DNA of 64,000 bases, from the NCBI GenBank assembly GCA_913058395.1, contig CAJXQI010000001.1:248001-312000 (forward strand), read 5' to 3'. The notes beneath the pieces are model-generated. The model made no database searches, had not been told where the DNA came from, and saw nothing but the letters and a program-made list of their open reading frames with translations. Source of the DNA: an uncultured Colwellia sp. Its GTDB lineage: Bacteria > Pseudomonadota > Gammaproteobacteria > Enterobacterales > Alteromonadaceae. Below, in pieces: positions 1 to 64,000 of the stretch. Both the position numbers and the translations under genes were made by a program. Each line of letters begins with the position of its first letter. The stretch's first letter is position 1.

Positions 1-100
1 CAACTATTTGTGCTGGCCATGACTGTTGAGCTATTGTTATGACTAAATCAGGTCCAACGCCCGCAGGCTCACCTGGTGTTATTGCTATGCGTTTTAACAC
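1..100 (-). CDS. pdxA: 4-hydroxythreonine-4-phosphate dehydrogenase PdxA (N-terminal fragment)
   Basis: Only the first 33 or so codons are in the window; the gene runs off the left edge. The translated start reads [20 protein letters not shown], the hallmark N-terminus of PdxA, the NAD-dependent enzyme of pyridoxal 5'-phosphate synthesis. The start is a GTG whose first base is also the last base of the surA TAG stop, giving translational coupling. The order lptD-surA-pdxA is conserved in gammaproteobacteria and supports the call. Confidence 0.9.
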
Positions 101-1398
101 TATTTTTCGTCCGACTCTATAATTTCAACATAAGCTTCATCACGTAGTTCTTTAATCCATCGAGCACCTTCCATGCCAAACTTTCGATTGTAAAGCATTT
201 GATAAGCACGGTTTTCGTTCATCTGATTGGTTGTATCTAACGTACGACGACCTGTCAATTTAGCTATATGCCAACCAAACGATGAACGAAATGGTTTGTG
301 GACTTCATCAACTTCTAAACTTGCTAAGGCTTCAGAAAAAATGGGGTCATATTTACTTGGCTCTTTCCAGCCTAAATCACCACCTCGAACAGAGGTAGGT
401 CCATCTGAATGCTCTTTTGCTAATTCTGCAAAATCAGCACCAGTATTTAATTGTTCAATTAACTCTTGCAGCATTGCTTCAGCTTTTGCTTCACTAAGGA
501 TAATTGACGGGGTAATTAAAATATGACTAGCTTTAACTTCTTCAATTTCGACTACTTGTCGGCCTCGAACATCAACAAGCTTTACAATGCTAAAACCTAA
601 TCCTGTTCGAATAGGGCCAAAAACACTGCCCTTTTCTTTACCATCAACTATCTTTGAAAAAAGTGTTGGCATTTCATTGATGCTTTTCCAGCCTAAATCA
701 CCACCTTCTAGTGCTTTACCGCCACCTGAAGAGGTCATGGCAATTTTAGTAAAATCACTACCGCTCTCTAAAAGCTCTAGAACTTTTTCAGCACGAGATT
801 TCGCAGCGTTGATATCCTCTTGACTAGGGTCACTAGGAAATTCAATTAAGATATGACCTAAACGATATTCAACATCAGCAGATGTTTGTTCTTTCATTAC
901 TTCCAGTAAATTAGCTACATCTTGTGGAGAAATGTAAATGCGGCGTCTGAGGCTTGCGCGACGAACTTCACCGGAAATTAGTTCTTTGCGAACATTTTCA
1001 CGATATTTCTCATAGCTTTCACCTTCAGAAAGTAGTGTTTCACGAAATGACTCAAGTGTTTGGCCATTATCCTTTGCCATATTTGAAAGTGTTTCATCAA
1101 GTTGTGCATCGCTTACTTGAATACCCATTCGCTCGCCCAGTTGCAAAATAATGGCATCATTAACTAACTTTTCCATTACTTGAATACGCAGGGCACGATC
1201 AGACGGTAAAGTTTGATTATTCTTTTTAGCTTGCAAGGTAATGGATGAGATTAGATCTTTGACTTCAGACTCTAATACCACACCATTGTTAACAATCGCT
1301 GTTACTCTATCTAGTTCAACTTCTTCGGCAAAACTATGCTTAATAGGGTTTAACATTAGCACTGAGCTAAGGAGTAATAATTTCAATGAATTTTTCAT
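100..1398 (-). CDS. surA: Periplasmic chaperone / peptidyl-prolyl isomerase SurA
   Basis: The 432-residue product is a periplasmic chaperone that escorts unfolded beta-barrel proteins to the BAM complex. It starts with a signal peptide (about residues 1-24, ending SFA-EE), then a SurA N-terminal domain to about 170. Two parvulin-type PPIase domains follow; the motifs [10 protein letters not shown] and SHILITPS mark their starts, and each contains a GGDLGWK segment. Length matches the E. coli family member. It lies 20 bp downstream of lptD, whose product is a classic SurA client, and overlaps pdxA by one base, so the three are probably one operon. Confidence 0.96.
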
Positions 1399-1418
1399 GT
1401 AACGTAAATTTCTTCTAA

Positions 1419-3695
1419 TTAATTATTAAGGAAGTAAGGGCGTTTATAGCCGAATATACTTGAATTTAGCATATCACTAACACTGTTAGATGACTGCTTA
1501 CTATTAACGCCATTATATACAAATTCAATCTTAAAACCGCTATCAAACGCATCACGGTTTTCATTTATATTGTTATCGTCTTCAATTTTAGAGTTAATAT
1601 TGCGGTGGTATGCAAATCGTATTCCCCAACAACAACTACTATACTCAAGACCTGCATAACTTTCGATACTGCGTCTACCTTTTAAGTCTTGTGTAAAACG
1701 GCCGACAAATTGCCAACGGTCAGCAATTTTTATACTAGTCGCCAATGACATTTGTTCTAATGACTCTCCTGAGACATCACTAGCGTAGCGATGGTTCAAT
1801 TGAATTGTTTGATTATTTGAAAATAAGTAATCTAATGATGTCTGACTTTTACTGGTGCTATTTGAATCTGTGTTGTATTGAATGTCGCTACTAAACTGCC
1901 AATTTCGGCTTAAATGAACGTATATATCAGCAGCTAACGCTGATTTATCAGCGATAACATCTTGTTCACTATTGTTAAAGTTACTTTCATTAAAGTAAAC
2001 GATACGACCTAAACTAAAGCGCAATAACTCACTGTTTTGTTCATTTAAAATGCGGCTGGTAAGTCCCCATGATACTTGGTTAGCTTGGGCTATACGGTCG
2101 ATACCACTAAAGCGACGGTCTCGGAATAAACCATTATAATCATCTTGTAAATTGGTAGTGTCATAAATACCAATATTACTTTGATCCTTATCAGGTATGT
2201 ATAGATACTGTAATTGTGGTTCTAAGGTTTGATTATAGCTTTGACCAAAGAGCGATAAAGCGCGATCAAAGTTTACGCCACCATGAACTCGAACTTTTGG
2301 TAATGTTCGACTGACGTCTTTCTCTAGATTACTGGCTGCATCAATATTTTTTTGCTGGTAATTGGTTTGTAATAGTTTTAGTTCAGAGTTTAAGAACCAT
2401 GCAGGTGTCACTATTGGATATAGTAGTCCTGCTTCAAGGTGATATCTTTCGGCAGTTGGTTTAGTTTTATCAGGGGTGTCAAAAACAGAAAGCTCCGAAT
2501 AAATATCAATAATACCATCAAAGCTTGTTAATGCTTGCTGACTGCTTATTTCTATTTGCGGTAGGGTTTTATAACTTTGCTGATGATCACCTAATACTTC
2601 AAAATCTTGTAATTTAAACGTCGACTGCCAAGTGTCGGCAAAGTACGACACTTCTCCAACTTGATACAAATAAGAGTCGTTTGAATTGAACTGGCTACTG
2701 CCTAAATCCACCAAATAGTTGTCATCACTGATGGTACTATAATCAACATGAGCTCGAAATCTATCTGAATAAGTACCAATATGTTGAATGCGTGCTAAAT
2801 ATCGCGAATCATTATTAGTGATTTTTTTATCATTGTTAAGGTACTCAATATCGACTTGTCCTGATTGCAAACCTTCTAAATACCTAAATTCGGTAATTAA
2901 CTGAGTACCGCGGTCAGACATATAGCGCGGTGTAATGGTTGCATCCATATTTTCAGCGATATTGATATAATATGGCATCTGAACTTCAATGCCTGAATTG
3001 TTTGAAGAGCTAATACTTGGATATAAAAATCCTGATTGTCTTTCAGTTCCTATTGGCATTGTTAAATAGGGAACATATAGTACTGGAATATCGAAAAGAC
3101 TAAAGCGTGCATTATAGGCTTCTAGTGACTTTTCATCGGCTGAAATGGTAATTTCACTGGCGCGCATTTGCCAATCAGGTACTGCGCCATAACAAGTGGT
3201 GAAACTTGAATCGATGAAGTTCAGCGTTTTTCCATCACCATTAATATTTATCTCTTCTGCGCTACCATGACCAGCAGTACCATTTAGCTGATAAGAAGTA
3301 TCTGTTAGTGAAGTGGTTTTTTGTTGTTCATTGATATTTAAGGTACTAGCAAAAATATCAATGCCTTTGTTTTGAAAATGAATGTCACCATTTGCAATAA
3401 CAGTAGCATCTTCTCTATTAACTGATAATTCATCTGCGACAACAGACTTATCTTTATTTAATAATGTTACGCCTCCGGTAAATTGAGCGTACTCACCTTT
3501 TTTGATACTTGACGTTGAAGATAAAATAGTAAAATTATCATTAGCTACTTTACCTGATTCACCTGCTATTTGAGCATAACTTGGAATAGGGCATTGGCTA
3601 ACGTCAGTTTTATTCGTATTATTATTTTGTGCGTTGCTGCCATATGTACAAAATAGTAGGCAGGCAAAAGAAATTTTGTTTAAGGGAAAACGCAT
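1419..3695 (-). CDS. lptD: LPS-assembly outer membrane protein LptD
   Basis: The 758-residue product is the outer-membrane translocon that, with LptE, inserts lipopolysaccharide in the outer leaflet. A signal peptide (about 1-22, ending GSNAQ) precedes a mature N-terminus with an early Cys (SQCPIPSYAQ). The periplasmic LptA-like jellyroll (about 45-190) has the pattern NKDKSVVADELSVNR, and a 26-strand-type barrel follows. A second pair of cysteines near the C-terminus (SSCCWGIRFAYHRN) is characteristic of the disulfide needed for LptD maturation. It heads the lptD-surA-pdxA operon and is divergent from amgK, with a 144-bp intergenic region that must hold both promoters. Confidence 0.95.
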   Translation of the reverse strand: MRFPLNKISFACLLFCTYGSNAQNNNTNKTDVSQCPIPSYAQIAGESGKVANDNFTILSSTSSIKKGEYAQFTGGVTLLNKDKSVVADELSVNREDATVIANGDIHFQNKGIDIFASTLNINEQQKTTSLTDTSYQLNGTAGHGSAEEININGDGKTLNFIDSSFTTCYGAVPDWQMRASEITISADEKSLEAYNARFSLFDIPVLYVPYLTMPIGTERQSGFLYPSISSSNNSGIEVQMPYYINIAENMDATITPRYMSDRGTQLITEFRYLEGLQSGQVDIEYLNNDKKITNNDSRYLARIQHIGTYSDRFRAHVDYSTISDDNYLVDLGSSQFNSNDSYLYQVGEVSYFADTWQSTFKLQDFEVLGDHQQSYKTLPQIEISSQQALTSFDGIIDIYSELSVFDTPDKTKPTAERYHLEAGLLYPIVTPAWFLNSELKLLQTNYQQKNIDAASNLEKDVSRTLPKVRVHGGVNFDRALSLFGQSYNQTLEPQLQYLYIPDKDQSNIGIYDTTNLQDDYNGLFRDRRFSGIDRIAQANQVSWGLTSRILNEQNSELLRFSLGRIVYFNESNFNNSEQDVIADKSALAADIYVHLSRNWQFSSDIQYNTDSNSTSKSQTSLDYLFSNNQTIQLNHRYASDVSGESLEQMSLATSIKIADRWQFVGRFTQDLKGRRSIESYAGLEYSSCCWGIRFAYHRNINSKIEDDNNINENRDAFDSGFKIEFVYNGVNSKQSSNSVSDMLNSSIFGYKRPYFLNN

Positions 3696-3839
3696 TTATT
3701 GTCCGAATAATTAACTTATAAAAATAAAAACTTAGAATAACCGCGGCATTTTACCGCTAAAGACTGCAATAATATAGCAATTTTCATTAGCCTGCTAATT
3801 AGTTATATTGGCATTATCATTTTTGAGAGAATAATTCTA

Positions 3840-4844
3840 TTGAACACCCTAAGAACAGGCAATTTACTAAAGTGGTTAGAGCAGCATTTTTCGAACCAAG
3901 AAATTATTTTAATACCATTAACTGGTGATGCGGGGTTTAGACGTTACTTTCGGTTTAACTATAATAACCAATCTTATATCGCCGTTGACGCGCCACCGAA
4001 GTTATCAAACAACAGTGCTTTTATTGAGATACAAGCATATTTACACTCAGCTAACGTTAACGTACCCCAAATATTAGCAAAGGATAGTTCACAAGGATTT
4101 CTATGTTTGAGTGACTTAGGAAATGTATTGCTGGCAGATCAATTGTCTAAAGAAAACATGCAAAAGTATTATTCACAAGCAATTGTTGAATTAGAAAAAA
4201 TTAACTTTGCCCAACAAGCCGCAATGACTTCTTTACCTATATACGATGAAAAGTTTATTGCTACGGAACTAATGATATTCCAACAATGGCTACTTGAAGA
4301 ACACCTAGGTATTAAATTATCAGCAGAAGAAACTAACAAATTATTAGCATGTTTTGATTACTTATCAGCAGCTATTATTGAACAACCAAAAGTTTTCATG
4401 CACCGTGATTATCATAGTCGAAATATTATGCTGTTAGAAAATGAACCTTTGGGCATTATTGATTTCCAAGATGCTGTGCAAGGTCCTATTATTTATGATT
4501 TGGTTTCCTTACTGCGAGATTGCTATGTGCGCTGGCCCGCAGAATTATTAGCACCGCTAATTGAAGAATACCGCTTGCGAGTGCAAAAACACTTTCCAAC
4601 TGAAAATTTATCTCAAAAAAAGTGGCAATATTGGTTTGATTTAACTGGTTTACAAAGGCACATCAAGGCTAGTGGAATATTTGCGCGATTGCATCATAGA
4701 GATCAAAAGTCGAGTTACTTAGCTGATATTCCACTTACTTTGACCTATATACAAGATGTTAGTGGGCAATATGATAAACTCAGCTTTCTTCATGAGCTTG
4801 TGACGAAGCGCGTAATGCCAGCATTAGATGAAATAACTTTGTAA
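3840..4844 (+). CDS. amgK: N-acetylmuramate/N-acetylglucosamine kinase AmgK
   Basis: The 334-residue product belongs to the aminoglycoside phosphotransferase/kinase fold. The catalytic loop HRDYHSRNIMLL (about 195-206) and the DFQDA metal-binding motif (about 217) are intact. In Pseudomonas AmgK phosphorylates MurNAc at the anomeric position in the cell-wall recycling shortcut that bypasses de novo UDP-MurNAc synthesis. MurU, the next enzyme, is encoded 54 bp downstream, which supports the specific assignment. The start is taken as TTG, preceded by GAGAGA about 9 bases upstream; no ATG lies near the N-terminus. Confidence 0.88.
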   Translation: MNTLRTGNLLKWLEQHFSNQEIILIPLTGDAGFRRYFRFNYNNQSYIAVDAPPKLSNNSAFIEIQAYLHSANVNVPQILAKDSSQGFLCLSDLGNVLLADQLSKENMQKYYSQAIVELEKINFAQQAAMTSLPIYDEKFIATELMIFQQWLLEEHLGIKLSAEETNKLLACFDYLSAAIIEQPKVFMHRDYHSRNIMLLENEPLGIIDFQDAVQGPIIYDLVSLLRDCYVRWPAELLAPLIEEYRLRVQKHFPTENLSQKKWQYWFDLTGLQRHIKASGIFARLHHRDQKSSYLADIPLTLTYIQDVSGQYDKLSFLHELVTKRVMPALDEITL

Positions 4845-4898
4845 GTAGAGTTGGACTTAGTTTTACTTTGCGTAGTGTAAATAAATGGAAAATGTTAG

Positions 4899-5600
4899 AT
4901 GAAAGCCATGATTTTGGCGGCAGGGCGTGGCGAGCGTATGCGGCCATTAACCGATGCTTGCCCTAAGCCGTTACTGAAGGTAAAAGGTATTCCGTTAATT
5001 GAATATCATATTAAAAATTTAGTCGCAGCCGGTATTAAAGATATTGTGATTAATCACGCTTGGTTAGGTCAGCAATTAGTTGACTACTTAAGTAGTGGTG
5101 AAAAATATTCAGCTAAAATTAGTTACAGCGAAGAACCTGTTGCGTTAGAAACCGCAGGCGGAATTCTTAAAGCTTTGCCTTTACTAGCCGGGGAAGATGA
5201 CGAGATATTCGCCGTAGTTAATGGTGATGTTTATTGTGATTATAACTTTCAACAATTACCTGAACTGCCGCCACACTGTAATGCTCACTTAATGCTAGTG
5301 GCTAACCCTGAGCATAATGTAAAAGGTGACTTTCAGCTTACAGCGGGCATGTTGAACAACCCTAATAATGCTAAGCAAGAAACCTATACCTTTAGTGGTA
5401 TTGCGCTTTATCGCAAACGCTTCTTTAAACGATATGTTAAAGCATTATGTGAAGAAAAGTTTGAGCAGCATACGATACAACCATTGGCACCTATGTTAAG
5501 GGCCGCAGCCGATGCTGGAAAAATATCGGCTAGTTTGATTGATGTACCGTGGACTGATGTTGGTACACCTGAACGTTTAGCTATGCTAAATCGTGAATAA
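4899..5600 (+). CDS. murU: N-acetylmuramate alpha-1-phosphate uridylyltransferase MurU
   Basis: The 233-residue product is a sugar-phosphate nucleotidyltransferase. The N-terminus MKAMILAAGRGERMRPLT contains the canonical GXGXRXXPLT-type nucleotide-binding loop, followed by PKPLLKVKGIPLIEYHI. VVNGDVYCD (about 109-117) carries the metal-binding Asp, and DVPWTDVGTPERL closes the fold. MurU makes UDP-MurNAc from MurNAc-1-P, the product of AmgK. The two genes are adjacent and co-directional, so the peptidoglycan-recycling assignment is stronger than for a generic NTP transferase. Confidence 0.88.
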   Translation: MKAMILAAGRGERMRPLTDACPKPLLKVKGIPLIEYHIKNLVAAGIKDIVINHAWLGQQLVDYLSSGEKYSAKISYSEEPVALETAGGILKALPLLAGEDDEIFAVVNGDVYCDYNFQQLPELPPHCNAHLMLVANPEHNVKGDFQLTAGMLNNPNNAKQETYTFSGIALYRKRFFKRYVKALCEEKFEQHTIQPLAPMLRAAADAGKISASLIDVPWTDVGTPERLAMLNRE

Positions 5601-5635
5601 ATTGTTTTATAAATAAAGAGTTATTGAGTTCTATT

Positions 5636-6439
5636 ATGCGGATTTGGGGTAAAATATTAGGTTTCTTATTTGGCTTTATGTTGAGTAAGAACATTTTTGG
5701 TGCATTACTTGGCGCATGGTTAGGTCATCGCTTTGATCAAGGTGTAGGGCTTAACTTTAATAACTTAGGCGGTTCAAAAAGTGATACTGACCGTCAAGCG
5801 GCATTCTTTTATAGTACTTTTTCCGTTATGGGTTATATCGCAAAAGCTAATGGTCGTGTTACTCAGCACGAAATAGCTTTTGCTAAAGCTTATATGGACA
5901 AACTAGGTCTTAAAGACGAATTGCGACAACAAGCGCAAGACGCTTTTCGAGATGGTAAAACTACAGGGTTTCCGTTGGCTGAGCGCTTAGCCAAGTTAAA
6001 ATCTGCAGTCGGTCATCGCCATGATTTATTATTATTATTTTTAGAAATTCAAATTCAAGTTGCCTTCGCTGATGGTGAATTAGATAGCGATGAGCGCAAT
6101 GCCTTACATCAAATTGCCAGTGGTTTAGGCTATTCTCCGAAAGAGCTCGATAAGCTGTTAGAAATGATTATTGCTGGGGCAAACTTTCACCAGCAAGGCG
6201 CAGGTAATGGTTTTGCAAACTCAGCTCAGCAGCTTGAAAATGCTTATAAAGTGCTAGGCGTTAGTGATAACAATTCTGCTAGCGAAGTTAAAAAAGCTTA
6301 TCGTAAATTAATGTCACAGCATCATCCTGATAAATTAGTCGCTAAAGGCTTACCGCCGGAAATGATGGAGATTGCCAAACAAAAAGCGCAAGATATTCAA
6401 GCTGCTTACGAACTGATCTCTGCGCAAAGTAAGCCATAA
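5636..6439 (+). CDS. djlA: Membrane-anchored DnaJ-like co-chaperone DjlA
   Basis: A single N-terminal membrane segment (WGKILGFLFGFMLSKNIFGALLGAWLGH) anchors the protein. A TerB-like helical region follows (about 50-170, with AKANGRVTQHEIAFAKAYM and FADGELDSDERNAL). A C-terminal J domain (about 200-267) has the HPD motif (SQHHPDKL) that stimulates DnaK. The start at the ATG giving MRIWGKILG matches the E. coli DjlA N-terminus (MQYWGKIIG), so the in-frame TTG 12 bases upstream is not preferred. Its position after murU is part of the lptD neighbourhood common in this order. Confidence 0.93.
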   Translation: MRIWGKILGFLFGFMLSKNIFGALLGAWLGHRFDQGVGLNFNNLGGSKSDTDRQAAFFYSTFSVMGYIAKANGRVTQHEIAFAKAYMDKLGLKDELRQQAQDAFRDGKTTGFPLAERLAKLKSAVGHRHDLLLLFLEIQIQVAFADGELDSDERNALHQIASGLGYSPKELDKLLEMIIAGANFHQQGAGNGFANSAQQLENAYKVLGVSDNNSASEVKKAYRKLMSQHHPDKLVAKGLPPEMMEIAKQKAQDIQAAYELISAQSKP

Positions 6440-6457
6440 CCTAACAAGTGGTATCTT

Positions 6458-6607
6458 TTGAGCACGGTGCTGAATCTTGAAAGTACCAACTGTCTGATTG
6501 CGTTAAAAGCGCATTTTAATGTGCCGAATGACATTAGCGTGGCTTGCAAGGCGTATTGCAAGTCGCGTACACTATTGGCGAACTTGATTCATTCACTCAT
6601 TGGATAG
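6458..6607 (+). CDS. Possible small protein, 49 residues, unrecognised
   Basis: A TTG-started frame encodes a 49-residue peptide containing STNCLIALKAHFNVPNDISV and ending LANLIHSLIG. It fills the djlA-to-porin gap but has no convincing ribosome-binding site. It could be a decayed gene or chance. It is listed so the stretch is not read as empty; the assignment is weak. Confidence 0.15.
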   Translation: MSTVLNLESTNCLIALKAHFNVPNDISVACKAYCKSRTLLANLIHSLIG

Positions 6608-6612
6608 CAGAA

Positions 6613-6903
6613 ATGTACTTTTCAGTAACTAACAGGCGACTAATCGCAATATGGCTCAGTGCTATATTGTTAGTATTGTCTGTGGCTGCTTCTGCGCATA
6701 GTGTTGAACATATCGATGAAGGTGCGAAAACGCACTGTACGTTGTGCTTTCACCAGCATCAATTTGATCAAGTACTACCGCAGCAAGACGCCAATCTTGA
6801 ATTTATAGGGCAGTATTACGAAGCAAGAAGTATTGCTCAACCGTTATTAGCACTTGTTCATAGTGTTACTTACCTTAGCCGCGCACCTCCCGTTTTTCTC
6901 TAA
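6613..6903 (+). CDS. Small Cys/His membrane-associated protein (DUF2946-like) linked to the zinc-uptake genes
   Basis: The product is about 96 residues from the ATG giving MYFSVTNRRL. An N-terminal hydrophobic segment (LIAIWLSAILLVLSVAASA) could be a signal peptide or anchor. It is followed by a His/Cys cluster (HSVEHIDEGAKTHCTLCFHQH) and a C-terminal RAPPVFL resembling the RxPP tail of DUF2946 proteins. The CxxCxxHQH arrangement suggests metal binding. It sits immediately upstream of a His-rich porin and a zinc-type ABC system, so a metal-related role is inferred. A longer upstream start (TTG at 6544) is possible but would displace the signal-like segment. Confidence 0.6.
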   Translation: MYFSVTNRRLIAIWLSAILLVLSVAASAHSVEHIDEGAKTHCTLCFHQHQFDQVLPQQDANLEFIGQYYEARSIAQPLLALVHSVTYLSRAPPVFL

Positions 6904-6939
6904 AACTCATTAGTTAACAATTTGTATATCCACAATGTT

Positions 6940-6960
6940 CATTTACTCGATTAGTAAATG
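6940..6960. promoter_or_regulatory. Inverted repeat upstream of the His-rich porin
   Basis: CATTTACT and AGTAAATG form a perfect 8-bp inverted repeat separated by 5 bases, about 43 bp before the porin start. No T-tract follows, so it looks more like an operator or an mRNA hairpin than a terminator. Regulation by a zinc repressor would fit the genes downstream, but the sequence does not match the Zur consensus as I know it. Confidence 0.35.
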
Positions 6961-7002
6961 GCCTGTGTTGTCGTATTTAATTTATTTTAGAGATTTAAAA
7001 CA

Positions 7003-8256
7003 ATGAAAAACATGAAATTTTCACCTACGCGCTTATCTGCAAAAGTAAGTGCTGCTTTGGCTATGTCTGCATTAATTCCGGTACTTGCACAAGCGCAAAC
7101 ACCAACACTTTCTAACCCTACTGTTAGTGCAATTTTAGATGGTTATTACCAAAGTGAAAACCGCTTAATGGCTGAACGCACCGAAGGCTTTGGGCTAGGT
7201 GAAACAGAGTTAGCTTTTAGTGCCAGTATTGATGATATGTTCTATGGCAAGCTAACTACCGTATTTGAAACGCATGATGGCGAAAGTGAAGTCAACATTG
7301 AAGAAGCCTTCATACAAACTATGGCCTTACCTAACGGTTTTACCGTGCGCGCTGGACGATTTTTGTCGGATATTGGTTACTTGAATAACCAGCATCTTCA
7401 TTCAGATTCTTTTACCAGCAGACCAAGTGCTTATCGTGCCTTTTTAGGTGGTCATTATTTCGATGATGGTTTGAGAGTTAGTTATATTGCACCAACTGAC
7501 TTGTACTGGACTATGGGAGCTGAAGTATTCTCAGGTGATAGCCTTCGAGCGGCAGATGAACATGGTGAGCGTAAGTTTGACCGTACTGGTGTTTATACCG
7601 CATTTACTAAGTTCGGCGGTGATATTGGCGTTGAAAGTTCGTGGCAATTAGGTTTTAGTTATTTACGTAATGAAAATGGTTTATTGACACCAGAAGAACA
7701 TGACGAGCATGGTGAAGGTGACCATGAAGACGAGCATGCAGAAGATGAACATGGCCACAGCCACTCTGCCAGTTATACGGGCAAGAATACTTATGTTGCT
7801 GACTTCGTTTTCAAGTGGGCGCCAAATGGCAACTATAAGTATCAACATCTAACATTAAGTGCAGAATACTTTAGAGTGAGCGATTTTATGGTACCTGAAC
7901 TTCATGATGAGCATGAGGAAGAAGACCATCATGATGAAGATGAGCATGCAGAAGGTAATAGCAAGGACTATCATCAAGCTTGGTATGTTAGTGGTGTATA
8001 CCAATTTTCACCAAACTGGTCTGCTGGATTACGTTACGGTGAATTAGACAGTCAACTTCAGCATGAAGAACATTTTGATGCACAGGAATTAAAAGAAACT
8101 GAACTAAGCATTGCTTGGCATAACAGTCACTTTTCAACGGTACGATTAGAATTTAGTCACCAAAGCAATGTCGGTTTTGACAATGATTTAAGTGATAACG
8201 CCATTACTTTACAATATGTTATGGCTTTGGGGGCTCACGGTGCACATCAATTTTAA
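7003..8256 (+). CDS. His/Asp/Glu-rich outer-membrane porin-like protein, probable zinc-acquisition component
   Basis: The 417-residue product has a signal peptide (about 1-31, cleavage near AQAQ). A barrel-type sequence follows with alternating aromatic strands (YYQSENRLMAERTEGFGLGETELAF; FTVRAGRFLSDIGYLNNQH). Two loops are extremely rich in His, Asp and Glu (about 230-253 and 300-318, runs such as HDEHGEGDHEDEHAEDEHGH), as expected of a surface that collects zinc or another divalent metal. There is no plug domain or TonB box, so it is not a TonB-dependent receptor. The next gene starts inside its last codons, tying it to the metal ABC proteins. Confidence 0.75.
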   Translation: MKNMKFSPTRLSAKVSAALAMSALIPVLAQAQTPTLSNPTVSAILDGYYQSENRLMAERTEGFGLGETELAFSASIDDMFYGKLTTVFETHDGESEVNIEEAFIQTMALPNGFTVRAGRFLSDIGYLNNQHLHSDSFTSRPSAYRAFLGGHYFDDGLRVSYIAPTDLYWTMGAEVFSGDSLRAADEHGERKFDRTGVYTAFTKFGGDIGVESSWQLGFSYLRNENGLLTPEEHDEHGEGDHEDEHAEDEHGHSHSASYTGKNTYVADFVFKWAPNGNYKYQHLTLSAEYFRVSDFMVPELHDEHEEEDHHDEDEHAEGNSKDYHQAWYVSGVYQFSPNWSAGLRYGELDSQLQHEEHFDAQELKETELSIAWHNSHFSTVRLEFSHQSNVGFDNDLSDNAITLQYVMALGAHGAHQF

Positions 8257-9163
8257 ACTATTAGTTTCAGGTGTTTTATTATCTTTGAGTCAGCAAGCTT
8301 TCGCACAAGTGAATATTTTTGCTTGTGAGCCTGAATATGCTGCCCTAGCAGAAGAGCTTGCACCTGAAGCGAGAATATACTCTGCAACAACGGCAATGCA
8401 AGATCCACATCTAGTACAAGCTCGTCCAAGTTTAATTGCTAAAATGCGCCAGGCTGATTTAGTGATATGTGCGGGAGCTGAGCTTGAAATTGGTTGGTTG
8501 CCTATGTTGCAAATGAAAGCAGCCAATGCTCAAGTGCGTAGCACTGATAAAGGATTATTTTTTGCTGCAGAGCATGTCGACACATTAGATAAAATGGCTA
8601 ATGTTGATCGCAGCATGGGGGATGTGCATAGCTTAGGTAATCCGCATTTGCATTTTTCACCTGAGCGCATGTTGCTAATTGCTAAAGCATTGACGAAAAA
8701 ATTAGTGCAGTTAGATATTGAACAAACTGAAGCATATCAACAACGTTTACAAAGCTTTAGTAAGCGTTGGCAAGCTGCAAGTTCAAAATGGCATGAAATG
8801 GCAAGTCAATTAAAGGGAATGAAAGTGATCGCCTATCATTCTAGTTTCCGCTATTTATTTGATTTTGTTGGTATTGAGCAAGTTGCTGATTTAGAGCCAA
8901 AGCCAGGCTTGCCGCCAACGAGTACTCATCTTGCTAGTTTATTAAAACGGGCAAAACAAGATGATATTTCGGCTATTGTGGTGGCATCTTATCAGGACCT
9001 TCGTGGTGCCAATTGGTTAGCTGAAAAGTCTAGCTTGCCTGTTATTGTTCTGCCTCTATCTGTTGGGGGCAATGAGCAAAGTAACGACTTATTTAGCTTG
9101 TACGACAATGTGCTTGATTTATTGATACAAGAATACAATGCACAAAAGTTGCTGACCTTGTGA
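8240..9163 (+). CDS. Zinc/manganese-type ABC transporter substrate-binding protein (ZnuA/TroA family)
   Basis: The product is a cluster A-I metal-binding periplasmic protein. The start is taken as GTG at 8240, preceded by GGGGG, giving the signal peptide VHINFKLLVSGVLLSLSQQAFA. An ATG further upstream would place 16 residues before it. Metal-ligand candidates are in DPHLVQARPS, NPHLHFSPER and AYHSSFRYLF, the usual three-His arrangement, with the C-terminal Asp/Glu region LSVGGNEQSNDLFSLYDN. It lacks the long His-rich loop of many ZnuA proteins; the neighbouring porin carries the His-rich loops instead. It overlaps the porin gene by 17 bp. Confidence 0.85.
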   Translation: MHINFKLLVSGVLLSLSQQAFAQVNIFACEPEYAALAEELAPEARIYSATTAMQDPHLVQARPSLIAKMRQADLVICAGAELEIGWLPMLQMKAANAQVRSTDKGLFFAAEHVDTLDKMANVDRSMGDVHSLGNPHLHFSPERMLLIAKALTKKLVQLDIEQTEAYQQRLQSFSKRWQAASSKWHEMASQLKGMKVIAYHSSFRYLFDFVGIEQVADLEPKPGLPPTSTHLASLLKRAKQDDISAIVVASYQDLRGANWLAEKSSLPVIVLPLSVGGNEQSNDLFSLYDNVLDLLIQEYNAQKLLTL

Positions 9164-9176
9164 TAGGGCTCTAACG

Positions 9177-9944
9177 ATGGATTATGAATTACTAACAATA
9201 TTGTTACCAGCATTTGCCGCAGGTGTTTTGGTGCTTTCAACCCATGTTGTGTTGGGTAAACAAGTATTGAAACGTGGCATAATATTTATTGATTTGGCAA
9301 TTGCACAAATTGCGGCGCTGGGCGCAATGGTTGTGCATATGGATCATGATATTGCTGAACTTGCTTATGCACATGTTTGGATGCCAGCACTGTTTGCGTT
9401 AGCAGGGGCAGGCGTTATTGCCTGGCTAGCTAAGCATATGGCAGAAGAGCTTGAGGCGATGATAGGTTGCTTTTACGTGCTATCGGCAGTTGCGGCTATG
9501 TTGTTATTATCGAATGATCCGCATGGTGCTGAGTTACTTAAGCAGCTAATGTCAGGCCAAATTCTTTGGGTAAGTTGGCAACAGCTTTTGTTACCTGCGG
9601 TTGTTTATAGTGCAATTTTAGCGCTGATATACGCTAAGCCTAAAATTTTAGATGGAGCCGCTTTTTACTTACTGTTTGCATTAGTCATAACACTGTCAGT
9701 TGAACTTGTTGGAGTCTACCTAGTTTTCAGTACTTTGATTTTACCAGCGCTAGCCGTTAACAAGTTAAAGAATAGGTATATTTTAGTTTGGGCTTATGGA
9801 GTTGGCTTTATTGGCTATGTTTTAGGTTTATTTTTATCAGCAAGCTTTGACTTACCAAGTGGTGCAGCAATTGTCGCAACATTAGCATTAACTGCTGCAT
9901 TATTTAGAGTTATAAATAAAATACTGGTGAAACGTAAAAGTTAA
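9177..9944 (+). CDS. Metal ABC transporter permease (ABC-3/ZnuB family)
   Basis: The 255-residue polytopic membrane protein has about eight hydrophobic segments. The family pattern includes VLGKQVLKRGIIFIDLAIAQIAALG near the N-terminus and VELVGVYLVFSTLILPALAVNKL toward the C-terminus. It starts 13 bp after the binding-protein gene, so the two form one transporter with it. No ATP-binding (ZnuC) gene is present beside it; a strong terminator follows directly. Either the ATPase is encoded elsewhere or is shared. Confidence 0.87.
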   Translation: MDYELLTILLPAFAAGVLVLSTHVVLGKQVLKRGIIFIDLAIAQIAALGAMVVHMDHDIAELAYAHVWMPALFALAGAGVIAWLAKHMAEELEAMIGCFYVLSAVAAMLLLSNDPHGAELLKQLMSGQILWVSWQQLLLPAVVYSAILALIYAKPKILDGAAFYLLFALVITLSVELVGVYLVFSTLILPALAVNKLKNRYILVWAYGVGFIGYVLGLFLSASFDLPSGAAIVATLALTAALFRVINKILVKRKS

Positions 9945-9977
9945 TAACTGTATTTTAATTAATGTTTACATTATTCG

Positions 9978-10003
9978 AAAGGAGCCTTTATGGCTCCTTT
10001 TTT
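9978..10003 (+). terminator. Rho-independent terminator after the zinc operon
   Basis: The stem AAAGGAGCC / GGCTCCTTT with a short TTTAT loop is followed by a run of T. It closes the metal-uptake operon and supports the view that no ATPase gene is co-transcribed. Confidence 0.9.
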
Positions 10004-10288
10004 ATTGCTTTATTCATATATATTTTCAGTATGATTATTAGACGTTTTTGTAAAGCATTTTAAAATTTTTTAAAGGGAGGATAAATCCGAATTAATTCGT
10101 ACTTTTACTTTATTTGGTTAACAAAAGTTTACATTTTAGTTAATCATCAAATTTAACTTATCTACCAAAGCTCAATTTTATTTGTTATAAAAAACTGCTG
10201 ATTTGTTTTAATTAAACAGTGTTTTAATGTTGTAGATGGAATAAATATATAAAAAACAAATAACTATAAAAGCAAAAAGGATTTAAAC
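10004..10288. other. AT-rich intergenic region with a 12-bp palindrome
   Basis: No coding frame is convincing here. A perfect palindrome, CGAATTAATTCG, lies at 10,088-10,099, about 190 bp before the TonB receptor start, and could be an operator. The very AT-rich stretch after it (10,200-10,280) is the likely promoter and leader of the receptor gene; AAAAAGGA before the ATG is its ribosome-binding site. Confidence 0.4.
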
Positions 10289-12964
10289 ATGAAAGTATTA
10301 AATAGTCGTAAGCACGCTCTCGCCTTAAGTATAACCGCCGCATTATTTGCTTCACAAAGTTACTCAGCTATTGCTGCTGAAGCAGATGAAGTTGAGCGAA
10401 TTGAAGTCACGGGCTCCCATATTAAGAGAACTGATATGGAAGGGCCATCGCCATTAACATCCATTAGTTCTGAAGACATTGCTAACACTGGGGTAACTGA
10501 TTTAATTGGCTTATTTACTAAATTACCAATGGCGGGTCAGGGCACATTCTCAACGCAAGGAAACAGTAGCGATAATACCAGTAATGGTGGTTCAAGTGTT
10601 TCTTTACGTGGTCTAGGTGCTGATTCAACTTTAATTCTAGTTAACGGCCGCAGGGTATCTGTATCACCATTTGCAAATAATATTGATACTGCATTTGTTG
10701 ACATTAATAATATTCCATTAGCAGCAATTAAGCGTGTTGATATTTTGAAAGATGGCGCGTCGGCAACTTATGGCTCTGATGCTGTTGCTGGTGTAATCAA
10801 CATTGTTTTACGTGACGATATTGAAGGTGCCGAAATATCAGCAAAGTTCGGTGATACCGCAGATGGTGGCGGCGAAGAAAAAAATATAAGTTTGGTTTGG
10901 GGTAACTCGACAGAAAAAACCAGTCATACCTTTGCCTTAGACTACTTTGACCGTGAAGAAATACTTTATGGTGATCGCGATTATTCAAAATCTTCAAACC
11001 AAGCTGCATTAAGACCTAATGACCCATTTGCTACTGACTTTAGAAGTTCATCAGGCTTTCCAGGAACGATAGCCTTGGCAAGTGACTCAACTAATCGTAT
11101 GCCCGATACGTTTGGTAATGATGTTTGTGCAGCAGAAGATATTGTTGGAAATCTTTGCCGATATGATTATGCGCCGGTAATGACCTCGGTTCCCGCAACT
11201 GAACGTGCAAGTTTTATCTACATGGGTAAATATGAGATAAATGATAATTTACAGGGCTTTGCCGAGTTAAACGGTCAACATTCAAAAACCACAATTCGTG
11301 GCGCAGGTAGCCCCAGCTTTAATGAATTATTCATGTCGGGAGATAACATTAATCACCCTTTCGCAGATATGCCTACTCATGAGTTTTATCAACAAGATTT
11401 AACAATGCGTCGACGTATGTTAGATATTGGTAACCGTGAAAAACGTGTGACTTCTGACTACTATCGAGCAATTATTGGCCTTAAAGGTGAAGTAAACGAT
11501 TGGAGCTGGGAAGTTGCTTACAATTACATCAAAAGTTCTTCTACAGAACGTGGTGTTAATGGTTTTCCTAATTCTCGCCGAACCCAAGAGGCAATCGATA
11601 GTGGTTTATGGAACCCATTTGAACCATCAAGTAACAGCCAAGAGTCTCTCGACTTTATTGAAACGACAACCTCACGAATTGGTAAATCAACCAGTAAATC
11701 ATTTGATGGTAAAATAAGTGGTTCATTGATGGAGATGGAACACGGTGATCTTGGTTTAGCTGTCGGCGTTGAATATCGTGAAGAAACAATAGCTGATAAC
11801 CCAGATGACCAATTTTTGCGTGGTGAAGTTTTCGGTACCGAAGCAACGCAAGCTAATGGCTTGCGCGATAATACTTCAGTTTTTGCTGAGTTGGCTATTC
11901 CTGTACTTGATAATTTAGAAATACAAGTAGCTGTAAGGCATGAGGATTACAGTGATTTCGGCACAACCACTGATCCAAAAGTGGCTTTTATTTGGCAACC
12001 AACTGAGTCGCTCTCATTGCGTGGTTCTTACGGTACAGCATTTAGAGCACCATCATTGCACCAAATCGGTTTAGGTAATACCGATGAATCGCCAAATTTA
12101 GTAGATAACCCTCGTTGTGAGGCTGTTGGCAACATCAATAAAGCTTGTGAACCACAAGAGTATACCGCGGTACTTTCGGGTAATGCTAATTTAGGACCTG
12201 AAGAGTCAAAAAGCTACAATTTGGGTGTGATTTATGAAATTTCTGATAATTTAGATTTTTCAATTGACTATTATAATTACGATATTGAAGAGATTATTAC
12301 CAAAGATACGCAGTATAAGCTTGATACTCAGGGGTTGAATCCTGATGTGGTTGAACGTTTACCGTCAAATATTCCTGGTGATCCAGGTGAAATTGTACGT
12401 ATTCACGATCAATTTGAAAATATTGGTAATGTCACCACTTCTGGTTTAGATATTGAAGCTAATTATGGCTTAGAGACCGATATGGGGGACTTCAAATTTT
12501 CATATGTACTTAATTATGTTCTGTCGTATGAAGATGCTCGCCCAACGGTTAATCTTGATGGCAGTGTTGGCCTACCTCGCATTGATACGCATGAGGGAGA
12601 CTTTGAGCAACCTGAGGTCCGTTGGAGCTTCAATACCGCATGGGTTAAAGGGGATTGGAATGCTAGCTTAGGTTTGAATTATGTTGGAGAGTTTAAACAA
12701 GATAGCTCAGTACGAATTCAAAAGATAAAAAATGACGCAGGTGTCGTTGTAGAAACCGTTATATTGCCAAATGTTAAATCTATGTTTACTGTTGATAGCG
12801 TCGTGAATTACATCGGTATTGAAAACACCACACTTAGTTTAGGTGCCACAAACTTGTTTAATGAAGAACCACCGTTTAGCTATCATGATTTTATGGGCTA
12901 CGCGAACAGCACACATAGCGCCCAAGGTCGATTTGTGTATGTTAAAGCTAGTTATAAATTTTAA
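10289..12964 (+). CDS. TonB-dependent outer-membrane receptor, substrate unknown
   Basis: The 891-residue receptor has a signal peptide (about 1-30). A TonB-box/plug start (VERIEVTGSHIKRTDMEGPSP) leads into a plug domain with SLRGLGADSTLILVNGRR and DILKDGASATYGSDAVAGVINI, then a 22-strand barrel. The barrel includes a FRAPSLHQIG motif and ends in an aromatic residue (VKASYKF). Cys pairs in two extracellular loops (about 288/298 and 612/623) may form disulfides. The type is typical of the large marine receptors for peptides or plant/algal polymers. No adjacent hydrolase or regulator indicates the ligand, and the gene stands alone between two terminators. Confidence 0.9.
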   Translation: MKVLNSRKHALALSITAALFASQSYSAIAAEADEVERIEVTGSHIKRTDMEGPSPLTSISSEDIANTGVTDLIGLFTKLPMAGQGTFSTQGNSSDNTSNGGSSVSLRGLGADSTLILVNGRRVSVSPFANNIDTAFVDINNIPLAAIKRVDILKDGASATYGSDAVAGVINIVLRDDIEGAEISAKFGDTADGGGEEKNISLVWGNSTEKTSHTFALDYFDREEILYGDRDYSKSSNQAALRPNDPFATDFRSSSGFPGTIALASDSTNRMPDTFGNDVCAAEDIVGNLCRYDYAPVMTSVPATERASFIYMGKYEINDNLQGFAELNGQHSKTTIRGAGSPSFNELFMSGDNINHPFADMPTHEFYQQDLTMRRRMLDIGNREKRVTSDYYRAIIGLKGEVNDWSWEVAYNYIKSSSTERGVNGFPNSRRTQEAIDSGLWNPFEPSSNSQESLDFIETTTSRIGKSTSKSFDGKISGSLMEMEHGDLGLAVGVEYREETIADNPDDQFLRGEVFGTEATQANGLRDNTSVFAELAIPVLDNLEIQVAVRHEDYSDFGTTTDPKVAFIWQPTESLSLRGSYGTAFRAPSLHQIGLGNTDESPNLVDNPRCEAVGNINKACEPQEYTAVLSGNANLGPEESKSYNLGVIYEISDNLDFSIDYYNYDIEEIITKDTQYKLDTQGLNPDVVERLPSNIPGDPGEIVRIHDQFENIGNVTTSGLDIEANYGLETDMGDFKFSYVLNYVLSYEDARPTVNLDGSVGLPRIDTHEGDFEQPEVRWSFNTAWVKGDWNASLGLNYVGEFKQDSSVRIQKIKNDAGVVVETVILPNVKSMFTVDSVVNYIGIENTTLSLGATNLFNEEPPFSYHDFMGYANSTHSAQGRFVYVKASYKF

Positions 12965-12989
12965 ATAACTAATTAGGTATGTGTTAGTA

Positions 12990-13020
12990 AATGCTCTTAC
13001 TATTGTAAGAGCATTTTTTT
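12990..13020 (+). terminator. Rho-independent terminator after the TonB receptor
   Basis: The stem AATGCTCTTAC / GTAAGAGCATT with a TATT loop is followed by seven or more T. Confidence 0.92.
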
Positions 13021-13181
13021 AGCTGCTATTTATGTGCAGTTATTTTTATTATTGTGATATTTAATCTGAACTCGACTATTGGATATCATTAATAATATAG
13101 TGCGAAGACATTAGAAGTACTGCATCAAACTAACGATAATTTAATGTCATACATAAATGAAACTGAATGAAATTCAGATAC

Positions 13182-13208
13182 AAAAAAAGACGCATAATAA
13201 GCGTCTTT
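13182..13208 (-). terminator. Terminator of the original host tRNA-Ile2 gene
   Basis: On the minus strand AAAGACGC / GCGTCTTT with a 7-base loop is followed by a T run. It sits 12 bp past the CCA end of the stranded tRNA 3' half, so it is the terminator the intact host tRNA gene once used. It is now separated from its promoter by the 40-kb island. Confidence 0.8.
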
Positions 13209-13219
13209 AACATTAAAAA

Positions 13220-13265
13220 TGGTGGCCCCTCCCCGACTTGAACGGGGGACCTGCCGATTATGAGT
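13220..13265 (-). pseudogene. Stranded 3' half of host tRNA-Ile2(CAU) gene (island left junction)
   Basis: Read on the minus strand, this is the 3' part of a tRNA from the anticodon loop (ACTCATAA) through TCGG, a GC-rich T arm (CCCCG-TTCAAGT-CGGGG) and the acceptor strand AGGGGCC, ending ACCA. Upstream of the loop the sequence departs at once from any tRNA (CTCAAACTCAT), so the gene has no D arm or 5' acceptor strand here. The matching 5' half is at 53,829-53,867; joined at the shared core, the two give a perfect 77-nt tRNA. Confidence 0.9.
13258..13265. repeat. attL core TTATGAGT
   Basis: This 8-bp sequence recurs at 53,829-53,836 in the other tRNA half. It corresponds to the whole anticodon loop plus one stem base. 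It is the crossover region inferred for the island's tyrosine integrase. Confidence 0.8.
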
Positions 13266-13502
13266 TTGAGTAACAGACCTCAATTTTAGTGCTGTTTTAC
13301 CAATTGAAACCTATAAAGTCTCGTACTTCATCATCATATGAACAAAGTCATCAAAAGCCATTTCAAAACAAAAAAAGCTAGGTTTCAACTATGAACTCCA
13401 AACCTTTTAACCAAGACCGGTAGAGTACCGGCATTCATTTTTACCTGAGTTTTATGCCTTTGCTCTCGACAAAGTCGACCATGAAATTTCAATTGAGTAC
13501 TT
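13266..13502. other. Left-end non-coding region of the island, with hairpin
   Basis: No convincing gene is present. CCGGTA-GAG-TACCGG forms a perfect hairpin at 13,417-13,431. The sequence CCAAACCTTTTA just before it resembles CCAACCTTTTA that abuts the core at the right end, so these may be integrase arm-type sites; this is inference. Confidence 0.45.
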
Positions 13503-14123
13503 TTATAAATTCAACTTCGGCAAAATATTTCTAAACGCATCTCTTATGCGTGCAATATCACTAACGACGTGTGCATTACCTGTCATAGTTGCCAAATGGA
13601 CTGCTGATAACATTACCAATCCATTAGAGTTGATAATAATTTGTCTGGTTAAGGGGATGGGGTAACCTTCGCCATGTCGCTTCATCACATGAATACCGCT
13701 ATGTACATAAGAACTCGATGCTTTCCAGGTAACATCTCTAAACTCTTTGAGCATACGCGTTGCTTCCGCAGGTGCTTTCCCGTCTATCTGCTTAATCATA
13801 TCAACATGAGAAGGTAGTCCATTATCAGCATTAGCTGTATCAACAGTTAACTCTTGCATTATACGATCAACTTTACTTTCAGTGGCTCCCCACAAAAGCC
13901 AAACTGCCCTTGTTAGTGCGTCAAATTGAAGTCTTAGCATTGATACCGCTGAAGTACTGTTTCCTATATTCATTAAAGTCTGAAGTGAATGTGCATGTTC
14001 TAAAGATACATCGCACATTATCCAGCTTCCCAACCATCGTTTATTATTTTGGTTTGGCCCTACGGAAATTATTGGATTAATTTCGTTTAGGAGTAATGAT
14101 GAATCAGTAAGTAAATTTTCCAT
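13503..14123 (-). CDS. Uncharacterised helical protein (DUF6988-like), partner of the HNH nuclease
   Basis: The 206-residue, mostly alpha-helical protein has the segments SLEHAHSLQTLM, LRLQFDALTRAVWLLWGA, SSYVHSGIH and YPIPLTRQIIINSNGL. I recall these from a widespread proteobacterial family of unknown function, I believe DUF6988. The histidines around VHSGIH could be functional, and a distant relation to HEPN-type helical bundles is possible but not shown. It starts 5 bp after the HNH nuclease gene stop, so the two are one operon near the island edge, a usual place for defence or stabilisation modules. Confidence 0.6.
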   Translation of the reverse strand: MENLLTDSSLLLNEINPIISVGPNQNNKRWLGSWIMCDVSLEHAHSLQTLMNIGNSTSAVSMLRLQFDALTRAVWLLWGATESKVDRIMQELTVDTANADNGLPSHVDMIKQIDGKAPAEATRMLKEFRDVTWKASSSYVHSGIHVMKRHGEGYPIPLTRQIIINSNGLVMLSAVHLATMTGNAHVVSDIARIRDAFRNILPKLNL

Positions 14124-14128
14124 AAGTA

Positions 14129-14968
14129 TTAACTACTAACTTTTTCTAAAAACAATTTTCGAAGTTCGTTAGAATTTTCACTATAGTGAGCTTCTCTATG
14201 ATGGTTTGGGCAAAGAGCTATAACGTTGCTAATATGATCTATCCCCTCTTCAGACAAGGGAACAATATGGTGACTTTCTAGATAGAAGGCACCTGCATTG
14301 GTTCTAAATCCTTCTTCACCACAATGCTCACAGTTGCCTTTGGCTCGCAATAACACTTCATCTCTTACGGCTTTACTTCGGGGGTAAACAAAAGAAGTCG
14401 ATTCGTGCTTTTCAGAGGGATTAACCTCTAAGTCACGTAATATAAACTGGTCAATATATGGCGCTGCCAGTTCTCCTCGTTGTAGAACACAATTTCCTTC
14501 CTCGTCGTATTCTTTAACGTACCAATCGACTGAATCTAAATTGCGTTTATCAGCTGTAGATTTTCCTTCTTTAAGTTTTTCCTTTGGATTTTCATCACAC
14601 ATAATTACACGGACAGGGCTCTTTAATCGAGCGGCCCTTTGTAATGAGAAATCCATGTTAATAGCTCTTCTGATACGAATGCCTGTAAACTCTTCTGATT
14701 CAGCTCGCATGTTTAGCTTTTGAATTATAGTGTCATTTTCTAATTCACAGTTATCAAACCAAAGATTTAATACAATGATGTTTTCTTTTTTGTTTTCAAA
14801 AGACCACTCATAACAATACTTAGGGTTGGATGCTGCTTTTTCTGTACCACCTTTGAAGTTTGGCCAATCACTCACATCAATACCAGCTTCTTCAACTAAC
14901 TCGATAATTTTCCGATGCGAAGTAGGTTTTAGGTCTATTAACTGTTGTTCTGAATTTGATATGCTCAT
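14129..14968 (-). CDS. HNH endonuclease
   Basis: The 279-residue product has a C-terminal HNH nuclease domain (about 210-270). It comprises a zinc knuckle (NCEHCGEEGF), the catalytic ESHHIVPLSEEGIDHISNVIALCPNHHREAHY stretch (read in parts: HHIVPL, DHISNV, CPNHHREAH) and the second zinc pair. The N-terminal 200 residues are unlike common domains but contain VDWYVKEYDEEGNCVLQRGEL, a type of fold-on region seen before HNH in McrA-like modification-dependent nucleases; that comparison is inference. The upstream AAAAGGATGTAA leader also precedes the DUF3883 gene at 24.9 kb. Confidence 0.85.
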   Translation of the reverse strand: MSISNSEQQLIDLKPTSHRKIIELVEEAGIDVSDWPNFKGGTEKAASNPKYCYEWSFENKKENIIVLNLWFDNCELENDTIIQKLNMRAESEEFTGIRIRRAINMDFSLQRAARLKSPVRVIMCDENPKEKLKEGKSTADKRNLDSVDWYVKEYDEEGNCVLQRGELAAPYIDQFILRDLEVNPSEKHESTSFVYPRSKAVRDEVLLRAKGNCEHCGEEGFRTNAGAFYLESHHIVPLSEEGIDHISNVIALCPNHHREAHYSENSNELRKLFLEKVSS

Positions 14969-15240
14969 TGCTAAGTTACATCCTTTTAAGTTTGCAAAAA
15001 ATTATACTAACTGGATCTGATTATGGAGTAAATCATAACTAAAACCTTTGTGTATAATTGGAAAAACCTTTTCTTTTCATTAACCTGTAGGTAGTGTGAT
15101 AGTTATTCACATTTAATTTTTTAGCACTAAGTTCACACAATATCTATAATCGCTGTTTTGATACTTAATACCTTCAGGGAAATAAATTTAATATCTGCAC
15201 ATTGAATTTATTAAAGGTCTTAAAAAGAAAGGAAAATCTA

Positions 15241-17025
15241 ATGAGTAATCATAATACGCTACCAACTGTAGGTAGTCTTAACAAAATTTTTTTAAATCAG
15301 CTGAATATCTGGAGTTCAACTCAAGCATCATTAGATATTGAACTTGCACCTAATCAAAAAGAAAAGAAGGCGGCATTAAAGAAGGTTATTGATTCATTAA
15401 GCTCTCAGCCTTTTAACCTTGATGATTTACTTGCGGTAGCGACGGTTAAAGCGCCAAAAGCAAAAGAAAAAACAGTTAAGAGCAAAACAATACAGAAACA
15501 TGTGCAGGCATTATCAAAATCAGAGTTAGAAGACTCTACTTTATTCGAAGAGTTTCAACCTTACATAAAGCATCTTCTCAATGCCGCATTAGATGATGAC
15601 GAGTTAAGTCAGGTAGTTGATAACTTATGGTTAGATACAATTGAGCAATACAAACTGTTTTTGCGCAACCACCCATATGTTTCTTCAACTGAAGACATGA
15701 TGATGCTCTTTGTTGTCGGCTACTTAATTCCCTTAGTAATTGAAACTATTGCGACAGAAAACTTGATCAATAACTTTAGCCAAAAGGTTCCTTTAAATTG
15801 TTTTATTACTTCATTTTCTATAGACGACAGTAATGTTGCTAAGTGGCCTATTCAAAGTTTTATTGACTATATTTTGAAGTTAGTTGGTATTAGTGCTTGG
15901 GAATTACAGTGTTTTCATGCGTTTAAGTTAAATAATAGTAATTTAAGTAATGCTAAAGCATGGGGGTTATTTGAAGCATTAGATAAGAAACCTGAGCCAT
16001 CTACAAAAGTTAAACAGTTATTCAACCGAATAGGCAAAGTAAATAAGGTTAAATGGCGAGACGTATGGATGGTACTGTCTCCTGTACTAGTAAAGTTAAA
16101 TCAGTTTAGTGAAAAAGAGCTAAAGGCAAATTTATTCACTGCTTATGTCATACATAGTATTTCTCAATTATGCAGCGAGCATATGGATGCTGAAACATTC
16201 AAAGAAATGAATCGTAATGCCGAATCACTAGCTAAGCTTTGTTCAAAGGAAATAACTGTACTTGAGTCATATGCAGATAATTTTGGTAATCGTGTTAGAA
16301 AGTCACATTTTATAAGAAATTATTTCCCAACTAAAAGAGATGAACTTATAAGTATTGGCCTTGCAGATAAAACGAGTATTGAAAGCTTGGATTGGAAGAA
16401 GTTAAGCGTAGAGAAAAACTCGTCTTTCTATCAAGGTGAAGTATTAGCATTAACTCAGCAAATACTTAGTGAAATGGGGAATAGTGAGGCTGAATTAGAT
16501 AAAATTATTAATTCAAAGCATTTCAGTAAGATGCTTTTGCCAAATAGTCATGTAACGTTCGAGGATTGTCAAAAGCTTGAGTTTTTAATCCACCAACATA
16601 TGAAAGTAAACGCCGGTTCAGTTTGGTTATTGAAATGGTTTTACGCTAAACGTTCAATTTTATTTGGTGAGCTCAACGAGGCAGGTAAGTTTCTTCGTGA
16701 AGCATTTTATGATGGTTGCTATCGTGCTGGCCCATATATGTATGCCCTTATTGTTGATATTTCAGCTTTCTGTAAAGTTCAATTTCAACGAGTACCCGAC
16801 AAGTATGATGATAAATTCTATAACGATTTTGGCTCATCCGTTTACAAGTGGGCTCCTTTTATTGGGTATACGCCTCGGTATGTTAATTGTCCTGAAACTC
16901 TAATGCCAAGAAGTAGTAATCCTCTTGCGACACAAGAATTGAACAACGCTGTGAATCGACGACTTGACGAGATACAGACTATTGTTGAACGACCTCCTTT
17001 GGCAATAACTTATTCACTGAATTAG
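15241..17025 (+). CDS. Uncharacterised 594-residue protein
   Basis: I do not recognise a family. The start is taken as the ATG preceded by AAAGGAAAATCTA; an in-frame ATG 39 bases earlier lacks a good site. The product is soluble, mostly helical and Lys/Leu/Glu-rich, with a basic linker (KAPKAKEKTVKSKTIQKH, about 77-94). It has no obvious nucleotide-binding or catalytic motif. It is followed after 8 bp by a tiny Cys-rich gene with a very strong ribosome-binding site, so the two are likely co-expressed. The neighbourhood of nucleases suggests a defence or island-maintenance role, which is inference only. Confidence 0.7.
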   Translation: MSNHNTLPTVGSLNKIFLNQLNIWSSTQASLDIELAPNQKEKKAALKKVIDSLSSQPFNLDDLLAVATVKAPKAKEKTVKSKTIQKHVQALSKSELEDSTLFEEFQPYIKHLLNAALDDDELSQVVDNLWLDTIEQYKLFLRNHPYVSSTEDMMMLFVVGYLIPLVIETIATENLINNFSQKVPLNCFITSFSIDDSNVAKWPIQSFIDYILKLVGISAWELQCFHAFKLNNSNLSNAKAWGLFEALDKKPEPSTKVKQLFNRIGKVNKVKWRDVWMVLSPVLVKLNQFSEKELKANLFTAYVIHSISQLCSEHMDAETFKEMNRNAESLAKLCSKEITVLESYADNFGNRVRKSHFIRNYFPTKRDELISIGLADKTSIESLDWKKLSVEKNSSFYQGEVLALTQQILSEMGNSEAELDKIINSKHFSKMLLPNSHVTFEDCQKLEFLIHQHMKVNAGSVWLLKWFYAKRSILFGELNEAGKFLREAFYDGCYRAGPYMYALIVDISAFCKVQFQRVPDKYDDKFYNDFGSSVYKWAPFIGYTPRYVNCPETLMPRSSNPLATQELNNAVNRRLDEIQTIVERPPLAITYSLN

Positions 17026-17033
17026 GGGGAGTT

Positions 17034-17180
17034 ATGACCATATACCATGATCAATGTCATAAGTGTTATTGCACGACACACTATTGGGAAGATGACGATG
17101 GAAAGGATGATTATGTCGGAGGTGCTAATAGCGATTGTGGATGTGACGACCCTGACGACTACTATGATGATGACGATTAG
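17034..17180 (+). CDS. 48-residue acidic Cys-rich peptide
   Basis: The start MTIYHDQCHKCYCTTHYW follows a near-perfect Shine-Dalgarno (AGGGGGAG) by 3 bases. The peptide has a CxxCxC group, then a CGC group, and ends in a run of Asp and Tyr (DDPDDYYDDDD). The five Cys and two His could bind one zinc. It lies 8 bp after the 594-residue gene and ends before the convergent membrane-protein gene. The spacing and ribosome-binding site make it credible despite its size. Function unknown; a small regulator or antitoxin-like partner is conceivable. Confidence 0.65.
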   Translation: MTIYHDQCHKCYCTTHYWEDDDGKDDYVGGANSDCGCDDPDDYYDDDD

Positions 17181-17236
17181 TTTTATCTAATCATGCAATT
17201 AGGGCCGTATTTAAAATAGTACGGCCTCCTCTGAAT

Positions 17237-18196
17237 TTAACTGTTGAGTCGGGTTCCAGACATTAAGTCCTTATCAAAAGTGAACTGATGCTCTTGCGGG
17301 TTATTTAAGCACCTACCGATAATCCTAGATTTAAATATACTCTGTTTCTCTAAGATAATTGAGTTCTCAAGGCCGTAAACACTAGCACATACAGGGCATT
17401 TTCCTTCAACTTGAACTGAACTTAGCTTTCTGCTGATGTCGCCTATTTTCTTAGTATTAGGTGAAGCTGAAACTTCAGAAAGGCAAATTGAGCTCAAAGG
17501 CTGAAACATATGTTCAAGCAAAGTCATTTTACGAGTGCTAACGCTAAGGATATTTTTCACAGGCACAAAAGTAATGTAATAAATGATAAATAGCGGTGCC
17601 CATAAGTAGATTGAAAAACCAGGTTTAACAAGCATCCAACCAAGAGATATAGGCATAGCAATAAAATAGAGAATTAACACTATTAGCAAAAATTGTCTGT
17701 TTCGCGTTTTTTCAAAGAATGGACTACAAGCTGTTAAATACCATGGAGTTCTTTTAAGTTTCTTCGCTTGGTAATAAACCGTACTAAAATTAATGGTAGT
17801 ACTAGCAGAAGCATCAGTATCATCTTGCTTCGGAATATTTGCGTCGAGACCGACGGGTTCAATATAAAAAGAAGTCTCGTTGCCCGAACCACCACTTCCA
17901 GATTGCTTCTTGATCATAGGAAAGAGAATTAATTCTTTTATTTCTCTACTTTCCCAGATGAATTTCTTATTGTCGTTGATTTTTGTAATCAGCCAATCTA
18001 ACCAGTTTACGTAGGTTTTTGGATCTCTTGGTTTTGACGTATTGGCAACATCAGACAATTGCGTGCGTAGTAATTGTTCGTTATCTGATAGATGTGACAA
18101 ACAAGCTACAAAAAATAACCTCTGCTCTTCACTTCTCATGACTTCATCTAAGAAATCTAAAGCATCTTTTAAAAACGAAATTTGCTTATCTTTCAT
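17237..18196 (-). CDS. Two-pass membrane protein with C-terminal zinc-knuckle region, unknown function
   Basis: The 319-residue product has a soluble helical N-terminus (1-165) and a Ser/Gly-rich break (KQSGSGGSGNETS). Two membrane helices follow (about 173-195, FLLIVLILYFIAMPISLGWMLV, and about 201-218). The cytoplasmic tail has KCPVCASVYG and GRCLNNPQEHQF, which together could form a Cys3His zinc site. I do not recognise the family. It faces the 48-residue peptide gene tail to tail and diverges from the CoiA-like gene. Confidence 0.7.
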   Translation of the reverse strand: MKDKQISFLKDALDFLDEVMRSEEQRLFFVACLSHLSDNEQLLRTQLSDVANTSKPRDPKTYVNWLDWLITKINDNKKFIWESREIKELILFPMIKKQSGSGGSGNETSFYIEPVGLDANIPKQDDTDASASTTINFSTVYYQAKKLKRTPWYLTACSPFFEKTRNRQFLLIVLILYFIAMPISLGWMLVKPGFSIYLWAPLFIIYYITFVPVKNILSVSTRKMTLLEHMFQPLSSICLSEVSASPNTKKIGDISRKLSSVQVEGKCPVCASVYGLENSIILEKQSIFKSRIIGRCLNNPQEHQFTFDKDLMSGTRLNS

Positions 18197-18322
18197 AATC
18201 TTCCTTGTTCTATTTTCCGGAAATTCTGGAATTTCACGATTATCTTTCTGATTTTATTGATTATTCATATTGAGCGCACAAGCGCCACTACATATAAAAC
18301 TTAATTAAGAAAAGGAAATATT

Positions 18323-19384
18323 ATGAATGTATCAACGGCTCAGGTAAATAGTAACGAAATAAACTTAATCAATGATATCGAAAAAACAGAGCTACATTAT
18401 GGCATTAAAGACGGCCGCGTAGTTCATGTTGAATCTGTAACTAATGGCCTTGATTGTGAGTGTTCATGCCCGCACTGTGGCAGTCAATTGATTGCCAAAA
18501 AAGGCAACGTACGTGTTCACCATTTTGCTCATTACAATGCAATAGACTGTGAACATGGTGCTGAAACAGCAATACATTTAATGGCAAAGCAAATCATAGC
18601 AGATCGAAAAGCTGTTCAGTTACCAGCAACTTATTTTCACAAAATGGATCTTGATACTAATGTGCATCCTCACCACGTTAATGAGTTTATTCCAACTAAA
18701 TTGGCAATGTTTGAATCAGTCGAAGAAGAACCCGTCATGGAAGGTTATAGACCTGATTTAACCGCATTAGATTTAGAAGGTGAATGGCTAGATATAGAAA
18801 TAAAAGTAACTCACGAAGTCGATGATGTTAAGGCAAAAGATCAGATTGATCGTCAGCGTAATATGTTAGAAATTAATCTATCGCAAGTATCACGAACTTT
18901 GCCCTATAAAGAACTTGAAGAGGTTGTACTCTACTCGGCACCTAGGCACTTTATTTATTATCAAGAACACTATGAATTAACCTTAGCGCTTGAAGAAGAG
19001 CTCGAAGAAAAAATTACATACGTGAATAACTTAATACACAATGCTAAACCTAAGACTAACTCAGGTTTAACGGCTAAATGTGATGAAGCAGTCATGCTTA
19101 TTGGTTATAAAATTGGTAGTGGTTTTTCAACCAAGCAACAGTCAGATTTTAAAATTGCGCATCTATTCTATGTAAAACCGGTTCAGTCGAAAGATACTGC
19201 TAACTTTAGTATTCATAGCAGTAGAGGCTTTGAGGTTGACCAGGTGGATGTAAAAGAAACACTAAGTTCGAAGCTTGAAGGTTTGGATTTTCCCGTAGAA
19301 GTAAAACTTCAATATGAGCCTAAACCAGGTTTTGGTCGCAGAACTAAGTGGCTTGTCTCTGACATAACGGTTATCAATATATAA
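18323..19384 (+). CDS. CoiA-like nuclease-domain protein
   Basis: The 353-residue product begins with a CoiA-type zinc module: CSCPHCGSQLIAKKGNVRVHHFAHYNAIDC (residues about 47-76; key residues are the CPHCG pair, HHFAH and the closing Cys). An AIHLMAKQII helix follows. The middle contains RPDLTALDLEGEWLDIEIKVTH, a pattern fitting a PD-(D/E)xK nuclease core (Asp of PDLT, ExK of EIK). CoiA is linked to transformation and recombination in Firmicutes, but CoiA-like proteins on islands are also nuclease candidates in defence. The gene stands alone, with AAAAGGA before its ATG. Confidence 0.75.
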   Translation: MNVSTAQVNSNEINLINDIEKTELHYGIKDGRVVHVESVTNGLDCECSCPHCGSQLIAKKGNVRVHHFAHYNAIDCEHGAETAIHLMAKQIIADRKAVQLPATYFHKMDLDTNVHPHHVNEFIPTKLAMFESVEEEPVMEGYRPDLTALDLEGEWLDIEIKVTHEVDDVKAKDQIDRQRNMLEINLSQVSRTLPYKELEEVVLYSAPRHFIYYQEHYELTLALEEELEEKITYVNNLIHNAKPKTNSGLTAKCDEAVMLIGYKIGSGFSTKQQSDFKIAHLFYVKPVQSKDTANFSIHSSRGFEVDQVDVKETLSSKLEGLDFPVEVKLQYEPKPGFGRRTKWLVSDITVINI

Positions 19385-19491
19385 GCGAGATATACCCTAA
19401 TTAGCATCAGTTAATTAGGGTAATTAGTGATCTGCAATAATCAAACAGGACAATTTAATAATGGAATATAATCCAATTATTGAGGTGTTAA

Positions 19492-19779
19492 ATGACAAAA
19501 CGAACAAACAGAAGTTATACGGCTGAGTTTAAACAAGAAGCCGTAGCATTAGTAACCGAGCAAGGTTACAGCGTATCTAAAGCGGCAGGCTCTTTAGGTA
19601 TCACAGATAAATTGCTTTATAACTGGAAAGCCAAGTTAGAAGCCGAACAATCAGGTGCTATTTTAAATGCTGATGAACGCGCTGAACTGCTTAAGTTACG
19701 CAAGGAAGTCAAGGAGCTAAGGATGGAAAAAGAGATTTTAAAAAAGGCCAGCGCCCTCCTGTTAAAGGAAACCAAGTAA
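19492..19779 (+). CDS. IS3-family transposase OrfA (HTH subunit)
   Basis: The 95-residue protein has an N-terminal helix-turn-helix (RSYTAEFKQEAVALV, AAGSLGITDKLLYNW) and a C-terminal leucine-zipper-like coiled coil (LLKLRKEVKELRMEKEILKKA). It binds the IS ends. Near its end the codons A-AAA-AAG form a canonical -1 frameshift signal. Shifting there continues directly in the OrfB frame and makes the OrfAB transposase. Confidence 0.93.
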   Translation: MTKRTNRSYTAEFKQEAVALVTEQGYSVSKAAGSLGITDKLLYNWKAKLEAEQSGAILNADERAELLKLRKEVKELRMEKEILKKASALLLKETK

Positions 19780-19820
19780 CGTTTCAAACGATTAAACAGC
19801 TATCTTCAGCTTTTCCAATA

Positions 19821-20642
19821 GTGAAGCTTTGCCAAATAATGAAAATCAGTCGCAGTGCTTATTATGCTTGGCTAAACCGACCAGCCCAAATCATTGCAGC
19901 AGAGCAACTTCACTTGTATCGAAGAGCCAAAACGATTTTTAAGCAAAGTCGAAATAGCTTAGGTTATCGAGAGTTACGAAAAAGGTTATGCAGAGAGGGT
20001 TTTAAAGTGAGTGTGTACGGTACTCAAAAGCTCATGGCTAAGCTTAATTTAGTGGTTACTCAACGAGTTGCTTATAAAGTTACAACTAAGCGCAAGCACA
20101 GTGATGTTGTTGCAGATAATTTGTTAAACCAGAACTTTAATCCTGTTGCACCTAATCAAGTTTGGGCTGGTGATGTGACGTATTTGAGGACTGGTGAAGG
20201 GTGGATGTATCTAGCCATTGTTATGGATTTATATTCTCGCCGTATTGTTGGTTGGCATATTGGTAAGCGCATGACGACTGATTTGGTAAGCAAGGCGATG
20301 ATAAAAGCTTATAACTTACGGCAACCGCCCAAGGGGGTAGTATTTCACAGCGACAGAGGCTCACAGTATACGAGCAAGCAATATCGACGATTACTCTGGA
20401 GTTATGGCGTTAGAGCTAGTATGGGTGATGTAGGTGCTTGTTGGGATAATGCTGTTGTTGAACGATTCTTCGGCAGTTTGAAACATGATTGGTTACTGAA
20501 AGTACCACAACCAACTCGTGAGCATATGAGAAAAGATGTGATGGCGTATATGCGTTATTACAACTTAGAACGGCTTCATACCGCTAATGGTGATCTATCG
20601 CCAGTAGAATATGAACAAAGTTCCTTAAGAAAAGTGTCCTGA
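19821..20642 (+). CDS. IS3-family transposase OrfB (DDE integrase-type subunit)
   Basis: The 273-residue segment begins after an HTH_21-like region (SRSAYYAWLNRPAQ). It carries the retroviral-integrase fold with DDE residues in VWAGDVTYL, VFHSDRGSQY and CWDNAVVERFFGSLKHDW. As an independent frame it starts at GTG. As the C-terminal part of OrfAB the same frame is open back to 19,746, exactly where the -1 slip in orfA delivers the ribosome. No stop or frameshift damages it. Confidence 0.93.
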   Translation: MKLCQIMKISRSAYYAWLNRPAQIIAAEQLHLYRRAKTIFKQSRNSLGYRELRKRLCREGFKVSVYGTQKLMAKLNLVVTQRVAYKVTTKRKHSDVVADNLLNQNFNPVAPNQVWAGDVTYLRTGEGWMYLAIVMDLYSRRIVGWHIGKRMTTDLVSKAMIKAYNLRQPPKGVVFHSDRGSQYTSKQYRRLLWSYGVRASMGDVGACWDNAVVERFFGSLKHDWLLKVPQPTREHMRKDVMAYMRYYNLERLHTANGDLSPVEYEQSSLRKVS

Positions 20643-20679
20643 TTTAGTTGTGCAGAACATAGAGTAGCGGGTTATGTTA

Positions 20680-23600
20680 TTACAGTTTAAAATTCACTTT
20701 CCACTTCACTCCTCTTATCACCTGACTTGCTGGAGATAAAGTACTTTCATGCTCTACCACCGCTCGTGAAATAGAATTTGTTATGTCTAAAGTTTTCCCG
20801 TTTTCTATAAACCACATTTTCCAAGCTAAATGAGGATTTTCATCTTGAAATTCTGGAGAATTGAATTCAACAATCCTACGTCGCTCTGGTTCTGATAAAA
20901 AGACACTTGAAGATTTTACTTCAACTAGAAGCAGCAGCTCTTGTTCCATGGCTAACATATCGTAACCAACCCCCTCTACTTCATGTCCCACATGAATGAT
21001 TTTATACCAATCCATTCCTGATATAGGCATTACATCTGCAAAATGTAAATTAATTCTCTTGTATTCGTTTTTACATAGTTGAAAAAATAATTGCTTTTGC
21101 TCAACACTAAATGTCTCAACAACTTCTTTAGCGTATATAAGTGCCCGCTGCTTTTCTGCTCCGTGCCCCCTTGTAGCTTTATTGAGTGCCTCTTCAAGGT
21201 GTTGCTCTATTGTCTTTGCTACAACTCCACTAGGAGATGAGTTCGGGCCCCCCTCATTTTGGGTAAATTCTAGTTCTTTTTCTTCAGGAGTATTATCGGT
21301 ATCATTAACAAGAGAGCCGTTGGCTTCAACTTCTTTGCTTAATGCAATGTCAGCCCCTTCCTTTAGAAGCTTAAGTTCTTCACTAGTAAGGTTAAGGTGT
21401 TCTTTGACCCAGCTATCAGCATTAAAATCAAATTCAAATAAAGCGTCGCTCGAGCGACTCTCATCAACAAGTTCGCTGCTACTTTCAAAAGTATCTTTCA
21501 GCCAAGTTATATTTTCGTCAGCCCATTCACTAAGCTCCTGTTCGTTATCTTGGCTAGGATCTAAAATTGTTAAATGATCTATGTAATCAGGAAGGTGTAA
21601 CTCAAGCCTTTTAAAGTTAATGCCGTGGCCTTTATACAGTTCTCTATTGGTCCAATTTTCGGGTGTAAATTGTAACCCTGTATATCTTGAAATAGATTCA
21701 GCTAGGTCAAAGTGGCGTTCAGGGGGGAGAGAGGCTAATACTTCAACTTTTACGGCTGCAATGTCTTTTGCTGTCACTCCCCATTTTTCTAGTTTTGCAT
21801 TTAATGTTTTTGAATGCATTAATTCTACTATTGTTTCGAAGTAAACCGTCAGCTGCCTATTTCTGAATATCTCAGTTGAAAACCATCGAATTAAAGGAGC
21901 AAGGTAATCATGAAAGCTATCCGTAGACTTTATAAATACTTTTAATTCACCTTTATATTGAGCCGTCTTAGCTTCCCAAAGAGCTTGCCCTCGGTCTAAC
22001 TCTAATTCAATATTAAATTGAGTCGTGTTTTCTAATGCCAACTGCATGTATGCTTCGTCACTGATTAATAGTAGTGCCCTTTGCCAGCGTTGTATGACTG
22101 TATGCAAATCTATGTTAGTTACACCATCTAATTGACCGTGAGCAGCAATACACAAGAAAATTGGTAATACTTCTCTCTCTAGCCACTGACTTAGCTCTGT
22201 TGCATGGAAGCCTTTTTTATCATTAACTTGAATGCTTTCTTTAACTTTAAATCGAGTAACGTTAGGTAAATACTTAATTAACTCTGCTGCATTGTCTCTA
22301 AGGATTAAATAGGAAGGTTTAAATTGGGCAAAATGATCACGCCATATACGTTCTTCTTGAGGCTGGTAAAAGACAGTGCTTGAATCAATAGCTTTTCTCG
22401 CTCGATTCTTAAATTCGATTAGTATAGGTAGCTCTTCTATTACACTTGGTTCTATCGTATCTAGTTGTAATTTATTTAGCTGTTGACAGATTGAGCGATA
22501 CAAAGAGATTGCATCATTTGAAATTATGTCGTCACTACATACACACTTTGCTAGATTGATTAATTTTTTGGGGGCAGAACAATTGTCTATTCGAAAAATA
22601 TCAAGTTTCTGAAGGAAATCGATTTCTAAATGAGAAAAATCTCTTTCGCGTATATAGTTAAATTTATCATTTAGACTTGTTATTGGGAGCGTAACTAAGA
22701 ATGTTTCTTGTGGAGAAGTACGCTCCTTACCCGTGCCATGAGGAACTATCCATTTGGCTTGCTTAAACTGGTACTTTACACTGCTAAATAATGACTGGTC
22801 TAGATTATTTGTCCAGGTAAACCATGATTTGAATATCAACTTATTGGAGGACACAGCTAATAGCTCAGGTTTGGCAATATGAAGTACCGAACTAGGTCTA
22901 TTAAGTGGTAAACAGTCCCATACACCTATTTGCTTTAATCTACCTTCAACTTGCTCTTCTTCAATTATTTTGCATATTTTAACTAAATCGACTTGGTTGT
23001 ATTCTGAACCACTTAATAAGCTATCAAGCTCATCATTTGGTAAATAGCAAAGAGAAGCTTTTTTCCATTTACCGGATATTGTCGGAAGTAACACACGACT
23101 ATTTGTTTCACCCGTGTAACTTAAGTGTTTACAGTTGGTGTGTTCACTACTTTTAGTTGGAAGTAGGTGCCATATAGCTTTTAATATTGATACTCGAAGG
23201 TTTTCATCTGAGCTGTTTTTTGCTTTTCCGTTAAGCGATCTAATAATAGATTGATTATCGTATTTATTAATATAGTTATCTTCAATTAACTGTGTTTGGA
23301 AACCGGATGGCTTGAATGTCCATGATATTGTTGAAATTCCGCCACAACTTGCAAGATATCCGTCAATCTTACTATCAACTATTGTTTTATCATCTTTATA
23401 AAAAAACGCGGTAGTAATCCCTTCTGAGGTATCACTTAAGGGGTGCGTTTCAATTATATCGACAAGTGAACCTTGTTCAGTTGAATATGTTGGAATTATC
23501 TTTAATTGGCTATTCAGAAAGTATGATAGATATGGGTGTAGGTTATCTCTGAGGTAAACAGTATAGTGGCCATTACTAGCTCTCTTCGGGCGGTAATGCC

Positions 23601-24903
23601 AGATAATCCTACTGATGGTGTTGCAATGTTCTTCGGTTACTCTTCCGTCAAATTTTTCTAAAAAACGTTGAATGATTTCAAGTAATTTATGTTTGCTCTT
23701 TAGTGTTTGATTATAAATCGTTGAAACTTCGTTTATTGCTCTGTCTGCCGGTATCAGAAAGTGTAAAGGGTTCGGTAATTTCCATATATCACTACTTGTA
23801 GAGTCATATAGGCTAAGAAACCACTTCAAAGAAGACTGCAACAGTAACTGGTTATATAGATTATCTGTAATTTCCAAATGTTTTCTGGAGTTATCTAAGT
23901 AAAACTCACCGTGAATAGGGAAATGTGTGCCTGTAGCTATTTCTGTAGGTAAATAGCAGTGAAAATAAGGCTTAGCGTCGAAAGTATCTTTTGATTTAGG
24001 TAATGCAAATGTAACGTATGGTCTTTTAACATCGTAATCTAGTTTAGTTGCGGCTTCTATTATCTCAGGCATTACTGGTGCTAGAACGGGTCTCAATACC
24101 ATCCAATCAGTATCAGGATAAAGATTTTTATTTATTGTATCTCCAGCCCAGCTCAGGTTGAGTTCAACTTTTTCACTCTTCGAAGTAGAACCAATAAGTA
24201 TTTCAGATACAAATAAAAGGTTTTGTTTTGAAAATGCCTCTAATTTTTTTTCTATAGCAGACATTGCTTCGTCAGTTAAGTCCGATAGAACAATTTCAGT
24301 TGCGGCATTTTTATTAGTCAGATTATCTTGGCTAATTGCTTTATATTGAGGAAAGAAAAAAGAAGGAGCTTTTGCGTTGACGTCTAAGTTGCTGTGTTTA
24401 AATGCTTCATGTATCTCTTTAGCAAGTATTGCATCTTCCCAATCTTCAAGTTTATTTAACGTAAACGGATAGTGTAATAAAAACGCCCATGGTTGCTCTT
24501 GGTGATGGCTTCTTATCTCTACTTTATTTGTAAACTCCCAAATAGATTTGAATCCAACCCCTTTATTTCCAATAGACTTACCCACTTCTTTATTACTAGT
24601 GTTTATGGAACAGAGAGCATGAAAATCTGAACGTGGTTCATCATTATTTAATGAATAAATTGATACTGGTTTTCCATCATTTGCAACGATTAGTGTTTTG
24701 TTGGCTTTGTCTAAAGTGATCCAAACATTGGATTCTGCTTTATCAACAGCATTTTGAAATAATTCAAAGATAGCTCTACCACGATAATCATTACGGACAC
24801 TACGCTCGCCGTTAACAAAGGACTCAAATACTTCAGTATCTGTATTGATGACTTTTATTTTTCTTCTGATGTGTTCAGTAATTATTTCCTGGGGGGTACT
24901 CAT
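20680..24903 (-). CDS. GHKL-ATPase / DUF3883 protein (sacsin-like N-terminus), candidate defence factor
   Basis: The 1407-residue product has an N-terminal Hsp90/sacsin-like GHKL ATPase: N box ELFQNAVDKA (about 47-56), G1 box VANDGKPVS and G2 box GNKGVGFKSIW (about 112-122). The long middle is unassigned. The C-terminal 150 residues match DUF3883, which resembles a restriction-type nuclease fold: HVGHEVEGVGYDML followed by LLLVEVKSSS gives a D-x(n)-ExK pair. Such proteins occur in defence islands and may couple ATP-driven conformational change to nuclease activity; the role is inferred. The start ATG follows AAAAAGGATGTAA. Confidence 0.75.
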   Translation of the reverse strand: MSTPQEIITEHIRRKIKVINTDTEVFESFVNGERSVRNDYRGRAIFELFQNAVDKAESNVWITLDKANKTLIVANDGKPVSIYSLNNDEPRSDFHALCSINTSNKEVGKSIGNKGVGFKSIWEFTNKVEIRSHHQEQPWAFLLHYPFTLNKLEDWEDAILAKEIHEAFKHSNLDVNAKAPSFFFPQYKAISQDNLTNKNAATEIVLSDLTDEAMSAIEKKLEAFSKQNLLFVSEILIGSTSKSEKVELNLSWAGDTINKNLYPDTDWMVLRPVLAPVMPEIIEAATKLDYDVKRPYVTFALPKSKDTFDAKPYFHCYLPTEIATGTHFPIHGEFYLDNSRKHLEITDNLYNQLLLQSSLKWFLSLYDSTSSDIWKLPNPLHFLIPADRAINEVSTIYNQTLKSKHKLLEIIQRFLEKFDGRVTEEHCNTISRIIWHYRPKRASNGHYTVYLRDNLHPYLSYFLNSQLKIIPTYSTEQGSLVDIIETHPLSDTSEGITTAFFYKDDKTIVDSKIDGYLASCGGISTISWTFKPSGFQTQLIEDNYINKYDNQSIIRSLNGKAKNSSDENLRVSILKAIWHLLPTKSSEHTNCKHLSYTGETNSRVLLPTISGKWKKASLCYLPNDELDSLLSGSEYNQVDLVKICKIIEEEQVEGRLKQIGVWDCLPLNRPSSVLHIAKPELLAVSSNKLIFKSWFTWTNNLDQSLFSSVKYQFKQAKWIVPHGTGKERTSPQETFLVTLPITSLNDKFNYIRERDFSHLEIDFLQKLDIFRIDNCSAPKKLINLAKCVCSDDIISNDAISLYRSICQQLNKLQLDTIEPSVIEELPILIEFKNRARKAIDSSTVFYQPQEERIWRDHFAQFKPSYLILRDNAAELIKYLPNVTRFKVKESIQVNDKKGFHATELSQWLEREVLPIFLCIAAHGQLDGVTNIDLHTVIQRWQRALLLISDEAYMQLALENTTQFNIELELDRGQALWEAKTAQYKGELKVFIKSTDSFHDYLAPLIRWFSTEIFRNRQLTVYFETIVELMHSKTLNAKLEKWGVTAKDIAAVKVEVLASLPPERHFDLAESISRYTGLQFTPENWTNRELYKGHGINFKRLELHLPDYIDHLTILDPSQDNEQELSEWADENITWLKDTFESSSELVDESRSSDALFEFDFNADSWVKEHLNLTSEELKLLKEGADIALSKEVEANGSLVNDTDNTPEEKELEFTQNEGGPNSSPSGVVAKTIEQHLEEALNKATRGHGAEKQRALIYAKEVVETFSVEQKQLFFQLCKNEYKRINLHFADVMPISGMDWYKIIHVGHEVEGVGYDMLAMEQELLLLVEVKSSSVFLSEPERRRIVEFNSPEFQDENPHLAWKMWFIENGKTLDITNSISRAVVEHESTLSPASQVIRGVKWKVNFKL

Positions 24904-25006
24904 TCACTTACATCCTTTTTAATTAAAATTACCGTGTTAACTTCATTGATTAATTAACGTCAAAGCGTCAGGTTATGATGATCAAATATATACTGCTCTG
25001 TACTCG

Positions 25007-26041
25007 TCACCATCTACCAGTGAAAAATTTATTAAACACTGATAATTTGTCATCAATTAATTCGCTTCTCTCATAACCGATTCTATTTTTATAGTCTTGC
25101 TCAATATCACCATGAGAGTCTTTCAATTTAGATTCCAAATGTTCAGGGTAAAAAAAGCTAATTCTACTATTACTGCTTTCTATCGATGAAGGATAAAGCA
25201 TATTAGGAGGTATTGAACTAATTGGATATTCAAATATATATATAAACCCATATTCTTCAAATACAGGAATAAATGCTAAATCACTAATAAATCCAGCTTT
25301 ACTTTTTCGCCTTTCCCTTAATAAATTTCGCTTTAGTGATAGTGGTGAATTTCGTCCTATGTTATCTAGAATATCATCATAAACAATTTCGTCATTTATA
25401 TTTCTTAATATGTCGATATCACTACTTTTGAACCTCTCTTGGTGGATAGACTGTAATAATAAAGACGTAGTCTTATTAAAGCGTTTTGATACTCCTATAC
25501 AAGCAAGCCAATAATTAAGCCCTAATAATTCGTCAATACTTGACTGGTTGTTATCTATTATTTTTTTATGAAATACTGTCCAACTTGGCATGATTTCTTT
25601 AGCGAAAGGGTTGTATCGTTTAACTAACGTGCTAGGAATAGGCTGAACCCAAACTAGCTTAATAAATTTATTATTAGCACTTTTAGCAGTAGTAGTTGTT
25701 TCACCAATAATTGATAAGAACTTATTATGAATATCTTCAACTGAATTTATTTGTTCTTTAGTAAGAAAAATTTCATTTTTAGGTAACGTAGGGACAGACC
25801 ATTGATTGGATTTTGGAGGTGTGATTTTTCGTTTCTTTAACTGGTGAGTCAACACACATTGCCAGTCAGTATTTTTTTTCTTCGAAAATTCTTCTTTATT
25901 GTTTACAGGTATTAACCGTTTCTGCCATTCATAGACAGTTTTAATGTCTATATGAAGAATCTCTGATATTTGTTTAGCTGGCACGCCTAATAGCCGAAGA
26001 CCCAAAACAATATGCCACATAGGTTCTATATTTGACATCAC
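25007..26041 (-). CDS. Helix-turn-helix protein of unknown function
   Basis: The 344-residue product has a resolvase/transposase-type HTH at its N-terminus (LRLLGVPAKQISEILHIDIKTVYEWQKRL, about 14-42 in parts). The rest has no family I know. The gene is more AT-rich than its neighbours. A GGGGGAGAAGG sequence upstream provides a ribosome-binding site; ATG or the next ATG one codon later may be the start. It is divergent from the replication-like module, so it could regulate it. This is inference from orientation only. Confidence 0.55.
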   Translation of the reverse strand: MMSNIEPMWHIVLGLRLLGVPAKQISEILHIDIKTVYEWQKRLIPVNNKEEFSKKKNTDWQCVLTHQLKKRKITPPKSNQWSVPTLPKNEIFLTKEQINSVEDIHNKFLSIIGETTTTAKSANNKFIKLVWVQPIPSTLVKRYNPFAKEIMPSWTVFHKKIIDNNQSSIDELLGLNYWLACIGVSKRFNKTTSLLLQSIHQERFKSSDIDILRNINDEIVYDDILDNIGRNSPLSLKRNLLRERRKSKAGFISDLAFIPVFEEYGFIYIFEYPISSIPPNMLYPSSIESSNSRISFFYPEHLESKLKDSHGDIEQDYKNRIGYERSELIDDKLSVFNKFFTGRW

Positions 26042-26214
26042 AGCTTTACCTTCTCCCCCTTTAATTCCAGATTTAACCTGTATGTGTTTATCTTAACTTA
26101 CTGTATTTAAACGTCAATAGCATTCAATTTAAAACATCATTCAAACATCGATGGTAAGTTGTTTCTGCTTCATTATCTACATCGTGAAATGTTCACATAA
26201 CGTTGGAGAAACAT

Positions 26215-26844
26215 ATGAATACGCAAAACATCAAAAAAGAGCCGGTAATAGTAGTAACAGAAGACAAGCTCTTGAGTAAAGTTGATAAACGACTGAAACG
26301 TAATACTAAAATGATGGGGCTTCATAAACGTACAGATAGTGCTGCAACATCATTTAGTAAACTTATTGAAAACCAGGCTTCATCTACTCACTGTATTTTA
26401 GCTGCATCGAAAGATTACGTTGTTATGCCAGTAGGTGTATGCGCGGAAATTGAAGAGGAAGGACCAGGAGTTAGCTTTGCAAGTTTCACTAAAAAGCCAG
26501 TATTAGTTTGGTTTGATGAACGTACGGTCACCTTTGTTGTTATTAATCAACTAGGTGGTGTTCTAAGTACTACAGAGTATCGCTGTGACTTAATAGGCAA
26601 AACTCCTGTTGATTTACTTGCCCAATCTGCCAACTACGTTCAGCAACTTACAGATGCATTCGTTGATCTTGATGTTATAGATATTGACTACGAATGGGCC
26701 GTTCACAGGCTTCATGAACTCCTACTTTCAGCTTTTTGTAATGGCCAACCTAGAACTCTTTCAATACCTGAACGTTCATTTAAGTTTGAAGACAATGCCT
26801 TGAGAGTAGACCAAGAACCAACCCCTGAAAACGTAGCCGCTTAG
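26215..26844 (+). CDS. Uncharacterised protein, first gene of the replication-like module
   Basis: The product is about 209 residues from the ATG 5 bases after GGAGA; an upstream TTG is less likely. It is a soluble alpha/beta sequence with CILAASKDYVVMPVGVCAEIEEEGPG and WFDERTVTFVVINQLGGVLSTTEYRC. No motif is recognised. Its position before an unknown protein, a DNA polymerase and a helicase-like ATPase suggests a replication or copy-number function, which is inference. Confidence 0.6.
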   Translation: MNTQNIKKEPVIVVTEDKLLSKVDKRLKRNTKMMGLHKRTDSAATSFSKLIENQASSTHCILAASKDYVVMPVGVCAEIEEEGPGVSFASFTKKPVLVWFDERTVTFVVINQLGGVLSTTEYRCDLIGKTPVDLLAQSANYVQQLTDAFVDLDVIDIDYEWAVHRLHELLLSAFCNGQPRTLSIPERSFKFEDNALRVDQEPTPENVAA

Positions 26845-26930
26845 CATAGTGTTAAGCATTTAAATAAATAAATTAAGCTTTGCCTGTTAAATCATATGCG
26901 GGCATATACAACTAAAATTAGGAAAATATC

Positions 26931-27662
26931 ATGCAAAATAAAAGACAGATGAAATTCAAGAGAAATGCGACTAACACTGCCATGAATAATGTCGAAAATA
27001 ATTCAGAAGAAGACTTTTTAGATCAATTTAAACTTAATAAAGATTTAGTTAAAAATTCGGTTAAAGAAGCACTTGGAGCAGAATTTTACAAGCCTAATAA
27101 GAAAGAAGCTTCTCAACTCGATCCATCAACATCAATTGATTTAGTCGTCTTATTTAAAAAGTTAACGGATGATAATGGAAACTTTGCTGGCGAAGAAATC
27201 TATGTGGTTAAGGATGAAATACAGCATGAGTTGATTAATGATATCCGTATTATTCGTTGTCATGCTGGTAGAACCGAACACGGTAAAGATTTCATTTATA
27301 TCCAAAAATTGCCGGGGATTAACGGCTATACAAATTTATGGACTGAAACTCAAGAAATTGCTGTTGATGTGATTAAACAGCCAGGTAATTGGGCTAGAAT
27401 TTGGGCTGATAGTGCAGAGAAACAATATAAGTTTCAAGAGGTAAAACTCAATAAACGCCCGCAGACCTTTCGTGAGTTGGGACCAGATCTAAAAGCAGCG
27501 ATAGGCAATAATATTATTGATTCGCTTGACCATCCATTGCTAGTAGAACTAGGTATAACTGTCCAAAAAAGTCATACAAGTACTGTTGATGAAGTCTTTG
27601 CCAACTTAGACGATGATGATGAACCTTTCCATGGTGACATTGCTGATGAGCTAGTTGCATAA
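26931..27662 (+). CDS. Uncharacterised protein upstream of the polymerase, possible DNA-binding accessory
   Basis: The 243-residue product has a basic N-terminus (MQNKRQMKFKRNATN) and an acidic C-terminal tail (FANLDDDDEPFHGDIADELVA), an architecture common in single-strand binding and replication accessory proteins. The middle (GRTEHGKDFIYIQKLPGINGYTNLW) is beta-like. Its stop lies 2 bases before the polymerase start, so the genes are translationally coupled. I do not recognise a family; the accessory role is inferred. Confidence 0.6.
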   Translation: MQNKRQMKFKRNATNTAMNNVENNSEEDFLDQFKLNKDLVKNSVKEALGAEFYKPNKKEASQLDPSTSIDLVVLFKKLTDDNGNFAGEEIYVVKDEIQHELINDIRIIRCHAGRTEHGKDFIYIQKLPGINGYTNLWTETQEIAVDVIKQPGNWARIWADSAEKQYKFQEVKLNKRPQTFRELGPDLKAAIGNNIIDSLDHPLLVELGITVQKSHTSTVDEVFANLDDDDEPFHGDIADELVA

Positions 27663-27664
27663 CA

Positions 27665-28939
27665 ATGTCAGTAGCTTCAATTATTGAAGCTAATTACTTA
27701 ATTAACGGTAACTCCACATTGGAGTTACCGCCTAATTTAAAAGTGATTGGTTTCTTAGCTAAAAGTGCTCTTAAATTTGTGAATCCTGAACAATGGCGGT
27801 TGGATGCAATAGAGCGGCACTTAAAAAATAATAAACTCGACAACATGTCGTGTTGGCAAGAAAGGCTAATGTATGCCCTACATTGCCAAGAAAGGTATAA
27901 AAGAGGAATACCTGTTGATAAGGCGTATTTGACCGCTGAATCTAATCGGCTAAAAGTTTTAGAGCAAAGTGTACGTTCCAACATGCCAGCTGAGCTATTT
28001 AACAAAGGTAAAATTGATCAGTTAGCACTAAAGCGTATTCTACCCTTGCCAATATTACGTAATTGGCCCGTTCATTGTGATCGTAATAGAGGGTTGTGTC
28101 TTGATAATAAGAGTTTAAAGCAAATTGATCATGATATTGCTCGATTACTCCTTGCACAAAAAGAGGTTTACTCTGGTCGCATAATTAAGGGGATAAGTGT
28201 TAAGAGTAATGAGTTACACCATGCTCGTACTTTACCTTATGCACTGACCACTGGCCGTGATAATCATACGGGTTCATGTATCCCTTTCTTACCCAAAAAG
28301 TATCGAGAGCATGTTTTTAATCCAAAAGCAGGTGAAACACTTGTTTTAATAGATTACGAACAACAAGAGCCTGGAATTGCCGCATCTTTCGCAAATGATC
28401 AGCGACTGATCAATCTGTATTTGAGTGGTGATATCTACGCAAACTTTGCGGCAGATGGCATGGCTCGTAAACAAGTGAAACGACAAGTTTTAGCGCACTT
28501 GTATGGGCAAGATAAGGCCTTTAAAACAAAAGCTGAGCAAGAGGTTTTCGCTTGTTTTAATCATTATTTTAATAAGGTAAATGATGATTTAGACAGAAGA
28601 GCTAGTTTGGCTTATGAGCACAAAGAAATGATTTGTCATGATTGGCGCATGTCGGTTTCAAATCATAGTCGAATTTTGTCTGTGCGTAATTGGCCAATTC
28701 AAACTACTGGTGGCGTTATCTTAAGAAAGGCATGTCAATTACTCGATGAAGCCAAATTACCTGTAATTGCAGCATTTCATGATGCTGTTTTACTTAAAAT
28801 CCCTACTAGCAAACTAAACGAAAAAATCCAATTGGCAACTCAACTAATGGAAGATGCAAGCTTATTTATTCTTCAGAATTTAAAGCTGCGTGTTTCTGTT
28901 GAAGCTATTTATCAAAGAGGCAAGACTAATGACAAATGA
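27665..28939 (+). CDS. Shortened family-A DNA polymerase
   Basis: The 424-residue product retains the Pol I palm and fingers. Motif A is VLIDYEQQEPG with Asp230 and Glu235. The O-helix is RKQVKRQVLAHLYG with Arg268, Lys272 and Tyr280 at the conserved spacing. Motif C is FHDAV with Asp373. The second acidic residue of motif C (usually HDE) is Ala374. No 5' nuclease domain is visible and the N-terminal 200 residues are too short for a normal 3'-5' exonuclease plus thumb. It overlaps the downstream ATPase gene by 11 bp. Island replication or repair is the likely job. Confidence 0.75.
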   Translation: MSVASIIEANYLINGNSTLELPPNLKVIGFLAKSALKFVNPEQWRLDAIERHLKNNKLDNMSCWQERLMYALHCQERYKRGIPVDKAYLTAESNRLKVLEQSVRSNMPAELFNKGKIDQLALKRILPLPILRNWPVHCDRNRGLCLDNKSLKQIDHDIARLLLAQKEVYSGRIIKGISVKSNELHHARTLPYALTTGRDNHTGSCIPFLPKKYREHVFNPKAGETLVLIDYEQQEPGIAASFANDQRLINLYLSGDIYANFAADGMARKQVKRQVLAHLYGQDKAFKTKAEQEVFACFNHYFNKVNDDLDRRASLAYEHKEMICHDWRMSVSNHSRILSVRNWPIQTTGGVILRKACQLLDEAKLPVIAAFHDAVLLKIPTSKLNEKIQLATQLMEDASLFILQNLKLRVSVEAIYQRGKTNDK

Positions 28940-30413
28940 AGAATCATCACACTATCAGGGAGACGGAAAAATTGAGCGTATTGTTAACCATATGATTAAT
29001 ACTGAAAGCTTTGGCATTGATGAAAGTGATCATCCATATCATATAGATAAATCGGGTAATTATATTTTAACTAGCCTGTATTCTAAAAAATTTAAGAAGT
29101 CATTACGAAGAATAGCTAGGGAGCACGGTGACAACTTAAAAGTTGATGATATTAAAGAAGTCATTGAAGAGATAAGTTCTGAAGCGGAGCATGAAGGTGA
29201 ACAAAATTTACAACCTTATAAACGTACAGCCCCATACGGACTAGAGTATGTAAAACTTGATTGTGCTAATGAGGATGGTTCACTTTATCTGGTTGGTGGT
29301 AATGAGGTTGCTACAATAACTAATGGCTCAGAGACTCACTTTCAACGTACTGAAAATATGCAGCCATTGCCACAGATAGCGGAGGTTGGTAATTGGAAAT
29401 TGTTATTGAAATTTTTAAATATGGCTTCAATGGAAGTATACCTTTTCATAGCTTGGTTGACTTACACTATCGCGACACCAAGGTCTTTGCACGCCGGTTA
29501 TCCGTTATTGATTCTTCTCGGCTCTCATGGTGTCGGTAAGTCGTTTCTATGCAAAAGCATTATAAGACGGTTCGTTGACCCTGTAGCAAATCCGATAAGT
29601 GTTTTTCCTAAAAATGTAAAAGACATGGCAATAGCGAGCCAGAATAATCACTTACTGATTTACGATAACATTCGATCTTTCAGCTCTGATTGGTCGGATA
29701 TTTTAGCTATATTGGCCTGTGGTGGAACTATATCAACAAGAGGTCTCTATACTAATGCTGAAGAGTTCGTGTTGAAATTGCATTCTCCAGTAGTCCTTAA
29801 TGGTATTCATGCCTTTATAAAAGAAGCTGATTTGGCGGATCGCTGCTTAACTATAAACCTTAAGCGGTTATCAGAAGAAAGCAGAAAAGATGAAAAAGCA
29901 TTATCTGATGAGTTGGACAAATTAACACCTAAAATTTACCGTGGCTTACTGGACTTGACGTCACAGATATTGGCTAAGCGAAAATCTGTTGAGGTTATTC
30001 AAAAAGCACGAATGATAGATTTTTCTATTTGGCTGGCCGCAATGGAAGAATGTATTGATCTTGAGCCTGGAAAGTTACAAGTCGCATATTCTCAAAATGT
30101 TAAGTTAGCTATGTTAGATACGCTAATAGAAGACCCCTTTGCACATGCGGTCCTAGAGTTTGCTAAAAAGAACCCAGAACCAGAAATATGGACAGGTCAA
30201 CCAACTCAACTATTTAGACTATTATCCGAAGGTGTACCGCTTAAAATATTAGGTAATGCTAAAGCGTTTCCACAAAATGCAATTAGTGCAAGTTTGCGTT
30301 TACGTACTTTGGAAAAAGCTCTTGAAGCTCAAGGTGTGATCTTAAAGTTAGGTGAGCGAGGTCGCTCTAGAAGAATAAGCATTGGAATGAAAAGTAGTTC
30401 ACCTGCTTCATAG
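28929..30413 (+). CDS. P-loop ATPase, probable replicative helicase of the island
   Basis: The product is about 494 residues from the ATG that follows AGAGG and overlaps the polymerase stop. Walker A is GSHGVGKSF (about 198-206) and Walker B HLLIYDN (about 240-246). An arginine-finger-like DLADRCL follows ILNGIHAFIKEA-type sensor sequence. The layout resembles the helicase part of phage and plasmid primase-helicases (D5/SF3-like AAA+). No primase active-site motif is evident in the N-terminal 150 residues. With the polymerase gene it makes a minimal replication pair. Confidence 0.7.
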   Translation: MTNEESSHYQGDGKIERIVNHMINTESFGIDESDHPYHIDKSGNYILTSLYSKKFKKSLRRIAREHGDNLKVDDIKEVIEEISSEAEHEGEQNLQPYKRTAPYGLEYVKLDCANEDGSLYLVGGNEVATITNGSETHFQRTENMQPLPQIAEVGNWKLLLKFLNMASMEVYLFIAWLTYTIATPRSLHAGYPLLILLGSHGVGKSFLCKSIIRRFVDPVANPISVFPKNVKDMAIASQNNHLLIYDNIRSFSSDWSDILAILACGGTISTRGLYTNAEEFVLKLHSPVVLNGIHAFIKEADLADRCLTINLKRLSEESRKDEKALSDELDKLTPKIYRGLLDLTSQILAKRKSVEVIQKARMIDFSIWLAAMEECIDLEPGKLQVAYSQNVKLAMLDTLIEDPFAHAVLEFAKKNPEPEIWTGQPTQLFRLLSEGVPLKILGNAKAFPQNAISASLRLRTLEKALEAQGVILKLGERGRSRRISIGMKSSSPAS

Positions 30414-30657
30414 TAAATGAGTTGGAGCATAAGTCGACGACTTGGCGTCCATTACCGTCATGGCGACGGGTTGTAGTAAAAATCATTACCTAGTTCGGTT
30501 AGTTCACTTGATTAAATTACTAATCTAAAAACCTAACCAGTGTACCGAAGATTAATTCGGTTAATAGGTTCCCCAGTATATTTAGTACACATTCCTTTGA
30601 TCTAAACGGTAGTAATTTTTGTCTATATAAGAGATAGTTAGTATCAAACTTGGACGG
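30414..30657. other. Non-coding region with nested inverted repeats after the replication module
   Basis: No gene is convincing. ACCGAA-GATTAA-TTCGGT lies inside AACCTA...TAGGTT (30,530-30,570), flanked by GTGTAC and GTACAC. A separate CCGTC-ATGGC-GACGG hairpin lies near 30,464-30,479. TTCGGTTA also occurs as a direct repeat at about 30,494 and 30,556. Such dense symmetry next to polymerase and helicase genes could be an origin or a protein-binding site; no T-run marks it as a simple terminator. Confidence 0.4.
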
Positions 30658-31326
30658 ATGAACAATATGGAAATTACTTATCAATCGTTAAAAGAACGTC
30701 AACGTAAAGAGCGCGATAACTACCCAATAAACTTAAGCCTTAGAGTACACCGGGCGTTAAGTTGGTTAGACCGTGCCGAACAAGCTGAAGACGATCAAGA
30801 CGCACAATTTATTTTTCTCTGGATTTCATTTAATGCGGCCTATGCTAACGAGATCGATGATCACCACCGCTTTACCGAGCAAGAAACTTTTCGCAATTTT
30901 ATAGAGCGTCTATGTAGTTTTGACGTAAATAGTTGTCTGTCTGATCTCGTTTGGAAAGAATTCACTAGTAGCATTCGAGTGTTATTAAGCAACAAATTTG
31001 TCTTTCAGCCATTTTGGGATTTCCATAACAACAAGAAAACAGAACAACAATGGCAAGATGATTTTAAATCAGCCAATGCCTTTGCCCATAAAGCACTTGG
31101 CCATAAAAATACTTCTGCTGTTCTATCAGTAATTTTTTCTCGTTTATATACCTTACGTAATCAAACCTTACACGGTGGGGCAACCTGGAATAGCAGTGTT
31201 AACAGAGACCAAGTGAGGGATGCCATCGCTTTCATGAGTAAGTTTGTTCCATTCATTATAAAAATCATGATGGATAACTATAAAGAACTCTGGGGTGAAC
31301 CGTGTTATCCCGTTGTTGAAAGCTAA
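30658..31326 (+). CDS. HEPN-domain protein
   Basis: The 222-residue helical protein contains RNQTLH near residue 168, the Rx4H motif of HEPN ribonucleases, in the context RLYTLRNQTLHGGATW. The N-terminal FLWISFNAAYANE segment is also usual for Apea-type HEPN proteins. HEPN proteins cleave RNA in abortive-infection and toxin systems. The gene is co-directional with and just upstream of the BREX genes. An in-frame ATG at 30,667 is an alternative start, with GGACGG 9 bases before it. Confidence 0.75.
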   Translation: MNNMEITYQSLKERQRKERDNYPINLSLRVHRALSWLDRAEQAEDDQDAQFIFLWISFNAAYANEIDDHHRFTEQETFRNFIERLCSFDVNSCLSDLVWKEFTSSIRVLLSNKFVFQPFWDFHNNKKTEQQWQDDFKSANAFAHKALGHKNTSAVLSVIFSRLYTLRNQTLHGGATWNSSVNRDQVRDAIAFMSKFVPFIIKIMMDNYKELWGEPCYPVVES

Positions 31327-31337
31327 GAAGATAATAC

Positions 31338-31457
31338 ATGGAGACCTTATTCGATATCTTAGGTCAAATATTTAGTGCAATCTGGGCAATTGTCATCATC
31401 TATTTATTAATAAAAGCATGGAATGGATTTTGGCACTGGTTGTTCCCAAGTGAGTAG
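31338..31457 (+). CDS. 39-residue single-pass membrane peptide
   Basis: The frame METLFDILGQIFSAIWAIVI... has one strongly hydrophobic helix (FSAIWAIVIIYLLI) and ends in an aromatic tail (WNGFWHWLFPSE). AAGAAG lies 7 bases before the ATG, and it begins 11 bp after the HEPN gene. Co-transcription with the HEPN gene is likely. Small membrane peptides of this type act as toxins or sensors in defence loci, but no function can be assigned here. Confidence 0.6.
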   Translation: METLFDILGQIFSAIWAIVIIYLLIKAWNGFWHWLFPSE

Positions 31458-31503
31458 GTTTATCAACTGTACAAAAAGTAACTGAAATACAACATTATAG
31501 TGA

Positions 31504-31551
31504 TTGACATAGCATTGAAATATGCGAAGATTAACACTTAATCAAATTGAT
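31504..31551 (+). promoter_or_regulatory. Probable brxR promoter with overlapping palindromic operator
   Basis: TTGACA (31,504-31,509) is a consensus -35 box. At -10 spacing lies GATTAA-CAC-TTAATC (31,529-31,543), a perfect inverted repeat, followed immediately by the palindrome ATCAA-A-TTGAT (31,541-31,551). A repressor bound there would block the promoter. BrxR-type WYL regulators are known to bind inverted repeats upstream of their own gene, so autorepression is inferred. Confidence 0.5.
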
Positions 31552-31589
31552 GATGTTTTAGAATCAATTGTAATAGCTGACATGATGAT

Positions 31590-32483
31590 ATGAGTGATAA
31601 CAATAATAAAAAAATCGAAGACATTAGCTTCGCGCAAAAGCAAAGATTAGCCTTTATAGATTTCTTATTGATGTTTAAAGGTTCATTTGTCCGTAGTGAT
31701 TTAACTTCAAAGTTTGAAATGGGCATGGCTAATGCGACAAGAGATATAGCGTTATACCGGGAGCTGGCTCCGAAGAATTGTGATTTTGATAATCCTGCGA
31801 AAATGTATTTTCAAATGAAGCAGTTTAAGCCTTTATTTAAGCTTGATGCGCGTAAAACTTTAGTTAAATTAGCGAATGATATAACTGATGGCTTTGATGC
31901 TATCGGTGATATTAACTTCCCCGTTGATGCACCAAGCCAGTTAAATGTGCCAGACATTTTCATTGTTGCGAAGTTGGTTCAAGCAATACTTAATAACAAA
32001 GCCGTAAGTATTATTTATACTTCACTATCCAGTGGCTCGGCAGCAAGAGAATTGGTGCCGCACAGCATTATTGACAATGGGCTAAGGTGGCATGTCCGTG
32101 CTTATGACCGCAAATCAAATTCATTCCGTGATTTTGTATTGACTCGTATAAGTAAAGTTACTATCAAAGATGATACTCCTGAAAGCTTCGAAGACAAACT
32201 AGAAGACCATCAGTGGATGCGTATGATGCCACTTCAATTGGTACCACATCCAAATAATATAGAGCACCCAACAGCGATACAAATGGACTATGGCATGGAT
32301 AAAGGTGTTTTAGAGCTAAATATCAGGGCGGCCTTAGCGGGGTATTTACTTCGTCGTTGGAATGTTGATTGCACTGAAGAAGCTTCTTTGAGAGGTGGTG
32401 AGTATCAGTTGTGGCTTAGAAATAGACAAACCTTATATGGTGCTGAAAACCTAACCATAGCTCCTGGTTATAAGGTCGATTAG
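31590..32483 (+). CDS. brxR: BREX-associated WYL-domain transcriptional regulator BrxR
   Basis: The 297-residue product has an N-terminal winged HTH (QKQRLAFIDFLLMFKGSFVRSDLTSKFEMGMANATRDIALY in parts), a WYL-type middle domain (KAVSIIYTSLSSGSAARELVPHSIIDNGLRWHVRAYD, about 130-166) and a WCX-like C-terminus. BrxR proteins in Acinetobacter and enteric BREX loci have this architecture and sit first in the locus, repressing it. Here it directly precedes brxE with 88 bp between, which may hold a second promoter. Confidence 0.85.
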   Translation: MSDNNNKKIEDISFAQKQRLAFIDFLLMFKGSFVRSDLTSKFEMGMANATRDIALYRELAPKNCDFDNPAKMYFQMKQFKPLFKLDARKTLVKLANDITDGFDAIGDINFPVDAPSQLNVPDIFIVAKLVQAILNNKAVSIIYTSLSSGSAARELVPHSIIDNGLRWHVRAYDRKSNSFRDFVLTRISKVTIKDDTPESFEDKLEDHQWMRMMPLQLVPHPNNIEHPTAIQMDYGMDKGVLELNIRAALAGYLLRRWNVDCTEEASLRGGEYQLWLRNRQTLYGAENLTIAPGYKVD

Positions 32484-32571
32484 AACTTGATAATTGATGT
32501 GTTTAGCATAGTAAAACAAGTGTTAATTAGTAGATATTAATAAATAATCTGTATATGCAGAGAGAAAAATA

Positions 32572-33066
32572 ATGAATGTAGAATCAGTGAATATATTAGC
32601 GAAATTAAGAGTATGTGTAGCATACCTTGGCGAAAAAGAGCAAAACAACTGGTGGCCAAGCTCCTTCTTGTCGGCTTCAGGCAAAGCATTTTTAGGGCCT
32701 GTATTTCCCAAAACATCATTACTCGCTCAAATTACGGGTGGTTCGAACTCCGCGAAAATTGTTCATGATGAATTTATCGGTGTAGGTGATGTGAATCACT
32801 TATTCAGATTACCGGAAAATTTAGAAAGCGAACTTATGCACTTGCTTTCAAATAAAGATAGCGGGATAGAAATTCCTAGTTCTATTGATGCAGCGTTACA
32901 AGAGTTAAAAGAGTTAGCAGCAGGCTATTCAGTTAAAGGCACAGGTCCTTTATTAATTGATGATACGGAAAATAAAGAAAAATTAGTCAATAATATTGCT
33001 GCAGCCTACATAAATGGTTTTGCTAATAGTCAACCCGTGTACCCTTACTTTAAGGGAATTTCGTAA
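32572..33066 (+). CDS. brxE: BREX protein BrxE
   Basis: The 164-residue product carries the pattern I associate with BrxE: AKLRVCVAYLGEKEQ, NWWPSSFL, FLGPVFPKTS, VHDEFIGVGDVNHLFRLPE. BrxE has been described from type 6 BREX loci; its molecular role is unknown. The start is preceded by AGAGAGAAAA. Its stop overlaps the brxA start as TAATG, so it is translated as part of the same operon. Confidence 0.72.
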   Translation: MNVESVNILAKLRVCVAYLGEKEQNNWWPSSFLSASGKAFLGPVFPKTSLLAQITGGSNSAKIVHDEFIGVGDVNHLFRLPENLESELMHLLSNKDSGIEIPSSIDAALQELKELAAGYSVKGTGPLLIDDTENKEKLVNNIAAAYINGFANSQPVYPYFKGIS

Positions 33067-33857
33067 TGACAAAATCATATTACACCACGCAACTACAGGC
33101 CGGTTTGGGGCTTGTGAATGAAACACAACTACTGTTAGGAATATGGCAGCAAGATATGTCTACAACAGATTTGTTTCAAACTGCGCTCGAGTCTGGTGAA
33201 TTCCCAAATGTTACAGCGAGACGTCTCCGCAACATCATTGCTGAATGTTTCGCACCTAGGTACACGAAACCAGAGCTTCCACCTGTAAGTTGGTTAAAAG
33301 TCTTGAACCATAGCATTGATGCTCGCTCACTTAATCAGCTCTTCTTTCTGTTTACCGCACGAGCAAATCTAATACTTAGAGACTTTGTATCTCAAGTGTA
33401 TTGGGAACGTTTTGCTTCTGGTTACAGTGAACTTTCGAATGAAGACTCGAAAGAATTTGTTCAACGAGCAACAAGTGATGGAAAAACTCAAAAGTTATGG
33501 TCAGACACAACGGTTAAGCGTATTTCATCATATTTATTAGGGGCCTGTGTAGATTATGGCTTACTAAAGAAACAGACCCGAACAACAAGACAAATTACAC
33601 CAATACGACTAAATACGAGTGTAGCAATTATCTTAGCTTATGAGCTTCACCTGAGAGGTATTGCTGATAATAATTTGATTAATCATCCTGACTGGAGATT
33701 ATTTGGTTTAGAGCCAGATGATGTAAGAGATGAACTGAAAAGGCTAAGTGTACATAAGCTTTGGATCATTCAAAGTGCTGCAGATGTCGTATCTATTAGT
33801 TGGTCATATAAAAACATGGAGGAAGTTATTGATGTCATCCTTGAAGCAAGACTTTGA
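33066..33857 (+). CDS. brxA: BREX protein BrxA (DUF1819)
   Basis: The 263-residue product matches DUF1819: YYTTQLQAGLGLVNETQLLL at the start, FLFTARANLILRDFV in the middle and ISSYLLGACVDYGLL after. BrxA is a small DNA-binding helical protein required for some BREX systems. It is longer than the about 200-residue type 1 form, as in type 5/6 loci. It overlaps brxB by 26 bp. Confidence 0.88.
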   Translation: MTKSYYTTQLQAGLGLVNETQLLLGIWQQDMSTTDLFQTALESGEFPNVTARRLRNIIAECFAPRYTKPELPPVSWLKVLNHSIDARSLNQLFFLFTARANLILRDFVSQVYWERFASGYSELSNEDSKEFVQRATSDGKTQKLWSDTTVKRISSYLLGACVDYGLLKKQTRTTRQITPIRLNTSVAIILAYELHLRGIADNNLINHPDWRLFGLEPDDVRDELKRLSVHKLWIIQSAADVVSISWSYKNMEEVIDVILEARL

Positions 33858-34416
33858 TGAACTCGTTACCCGAATAAAACAAGGAAGAGAGTTTCAACAC
33901 GCTAGTTTTGAACCTATTTATTATTTGGTGTTTTCACCGAATCAAATTATCGAAGTGAAGAAACAGGTAAAGCCCTGGTCTCAAATGTTGAAAAAGCAAG
34001 GGTGGAATGTTCACACATTTTCAATTGCTGAACATATCAACGCATTACTTGAAAATGTACCGAAATTTCGCAGGAATATTTGGTTAAAACAAGATGCAGC
34101 AGCACCACTTGATTGGACTAAAACAAATAACTCACTAGCAAATACATTATCTGATAATGAAAAAGGCTTACAAGCAGTAATCGAGAATAAATTACTGGAG
34201 TTATCCAGTGATGACAAAGCACTTTTATTAGTGACAGACCTTGAAGCACTTCACCCATATATGCGTATCGGTTCAATTGAAAGCCAGCTACAAGGAAAGT
34301 TTGATGTACCCACGGTATTTCTATACCCAGGAGTACGTACAGGCCAGACAAGACTTAAGTTTTTAGGTTTTTACCCTGAAGATGGAAACTATCGTTCAAT
34401 GCACGTTGGCGGTTAA
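33832..34416 (+). CDS. brxB: BREX protein BrxB (DUF1788)
   Basis: The 194-residue product starts at the ATG preceded by a strong GGAGGA inside the end of brxA, giving MSSLKQDFDELVTRI. An upstream in-frame ATG 84 bases earlier lacks this site. The sequence fits DUF1788: EPIYYLVFSPNQ, LLLVTDLEALHPYMRIGSIESQL and VPTVFLYPGVRTG. It is a core BREX component thought to act in the PglZ/BrxC complex. Confidence 0.88.
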   Translation: MSSLKQDFDELVTRIKQGREFQHASFEPIYYLVFSPNQIIEVKKQVKPWSQMLKKQGWNVHTFSIAEHINALLENVPKFRRNIWLKQDAAAPLDWTKTNNSLANTLSDNEKGLQAVIENKLLELSSDDKALLLVTDLEALHPYMRIGSIESQLQGKFDVPTVFLYPGVRTGQTRLKFLGFYPEDGNYRSMHVGG

Positions 34417-34448
34417 TACTAGAACAGTTAAAAATAAGAGAATTAATA

Positions 34449-37400
34449 ATGGAAATTAAACAGTTATTTGATCCAAGTAAAGGAATTGAACGTGCCATTG
34501 AAAAGGTAATTAGTTATGGTGCCGATGCAGAGAAACGCCTAAAATCTGAAATATCAGAGTACGTTGCTACCGACAGTATAGAAGAACATTTTGAAGACTT
34601 ATTATCTAAAATGCAGCTTGCTATGGAGCAAGGTGGTGAAAATGAAGTTGGTGTTTGGGTATCTGGTTTCTATGGCTCAGGTAAAAGCTCATTCACTAAA
34701 TATCTTGGTTTAGCATTTGATGACTCTATAACTGTTGATGAACGCCCTTTTATTGATCACCTTAAAGATAGATTAAATAAAAACACAACCAAATCTTTAT
34801 TAAATACTGTAGCCAAGCGTTTTCCTGCAGCGGTAATTATGCTTGATTTAGCTTCTGAGCAAGTTGCTGGCGCAACAATGGAAGATGTTGCGACCGTGCT
34901 TTATTACAAAGTACTGCAATGGGCTGGTTATTCTCGCAACCTCAAAGTGGCAGCATTTGAGCGAAAACTTCAAAAAGACGGACGTTATGATGAATTCCTT
35001 GAAATGTTTAAAGAATTCACCGAAGGCGAAGAATGGAAAGACCTACAAAATGATGAGCTGATCGTTGATGGTTTAATTCCTAGCATTGCACATGAAATGT
35101 ATCCTCAATTATTTAGAACCGATACCGCATTCTCTACAGAAGCTAGCGATATTATTCGATTTGAGAATGATCGTGTTTCGGAAATGATTGATATCGCAAG
35201 GCAACATTCTGGTCGTGAGCATATTATCTTTGTAGTAGATGAGGTTGGTCAATATGTCGGCTCGCGTAATAACTTAATTCTCAACCTAGATGGCTTAGCC
35301 AAAAACCTTAAAAATATAGGTGATGGTAAGGTTTGGTTAATTGGTACGGCGCAACAAACGCTGACTGAAGATAACGAACGAGCAGCCCTGAACTCTGCCG
35401 AACTTTATAAATTAAAAGACCGTTTCCCAATTCAAATTAATTTAGAATCAAGTGATATTAAAGAGATTTGTTACCGTCGTTTATTAGGTAAGTCTCCGAC
35501 AGGTGTTGAAGCTTTAAATAAGCAATTTGATAATCACGGCCAAGCGTTAAGGCACGCAACTAAATTAGAAGATGCTAGAGTTTATGAAGCTGATTTTGAT
35601 AAAGAAGGCTTTACTAACTTATATCCATTTTTACCTGCTCATTTCGAAGTGCTTCTAACTTTACTTGGTCAGTTAGCCAAATCTACTGGTGGTATTGGTT
35701 TACGTTCAGCTATTAAAGTTATTCAAGACATCTTAGTTGAAGGAGTAAATGGCAAACCAATTACAGAACAGCAAGTTGGTTGGTTGGCTAATACTGTCAC
35801 GCTTTATGATGCGCTCGAAAAAGATATAAAACGTGCTTTTCCAACTAAGCATCAAGCGGTCGGTAAAGTACAAAGCTCTAACTATTACGATAGCCCTTTG
35901 CATATTGATATTGCTAAAACAGTGGCGGTATTAGAAATTTTAACTAATTTACCTGTAACTCGTCGAAATACTTTGGCTCTAATGCAATCTCACATTGGTC
36001 AAATACAAGATGAAGCAGCATTTAATGCAGCCGTTGATGACTTGATTAATGAAGGTAATATCCCTTTCAGTGAACAAGATGGCTATTTAGGTTTCATCAG
36101 CGAAAAACTCACTGAAATTCAAAGAGCAAGAAATGAAATAGCCCTTAAAACTGTAGATTTAAGAAGAATTTTAAGTGAAAGCGTAAAGAATACCTTAACA
36201 CCATTACCTAAAGTTCAGGTTGAAGGTTCTTTAAGTGTAGAAACAGGGTTAAAACTTCAAAATACCAATGGTATACCAAGTGGTATGGCTGGAGAACGAA
36301 ATTCAGTACAAACTCAAATTGATTTTGTAGAGCCATATAACTATGACACAGCATTAGCTGATTTAGTGTCTGATTCCCGTGAGCGAGCAAATCAAAATAC
36401 AATATATCTACTAGGACGGAAATCACCAGAGGTAGATGAATTAGTTGCCAATATTTATCGCTGTGAAGAAATAGCAAGACGTCATCGTAATGAAGCCGAC
36501 AAAGAAGTTAAAGATTACTGTAATGCAGAATTAGACCGTGCTCAGGGTAAGCTAATACCTGAGTTACAACGTATTTTAAAACGAGCATTACAAGGAGGAT
36601 CTTTTGTCTTTCGAGGTGCTAATACTGCGGTCGACACCTTTTCTCAAGAGCTTCTAGAGGCCAACAAAAAGCACCTAAAAGATGTAGCTGACAGTGTTTA
36701 TGAGCGTTACAACGAAGCGCCTGTTCGAGCTCAAACGATCTTGGCAGAGAAATTCTTAAAAGCTGGTCTAAGTGGCGCTACTAGTGAAACTGATCCGTTA
36801 AGTTTAGTTATAAAAGATACTTCAGGTAACTTCAAGATTGATGAGAACCATAAAGGTTTGGTCAGTATTCGTGACTATATAGAACGTAATGGCACTGTTG
36901 AAGGTAAAAAAATCTGTGAAGATTTTAGCCGACCAAAATTTGGCTGGGCGCAAGACACTACTCGTTACATGCTAGCGGCCATGTTGAGTGCAGGTGAAAT
37001 AAAACTCAAAGTCGCAGGCCGTGAGTTAACAAGTGTTGGCCAACAAGCAATTGATGCGTTTAAAACTAATAAGAGTTTTGCCAATGTCGGTATCTCTCTT
37101 CGAGACGACAAACCTTCTATAGAAATGTGTGCAAGAGCAGCAGAAAGGCTAAGTGAAGTCATTGGCGACGGTAACATGATTGTGCCGCTAGAAGATGACA
37201 TTAGTAAAGCAGCACAAAAACATTTACCCGTATTCTTACAGCAATTTGGTGCTTTAGGTGAAAAACTTAAAAGGCTTAAGGTTCCAGGTGAAAGTAGAGT
37301 TACAACGCTTCAGCAAACACTTAGGGATATTCTATATAACGACTGTTCAGATGCAACTCAGCGCCTAGGTGCTGAAGACTCTTCTGTTTACAGTAGCTTA

Positions 37401-38105
37401 AAGTGGGTTTCTGAAGTAAAAACTAAACTAGAAAATGGTTTAGAAGACACACTGCAAACAATTGAAATTCAATGTCGAGGAATTGAAAAATTACCAGACA
37501 CAGGTATTCCAGGCGACCTTAAAAGTGACTTGGCTGAAGTGTTAACTCAGCTTAAGCAACGACTTAACCAAGAAGACTTCTATCAACACCAGGCAGATCT
37601 CTCAACTACCTTAAGTGAAATTGAGGGTAGTGTTGTTGATGCGGCTAAACAGATGAATTTGGATGTTGCTGATAGTTTGAAAAATGCTCAAGAGGAGTTA
37701 CCGCGTAGTCCTGGTTGGGAAGAGCTAAATGCTGACGAACGTAATGCATTGCTTGGTCAATTAGAAAAATTCAGTGGTGAAGTTGTAGTAAGTCTTGAAG
37801 GGATGCAAACCTTACTAAATAACGATTATGGTATCAGCACAACATTACGTAATTTGCAGCGTTCAGTTAAAGAAACGGCAGAGCAAAGACGTTTACAGCG
37901 TGAAAAAGAAAAAGCTGAAAAGTTAGTAAAAGAAAAAGAAGCAGGAACATATCAACCAAAGGTATTAACACGTAAGCAATCATTACCTAGCAAATTAACT
38001 TCTGCTAAAGACATAGATATAGTCATCACGGAATTACAACAGTTAAAAATAGATATCCAAGAATACGATGTATTGGATATTACTTTTGAAGTTTCCAATA
38101 AATAA
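34449..38105 (+). CDS. brxC: BREX P-loop ATPase BrxC
   Basis: The 1218-residue protein begins MEIKQLFDPSKGIERAIEKV and has Walker A GFYGSGKSSFTKYLG (about 74-88) and Walker B-like IIFVVDEVGQYVG (about 258-270). Long helical and coiled-coil regions follow to the C-terminus (AEQRRLQREKEKAEKLVKEKE). It matches the usual 1200-residue BrxC/PglY ATPase that assembles with PglZ and BrxB. It starts 32 bp after brxB. Confidence 0.93.
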   Translation: MEIKQLFDPSKGIERAIEKVISYGADAEKRLKSEISEYVATDSIEEHFEDLLSKMQLAMEQGGENEVGVWVSGFYGSGKSSFTKYLGLAFDDSITVDERPFIDHLKDRLNKNTTKSLLNTVAKRFPAAVIMLDLASEQVAGATMEDVATVLYYKVLQWAGYSRNLKVAAFERKLQKDGRYDEFLEMFKEFTEGEEWKDLQNDELIVDGLIPSIAHEMYPQLFRTDTAFSTEASDIIRFENDRVSEMIDIARQHSGREHIIFVVDEVGQYVGSRNNLILNLDGLAKNLKNIGDGKVWLIGTAQQTLTEDNERAALNSAELYKLKDRFPIQINLESSDIKEICYRRLLGKSPTGVEALNKQFDNHGQALRHATKLEDARVYEADFDKEGFTNLYPFLPAHFEVLLTLLGQLAKSTGGIGLRSAIKVIQDILVEGVNGKPITEQQVGWLANTVTLYDALEKDIKRAFPTKHQAVGKVQSSNYYDSPLHIDIAKTVAVLEILTNLPVTRRNTLALMQSHIGQIQDEAAFNAAVDDLINEGNIPFSEQDGYLGFISEKLTEIQRARNEIALKTVDLRRILSESVKNTLTPLPKVQVEGSLSVETGLKLQNTNGIPSGMAGERNSVQTQIDFVEPYNYDTALADLVSDSRERANQNTIYLLGRKSPEVDELVANIYRCEEIARRHRNEADKEVKDYCNAELDRAQGKLIPELQRILKRALQGGSFVFRGANTAVDTFSQELLEANKKHLKDVADSVYERYNEAPVRAQTILAEKFLKAGLSGATSETDPLSLVIKDTSGNFKIDENHKGLVSIRDYIERNGTVEGKKICEDFSRPKFGWAQDTTRYMLAAMLSAGEIKLKVAGRELTSVGQQAIDAFKTNKSFANVGISLRDDKPSIEMCARAAERLSEVIGDGNMIVPLEDDISKAAQKHLPVFLQQFGALGEKLKRLKVPGESRVTTLQQTLRDILYNDCSDATQRLGAEDSSVYSSLKWVSEVKTKLENGLEDTLQTIEIQCRGIEKLPDTGIPGDLKSDLAEVLTQLKQRLNQEDFYQHQADLSTTLSEIEGSVVDAAKQMNLDVADSLKNAQEELPRSPGWEELNADERNALLGQLEKFSGEVVVSLEGMQTLLNNDYGISTTLRNLQRSVKETAEQRRLQREKEKAEKLVKEKEAGTYQPKVLTRKQSLPSKLTSAKDIDIVITELQQLKIDIQEYDVLDITFEVSNK

Positions 38106-38119
38106 AGGCGATATGAAAG

Positions 38120-41100
38120 ATGGCATTTGATCAATCAACACGAAATCGCCTGCAAAAATTTGTAAGTGACGCTAGAAAGCTATTAAGTGAAGAGTTTACA
38201 AAACAATTGCAAAATACCTACGGTTTAGATCCTAATACAGGTGTAGTTGCTAGCTTAGATGAGTTACCTGGCTTAAGTCCAAGTCAGAGTCAAACTGCGA
38301 CATTATTGCGTGATACCTTAGATCACTATTTGGCAGCTAGTCATAAATCAGCACCGTATCAAGATAAGTCGCTAGTTATCGCTACACTTGACCGTATTGT
38401 TCGTGAACAAGCTTTTACGGTATTAAATCGATTAGCAGCGCTGCGCATGGCAGAGTCTCGAAACTTTGTAATGGAGTCAATTAGTCAAGGGTATCAATCA
38501 AAAGGTTTCCAACTTTATCAACGTATTGCTGGTAGTAGCTTAGGTGAAACTGGTCAAGCCTATCAGGTATATCTTTTTAGTATGTTTGATGAGCTTAGTT
38601 TAGATTTGGCGGTTTTATTTGATCGTTATTCAAGTCAAGGTCGTTTATTTCCTAATGAATCAATGTTTATTGAGCTGTTAGAGTTAATTAATGATACTGA
38701 ACTTGAACAACTTTGGGGAGAAGATGAAACTATAGGTTGGATATATCAATTTTGGAATGGTAGAGATGAAATTGATAAAATGAGATCAGCCTCTAGAGCT
38801 CCAAGAAGCTCTAGGGAAATGGCTGTTCGCAATCAATTTTTTACACCAAGGTATGTAGTTGAATTTTTGACGGATAATACATTAGGTCGAATTTGGTATG
38901 AAATGACCAAAGGTCAAACTGATTTGGTGAATAATTGTGATTTTCTAGTTCGTCGCCCTAATGAAGAATTTCTCGCTTCAGGCATAGCGTTACCACTTAC
39001 AGAGACTGAACATGAAAAGAGCTTAAGTCAGAGAGAACTGTTACAGCAAAACGTTTTTATCAAACATAGACCATTAAAAGACCCTCGAGATATAAAAATG
39101 CTAGACCCAGCTTGTGGCTCAATGCATTTTGGTCTTTATGCTTTCGATTTATTTGAAAAAATTTATCAAGAAGCATGGGAGCTAGAAGCGTCTAATAGTC
39201 TCGGGAGTTTTGTAAGAGAAAGCGTTAATGGTGAAATGCGAAAAGCCCTACATCAAGATTACGAAAATAAAGAACTGTTTTTAGCTGATATTCCTCGATT
39301 GATTATTGAAAATAATATTCACGGGGTTGATATTGACCCCCGGGCAGCTCAAGTAGCTGGTTTGTCGCTTTGGCTTCGTGCACATAAATCATGGGCGGAT
39401 AATGGTATTAAGCCTGCTCAACGAGCACAAATTAGTCGTTCAAATATAGTTTGCGCAGAGCCGATGCCTGGTGAATCAGGAATGTTAAGTGAGTTTACTA
39501 GCCAGATTCAACCTCCAGTATTAGGGAGCTTAGTAGAAACTGTTTTTAATAAAATGCAATTAGCGGGCGAAGCCGGTTCATTGCTTAAAATTGAACAAGA
39601 AATACAAACTGCAATACATAAAGCCAGAGCGGAATATATAAAAAATGAGCAATGGCAAAAGGGTGATTTGACACTAATTCAGGGGACAGAAGAAAGTGTT
39701 GATGAGCAGTTTTGGCTAAATGTTGAAAGTAGTATATTGGCGGAGCTTGAAAATTACGCTGAGAAGGCCTTAAATAAAGGCTCGATTCAAAGGCGATTAT
39801 TTGCTTCTGATGCAGCTAAAGGGTTTGCTTTTATTGATTTATGCCGAAAGAGGTTTGACGTTGTTGTCATGAACCCACCATTTGGAGATTCTAGTAGGGA
39901 TACCAAAAAATATATTGATAATGTTTATTCTAAATCTAAATCGAATCTTCTAGCTTGCTTCATTGAAAGAGGCATAGAGATGGGAGTAGAAGGAGCCAAG
40001 ATAGGAACGTTAGTGAGTCGTACTGGCTATTACTTGTCAACTTTATCAGGGTTTAGAAAGCATATTCTTGAAAATTCACAGATAGACTGCCATGTCGATT
40101 TGGGATCTAAAGTTCTAGATGCAATGGTAGAAGTTGCAAGTAGTGTTTTCAGTAAAGGTAAAAATAGTGATTCACCGTCGCCATTTATTAGACTACTTGT
40201 AAAAAAAGAAAAAGAAGAGCTTCTTCATCGTGAAGTGAATAGCTTGTCTGATGGCTCTATATCAGGCTGTACATTCATGGTTCCACAGAGCCAATTTGAA
40301 GTTATTGACAGTGCACCATTTATATATTGGATACCAATTAAAGTAGCTAAAAAAATAGCGAAACATGAACCTATTGAACCTAGTAAGGCTGAAATTAGAG
40401 TTGGACTTCAAACTGGTACCGATTTCAGGTTTTTGCGTCTATGGTGGGAAGTACCTTCAGAAAAAATTATGGTGCCTGACGAATCATTAGCTGCACAGGA
40501 ATGTAGAGATGAATGCTTGGAGAAAGTTAATAGTGATGGATCTTGGTGTTACTACTCAAAGATTGACAAGGCATCAGCATTAGCTGCACCTATACATTTA
40601 CTTGTAAAATGGGGGCGGGATGGTAGAGAAATAAAGTCTTATCATGAAGGCAATGGCCACTCTGCTTCGAAGTATGTAATGAGTGAAAGCTTATATTTCA
40701 AACCTGGCTTCAGTTATATGTTAAGAAGTTCCAGATTAGTGCCATACGTTGTTCCTAGAGGAGTAATACCTGCAGCAGGTAGATCACAGATCTACCCTAG
40801 TCAAGGCTTCGAAAATGATGTACTTATTATTGTTTCATCCAACGTCGCAAGTTCAGTTGCAAGGTTTAAAGGGGAAAATTTTGGACAGCCTAAATTTCAA
40901 AACTCCATGGTTGCTTCTATCCCATATAGCGATATAGATGAAGTAGATCTAGAAAAGATTCGAAATAAAGTTAATGAAAAGTTTGTAATCTCGGAGAGTC
41001 AATTTCAACAAGATGAGACTGCAATTCAATTTAATGGTTTTCTTCCTAAACAGGAGGGGGGGGAGGTTAAACTGGATCGTAGTTCTCTTTTGGGAAAAGA

Positions 41101-42193
41101 CGCTGAAATTGCCATCGCTAAGTCTTACGGGTTAGATGAGAGTGAATTATCACTATTAGAGTTAGATATGATGGAAAGCATCAACTCTCCCAAATGGATG
41201 TCTGAAAGTAAGAAGGAGCCTGATTTATCTAGTAAAGATACTAGTTACTCTGAAAATTTATTATCCTGGGCAATTGGTGTCGCTATGGGGCGATTTGACA
41301 TTAATAGCTTCCATAATCTTAAGAAACAAACGTTTGTCGACGATCCTTTTAGGCCTATTCCATCAAAAAGTCCTGCCATGCTAGCTGTAGATAAACCGAA
41401 GTTTCATAAGTTTGATGGCATTTTAGTTGAAGATCCTGCACATAAACACGATATAGTATCTCTGATAAACGATGTATTGAGTGCTATAGATGAAAATTGT
41501 GATTTTGATATAAATAAATGGCTTAAAACAAGTTTTTTTAAAACACATTTAAGAGAATATTCAAAAAGTAGAAGGCAAGCACCTATATATTGGCCACTTC
41601 AAACAGTTAGCGGCTCTTATCGTTTGTGGCTATATTATCCCGAATTATCTAATCAGACGCTATATTCATGCATTAATGACTTTGTAGAACCTAAGCTCCT
41701 GCAAACCACAGATGAATTATCTCAATTAAGGCAGAAGCAAAATAGAACTCCAGATGAAGATAAGGACTTTTCTTCTCTAGTTGCTTTTGAAATAGAGCTA
41801 AAAGATTTGAGAGATGAACTTCTTTTAATAGCGCAATATTGGAAACCTAATCTTAATGACGGGGTTCAAATAACAGCTGCACCACTTTGGAGTCTTTTTC
41901 AACATAAACCTTGGCAAAACAAGTTGAAGAAAACTTGGCAAGAACTTGATAAAGAGAAATATGATTGGTCGCATATGGCATTTAATGTATGGCCAGAACG
42001 AGTCTTAAAAAAATGTCATCAAGATCGTAGTTTTTCTGTTGCTCATGGCGTCGAAAATGATTTATGGCATGAAGTTGAAGTACCAGCCAATCGTGGTAAG
42101 GGTACTAAGTTGGAGTGGCAACCAAAGAAATTGACACCTCAAGAGTACAGCTCATTTGTACAGAAACAACTTGCTCGTTTGAAGGAGTCTTAA
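38120..42193 (+). CDS. pglX: BREX adenine-specific DNA methyltransferase PglX
   Basis: The 1357-residue product is the N6-adenine methyltransferase that marks host DNA for BREX self-recognition. It has RNQFFTPRYVVEFLTDN, SAM-binding motif I DPACGSMHFGLYAFD (about 328) and catalytic motif IV VVMNPPFGD (about 582-590). The C-terminal half is the target-recognition region. It is longer than many type 1 PglX. Within codons 979-982 lies an uninterrupted run of eight G, currently in frame. The start is chosen at the ATG 9 bases after AAAGGCG. The 108 bp after its stop hold no convincing gene. Confidence 0.93.
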   Translation: MAFDQSTRNRLQKFVSDARKLLSEEFTKQLQNTYGLDPNTGVVASLDELPGLSPSQSQTATLLRDTLDHYLAASHKSAPYQDKSLVIATLDRIVREQAFTVLNRLAALRMAESRNFVMESISQGYQSKGFQLYQRIAGSSLGETGQAYQVYLFSMFDELSLDLAVLFDRYSSQGRLFPNESMFIELLELINDTELEQLWGEDETIGWIYQFWNGRDEIDKMRSASRAPRSSREMAVRNQFFTPRYVVEFLTDNTLGRIWYEMTKGQTDLVNNCDFLVRRPNEEFLASGIALPLTETEHEKSLSQRELLQQNVFIKHRPLKDPRDIKMLDPACGSMHFGLYAFDLFEKIYQEAWELEASNSLGSFVRESVNGEMRKALHQDYENKELFLADIPRLIIENNIHGVDIDPRAAQVAGLSLWLRAHKSWADNGIKPAQRAQISRSNIVCAEPMPGESGMLSEFTSQIQPPVLGSLVETVFNKMQLAGEAGSLLKIEQEIQTAIHKARAEYIKNEQWQKGDLTLIQGTEESVDEQFWLNVESSILAELENYAEKALNKGSIQRRLFASDAAKGFAFIDLCRKRFDVVVMNPPFGDSSRDTKKYIDNVYSKSKSNLLACFIERGIEMGVEGAKIGTLVSRTGYYLSTLSGFRKHILENSQIDCHVDLGSKVLDAMVEVASSVFSKGKNSDSPSPFIRLLVKKEKEELLHREVNSLSDGSISGCTFMVPQSQFEVIDSAPFIYWIPIKVAKKIAKHEPIEPSKAEIRVGLQTGTDFRFLRLWWEVPSEKIMVPDESLAAQECRDECLEKVNSDGSWCYYSKIDKASALAAPIHLLVKWGRDGREIKSYHEGNGHSASKYVMSESLYFKPGFSYMLRSSRLVPYVVPRGVIPAAGRSQIYPSQGFENDVLIIVSSNVASSVARFKGENFGQPKFQNSMVASIPYSDIDEVDLEKIRNKVNEKFVISESQFQQDETAIQFNGFLPKQEGGEVKLDRSSLLGKDAEIAIAKSYGLDESELSLLELDMMESINSPKWMSESKKEPDLSSKDTSYSENLLSWAIGVAMGRFDINSFHNLKKQTFVDDPFRPIPSKSPAMLAVDKPKFHKFDGILVEDPAHKHDIVSLINDVLSAIDENCDFDINKWLKTSFFKTHLREYSKSRRQAPIYWPLQTVSGSYRLWLYYPELSNQTLYSCINDFVEPKLLQTTDELSQLRQKQNRTPDEDKDFSSLVAFEIELKDLRDELLLIAQYWKPNLNDGVQITAAPLWSLFQHKPWQNKLKKTWQELDKEKYDWSHMAFNVWPERVLKKCHQDRSFSVAHGVENDLWHEVEVPANRGKGTKLEWQPKKLTPQEYSSFVQKQLARLKES
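41056..41063 (+). repeat. G8 homopolymer within pglX
   Basis: Eight consecutive G in an AT-rich gene encode part of QEGGEV. Gain or loss of one base would truncate PglX about 980 residues in. pglX genes are known to phase-vary in several BREX loci. Confidence 0.9.
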
Positions 42194-42301
42194 ATGAATT
42201 TTCAGCATTTGAGTCTTATTCGTTTCATCAATACTACCGCTATAAAAAAGCCAGGGAACCAGGTGTAATCACAAATATGTGGTTTATGGATTAATAAAAC
42301 T

Positions 42302-44824
42302 ATGCAAATACAAGAATATATAATTAACAAGGTATTTAAACCTAGGCTTAAGCAAAGGGTACTGGTTGTTTATGATGAGAAGCATCAATACCGAAAGCTA
42401 TGCTTGGAATTAGCTTCAGAAGAAGTAACTGTTGTTGACGCATCTGAGTCGAGTATTACCAGTAGGGAGCAAGCACTCAAATGTTTAGCAGGCTTTGGAC
42501 AAGGCGGAAGTAAACTGCTGGTTTACATTCCTAAAGCAGCTCCTTTAACAGATGAAGATAAGCAACAAGACCCATTTAGCTTGTACGCTGCCAGTGGTGA
42601 ATTTTTTCCTCAAGGTGATGGTGATAGTTACTTAAGCTTATGCTTGAAAGCCAAACCTGATCATCAAACACAAATTCGTCAAGCATTTGAGCAAGATGAT
42701 AAGCCAAGCTTTGATGTGATTAATGGTATTGGTGGTGGATTGCAGTGGCCTGCACTTCGCGCATTGTTAAAAGTAGAATCGTCTCCCGAAATTATTAGAG
42801 CACTGATGGTTCCAGAGTCTGAGCAGTTAGCAGCACTTGAGTATAATTTTGCTTGGATAAGTGAAGTTAAAGAATTGTTTCAACAAGTACTTGGTTTTAC
42901 GTTAACCACTCGTGGCCAAAAGTGGAAATCCGTTAGTGATGAGCTTTGGCGATTTATATTGTTTAGCGAGTTTGTTTTTGATTTACCTGAAGCCTTACCT
43001 GACTCCCTTTCTGGTGTACCGAAAGCCAAACACGCAGCACAACCAATAATTGAAGATATTTGTGACGGGCTTCGTCAAGATTTAAGAACACAAGAAATAT
43101 ATATTCAACAAGCTGAAGTTATTGAAAGTGAGAAAGACGGCCTTAACTTAGTTAATTATTGCTCAAACATCATTAATTTAGGTATACGAGATACCTTTCC
43201 ATTTGAAGAGCGAACTTTTCTAAATGCAGCAATTAAAAATGTAGAAGATGACGACTTTGATAGCCTAACAGAGATACTCTCAAGACATACCAATTCTGTT
43301 TGGACAAATAGAGGTGAAAACCAAACTCAGTGGGATTTAGTATCAGCAGCAAAGAATTTAATTGTATCTTGTACAGATTTACTAAGAGAGCTACCGGGAA
43401 ACTGTGGCAGTCAGGATGCGCTAGTTGAGTTCTACCTAACTCACTTGAGAGAAGCGGACAGGTTACAACGTGAGTTTGAACAAGCTGTTACGGATTACTG
43501 GGATGAGAACAGCTTACTTAAATCAGTAATAGATAAAGCTCGAAATCAATATTGGAAATTAGCCGAAAAAGTACAAACCTTATTTACCAAACAGCTTTCA
43601 ACTCATGGTTGGCCACCACAGGGAAGAACCAATAACTCAAATGTGTTTGATGAATTTGTAGCACCTAAGCTTAGCCAGAGTGGGCAGAGAGTTGCGTACT
43701 TAATGGTTGATGCTCTGCGCTACGAGTTAGGGTTAGAGCTTGAGAAGCAGCTTAAAGATGACTTTGAAATTACTCTAAAACCAGCATTCTCTTGTCTGCC
43801 GAGTATAACCTTAGTAGGTATGGCTAGCTTGTTGCCTGGTGCCAGAGAACAATTAGAGTTAAAAAATAAAGATGATAAATTGGTACCTGTTTTAAATGGG
43901 CAAACAGTTGCAACAGTTGACCAGCGTATGGCTATTTTCGAGAACCGATATGGTAGTCGTTTTGCAGAAATGGCCGTTGATCGTTTTGTCGATAATGCTC
44001 ATGTTTTTGATTCAAATGTAGAGCTTGCTGTTTTACGCAGTGTAGAAATAGATACACAATTCGAAAATACACCTAAAACAGCTCCAAGTGTTATCTTACG
44101 GGAACTAAAAAACCTTCGTGTTGCTATTAGTATGCTTCAAAAACAAGGTTTCAATCAGGTTGTGATTGCAACAGATCATGGCTTCTTTATGAATAGACAA
44201 GCAGGTGCTGGCGATGATTGCCCTAAGCCTGCAGGCAATTGGTATTTAACCCATGAACGGATTGCGTTAGGCAGTGGCAACGCTAATGAACACCATTTTG
44301 TTATACCTGCTGATCAGCTTGGCATTAAAGGTGATTATAGCTCTGTGGCAGGACCTAAGACCATGGCTGCATACCGTAAAGGTAAGCTTTACTTTCATGG
44401 GGGGGCATCACTGCAAGAATGTGTAGTTCCAGTAATGGAATTGAAGCTTAAGCCTCAAGCGCAACCTTCTGTGCAAAGTGAAGTTATTTCTCTTAGCTAT
44501 AAAAAAGGCGCTACGTCGATAACATCTCGTCGCCCAATAGTGGAAGTTTCCGTTAGTTCAGATGACATGTTTAGTGAAGAAAAGAGTTTCGAGATTTTGC
44601 TAGAAGCTCAAAAGTTTCGTTCAACTGAAGTTGTTGGTGAAGCAAAGATTGGTGGCCCGGTTAATGCGGCTACTAGAACAATTACCCTACAACCAGGCGA
44701 TAGCCAGAAAGTGACGATAATTATGGATGATGACTTCAACGGTAGTTTTGTGATTAAAGCACTTAACCCTAATACATTAGCAGAACACGCTAAATTGAAA
44801 CTTAAAACAGACTATGTGGTGTAA
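42302..44824 (+). CDS. pglZ: BREX alkaline-phosphatase-superfamily protein PglZ
   Basis: The 840-residue product has the PglZ domain: VAYLMVDALRYELGLELEKQL (metal-binding Asp, about 468), CLPSITLVGMASLLPG (possible Thr nucleophile) and VVIATDHGFFMNRQAG (about 620, metal Asp and His). The N-terminus (KQRVLVVYDEKHQYRKLC) matches type 1 PglZ. It is the proposed hub of the BREX complex. A G7 run lies at 44,399-44,405 in the FHGGASLQE codons. It ends 3 bp before brxL. Confidence 0.93.
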   Translation: MQIQEYIINKVFKPRLKQRVLVVYDEKHQYRKLCLELASEEVTVVDASESSITSREQALKCLAGFGQGGSKLLVYIPKAAPLTDEDKQQDPFSLYAASGEFFPQGDGDSYLSLCLKAKPDHQTQIRQAFEQDDKPSFDVINGIGGGLQWPALRALLKVESSPEIIRALMVPESEQLAALEYNFAWISEVKELFQQVLGFTLTTRGQKWKSVSDELWRFILFSEFVFDLPEALPDSLSGVPKAKHAAQPIIEDICDGLRQDLRTQEIYIQQAEVIESEKDGLNLVNYCSNIINLGIRDTFPFEERTFLNAAIKNVEDDDFDSLTEILSRHTNSVWTNRGENQTQWDLVSAAKNLIVSCTDLLRELPGNCGSQDALVEFYLTHLREADRLQREFEQAVTDYWDENSLLKSVIDKARNQYWKLAEKVQTLFTKQLSTHGWPPQGRTNNSNVFDEFVAPKLSQSGQRVAYLMVDALRYELGLELEKQLKDDFEITLKPAFSCLPSITLVGMASLLPGAREQLELKNKDDKLVPVLNGQTVATVDQRMAIFENRYGSRFAEMAVDRFVDNAHVFDSNVELAVLRSVEIDTQFENTPKTAPSVILRELKNLRVAISMLQKQGFNQVVIATDHGFFMNRQAGAGDDCPKPAGNWYLTHERIALGSGNANEHHFVIPADQLGIKGDYSSVAGPKTMAAYRKGKLYFHGGASLQECVVPVMELKLKPQAQPSVQSEVISLSYKKGATSITSRRPIVEVSVSSDDMFSEEKSFEILLEAQKFRSTEVVGEAKIGGPVNAATRTITLQPGDSQKVTIIMDDDFNGSFVIKALNPNTLAEHAKLKLKTDYVV

Positions 44825-44827
44825 TTT

Positions 44828-46909
44828 ATGGATGCATTAGACGAAAAGTTAATTGAAGGGTTCGACGGAAAAGTTGTTCGTAAAGATCTTTTACATCGCA
44901 TTAAAAAAGGCACCAATGTACCTACCTTTGTATTGGAATTTTTATTAGCTCGCTTTTGTGCAAGTGATGATGACGATGAAATACAGGAAGGATTAAGTGC
45001 TGTTCTAGATACACTAAATGACAACTATGTTCGCCCTGATGAAGCCAATGCCGCTCAATCAAAAGTAGCAACAAAAGGACGACATAAATTTATTGATAAA
45101 GTGCATGTTCGTTATGTAGAAAAAGAAAAACGCCATTGGGCAAGTTTAGAAAACTTTAACTCTCAACGTATTGCTATAGGTGAGAAGTTTTATAAAAACA
45201 ATGACCGTTTACTTGAAGGTGGTATTTGGGCTGAAGTGACTCTATGCCATAACGAAATTGAAGAAGATGATTATGCTTTTTATATTGAAGATTTACGGCC
45301 AATTCAGTTAAGTCGATTTGATTATGAGGCTTATTGTGAAAACCGCGCTGGTTATAGTCGTGATGATTGGTTAGATATTGTGATGCGCTCTGTAGGTTTA
45401 GAGCCCAGTAAGCTAACTAAACGCGTTAAGTTTCATTTTTTAGCCAGGTTGGCATCCCTTGTTGAAGCAAATTATAACTTTATTGAGTTAGGCCCTAGGG
45501 GGACAGGTAAGTCATATTTTTATAGTGAATTTTCACCTTACTCAACATTAATATCTGGTGGTCAAACAAGTAGTGCTTCACTCTTCTACAACAATGCGCG
45601 AAGAAAAGTTGGCTTGGTTGGATATTGGGACACAATTGCCTTCGATGAAGTTGGCAATATGCGAGTTAAAGACCCTGATACCATTCAAATCATGAAAGAC
45701 TTTATGGCTAATGGGCGATTCTCTAGAGGAGCGGAGGTTATTGCTGATGCCAGTATGACCTTTATTGGAAATTTAGATTTAGGTGTTGAGCAAGTGGTTA
45801 ACTCGACAGAGTATGATTTATTTCAGCCGTTACCAAAAGAGTTTGATCTGGCTGTCATGGATCGTTTCTGCATGTATATGCCTGGCTGGGAAATGCCCAA
45901 AAACAGCTCTGAGTTCTTAACTAAAAACTACGGTTTTATTACTGATTATTTAGCGGAAGCTTTTCATTACCAATTAAAGAATACAAACCGATATGAGGAT
46001 GTTAGCAAGCGCCTTAAATTAGGACGTTGTGTTGAAGGGCGAGATGAAAAGGGTATCAAGAAAACCGTAGCAGCGTTTCTAAAGATGTTGCATCCACATG
46101 GTAGCTGTTCTGATAGTGAGTTTGAAGAATATGTTTCTTATGCTGTAGAAGGACGTAGACGGGTTAAAGAGCAAATGAATAAGCGTAAGCCAGATGATGA
46201 GTTTGCAAATATTCGTTTATCTTATTTTAACGCGAATAACCAAGAAATTTTTGTTGATTGTCCTGAAACTATTGGTGTTGAAGCGACATTAAACCCTATT
46301 AAACCAGGTGTAAGTAGTGATATTCCTGATGATGGTGAAAGCCATAAACCTGAAGAAGCGGTTGCGCAGCCAGCTAAAGTTGAAAGTTCAACTCAAAAAG
46401 AGGCTAATACTTCCCAGATTGACGTACCTGAATCAATTAAACTTAAAGAGCAACACTTCAAGATAACCTATGACTCTACCGGGTACAGTTATGAATCTTT
46501 AATTACTCCGTACTTAGCTAAAGCCAAAGCCGTTGTAATCGAAGATCCTTATATAAGAGCAAAACATCAGCTCAACAACTTTGTTCGTTTCTGTGAGGCT
46601 GTATTAAAACAACCAACAGTGAAGAAAATTACCTTAGTTACTTCATACGATGATCAAACCAATATTCAAGAAATGGCAGAAGCACTTAAAGATCTCCAAC
46701 AAAGCTTGCTAGAACTTGATGTTGAGTTAGATATTCAAGTCAATGAAAACTTACATGACCGTGAAATACGCATTGATAATGGTTGGACAGTGAAGATTGG
46801 CCGTGGCTTAGACTTCTTCCAAAAACCTGATAGCTGGTTTGGTGTAGGGGTGAATGATTTAAGCTTACGTAAGTGCTTAGAGACTAGTATTGATATATTT
46901 AAGGCGTAA
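44828..46909 (+). CDS. brxL: BREX AAA+ protein BrxL with an MIT_C (PLD-like) C-terminus in place of the Lon-like domain
   Basis: The 693-residue product begins with the BrxL N-terminal region (LDEKLIEGFDGKVVRKDLLHRIKKG). The AAA+ core has Walker A ELGPRGTGKSYFY (about 220-232) and Walker B WDTIAFDEVGN (about 272-282). After about residue 485 there is a low-complexity linker (SHKPEEAVAQPAKVESSTQKE). A C-terminal domain (554-693) resembles the MIT_C domain of human MITD1: VVIEDPYIRAKHQLNNFVRF, LHDREIRIDNGWTVKIGRGL and SLRKCLETSIDIF. Normal BrxL has a Lon-related C-terminus; no Lon Ser-Lys motif is seen. H643xR645x4D650 resembles a PLD HxKx4D motif. Confidence 0.85.
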   Translation: MDALDEKLIEGFDGKVVRKDLLHRIKKGTNVPTFVLEFLLARFCASDDDDEIQEGLSAVLDTLNDNYVRPDEANAAQSKVATKGRHKFIDKVHVRYVEKEKRHWASLENFNSQRIAIGEKFYKNNDRLLEGGIWAEVTLCHNEIEEDDYAFYIEDLRPIQLSRFDYEAYCENRAGYSRDDWLDIVMRSVGLEPSKLTKRVKFHFLARLASLVEANYNFIELGPRGTGKSYFYSEFSPYSTLISGGQTSSASLFYNNARRKVGLVGYWDTIAFDEVGNMRVKDPDTIQIMKDFMANGRFSRGAEVIADASMTFIGNLDLGVEQVVNSTEYDLFQPLPKEFDLAVMDRFCMYMPGWEMPKNSSEFLTKNYGFITDYLAEAFHYQLKNTNRYEDVSKRLKLGRCVEGRDEKGIKKTVAAFLKMLHPHGSCSDSEFEEYVSYAVEGRRRVKEQMNKRKPDDEFANIRLSYFNANNQEIFVDCPETIGVEATLNPIKPGVSSDIPDDGESHKPEEAVAQPAKVESSTQKEANTSQIDVPESIKLKEQHFKITYDSTGYSYESLITPYLAKAKAVVIEDPYIRAKHQLNNFVRFCEAVLKQPTVKKITLVTSYDDQTNIQEMAEALKDLQQSLLELDVELDIQVNENLHDREIRIDNGWTVKIGRGLDFFQKPDSWFGVGVNDLSLRKCLETSIDIFKA

Positions 46910-46917
46910 ACCATCAT

Positions 46918-48237
46918 ATGGATAATAAATTTTTCCTAGAAACTATGACAGTTTCAAATTATCGCTGCTTTAATCATTTGAAGTTAGATTTTTCACCAGG
47001 TTTTAATGTACTTATAGGTGACAATGGTAGCGGTAAGTCTTCAATAATGAATGCTTTAGCTACTTCTCTTGGTACTTGGTTTTTAGGGTTGCCTGAAGTT
47101 AAAAGTAAAGATATTCATGAAGAGGAAGTTAGAGTTGTTCGAAAGCGTGAAGGCGATATTGTCACCTTCCAAAAAAAAGGCGAATGCGTTCTTTCTTCAA
47201 AAGGTAATATCTTTGGTAATTCAATATCTTGGACTAGGACAAAGCATAGTGGTGGTACTACTTATAAAAAAGCCGAAAACTTAATTGAAAAATCTGAGTT
47301 TATTAACCAGCGGTTGACATCTTCAAGTCCTGTTACGTTACCTATTATTTCATATTACGGTACAGGACGTTTATGGGGGCAGCGTAATTTAGGTGTAGTT
47401 AAGAAAACCAAAGTACCAGAAGAGGCTATGAAAGCTAGTCGTTATACAGGTTATTTGAAAGCACTAGATCCAGCATCTAATGAGGTTGTTTTAAAAAGGT
47501 GGATCAGTGAACTCACCAAAGCATCATTTAATGAAGGGAGAATATTTGAATCGCTCACCGTTGTATATGAAGCAATAGCAAAAAATGTAGAAGGTGCTAA
47601 AAGAGTATTTTGGGGGGCTCAAGACGATGATTTACTCATCGAGTTTGAAACTGGAGATATTGTACCAATGTACTTACTTAGTGATGGTCAAAGGAATATA
47701 TGCGCAACTATTGGTGATATTGCAATGCGCTGTGTACAGCTTAATCCTCATATGGGATTTGAAGCTGTTTCAGAAACTCCTGGTGTAGTTTTAATCGATG
47801 AAATTGATCTTCATTTACACCCTAAATGGCAACGAAAAATTGTAACATCGCTTAAAAACACGTTTAAAAACATTCAGTTTATAGCTAGTACTCATTCCCC
47901 ATTCATTATTCAGTCACTTCGAAAGAGTGAATTAATTTCACTAAACCCAGAAAGTGTTGAAAATACATTTATGAATGAAGAGCTCGGTATAGAAGACACA
48001 ATCGAGCGATTTATGGGGCTGGACAATGTTATTAGAAGCGAAATGTTTAATAATACAGTAGCTGTAGGGAAGGAGATTTTTGAGCTTGAAGATAAACTAC
48101 GAGATATTAATTCAGAATCTCCAGAGTATAGTCAACTACAAGATATGATAGATGTTTTGAGAAGGAAGTTGACCAAAGATTCGGCCTACATTTCAGACAA
48201 CCCATTAATAACCGCATTTCTTGAGGCTAAACTATGA
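46918..48237 (+). CDS. ptuA: AAA/SMC-like ATPase, Septu PtuA-type
   Basis: The 439-residue product has an ABC/SMC-like ATPase head. Walker A is FNVLIGDNGSGKSSIMNAL (about 29-47), the signature region LLSDGQRNICATIGDIA (about 252), and Walker B VVLIDEIDLHLHPKWQ with the H-loop FIASTHSPFIIQSL. There is only a short insert between the ATPase halves, as in PtuA. Its stop overlaps the HNH gene start (ATGA), and it starts 8 bp after brxL. It is therefore likely expressed with BREX. Confidence 0.82.
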   Translation: MDNKFFLETMTVSNYRCFNHLKLDFSPGFNVLIGDNGSGKSSIMNALATSLGTWFLGLPEVKSKDIHEEEVRVVRKREGDIVTFQKKGECVLSSKGNIFGNSISWTRTKHSGGTTYKKAENLIEKSEFINQRLTSSSPVTLPIISYYGTGRLWGQRNLGVVKKTKVPEEAMKASRYTGYLKALDPASNEVVLKRWISELTKASFNEGRIFESLTVVYEAIAKNVEGAKRVFWGAQDDDLLIEFETGDIVPMYLLSDGQRNICATIGDIAMRCVQLNPHMGFEAVSETPGVVLIDEIDLHLHPKWQRKIVTSLKNTFKNIQFIASTHSPFIIQSLRKSELISLNPESVENTFMNEELGIEDTIERFMGLDNVIRSEMFNNTVAVGKEIFELEDKLRDINSESPEYSQLQDMIDVLRRKLTKDSAYISDNPLITAFLEAKL

Positions 48238-48902
48238 GGCCAGTAACGAGGAATAGCTGGCCTTTAAAGCCAAATGGAGATAGAAAGACGTTTGCAGTAA
48301 GTAACTATAAAGGATTCTTTAAAGATTTAGTTATTAACTTTGGTTTTTATTGTAGTTACTGTGAAAGGCCTGACAGTTTAGATATTGAACACGTTATTCC
48401 ACAGTCGTCTCCGGCGGGTCAACATTTAGTAGTTGATTGGAATAACTTACTGTTAGGTTGCCCTAGCTGTAATAGAGACCATAAAAGCAATATAAATAAT
48501 ACTAGAAATGGCTATGTGTGGCCGGATGAAGTTGACTCATTTAGTCATTATGAATATTTTAGTTCAGGTGATTTAAAGGTGAAATCGACATTAGATAATG
48601 CTGATAAGACTAAAGCTCAAGCGACTATAGATCTTTGTGGTTTAGCACCTCCGCCTAAAAGTAACGCTAATCAAAGTAAAGATTTCTTATGGCAGCAGAG
48701 AATGAAAGTATGGGTTGTAGCTGAAAAACTTAAAGCTGATTATATTGCAGGGAATACGACGGTTGGTAATATTGTAACTTTCTCTGAAATGTCTGGATTT
48801 TGGTCTATTTGGATTACTGTTTTTAGCGGCCATGATGACGTTATTAATGCTATAAGTGATGCATATAACGGTACGAAGTCCGATTATTGTACTCCACCTT
48901 AA
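48234..48902 (+). CDS. ptuB: HNH endonuclease, Septu PtuB-type
   Basis: The 222-residue product has an HNH nuclease domain (about 37-85): zinc pair FYCSYCERPDS, catalytic DIEHVIPQSS, WNNLLLGCPSCNRDHKSN. In Septu the ATPase PtuA and HNH protein PtuB form a complex that cleaves phage DNA. The 4-bp overlap with the upstream ATPase gene is typical. Length and the C-terminal helical part fit PtuB, though related ATPase-HNH pairs exist under other names. Confidence 0.82.
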   Translation: MRPVTRNSWPLKPNGDRKTFAVSNYKGFFKDLVINFGFYCSYCERPDSLDIEHVIPQSSPAGQHLVVDWNNLLLGCPSCNRDHKSNINNTRNGYVWPDEVDSFSHYEYFSSGDLKVKSTLDNADKTKAQATIDLCGLAPPPKSNANQSKDFLWQQRMKVWVVAEKLKADYIAGNTTVGNIVTFSEMSGFWSIWITVFSGHDDVINAISDAYNGTKSDYCTPP

Positions 48903-48913
48903 TATGCAATCTA

Positions 48914-49216
48914 TTATAACCAATGCTCTGGTATCGTTAATTCAAATGAGTTTGCTGCATACTTGAGCATTGATAGTATTTCTTTATGCTTCGCTTGGTC
49001 GTAAGGCTGATTATCCTTTCGCTGCTCAATAATAGATTGTAATAGTGGTAAGTTGAACATGCCTAACTTATAAAAGTTGTTCCAGCTAGGCTGACCAAAT
49101 AAATTATATATAACCTCTGTACCATCTCGCTCACTAGCAAGTCGTTTCTCACCAGTAATTAATGTCTCTGCCTTTTCAGCTTCATCCCGATTTTCATACG
49201 AATTAAGTAATTTCAT
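48914..49216 (-). CDS. Uncharacterised 100-residue protein
   Basis: The small, charged protein contains DEAEKAETLITGEKRLASERDG and ends FELTIPEHWL. It is convergent with ptuB, with 11 bp between stops. I do not recognise a family. The AT-rich upstream region could supply a promoter; coding likelihood is moderate. Confidence 0.5.
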   Translation of the reverse strand: MKLLNSYENRDEAEKAETLITGEKRLASERDGTEVIYNLFGQPSWNNFYKLGMFNLPLLQSIIEQRKDNQPYDQAKHKEILSMLKYAANSFELTIPEHWL

Positions 49217-49417
49217 AGTAATAAATTAATTTATTACTAGTGTAACTTAATACTATCGCCGAGTCGTCAGGTCAGGCGAACGATTTAACAAGTAGTACAA
49301 ATATATATAAGAATTTTGAGTCCATAAAATAAAATTTTTTGGGTCAAATTAAACTAACAATTAATTGAAGCTAGTTACTAACTGGCTAAATTGAAAATTA
49401 ATTTATTCAACATTTCT

Positions 49418-49450
49418 AACGCCGGTCAGGTTCCTGTCTGGCGTTTTTGT
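49418..49450 (+). terminator. Terminator-like hairpin just before the integrase gene
   Basis: AACGCC and GGCGTT flank an inner CAGG/CCTG stem and a T-rich run follows. It lies immediately upstream of the integrase ribosome-binding site (GGAG at 49,455). It would stop transcription from upstream or act as an attenuator of the integrase gene. Confidence 0.65.
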
Positions 49451-49464
49451 TTTTGGAGATTCTT

Positions 49465-50673
49465 ATGTACCCATCAAGATTTAAATTTAATAAACGTCAA
49501 ATTGATAGCCTCCCTCCCACACCTGAAAATAGCCGTAGTAGAGAAACTGAATATTCAGATGAGGCCTGCTCAGGTCTACGAATAATAGTTAATCGTCAAA
49601 ATCGCAAGCGCTTTTTATTTCGTTATACCTTTTTGAAAAAGAAGAAGAGTTTAATGATTGGAGAATTTGGTCCTATTGACGTTAATACAGCACGCATGAA
49701 AGCTTCTGAATTTAAACGAATGCTTGCAGATGATATAGACCCTAAACAACAGCGTGATGATGCTAGAGCTGTCTTGAATTTCTATGAATTTTCAGAGCAA
49801 CATTACATGCCTTATGCCAAATCAAATAAGCGTAGTTATAAAAATGATCAGTCTATTCTTGATCTTCACATGTACCCATTGTGGCGTGACAAACGATTAA
49901 CAGAGATCACTAAACACGATATTCAACGCTTTCTTGATAAAGTGGCTGAAAACCTTATGCCAGGTAGTGTTAATAGAATGCTTAGCTTAATTCATCGAAT
50001 GTTGAAACTAGCCAATGAATGGAATTTTACACCGCAGTCTTTTGCTAACCCTGCAGCTGGTATTCGCAAGTTAAAAGAGAATAATCATCGAGAACGATAC
50101 CTATCAAAAGAAGAGTTAGAGAGTTTCATTGCCGCTTGTGACGCTGAGCCATCTAGAACACCAGCTAATGCACTGAAACTAGCCGTTCTCTCAGGTATGC
50201 GCATTGGTGAGATAATTTCGTCTACCTGGAAGAACTTAAATATAACAAGCGAGCAAGGTAGTTTATTTTTGCCCCACACAAAGTCGGGGTTTTCCAGAAA
50301 TGTGATATTAAATCAAGAAGCCTTAAAAGTGATTTTAGAGCAAAAGCAATTTCGTGAACGTGGTAATCCTTATATCTTTCCTGGAAAGGTTGCGGGACAG
50401 CATATTCACAATCCTAGAAAGGCATTTCTTCGTATTAAAGAGTCTGTAGGTGGGCTAGAGGGGTTAAGGATACATGATTTACGCCATAGTTTTGCTAGCT
50501 TGCTGATCAATATGGGAAATAGTGAGAATGGTCGTGGTGCTAGCTTATATGAAATACAGCATTTGCTCGGGCATAAAAACCCACAAACAACAACCCGCTA
50601 TGCTCATGTATCAACTAACAGACTACGAGAAGTATCGAGTAATATGGAATTGCTTCTTAATTCTGGTAAGTAA
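49465..50673 (+). CDS. P4-type tyrosine integrase of the island
   Basis: The product is about 402 residues from the ATG following GGAGATTCTT. It has a short DUF4102-like N-terminal arm-binding region (IDSLPPTPENSR, RIIVNRQNRKRFLFRY, MIGEFGPIDVNTARMKA), a SAM-like core-binding domain, and the catalytic residues Arg246 (SGMRIGEI), His337-x-x-Arg340 (HDLRHSF), the later His in LLGHKNPQ and nucleophile Tyr379 (TTTRYAHV). It is the only integrase in the island, about 3.2 kb from the right junction, and is the likely enzyme for the anticodon-loop insertion. Confidence 0.93.
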   Translation: MYPSRFKFNKRQIDSLPPTPENSRSRETEYSDEACSGLRIIVNRQNRKRFLFRYTFLKKKKSLMIGEFGPIDVNTARMKASEFKRMLADDIDPKQQRDDARAVLNFYEFSEQHYMPYAKSNKRSYKNDQSILDLHMYPLWRDKRLTEITKHDIQRFLDKVAENLMPGSVNRMLSLIHRMLKLANEWNFTPQSFANPAAGIRKLKENNHRERYLSKEELESFIAACDAEPSRTPANALKLAVLSGMRIGEIISSTWKNLNITSEQGSLFLPHTKSGFSRNVILNQEALKVILEQKQFRERGNPYIFPGKVAGQHIHNPRKAFLRIKESVGGLEGLRIHDLRHSFASLLINMGNSENGRGASLYEIQHLLGHKNPQTTTRYAHVSTNRLREVSSNMELLLNSGK

Positions 50674-50732
50674 CTCAACTAAGTAAATAAAGCACTTTCA
50701 ACCTCATATTAAATTACTGGTTATAACAATTT

Positions 50733-50768
50733 AAGCCGATCCTTCTTCATTGAGGGATCGGCTTTTTA
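50733..50768 (+). terminator. Terminator after the integrase gene
   Basis: AGCCGATCC / GGATCGGCT form the stem with a T-run after it. Confidence 0.9.
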
Positions 50769-50784
50769 TTTTAGGAGAAGCAAT

Positions 50785-51162
50785 ATGAAGATGATTACTG
50801 ATTGGCCAGGTGATGTTGATCTTTCATTAGCTGAAGATGAAAAGGATAAAGTCATATCCCTGCTAATTGAGCCATTTGGAAATGAAACTGAAGCTAAGAC
50901 ATTTTGGCAGAGTTATGGGAATTCACTTTTTATAGCAAGTACTAATGACACTGTTAATACTCTTTTATCACTGCCTGAGCAGCTGAAGGAGCAAATTAAT
51001 CACTCACTAACTTATCCTGAGTTTGTAGAGAAAGTACCAAGCTCTAGTAGCGGACAAAGCTTAATACTCACTTTATCCATAATGAATGATGAAGGTGGTG
51101 GTAACTATATTTTATTTTTACCTGAATGCCCGTTAATTGAATTGATCAATAAGGGGTTTTAA
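50785..51162 (+). CDS. Uncharacterised 125-residue island protein
   Basis: The acidic, soluble protein starts MKMITDWPGDVDLSLAEDEKD, with AGGAG before the ATG. It contains a Ser-rich stretch (KVPSSSSGQSL). No family is recognised. It overlaps the next gene by one base (TAATG), so it is part of a small operon with the DUF1232 protein and the 145-residue protein. Confidence 0.6.
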   Translation: MKMITDWPGDVDLSLAEDEKDKVISLLIEPFGNETEAKTFWQSYGNSLFIASTNDTVNTLLSLPEQLKEQINHSLTYPEFVEKVPSSSSGQSLILTLSIMNDEGGGNYILFLPECPLIELINKGF

Positions 51163-51464
51163 TGGGTGTAAATATTGAAGACTTTTGGAAAAAAATAAAG
51201 TCATTGAAAAATAGTAACCGTCTAATTATTACAGCATTAACTTTATTCTACGTTATGTGTGACGGAGACATACCTATTTGGGTTAAAGCGCTATGTTCCA
51301 GCGCATTAATATACTTCATTAATCCTTGGGATCCTTTAGGTCCTGATCCAATAATTTATGCTGATGATATCGCCATTCTCGCAGCAGCCCTAAAAAGCAT
51401 AAGTAAACACATTAAATCGAGCCATAAGGCGCAAGCTAAACGGCATATTAAGAAAAAATCTTAG
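51162..51464 (+). CDS. YkvA/DUF1232 family small membrane-associated protein
   Basis: The 100-residue product has the DUF1232 pattern CDGDIPIWVKALCSSALIYFINPWDPLGPDPIIYADDIAILAAAL, in which IPxWVK, YxxxPxDxxPD-like and YxDDIAIL are the key elements. DUF1232 proteins are small, weakly hydrophobic and of unknown function; they often accompany toxin or stress loci. It is translationally coupled to the preceding gene. Confidence 0.78.
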   Translation: MGVNIEDFWKKIKSLKNSNRLIITALTLFYVMCDGDIPIWVKALCSSALIYFINPWDPLGPDPIIYADDIAILAAALKSISKHIKSSHKAQAKRHIKKKS

Positions 51465-51473
51465 GAAAAGCAT

Positions 51474-51911
51474 ATGACTAACAAAACAAAAGAAAACCCA
51501 AAGAAGAGCGACTCTGTTACAACTTCAAAAATACTGATGACAGCTAAAGCACCAAAATTAAACCCTAAGAATGGTGGCTTTATACATTTTGAAATATTCG
51601 TAATAAATAAGGAACTCAGTTTAAAGATGACCGCTAATGATGGTGGTGGGTTGCATTCGAAAGAAGATATTCCCATTCAAAAACTGCTAACAGTGTTGGA
51701 TGAAATAAAATCACCTTCAACGCACTTTAACTCTTCAATTTTCAAAACACTTTTCACCTCTGGTAGCGCGAATAACGGATCTTTCATGGCATCGATAGCA
51801 AGAGAGCTTTCTCTTATCGCTGCAGTACCCACAAAAATGTATTCACATCAGTTGAGTGTCAATTACGCTGAAAGCAAAAAGAAGCTACTAGCTATAGCTG
51901 GTAAATCTTAG
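51474..51911 (+). CDS. Uncharacterised 145-residue island protein
   Basis: A basic N-terminal tail (KTKENPKKSDSVTTSK) precedes an alpha/beta body containing GGFIHFEIFVINKELSLKMTANDGGG. No family is recognised. It lies 9 bp after the DUF1232 gene, in the same operon. Confidence 0.55.
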   Translation: MTNKTKENPKKSDSVTTSKILMTAKAPKLNPKNGGFIHFEIFVINKELSLKMTANDGGGLHSKEDIPIQKLLTVLDEIKSPSTHFNSSIFKTLFTSGSANNGSFMASIARELSLIAAVPTKMYSHQLSVNYAESKKKLLAIAGKS

Positions 51912-51967
51912 TTCATAGTAATTAACAGCACTACCTTTCTACTTAACAAGCTCCAAGGATAAACATA

Positions 51968-52384
51968 ATGAAATTGACTTTTTCTAGTCAAGTATCAACC
52001 TTTATTGTGTCTGATACATTATTAGCAATCATTCAAAAAGAAATTGAAAATAAACCACATGCTGTAAACTCAGTTATTCTTAACTTTAGATCACCAAGTT
52101 ATAGCCCTGAAGAAGGTGGCTACCATCCTGTTGAAATACGTTTAGTTAAATCAGATAACTTATGGTTGTTTGATTACATAACGGATTTTACTTACGTAGG
52201 TTTTTCACCAATGGCAGAACTAACAAAAGAGATAGACTTTTGTTTTGATACTGGCGATGCTTATCACTTATATATCGGTAAAATAAGTATTGAAGAAGGT
52301 AAAAACTTATTCAAACTGTGGCAATCTAACTTTGTTAGCTATTGGCAAATGAAAGTATTTGATGTTGAAATTACTATTGATTAA
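51968..52384 (+). CDS. DUF2787 family protein
   Basis: The 138-residue product matches DUF2787: AVNSVILNFRSPSYSPEEGGYHPVEIRL, WLFDYITDFTYVG, ELTKEIDFCFD and LFKLWQSNFVSYW. The family is common on integrative elements of Vibrio, Shewanella and relatives; its function is unknown. It is the last gene before a strong terminator. Confidence 0.82.
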   Translation: MKLTFSSQVSTFIVSDTLLAIIQKEIENKPHAVNSVILNFRSPSYSPEEGGYHPVEIRLVKSDNLWLFDYITDFTYVGFSPMAELTKEIDFCFDTGDAYHLYIGKISIEEGKNLFKLWQSNFVSYWQMKVFDVEITID

Positions 52385-52413
52385 ACAAGTCTGGGTTTAC
52401 ATAAAAGATTAAC

Positions 52414-52452
52414 AAGAGCACTAAGCCAATCGGTTTAGTGCTCTTTTTTTTC
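52414..52452 (+). terminator. Terminator after the DUF2787 gene
   Basis: AAGAGCACTAA / TTTAGTGCTCTT form the stem, followed by eight or more T. Confidence 0.92.
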
Positions 52453-52591
52453 ACTTAACTAAAGCAATCGGATTGGTAGTCGGTTGCGCTATGGCTAAAT
52501 TAACCAGTTCATTTACCTATAAGATTTTGGCTATGTTTGATTGTAAAATAGTAAGTTTAAAATTACTTACTCGACGACTTGTCGCTCCGGC

Positions 52592-52981
52592 TCATATCCG
52601 GTGATTTGAACTGGATTTTTCCTCAATCCAGTTCAATATATCCGCTCTAACCCAAGCAACAGCTCTAATACCCAGTTGAATGGGCTGAGGGAATTTATTC
52701 TTGTTTTGTAGAGAATAAATTGAAGATCTAGATAATGAAGTCATCTTGATAACTTCTTTTATTCTCAATAAATCAGTAGGTTTGGAGTTATCTTTAGGTT
52801 GTAGTATTTCAACCGTTGGCTTTACCGTTTCTTCGCGCTGTTTTTCGAATGCCGTAGTTAGATGTAGCTTAAGGTGTTCAATATGCTTTAAGGTTAAATT
52901 AAGCTCATCTCTAGTATTTTTTGTAGATAGGGCGAGTTGCTCTAATTGGTTATCAATTAATTTGAATTCTAGCGGTGTCAT
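52592..52981 (-). CDS. AlpA-family DNA-binding regulator / excisionase-like protein
   Basis: The 129-residue product has a coiled-coil N-terminus (about 10-50) and a C-terminal AlpA/MerR-like winged helix (LLRIKEVIKMTSLSRSSIYSLQNKNKFPQPIQLGIRAVAWVRADILNWI, about 71-119 in parts). AlpA proteins control integrase expression and excision of P4-like elements. Its position between the accessory operon and the attachment region, divergent from the junction, fits a recombination-directionality or regulatory role. Confidence 0.83.
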   Translation of the reverse strand: MTPLEFKLIDNQLEQLALSTKNTRDELNLTLKHIEHLKLHLTTAFEKQREETVKPTVEILQPKDNSKPTDLLRIKEVIKMTSLSRSSIYSLQNKNKFPQPIQLGIRAVAWVRADILNWIEEKSSSNHRI

Positions 52982-53364
52982 GGTGCAAACCTGATTATAA
53001 TAAACTTGCTAATAATTATAGGAAAATAGGTTTAAGAAAAGCATATTACTCGTATGAGTAAAACTAGTTTTACAAAGTGATTTTAGTCCGGCTTAAGCTA
53101 TGCCTTCTGCTCTCTATCTTCGTCATAAATGCTAAAAAGAGTATTTAAAATAGAATTAAACTGTCACTGTTATAACTGTTTTGAAAAATATCATCCGGTA
53201 ATTTAACTCTGATTGATACTGAGTTAGACCAGAATTGGACCGGAACAGTAAAAAATTGAAAATTATTTTGATATAAAATCGGTGTGACTTGGTGATTTAT
53301 AGAGTGAAATGATGAGTAACCAAATAGAGAATTAGCTCTGAGTTTAAGAACTATAGAAGAGAGA
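52982..53364. other. Non-coding region upstream of alpA, with two palindromes
   Basis: No convincing gene is present. TTACTCGTATGAGTAA (53,046-53,061) is a near-perfect palindrome and AAAACTAGTTTT (53,060-53,071) a perfect one. They lie 65-90 bp before the alpA start and may be operators. The first includes TATGAGT, which also occurs in the attachment core. Confidence 0.45.
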
Positions 53365-53694
53365 TGGTGGCCCCTCTGTGATTTGAACACAGGACCTACC
53401 GATTCGGGTTATCCAATACTTTCGTAAAGGCCTGGACTATATCATCACCCCCGACTAAAACGAATTTAGGCGGTAGGGTGTCGGACGCTAATGATGTATT
53501 ACACAGCAAGTTCGTGCTGCACCATCTAGTCTCTGAACCTTCCTAGTACGCTTACTAGGCTTGGCTGCTGATTGGCAAGTTTCTAATGAAACGTAGCTTT
53601 CCAGCAATTCATCCGATTTTTCCATATAGCATTACTGCTATAGGTCACAACTACTTTATGAGTCGGGCGCTCTAACCAACTGAGCTAAGGGGCC
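53365..53694 (-). tRNA. Complete tRNA-Ile2(CAU) gene interrupted by a group I intron
   Basis: The exons are 53,694-53,658 (37 nt, ending at the anticodon CAU) and 53,404-53,365 (40 nt, with encoded CCA). Joined, they read as a standard cloverleaf: acceptor GGCCCCU/AGGGGCC, D arm GCUC/GAGC, anticodon stem CCGA/UCGG with loop CUCAUAA, T arm CUGUG-UUCAAAU-CACAG. The GGCCCCU acceptor stem (C4-G69, C5-G68) favours the lysidine-modified tRNA-Ile2 over elongator tRNA-Met, which has the same anticodon. It differs from the split host tRNA at two positions in the 5' half and throughout the T arm, so it is a separate gene brought by the island. Confidence 0.88.
53405..53657 (-). ncRNA. Group I (IC3-like) self-splicing intron in the tRNA anticodon loop, 253 nt
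   Basis: The intron follows the U of anticodon CAU and ends in G, as group I introns require. Its internal guide GUGA can pair with the exon end UCAU (U.G at the splice site). Core segments match the Azoarcus tRNA-Ile(CAU) intron as I recall it: CAGCCAAGC (J3/4-P4), GAAGGU-CAGAGACUAGA (P3/P7 region) and AUAGUCCAGG...CGAAAGU (P7-P8/P9). AGACUA and UAGUC form the P7 guanosine site. It has no open reading frame and so no homing endonuclease. Confidence 0.88.
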
Positions 53695-53828
53695 ATCTCT
53701 TTCTACTTATATGCTTCTTTGTTAAAAGGGCATATACATAAAACAACTCTTCGAGTTTGTCTTAGGTATATGTGCTCTTACCTAATTTTTCGCTATCTTA
53801 CTTCTTCCGGTCCAACCTTTCCAACCTT
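53695..53828. other. Spacer between the two tRNA 5' halves, with a long hairpin
   Basis: A long imperfect hairpin (53,731-53,772) has arms CATATAC...ACAACTC and GAGTTTGT...GTATATG around a TTC loop. CCAACCTTT occurs twice in tandem (53,812-53,829) next to the attachment core and could be an integrase arm site. No strong promoter for the inner tRNA is evident here. Confidence 0.55.
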
Positions 53829-53836
53829 TTATGAGT
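53829..53836. repeat. attR core TTATGAGT
   Basis: This is identical to the left core at 13,258-13,265 and lies in the tRNA anticodon loop. The flanks differ (TCGG-type stem outside, AACCTT inside), as expected of attachment-site halves. Confidence 0.8.
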
Positions 53837-53867
53837 CGGATGCTCTAACCAACTGAGCTAAGGGGCC
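53829..53867 (-). pseudogene. Stranded 5' half of host tRNA-Ile2(CAU) gene (island right junction)
   Basis: On the minus strand this reads GGCCCCUUAGCUCAG... through D arm and anticodon CAUAA, then diverges into AAGGTTGG. Joined to the 3' half at 13,220-13,265 it makes a perfect tRNA, so this was the host gene before insertion. It differs from the inner copy at positions 26 and 27 (AU instead of GC). Confidence 0.9.
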
Positions 53868-53919
53868 ATCTTTTTACTTTTGCTTGATAACCTGAGAAAG
53901 GTTAATCAAAGCGGCGAGA

Positions 53920-53948
53920 AGTATAAGCATTTTTTATTTTGTTGTCAC
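53920..53948 (-). promoter_or_regulatory. Promoter of the host tRNA-Ile2 gene, now reading into the island
   Basis: On the minus strand GTGACA (-35) and TATACT (-10) are 17 bases apart. They are followed by a GC-rich discriminator (CGCCGC) typical of stringently controlled stable-RNA promoters. The start would be about 45 bases before the host tRNA 5' half; the intact intron-containing tRNA lies about 170 bases further on. Confidence 0.65.
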
Positions 53949-54040
53949 CATTATAACGCTAAAAAACCTGATAAATGAGTCTGATAGTTTAATAGTTGAG
54001 CGATTTAGAGTTTTACCTAATCGCTCAACCTTAAAGTTGA

Positions 54041-56800
54041 CTATTTAATACGCTTTCTTATCAGTATTGAGGTTAAGAAAATGATTAGGAAGCCAAATGA
54101 TCCGCCACCAGACGATTTAGTATTAGTTGTCGGCGTTGGTGCAGGCGTTGTCACTGTTGCTGCAACGACTGTAAGTGTTATCTGGCTTGTAGTTGATAGA
54201 TTTTTAGAGTCTGTAGCCGTAAATGACAGCTCTACAGTGCCAGCTGTTGCTGGTGCAACAAAGTTAGCTGATAATGCATCGGCATTATTCAGCGTTACTG
54301 TAGTACCTGCAGTTTGCTGCCATAAGTAGGTTAGCGGATCATTTTCGTTGTCAGTTGCAGTTGCTGTAACAGTAACTGTAGCTCCCGTGTTAACTTCTCT
54401 ATTTTCAGATAGAGTAACAGCAGGAGCCGTATTGCTATCGTCATCTGAAATAGTGACTGTGTATTGGGTAATTGAACCTAAATTACTACCAGATACTGAC
54501 GACAACTCAACTGTGAAGCTTTCATTACCTTCGTCTTCGGTGTCGTTAATAATATCAATACTTATAGTTTTTTCGCTGGCATCACCATCTGCCCACTCGA
54601 CAGTACCTGAAGCAGACTCAACGTCATCACCAACAGTTGCTGTACCTGAGCTTAATAAATACGAGGCTGATACCGCACCTATTGAACTTCCTTGGCGAGC
54701 AAGTGTTATGTCTATACTACCTTGGTTTTCAGCTACTGTGGTTTCAGCACTAGTAAATGCCAGTGTGCCGCTGTTAACACGTCCAGCAACATCAATAGTT
54801 AGGTAACTATTGCTACCCAAAGTGGCTGTATTACTTGGTTGACTTAGGCGAACAAAAAACTTTTCTTTAAATTCTTCACCTGTTGCGTCAGCAGCTATAT
54901 CAATCTCAATGGTTTTATCTGCAGTATCATTTGCTGGCCAATTTAGGGTGCCAGAAACAGGAGTATAGTCAGTGTTTTCTTTTGCACTACCGGGTAATAG
55001 TTGATAATTAACACTTACGGCCTCAGTTGGGTTACTGGCGCTGTCACGCTGTACGTTAATAGTTAACGTTTCGCCTTGATTAGCGCTTATAGTACGGTTA
55101 CTAAAACCTAATTTCCCTTGGCTTGACTCATGAGTACGGTCTTTAAGAATGTATAAACCACTACCAATGTCACTAACTAAAATATTGCCAGAAGGTAGGT
55201 AAGGATAAGTACCCCACGCACCATTGAAGCCTGCATTGTTTGATGGTGTGTAAGTGTCGAAGAAGCCAACATCTACAGGATTTGCAGGGTCAGTAATATC
55301 TAATACAGTTAAGCCTCGTTCATAATTTGACATGTAATAGCGATTACCACGAACAAAGCCATTGTGATCTATCGCGCGTGTAGGACCTGTCCATTGTCCT
55401 ACTTGAGTTGGGTTTGTAAGGTCTGCAATTGAAAATATGCGAACGGTTGAATTTAAACCAGCATCTTTCTCATCAAACTCATCATGTAAGAATATATGTT
55501 GTTTGTCTTCAGTGCCCCAGCCTGAGTGCACGTACTGGTTGCTTTTAGCAACGTCGTCATACTCTCCAGTACCTAGTAACTTTGTGTCTGAAGTGTCGGT
55601 GATGTTCCAAAGCTTCATTTCTTTTTCATTGAAATCAATGAAAACAGTACAACTGTCGCCACTAGTATTACATTGACTGTCTTTGCGGCTATCAGTGATA
55701 TTCATTGATGCGCCATCGTGGGTATAACCGGAGCCAAAATAGTTGTTTGATATTGCGGTTAATGTTTCTGGTGATTTTAATGAGTAGCTATGGAATGCAC
55801 CACTGAACCTATTACTACCAATAAGCTGTAAGCTTGGCGTTAAACCAGGTAGAGCAATATTTAAAGTGTGATCAACATTGGTGATATAAACATTATGTGC
55901 TTTGGTTACTACTCTATTTTTTTCAACTAAGCTAACAGAGTTTGGCAGTTGGTTGAGGTTGATGATTGTTACGTAATCCGTTGAACTATCAATAGTGGCA
56001 TAGGCATATGCCTGCCATGCGCCGATACCAGAATCAAAATATTGATATACTTTGATGTCACGCCAACTTGAGCTAAGGCCTGAAATGGTACCCACTTCGC
56101 TAGGATTCTCAGGATCAGTAACATTAACTACAGCAACACCATTTCGTAAGCCAATAAGGGCATATTCATCACCAGTGTTTAAGTCAACATGACCCCAAAT
56201 ATCATTTGCTGCACTAGGACGGCTAGAGAATTCGTTTAAGGGCATGTGCGCAAGTAGGTCAATGTTATTACAAGAAAAGCTTCCAGCTGAGCCGTTAACA
56301 CAATCAAGACCGGTTTGCTTTTCGCTTAACATATGATAACTAGCAAGCTTATTTTTAAGGGCTTTACTTTCAGGACTATTCTCTGCAAATAGTGATTTAC
56401 CATCTGCCATGATAACAAAACCTTGCTTACGCAATGGCTCTGCCATATCAAGAGGAATATTTTTTAATTCAGTCGCGTTGGTATCTGGGCTTTGGCTCTG
56501 AAAATGATCGAAGCGATTGTAACCACCATAAATTGGCACTAATGCGCTTTTTAAATAGAATAACTCTTCACTTGAGCTGATTGTATATTCACCAGAAGAA
56601 ACTAGTATTCTATCGCCTTTATTGGCTTGTTGAACGGCATATGCAATAGTTTTACAAGGTCTTAAAACTTGATCACATTTGCCTGAATCTTTACCGCTTT
56701 CAGCAACAAAACGTGCTTTATCGTGTTCTGAATGAGCGAATGATAATTGACTATTGAATAGTGCAGCAATAGCCGCAAATATCCATATTATTCGTAACAT
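54041..56800 (-). CDS. Choice-of-anchor B family surface protein with Calx-beta domains and GlyGly-CTERM-like tail
   Basis: The 919-residue protein has a signal peptide (about 1-22). A pectate-lyase-like start (DSGKCDQVLRPCKTIAYAVQQANKGDRILVSSG) is followed by LVIVD-type beta-propeller repeats (YALIGLRNGVAVVNVTDPENP; RGLTVLDITDPANPVDVG). Two Calx-beta domains (about 570-680 and 680-790) and a PKD/Ig-like domain (about 800-880) come next. The C-terminus is SSGGGSFGFLIIFLTSIL plus basic residues, which fits a rhombosortase-processed GlyGly-CTERM signal. It is probably a cell-surface or secreted protein; substrate unknown. Confidence 0.85.
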   Translation of the reverse strand: MLRIIWIFAAIAALFNSQLSFAHSEHDKARFVAESGKDSGKCDQVLRPCKTIAYAVQQANKGDRILVSSGEYTISSSEELFYLKSALVPIYGGYNRFDHFQSQSPDTNATELKNIPLDMAEPLRKQGFVIMADGKSLFAENSPESKALKNKLASYHMLSEKQTGLDCVNGSAGSFSCNNIDLLAHMPLNEFSSRPSAANDIWGHVDLNTGDEYALIGLRNGVAVVNVTDPENPSEVGTISGLSSSWRDIKVYQYFDSGIGAWQAYAYATIDSSTDYVTIINLNQLPNSVSLVEKNRVVTKAHNVYITNVDHTLNIALPGLTPSLQLIGSNRFSGAFHSYSLKSPETLTAISNNYFGSGYTHDGASMNITDSRKDSQCNTSGDSCTVFIDFNEKEMKLWNITDTSDTKLLGTGEYDDVAKSNQYVHSGWGTEDKQHIFLHDEFDEKDAGLNSTVRIFSIADLTNPTQVGQWTGPTRAIDHNGFVRGNRYYMSNYERGLTVLDITDPANPVDVGFFDTYTPSNNAGFNGAWGTYPYLPSGNILVSDIGSGLYILKDRTHESSQGKLGFSNRTISANQGETLTINVQRDSASNPTEAVSVNYQLLPGSAKENTDYTPVSGTLNWPANDTADKTIEIDIAADATGEEFKEKFFVRLSQPSNTATLGSNSYLTIDVAGRVNSGTLAFTSAETTVAENQGSIDITLARQGSSIGAVSASYLLSSGTATVGDDVESASGTVEWADGDASEKTISIDIINDTEDEGNESFTVELSSVSGSNLGSITQYTVTISDDDSNTAPAVTLSENREVNTGATVTVTATATDNENDPLTYLWQQTAGTTVTLNNADALSANFVAPATAGTVELSFTATDSKNLSTTSQITLTVVAATVTTPAPTPTTNTKSSGGGSFGFLIIFLTSILIRKRIK

Positions 56801-56937
56801 CGGATAGTCCTTATGTTAATAAAATGTTATATATGTCACTGTACAGTATTTGAATTGCTTTTTAAATCATTGCTTTTTACTCATTGTCGATTTATCTTCG
56901 TTTATAATCATTGGCTTTGGGCCGTTATGTAGGACGT

Positions 56938-57810
56938 ATGTTCATAAAAAAATTCGTAGCAATTTTGTTATTGCTCTCTTCTTGTTTAATATATTTTATC
57001 TTTTTTAATTCTTCAGTTAAGCAGCAAGTCAATGTGAGCCTGATGTGGCATGAAGCAGCGTTGCAATGCCAATCAACCTTTGCGCCTAAAAGCAATGGTG
57101 AAGCTTGGTTTATAGAGCAATTGCAATTCTTCTTAAGTAATTTAGAAGTTGAGGTAGAGGGTAAAGGTTGGCAGAAGTTGGCATTAGTCGACAGTCCTTA
57201 TCAAACTACCGAAACTGTTCTTTTGGGAGAAAATTGTCGAGAGCAAACTAAGCAACAAAATGTAAAAGATAACGGAAATTGGCTCATCGAATTTGATAAT
57301 AATATTGATATTTCTACAGTGCGTGCTGTGCGATTTAGCTTAGGAGTACCTTTTGAGTATAATCACTTAAACCCTGTAACTCAGAAAAGTCCGCTAAATA
57401 TACCTTCAATGTTTTGGGTTTGGCAAACAGGGCATAAATTCTTAAGGGCTGAGCTTGCATCAGTTGATGCGCAATGGCTATTTCATCTTGGCTCAACGGG
57501 ATGTAAAGCGAGTAGTGTCATGCGAGCGCCTAAACAAAGTTGCCGATACCCTAATACTTTTGAGTTTGAGATACCTGTTACCCAAGATGTAAATAATTCG
57601 CTCTCATTGAGTTTTAACTTAGCAAAATTATTAAATGGTGTTGAGCTAGGGCAAACATCTAGTTGCCAATCAGAACAAGACAGTGAAAGTTGCCAACAGC
57701 TATTTGAAAATTTGTCACCAGTAGAAAAAGTGAATAGTCCAGATGCTATGTCTGGAGTTTTTAGCGTAATTAAAGTCGGTAGTGGTAAGAAAGGAATTTC
57801 AGTTGAATAA
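56938..57810 (+). CDS. MbnP family (metallo-mystery pair, four-Cys) periplasmic protein
   Basis: The product is about 290 residues from the ATG giving MFIKKFVAILLLLSSCLIYF. It contains paired Cys (ALQCQSTF, GENCREQ, STGCKAS, KQSCRYP) and the NIPSMFWVWQTGHKFLRAEL segment typical of the family. MbnP-type proteins bind copper, and a partner MbnH dihaem enzyme modifies a Trp in them. The next gene encodes such a dihaem protein and overlaps its end, so the pair assignment is strong. No methanobactin genes are nearby. Confidence 0.82.
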   Translation: MFIKKFVAILLLLSSCLIYFIFFNSSVKQQVNVSLMWHEAALQCQSTFAPKSNGEAWFIEQLQFFLSNLEVEVEGKGWQKLALVDSPYQTTETVLLGENCREQTKQQNVKDNGNWLIEFDNNIDISTVRAVRFSLGVPFEYNHLNPVTQKSPLNIPSMFWVWQTGHKFLRAELASVDAQWLFHLGSTGCKASSVMRAPKQSCRYPNTFEFEIPVTQDVNNSLSLSFNLAKLLNGVELGQTSSCQSEQDSESCQQLFENLSPVEKVNSPDAMSGVFSVIKVGSGKKGISVE

Positions 57811-58939
57811 GTTTATAAGCACCTCTTTATTAATTGTTCTTAGCTATTTTTTGATTGGGTGTTTGCCCGAAACTAAGTCTAATACTGCTTATCAATGGCC
57901 TATAATTGATGGTTTTCCAAAACCACAAGTGCCTGAAAATAACCCAATGAGTAATGAAAAGGTTATCTTAGGCAAAGCATTGTTTTTTGATAAAAATCTA
58001 TCAGCTAACGAGCAACAATCATGTGAGAGCTGTCATTTACAAGAGTTTGCTTTTGCAGAGGATAAACAAGTGTCAGTTGGCTCTACCGGCGCACTGCATA
58101 GAAGGAACGCACCAGCACTTGTCAATATTGCCTATAATAAAACGCTTACTTGGGCGCATGACGGTATTACTTCGTTAGAACGGCAGATATTGTTACCTAT
58201 GTTTGGCGAAAACCCAATTGAGTTGGGCATTACAGGTCATGAAAAGGAAGTGCTGTTGCGATTCGAGACTGAAGAATATAGCAAATTGTTTAGTCAGGCT
58301 TTTCCTGGTGAAAAAATCAGTTTTGAACTAATAGTTAATGCGCTAGCAAGCTATGTTCGTAGTTTAATCTCGTTAAATTCACCGTTTGATCAATATGCTT
58401 ATGCAGGTGATGATACGGCGATTTCCGAAGCAGCTATTCGCGGTATGAATATGTTCTTTTCTGAACGCTTGGAGTGCCATCATTGTCACGGAGGCTTTAA
58501 CTTTACCCAATCAACAGGGCATGAACAGCAACTTATTGACCGTAGACCATTTCATAATACTGGCTTATATAATGTTGAGCTTTCTGGTGACACAAGTGGC
58601 TACCCTAAAAAAGATAATGGTTTAGCTGAAATATCAACGTTAGCGAAAGATAATGGCCGCTTTAGAGCGCCTACGCTGCGTAATATTGAATATAGCGCCC
58701 CGTATATGCATGATGGCAGCGTAGCAACACTCTCAGAAGTTATTGATATCTATGCCGCTGGCGGGCGTAATATAGAGCATGGTAAGTATCAAGGTGATGG
58801 TCGAGCTAATCCTTTAAAAAGCCAATTTGTTAAAGGTTTTGAACTAACGGTAGAAGAAAAAGAAGATTTACTCGCTTTTCTTAATACGCTTACAGATAAA
58901 GAATTTTTAAATACACCTCGACATACACCTAATCAGTAG
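57803..58939 (+). CDS. Dihaem cytochrome c peroxidase-like protein, MbnH type
   Basis: The product is a lipoprotein; its signal ends LSYFLIGC and the start is the TTG after AAAGGA. It has two c-type haem sites, SCESCHLQE and ECHHCHGGFN, and the peroxidase-family segments LGKALFFDKNLSANEQQSC, NAPALVNIAYNKTLTWAHDG and FRAPTLRNIEYSAPYMHDGSV. MbnH enzymes oxidise a tryptophan of the partner MbnP. Its start lies inside the last codons of the upstream MbnP gene. Confidence 0.85.
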   Translation: MNKFISTSLLIVLSYFLIGCLPETKSNTAYQWPIIDGFPKPQVPENNPMSNEKVILGKALFFDKNLSANEQQSCESCHLQEFAFAEDKQVSVGSTGALHRRNAPALVNIAYNKTLTWAHDGITSLERQILLPMFGENPIELGITGHEKEVLLRFETEEYSKLFSQAFPGEKISFELIVNALASYVRSLISLNSPFDQYAYAGDDTAISEAAIRGMNMFFSERLECHHCHGGFNFTQSTGHEQQLIDRRPFHNTGLYNVELSGDTSGYPKKDNGLAEISTLAKDNGRFRAPTLRNIEYSAPYMHDGSVATLSEVIDIYAAGGRNIEHGKYQGDGRANPLKSQFVKGFELTVEEKEDLLAFLNTLTDKEFLNTPRHTPNQ

Positions 58940-58995
58940 CCGCTTAATATTATTAGTCATGCGACTAACGTTGAAAGTAGTATTTTAGGCAATAA

Positions 58996-59023
58996 AAAAC
59001 CAGCTTAAACAAGCTGGTTTTTT
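58996..59023. terminator. Bidirectional terminator between mbnH and rpoD
   Basis: AAAACCAGCTT / AAGCTGGTTTT with an AAAC loop has A-tract and T-tract on opposite sides, so it can serve both convergent genes. Confidence 0.9.
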
Positions 59024-59060
59024 TATTTATATAACAATGCATTTGTTATAACGGTATTAC

Positions 59061-60896
59061 TTACTCACCGTCTAAGAAACTTTTCAGTTGCTCTGAACGT
59101 GAAGGGTGACGCAATTTACGTAATGCTTTTGCTTCAATTTGACGAATACGTTCACGTGTTACATCAAACTGTTTACCCACTTCTTCCAAAGTATGGTCAG
59201 TATTCATATCGATACCAAAGCGCATTCTTAAAACCTTTGCTTCACGAGCGGTTAGGCCTGCTAATACTTCATGAGTTGCATCTTTAAGGTTTTCAGACGT
59301 TGCTGAGTCTACCGGTAATTCACCGCTACCATCTTCAATAAAGTCACCTAAGTGCGAATCTTCGTCATCACCAATTGGTGTTTCCATTGAGATTGGCTCT
59401 TTAGCAATTTTCAACACTTTGCGAATTTTGTCTTCAGGCATAATCATGCGCTCAGCTAATTCTTCAGGTGTTGGTTCACGGCCCATTTCTTGTAACATTT
59501 GACGTGAAATACGATTAAGTTTGTTAATCGTTTCAATCATATGTACTGGAATACGAATGGTGCGTGCTTGGTCAGCAATTGAACGAGTAATCGCTTGACG
59601 TATCCACCATGTTGCATAAGTTGAGAACTTATAACCACGACGATATTCAAACTTATCAACGGCTTTCATCAAACCGATATTACCTTCTTGAATTAAATCC
59701 AAGAACTGCAAACCACGGTTAGTGTATTTTTTCGCAATTGAGATAACTAGACGTAAGTTAGCTTCAACCATTTCCTTCTTAGCGCGACGAGCTTTCGCCT
59801 CACCAATTGACATACGACGGTTGATGTCTTTTATACCATGAACATTTAGGTAAGTTTCTTCTTCTAACATGTTCAATTTATAAATACAGCGTTCAACATC
59901 TAGTTCAATATCAGCAAGCTTTTTAGAGTACGACTCTCCAGCTGCTTTTTGTGCTTCAAACCAATCTTTTGATGTTTCGTTGCCTGGGAATATTTTAATA
60001 AATGTTGATTTTGGCATACCTGCGCCAACAACACAGTGCTTCATGATCAAACGTTCTTGAACACGTAAGCGATCCATAACACTACGCATGTTCTTCACTA
60101 AACGGTCGAACACTTTTGGTACTATGCGGAACTCTTTAAATACTTCTGCTAATGCGTCGATTGCAGTTTGTGCGTCAGCATGGCCACGGCCTTTAGCTTG
60201 AATAACACTATTAGCATTCTCATAAGCGGCACGTAAGGCGTTGAATTTCTCACGGGCTTCTTCAGGACAAGGACCTGTATCTTCTTCTTCCTCATCTTCT
60301 TCATCTGACTTGTCTTCTTCTTCTAAATCTTCTTTAGAAAGTTCTGAGCCAATATGAGTTGCTGCCGCTGGAATTTCTTCGTCTTCAGCGTCAGGGTCTA
60401 AGAAACCAACGATAATGTCGCTTAAGCGAACTTCTTCAGCTTCAAAATTATCCCACTGTTCCAGCAAGTAGTTAATTGCTGGCGGATATTCAGAAACGCT
60501 GCGTTGTACTTCTTTGATACCTTCTTCGATACGTTTGGCGATAACAATTTCGCCTTTACGTGTTAGAAGTTCTACCGTACCCATTTCACGCATATACATA
60601 CGTACTGGGTCTGTAGTACGACCAATTTCGCTTTCAACAGTAGCAAGTGCTTGGGCCGCCGCTTCAGCAGCATCCTCATCAGTATTGCCTTCTGTCATCA
60701 TTAACGTATCGTTATCTGGTGCAGTTTCGAATACTTGAATACCCATGTCGTTGATCATTCTAACAATGTCTTCAACTTGGTCTGAATCGATTATATCTTG
60801 CGGAAGATGATCGTTAACTTGTGCAAAAGTTAAATAACCTTGCTCTTTACCTTTGGTTATTAACTCTTTAAGTCTAGATTGAGGGGCTTGATCCAT
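59061..60896 (-). CDS. rpoD: RNA polymerase primary sigma factor RpoD (sigma-70)
   Basis: The 611-residue housekeeping sigma factor has region 1.1 at the N-terminus, region 1.2 ([21 protein letters not shown]), an acidic non-conserved region ([17 protein letters not shown]) and region 2 ([22 protein letters not shown]). Region 3 ([14 protein letters not shown]) and region 4 ([29 protein letters not shown]) follow. The length matches the gammaproteobacterial family. It ends the rpsU-yqeY-dnaG-rpoD cluster on the minus strand. Confidence 0.97.
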
Positions 60897-61027
60897 TGAC
60901 GAGTGTCCACCTATTTATGGCTATCAAAAATACAACAGTAAGCCGGAAATTATAGCGAAAACTTTACTATATTACCAGCGATAAACTGCGCTTCTATTTG
61001 TTTAAATATAGTACAACTATATTGATT

Positions 61028-62785
61028 TTATGCGCTTAGCAAACCGTGCAATTCTTGCTTTTCGGTTTTATTTAAGCCGCCGTTACGTTCTTTTTCCAGC
61101 AACTGCTCCGTTCTTTGTTCAATAAAAACATTTAAAAAGTTTTCAATTAAATCAAGAAACATACTTTCTGCATTTTCTGGCTCAACATGATGTTCTAAAC
61201 ACATCAGTTTAGTTAATTGTTTTCCGGCGTCCTGGCCCCTAAAGTGTTCAATCAATTGCGCACTGTTCACTTTTGAATTTTGCTTACACAGCGCTAATAG
61301 CTGGTTCAATAGTGGAATTCCTGGCATATTCAGCTGTTGTAATATAGCAGGATCTGGTAATACTTCTACTATATGGGGATGCTCTAGCAATAATGCAATA
61401 GCAAGTCTCACTGGTGTAGTTTTTGTTCGCTTAACTGCTGGCTTATTATCTGTTGATTGAGTGAAATTTTGCTGCAATTTCTTTAATTGCATTTCATTGT
61501 TTGCGCCAAACTTATTCGCTAACTGCGTTACAATAGCGTCTTTCAAGTTACTTTCAGGCAGTTTGGCTAAATAGGGTTTGAAAGCATCTACCGCAGCACC
61601 TTTGCCTTCAGCCGAAGACATATTAAGTTGAGATAATAGGTGATCAAAAAGAAATTGAGACAATGGTGTTGCGTTATCTAATATGCTTTCAAATGCCGCT
61701 TGACCCTGCTCTCTGATTAATGAGTCGGGGTCTTCACCGTCAGGTAAGAATACAAACTTTAAGCTGTAGCCGTCTTGTATCATGGGTAAAGCATTATCCA
61801 TCGCGCGCCACGCCGCATCGCGGCCAGCTCTATCACCATCGTAACAACAAATAACTTCTTTTACGGTGCGAAATAACGTCTGTAATTGCTCTGGCGTTGT
61901 TGCTGTGCCAAGTGAAGCTACGGCATAGTCAACGCCATGTTGGGCAAGGGCTACAACATCCATGTAACCTTCAACAACAACTAAACGAGTCAGTTGCTTA
62001 GTGGCTTGTTTTGCTTCATATAAACCATAGAGTTCTTGGCCCTTATGATAAATGCGCGTTTCAGGTGAGTTGAGGTATTTTGGTGTACCATCGCCAAGAA
62101 CGCGTCCACCAAAACCTATTACTCGACCACGCTTATCGCGAATTGGGAACTGTATTCGGCCTCTGAATCTGTCGTATGGCTTGTTTTTATCGCCTTGAAT
62201 CGCCATCCCTAAATCAACTAATTGTTGGTTGATTTGGCTATTGCGACCAAACACTTTCATCATGCCATCCCAGGTATCACTGATATAACCAATACCAAAA
62301 CGTTTAACAATTTCACCACTTAAACCACGGCCTTTTAAATAGTCGATGGCAGTATCTTTATCGCTAGCAACTTTTAACTGTTGCTGGAAGAAACGGCTAA
62401 TTTGTGCCATTAATTCATAATCGTCTTGCTTTTGTATATAAGCTTTTTGGTCTTGCTTTTGCTGAGCAGGCGAACGGTTTGATTGTTCGCGTGGCACTTC
62501 CATACTGTAATGTGATGCGAGTTCTTCTACAGCATCGGGAAATTCTAAGCGATCAAACTCCATTAAAAATGAAATTGCGTTGCCATGTTCGCCACAACCA
62601 AAGCAATGATAGAACTGTTTATCTTGGCTGACACTAAATGAGGGGGATTTTTCGGTATGAAAAGGGCAACAAGCTTGGTAATTTTTTCCGGCTTTTTTTA
62701 GTGGCACACGAGAATCTATTAATTCAACGATATCGGCTCGAGCCAATAAATCATCAATAAATTGTCGGGGGATCATGCCAGCCAT
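61028..62785 (-). CDS. dnaG: DNA primase DnaG
   Basis: The 585-residue product makes RNA primers for replication. The N-terminal zinc-binding domain has CPFHTEKSPSFSVS and FYHCFGCG. The catalytic core contains the EGYMDVVAL and CYDGDRAGRDAAWRA TOPRIM motifs (about 268 and 312), and the C-terminal helical domain binds DnaB. It lies 131 bp upstream of rpoD in the conserved macromolecular-synthesis order. Confidence 0.97.
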   Translation of the reverse strand: MAGMIPRQFIDDLLARADIVELIDSRVPLKKAGKNYQACCPFHTEKSPSFSVSQDKQFYHCFGCGEHGNAISFLMEFDRLEFPDAVEELASHYSMEVPREQSNRSPAQQKQDQKAYIQKQDDYELMAQISRFFQQQLKVASDKDTAIDYLKGRGLSGEIVKRFGIGYISDTWDGMMKVFGRNSQINQQLVDLGMAIQGDKNKPYDRFRGRIQFPIRDKRGRVIGFGGRVLGDGTPKYLNSPETRIYHKGQELYGLYEAKQATKQLTRLVVVEGYMDVVALAQHGVDYAVASLGTATTPEQLQTLFRTVKEVICCYDGDRAGRDAAWRAMDNALPMIQDGYSLKFVFLPDGEDPDSLIREQGQAAFESILDNATPLSQFLFDHLLSQLNMSSAEGKGAAVDAFKPYLAKLPESNLKDAIVTQLANKFGANNEMQLKKLQQNFTQSTDNKPAVKRTKTTPVRLAIALLLEHPHIVEVLPDPAILQQLNMPGIPLLNQLLALCKQNSKVNSAQLIEHFRGQDAGKQLTKLMCLEHHVEPENAESMFLDLIENFLNVFIEQRTEQLLEKERNGGLNKTEKQELHGLLSA

Positions 62786-62856
62786 AAAAACCTATACTTA
62801 GAGAGGAAAAGACCATTTTACACAAATAAGGGGTGGAAAATAGCAAGTTTTTGTAC

Positions 62857-62898
62857 GCTAGTTAAAATAAAACCGCGAGGCCAAGGCGATCGCGGTTT
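62857..62898 (-). terminator. Terminator between yqeY and dnaG
   Basis: On the minus strand AAACCGCG / CGCGGTTT with an inner CGCCTTGGC-type stem is followed by TTTTATTTT. It can partly stop rpsU-yqeY transcripts before dnaG, as in the E. coli operon's internal terminator. Confidence 0.8.
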
Positions 62899-62937
62899 AG
62901 ATTCAAGATGAACAAATTTGTTCAATATGATATTTAA

Positions 62938-63384
62938 CTAACTGTTTAAGGTTGCTCTAACTTGGCCACTTACCGCACCCAAGTCTGCTTTACCTTGCAT
63001 TAACGGTTTTAACACCGCCATTACTTTGCCCATGTCCGCCATTGAAGCGGCACCGGTATCAGCAATTGCTGTTGCAATCAGTAGTTCAATTTCATCTGCT
63101 GATAATGGTTGTGGCAGAAAATGCTCTAAGGCGACAACTTCTGCAGCTTCATGAGCTGCTAATTCATCGCGACCACCTTCTGTAAACATTTTGATAGACT
63201 CTTTACGTTGCTTAACCATTTTGGTTAGCACCGCAACGATATTGTCATCAGTTGCTTCAGTGTTGTGATCTATTTCTGCCTGCTTTATCGCAGATAATGC
63301 CATACGAATTACGCCAAGACGAACTTTGTCTTTGGCACGCATAGCATTTTTCATTTCATCTTTAAGCTGGCCAAGTAGACTCAT
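62938..63384 (-). CDS. yqeY: GatB/YqeY domain protein
   Basis: The 148-residue product matches the YqeY family: MSLLGQLKDEMKNAMRAKDKVRLGVIRM, VLTKMVKQRKESI, EVVALEHFLPQPLSADEI and MGKVMAVLKPLMQGKADLGAVS. It is related to the tRNA-binding tail domain of the GatB amidotransferase subunit; its function in bacteria is unclear. The position between rpsU and dnaG is conserved in many gammaproteobacteria. Confidence 0.93.
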   Translation of the reverse strand: MSLLGQLKDEMKNAMRAKDKVRLGVIRMALSAIKQAEIDHNTEATDDNIVAVLTKMVKQRKESIKMFTEGGRDELAAHEAAEVVALEHFLPQPLSADEIELLIATAIADTGAASMADMGKVMAVLKPLMQGKADLGAVSGQVRATLNS

Positions 63385-63438
63385 GATTTGATTCTCTCTT
63401 AAGTTAACTCAGTTGACTTATAATTTACTAAGGGCTTC

Positions 63439-63654
63439 TTAGTACATGCGAACGCGACGAGCGTTCTCACGAGAAACTTTTTTAGCTGCACGTTTTACTG
63501 CTGCTGCTTTTTTACGCTTACGTTCCCAAGTTGGCTTTTCGTAAGACTCGCGACGGCGAACTTCAGAAAGGATACCTGCTTTTTCACATGAACGTTTGAA
63601 ACGACGTAGTGCAACGTCAAATGGTTCGTTTTCTCTTACTTTAATTACTGGCAT
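63439..63654 (-). CDS. rpsU: 30S ribosomal protein S21
   Basis: The 71-residue basic protein [21 protein letters not shown] with the [26 protein letters not shown] tail is S21, matching the family in full length. It starts the rpsU-yqeY-dnaG-rpoD cluster. Confidence 0.97.
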
Positions 63655-64000
63655 GTACTGTATTACCTTAGTTATGAATCTATATAAATCGACGGTCGAC
63701 TTCAGCTAAATAGCCTCATCTTCGCCCACTCTATTAAAAATTGGTGACGTATTCTAATGCGAACAACATAGTAATGTAAAGGAGTAATGGCTTTTTCATA
63801 TTAATATTTCGTTGTCTTAATGTTTTACTATAGGATTTCTGAATTACTAGCCTAAAAGATAGTCAAAACTTGGCACCGAGAGCATTTAATCACAAAACTA
63901 TTTAAACAACTTTTACGCTATAAATTGAATGTTTGTCAGTCACTAGGTAAAATCATCAGCCAAATAACTACTGTTGGCGCAATTGCTCTGCGGTAGATTA
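63655..64000. other. Upstream region of rpsU; no clear gene
   Basis: The stretch is AT-rich and probably holds the rpsU promoter (TATATA-rich sequence near 63,680-63,690 on the minus strand). From the right edge a minus-strand frame ends LADDFT-stop near 63,944; it could be the tail of a gene beyond the window, but is too short to identify. No tsaD start, the usual divergent neighbour, is visible. Confidence 0.4.

Follow-up and report, generated by a model that had tools for sequence, protein, structure and literature searches.

The window, a stretch of 64,000 nucleotides, holds an island of mobile DNA seated in a host tRNA-Ile2(CAU) gene (Table 1). The break point lies in the anticodon loop, and the two parts of the gene are found at the two ends of the island, both on the minus strand. 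When both junctions were read, the 8-bp core ACTCATAA proved to be the sole sequence common to the host 5' and 3' parts; after the core, attR continues as AAGGTTGG instead of TCGG, so that the tRNA is not rebuilt by the attP fragment. Neither junction of the window island restores tRNA-Ile2, and the original prediction, which had the host gene cut in its anticodon loop and restored at neither end, is confirmed in the position of both halves.

Table 1. Features of the island, its junctions and the intron-bearing replacement tRNA genes; positions refer to the window unless a contig is named.
Feature	Position	Strand	Basis
attL: 3' part of split host tRNA-Ile2, starting with core ACTCATAA	13220-13265	-	sequence
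Island, ~40.6 kb	13266-53828		bounded by the two tRNA halves; intact Ile2 at right flank in four same-genus relatives
BREX cargo: BrxA, BrxB, BrxC, PglX, PglZ, BrxL	33066-46909	+	PADLOC and Pfam
PtuA/PtuB-like pair, cargo	46918-48902	+	PADLOC; NCBIfam matches below cut-offs
Tyrosine integrase, 408 aa	49447-50673	+	Phage_integrase (Pfam, E 6.8e-27) and Arm-DNA-bind_3
AlpA-like regulator	52592-52981	-	Pfam Phage_AlpA
Exon 2 of replacement tRNA-Ile2	53365-53404	-	sequence
Group I intron, 253 nt, tRNA positions 36/37	53405-53657	-	Rfam 95.3 bits; covariation in 15 relatives; boundaries
Exon 1 of replacement tRNA-Ile2, CAT anticodon at its end	53658-53694	-	sequence
attR: 5' part of split host tRNA-Ile2, ending with ACTCATAA, then AAGG in place of TCGG	53829-53867	-	sequence
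Promoter-like site of host tRNA gene: GTGACA, 17 nt, TATACT	53920-53948	-	consensus scan; recurs in 12/12 loci
Second intron-bearing replacement, tRNA-Arg(UCU), window genome	G000:C6, locus L163 9553-10061	+	downstream of tRNA-Pro(TGG)

The genes recognised on the island are those of an integrative element with defence cargo (Table 1), and no phage structural families were found among the island proteins scanned, a subset of the ORFs. A 424-aa protein inside the island (window 27665-28939) gives no more than a partial match to the DNA polymerase A family.

A complete replacement tRNA-Ile2 gene lies just inside the right end (53365-53694, minus strand), its start 173 nt from that of the host 5' part. 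Its intron covers the full Rfam model RF00028 (95.3 bits, E 2.7e-23), and the joined exons form a 77-nt tRNA with a CAT anticodon and Ile2-type sequence, which ARAGORN labels tRNA-Met(cat). That a full tRNA-Ile2 interrupted by a 253-nt group I intron stands at this place, as first proposed from the letters, is thus borne out by the Rfam score and by the joined-exon tRNA. On the unspliced window ARAGORN reported no tRNA, so intron-bearing tRNA genes of this kind can be missed. The replacement gene keeps the 8-bp core and the 5' stem arm, the core being intact because the intron starts with AA, and only the 3' arm TCGG is displaced.

Fifteen intron-bearing tRNA-Ile2 genes were collected from marine gammaproteobacteria, the window included. 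Their introns measure 238-269 nt, all starting with AA and ending with G; in every one of the 15 genes, CTCAT stands 5' of the splice site and a 77-nt CAT tRNA results on joining, with the U before the 5' splice site and the intron-terminal G that characterise group I introns. The consensus fold of the 15 introns comprises 61 pairs, 34 changed on both sides and 27 invariant, with 901 of 915 cells paired. Judged by this strong covariation, the intron is under selection as RNA, and we infer that the cargo intron is spliced to yield a normal tRNA. Phylogenetically, the introns fall into two clades (100/99), one made up of Alteromonas arenosi and A. aquimaris and the other of the remaining 13.

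Copy number was assessed across the whole draft assembly (43 contigs) with patterns for the 5' and 3' ends of Ile2, allowing at most one mismatch. The 5'-end pattern occurred at 10 places, of which the two perfect ones are the split host gene and the cargo gene; among the eight with one mismatch, one is the intron-bearing tRNA-Arg gene of this genome (Table 1) and the other seven were counted by pattern alone. The 3'-end pattern matched the split host gene and the cargo gene only. No other intact tRNA-Ile2(CAU) gene was found by these scans in the 43 contigs, and it is on them that the copy-number claim rests, the tRNA family search having scored 150 of 338 candidates. The view that the island destroys the host Ile2 and supplies a replacement is upheld by this result together with the complete cargo gene.

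Empty sites were recognised in four relatives of the same genus (L051, L052, L065 and L068), in each of which a single intact, intronless Ile2 gene, with no tandem intron-bearing copy, adjoins a gene homologous to the one at the window's right flank (72-74% across some 1.56 kb); the match concerns the right flank, the left flank matching over at most ~90 bp around the tRNA 3' end in stretches of at most ~3 kb. Another member of the genus (G182) carries a different island in the same Ile2 gene, with the same right flank.

The 15 genes derive from a family sample of 295 genomes and from a scan of genome_contigs with an exon-intron junction pattern. In twelve cases a split host 5' half precedes the gene by 157-184 nt, both lying on one strand and the order being constant; since this figure comes from a search for intron-bearing genes, it gives no estimate of how frequent introns are in cargo tRNAs. 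With 14 further intron-bearing genes, 11 of them behind split halves, the arrangement in the window is not due to chance. The genome_contigs scan returned 16 loci, 12 of them real: two Vibrio, four Alteromonas, Shewanella, Colwellia, Rheinheimera, Paraglaciecola, a Pseudomonadales MAG and Endobugula; three were already in the family set (G094, G180 and G203). The other four (L085, L086, L090 and L092) were discarded as chance matches. At the Endobugula locus (L095) no host 5' half was recognisable, and in A. arenosi and A. aquimaris the lone Ile2 gene is itself intron-bearing.

Within the family sample, an intron-bearing Ile2 was present in six of 295 genomes. The pattern of an Ile2 5' half without the normal following T occurred at eight places in seven genomes, namely the six intron genes, the split half of the window and that of G012. 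Introns were found in 4/5 cargo Ile2 genes vs 2/287 other Ile2-bearing genomes (p 2.5e-7), where 287 denotes the 292 genomes with an Ile2 match, taken as such without individual inspection, minus the five with cargo, and where intronless cargo behind junctions that keep TCG may be missed. In a less biased sample, the T-loop junction pattern described below matched one of 394 genomes of the order, and that one carried an intron. The intron pattern gave nothing in viral_contigs, integrase scans of genome_contigs and viral_contigs gave no useful result, the Ile2 query matched plasmids only over about 40 nt of exon, and the Ile2 intron was not found in E. coli genomes.

The recurrent arrangement is not tied to one site or one integrase. 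Read by eye, nine of 12 host halves break in the T-loop, between GTTC and TTAT (L073, L074, L080, L082, L083, L084, L087, L093 and L094), and three in the anticodon arm (the window, L081 and L089); among the T-loop islands both ends were read for G182 only, whose attL starts with TTCAAGTC. At L082, L084 and L094, host half and cargo agree, again by eye, in the part of the T-arm that lies left of the break. An integrase of the int-B family was found in seven of the nine T-loop loci; the flank of L094 is too short, and L084 showed neither an int-B relative nor an integrase domain in its two downstream ORFs of at least 100 aa. The island in Paraglaciecola G180 has its own 452-aa integrase next to an attL whose start lies in the anticodon loop, and the A. 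arenosi island has yet another, of 443 aa. Similarity among the four integrase types is distant at most (identity of 19-30% in the stretches that BLAST aligns; 24% over 421 aa between the window and G180). Despite these different integrases, the window, G182 and Colwellia have identical spliced exons, from which it follows that the tRNA module has passed from one type of island to another. For the G133 island, no left end was found.

Repeated use of the target was noted at two loci. In Paraglaciecola G180, two Ile2 3' fragments (L127 2530 and 6222) lie 3.7 kb apart, a pairing that suggests more than one insertion at the same gene. In A. arenosi G094, an island stands beside the lone intron-bearing Ile2 (L076 6587-17830) with a displaced 3' half that opens with the core, and another 3' fragment, of the T-loop type, lies at G094:C12:272901; these fragments are apparently the products of nested insertions.

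The T-loop integrase family also reaches tRNA genes other than Ile2. It was matched in six of 295 genomes, two of which hold known Ile2 islands; three of the six have intron-bearing cargo, one has intronless cargo, one has no replacement that could be seen, and for one (G105) no target was found. In G146, tRNA-Arg(UCU) is split between GTTC and TTAT, and behind it stands a complete tRNA-Arg(UCU) gene that is interrupted at positions 36/37 by a group I intron of 231 nt (76 bits); a tRNA-Pro gene precedes the split half. G100 combines a split tRNA-Arg(CCU) with an intronless replacement. In G071 (L159 9839) a tRNA-Pro(GGG) gene is split, by eye, by a relative of the T-loop integrase, and no replacement tRNA was seen near it; tRNA-Pro(GGG) is probably dispensable.

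The genome of the window itself contains a second group I intron (219 nt, 74 bits), again in a tRNA-Arg(UCU) gene (Table 1), which sits 213 nt behind a truncated tRNA that we read as the host Arg gene. No integrase domain was detected in 12 ORFs of at least 100 aa within about 10 kb downstream, and the far end of this insertion was not found. Aligned with each other, the two Arg introns show 82% identity; compared with the Ile2 introns, they show 47-56%. Searches of plasmids with the T-loop integrase and the Arg intron gave no match of use.

The nearest integrase relative behaves in the conventional way. The best match of the window integrase in the 295 genomes (G130, 54%) is also seated in Ile2, where the gene is intact and intronless and the same core opens the displaced 3' half some 8.5 kb away; by this arrangement, the G130 element is one that restores Ile2 classically. 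A restoring relative at the same gene indicates that replacement may derive from restoration. An intronless replacement tRNA-Ile2 accompanies a 6.4-kb insertion in the Ile2 gene of G012 (L062 1503-1700 and L129), which is perhaps a decayed island, no integrase domain having been found in its six ORFs of at least 120 aa. Anticodon-loop islands use Ile2 in four other genomes of the family (G012, G094, G130 and G180).

In the window, the promoter-like site (Table 1) stands upstream of both the host 5' part and the replacement gene. In 12/12 loci the 120 nt ahead of the host half contained a site with at least 10 of 12 consensus matches, each with a 17-nt spacer, and a site of this quality between host half and cargo occurred in 1/12 (Rheinheimera); base-shuffled stretches gave such a site in 109/3600 cases upstream and 161/3600 between. 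For the window alone, the match is no better than in dinucleotide shuffles. The upstream sites belong to related host genes and are hence not independent; the point is rather that the cargo genes lack a site of that quality. The intronless replacements of G012 and G100 show the same pattern. At the two Arg(UCU) loci no such site was found within 120 nt upstream of the host half, and in G146 a shared promoter further up, ahead of tRNA-Pro, is possible. From the position of these sites, and with the cargo gene just inside the junction that keeps the host promoter, the cargo tRNA is probably transcribed from the captured promoter after insertion.

These observations are best explained together by a tRNA-Ile2 gene that is split by the island, a cargo tRNA-Ile2 placed behind the host promoter and an intron that is spliced from the RNA, a reading of a draft assembly that we regard as likely. 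The tyrosine integrase would recombine the 8-bp attP core with the anticodon loop of the only tRNA-Ile2 gene found in the host. Because neither junction rebuilds Ile2, the cell would rely on the tRNA-Ile2 that the island brings, taking this tRNA to be essential, and the group I intron at 36/37 would splice out of the transcript to leave a normal tRNA.

Why the cargo tRNA bears an intron is the least certain part of this account, and two answers are held to be about equally likely. The first, offered tentatively, is that the intron removes the intact anticodon-loop attachment site from the only Ile2 gene, and would so guard it against the island's own integrase or against rival anticodon-loop islands. 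No Ile2 gene with the intact order CCGA-CTCATAA-TCGG was found in the window genome; the presence of anticodon-loop islands in the family, the intron excess in cargo genes (4/5 vs 2/287) and the very different intron in a second tRNA make such protection a real possibility. Part of the original proposal, that the intron separates the stem arms of the integrase target, stands in that the 3' arm TCGG is displaced, but the 8-bp core and the 5' arm are left intact, and immunity to the island's own integrase would be presumptive. Against such immunity as a general reason for the intron, 9/12 islands have their break in the T-loop and not at the intron site, and intronless replacements exist for Ile2 (G012) and Arg-CCU (G100). 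The surviving core and the related intron-bearing tRNA-Ile2 of Klebsiella phages also count against protection. Immunity to the own integrase was rejected as the general cause on the T-loop majority and on the T-arm shared by host half and cargo at L082, L084 and L094. The invariant AA at the intron start was likewise set aside as evidence, since common ancestry or P1/P10 pairing could account for it; in the Klebsiella phage the intron opens with CG.

A broader version, in which replacement tRNAs gained group I introns at least twice (in Ile2 and in Arg(UCU)) because the intron hides the anticodon-loop site in DNA and leaves the mature tRNA unchanged, strikes us as unlikely. If it were true, an island that makes the cell depend on an intron-bearing gene would close the site to its own integrase and to rivals, which would amount to superinfection exclusion by a ribozyme.

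The second answer, which we find just as possible as protection, assigns the intron no role in integration: it would already have been present in a captured tRNA-Ile2 and would later have spread with the tRNA module. This accords with the single clade into which 13 cargo introns fall, all except the A. arenosi and A. aquimaris ones, with the spliced exons that the window shares with two T-loop islands, as a module moving between island types would, with the break of most islands away from the intron and with the intronless replacement in G012. A related intron-bearing tRNA-Ile2 occurs within a tRNA cluster in large Klebsiella phages, and tRNA introns, bacterial and other, often lie in the anticodon loop anyway, according to the account in PMC4390854. 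The rarity of the intron in other Ile2-bearing genomes of the family, set against its frequency in cargo genes, is harder to reconcile with a mere passenger; so is the very different intron of the cargo tRNA-Arg(UCU), which would require capture of a tRNA with an intron at least twice.

Improbable by comparison is an entry of the intron within attP, whereby the 5' exon-intron boundary would have been the attachment site, the host gene would have been restored with the intron, and complete cargo copies would have come later. The only Ile2 of A. arenosi (G094) does consist of a host-like promoter region and 5' half, the intron and a 3' exon, and its 443-aa integrase adjoins the displaced 3' half starting at the core; moreover, introns that start with AA keep the core CTCATAA, and an intron-bearing attP has been proposed for archaeal introns (Sugahara et al., 2012, cited in PMC8371274, seen in part). 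This is, however, a single locus whose intron belongs to the other clade (100/99), and the window cargo has its own full 5' exon, attP and attB sharing only 8 bp. That the host had a tandem tRNA-Ile2 pair, of which the island hit the intronless member and left the other as host property, would suit two genes 173 nt apart at the right junction, but is very improbable and was rejected given the empty sites matched at the right flank in four same-genus relatives with a single intronless gene, the recurrence of the intron gene just inside islands in other genera, and the restriction of lone intron-bearing genes to two A. arenosi-type genomes.

The preferred reading, a split Ile2 replaced by an intron-bearing cargo gene behind the host promoter, has its closest counterpart in tRNA-dependent lysogeny, the same replacement principle as described for Fionnbharth, LeBron, Mollymur and other actinobacteriophages, with tRNA-Ile2 among the targets (excerpts of PMC10865867). 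There, as here, elements that replace the tRNA coexist with relatives that rebuild it (same excerpts). The window island shares with that system a tyrosine integrase, a short core in a host tRNA gene and the lack of rebuilding at either junction. It differs in that the elements are gammaproteobacterial islands in which no phage genes were recognised, with a need for the cargo tRNA that is presumed from sequence, and in that the cargo tRNA contains a group I intron and lies behind the host tRNA promoter. With classical tRNA-targeting islands (Islander, in the parts seen of PMC4383910; here G130) it has in common a tyrosine integrase at an anticodon-loop site and a displaced 3' fragment at the far end, whereas its attP does not restore the tRNA and a separate complete gene takes its place.

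Known bacterial tRNA group I introns, such as those in tRNA-Ile of Azoarcus and others, likewise interrupt a tRNA-Ile gene at its anticodon loop (PMC3984707, in part); those described here, in contrast, lie on mobile islands within a replacement gene, and neither islands nor integrases are mentioned in the excerpts of PMC3984707. The idea that introns protect tRNA genes was raised for archaea (Randau and Soll, cited in PMC4390854, in excerpt) and follows the same logic as that considered above, but it concerns archaeal host genes and protein-spliced introns, not cargo of the element. Intron-bearing archaeal tRNA genes still serve as integration sites, according to the excerpts of PMC8371274, which counts against a protective role. 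No description of an intron-bearing tRNA on an island was found in the open-licence PMC literature; within that literature, the principle is known from phages, and what appears new is the cargo intron, its place behind a host promoter and its recurrence over different islands.

The promoter position, the recurrence with different integrases, the restoring integrase relative and the second (tRNA-Arg) replacement in the same genome go beyond the original prediction. They extend tRNA replacement by mobile elements from actinobacteriophages to marine gammaproteobacterial islands with several integrases, here one with phage defence, and suggest how a cargo tRNA could be switched on, namely by capture of a host promoter at the junction. 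Since a single target gene in one family shows classical, intron-bearing and intronless solutions, they also provide a bacterial test bed for the long-standing proposal that introns protect tRNA genes from integration.

Introns in phages were, according to the parts seen of a 2014 review, then known only in protein genes (PMC3984707). The Klebsiella phage Muenster (MT708547.1; L116 2990-3312) contains an unannotated intron-bearing tRNA-Ile2-like gene in a tRNA cluster, and in three more Klebsiella phage records an identity of about 70% extends over 99% of the query.
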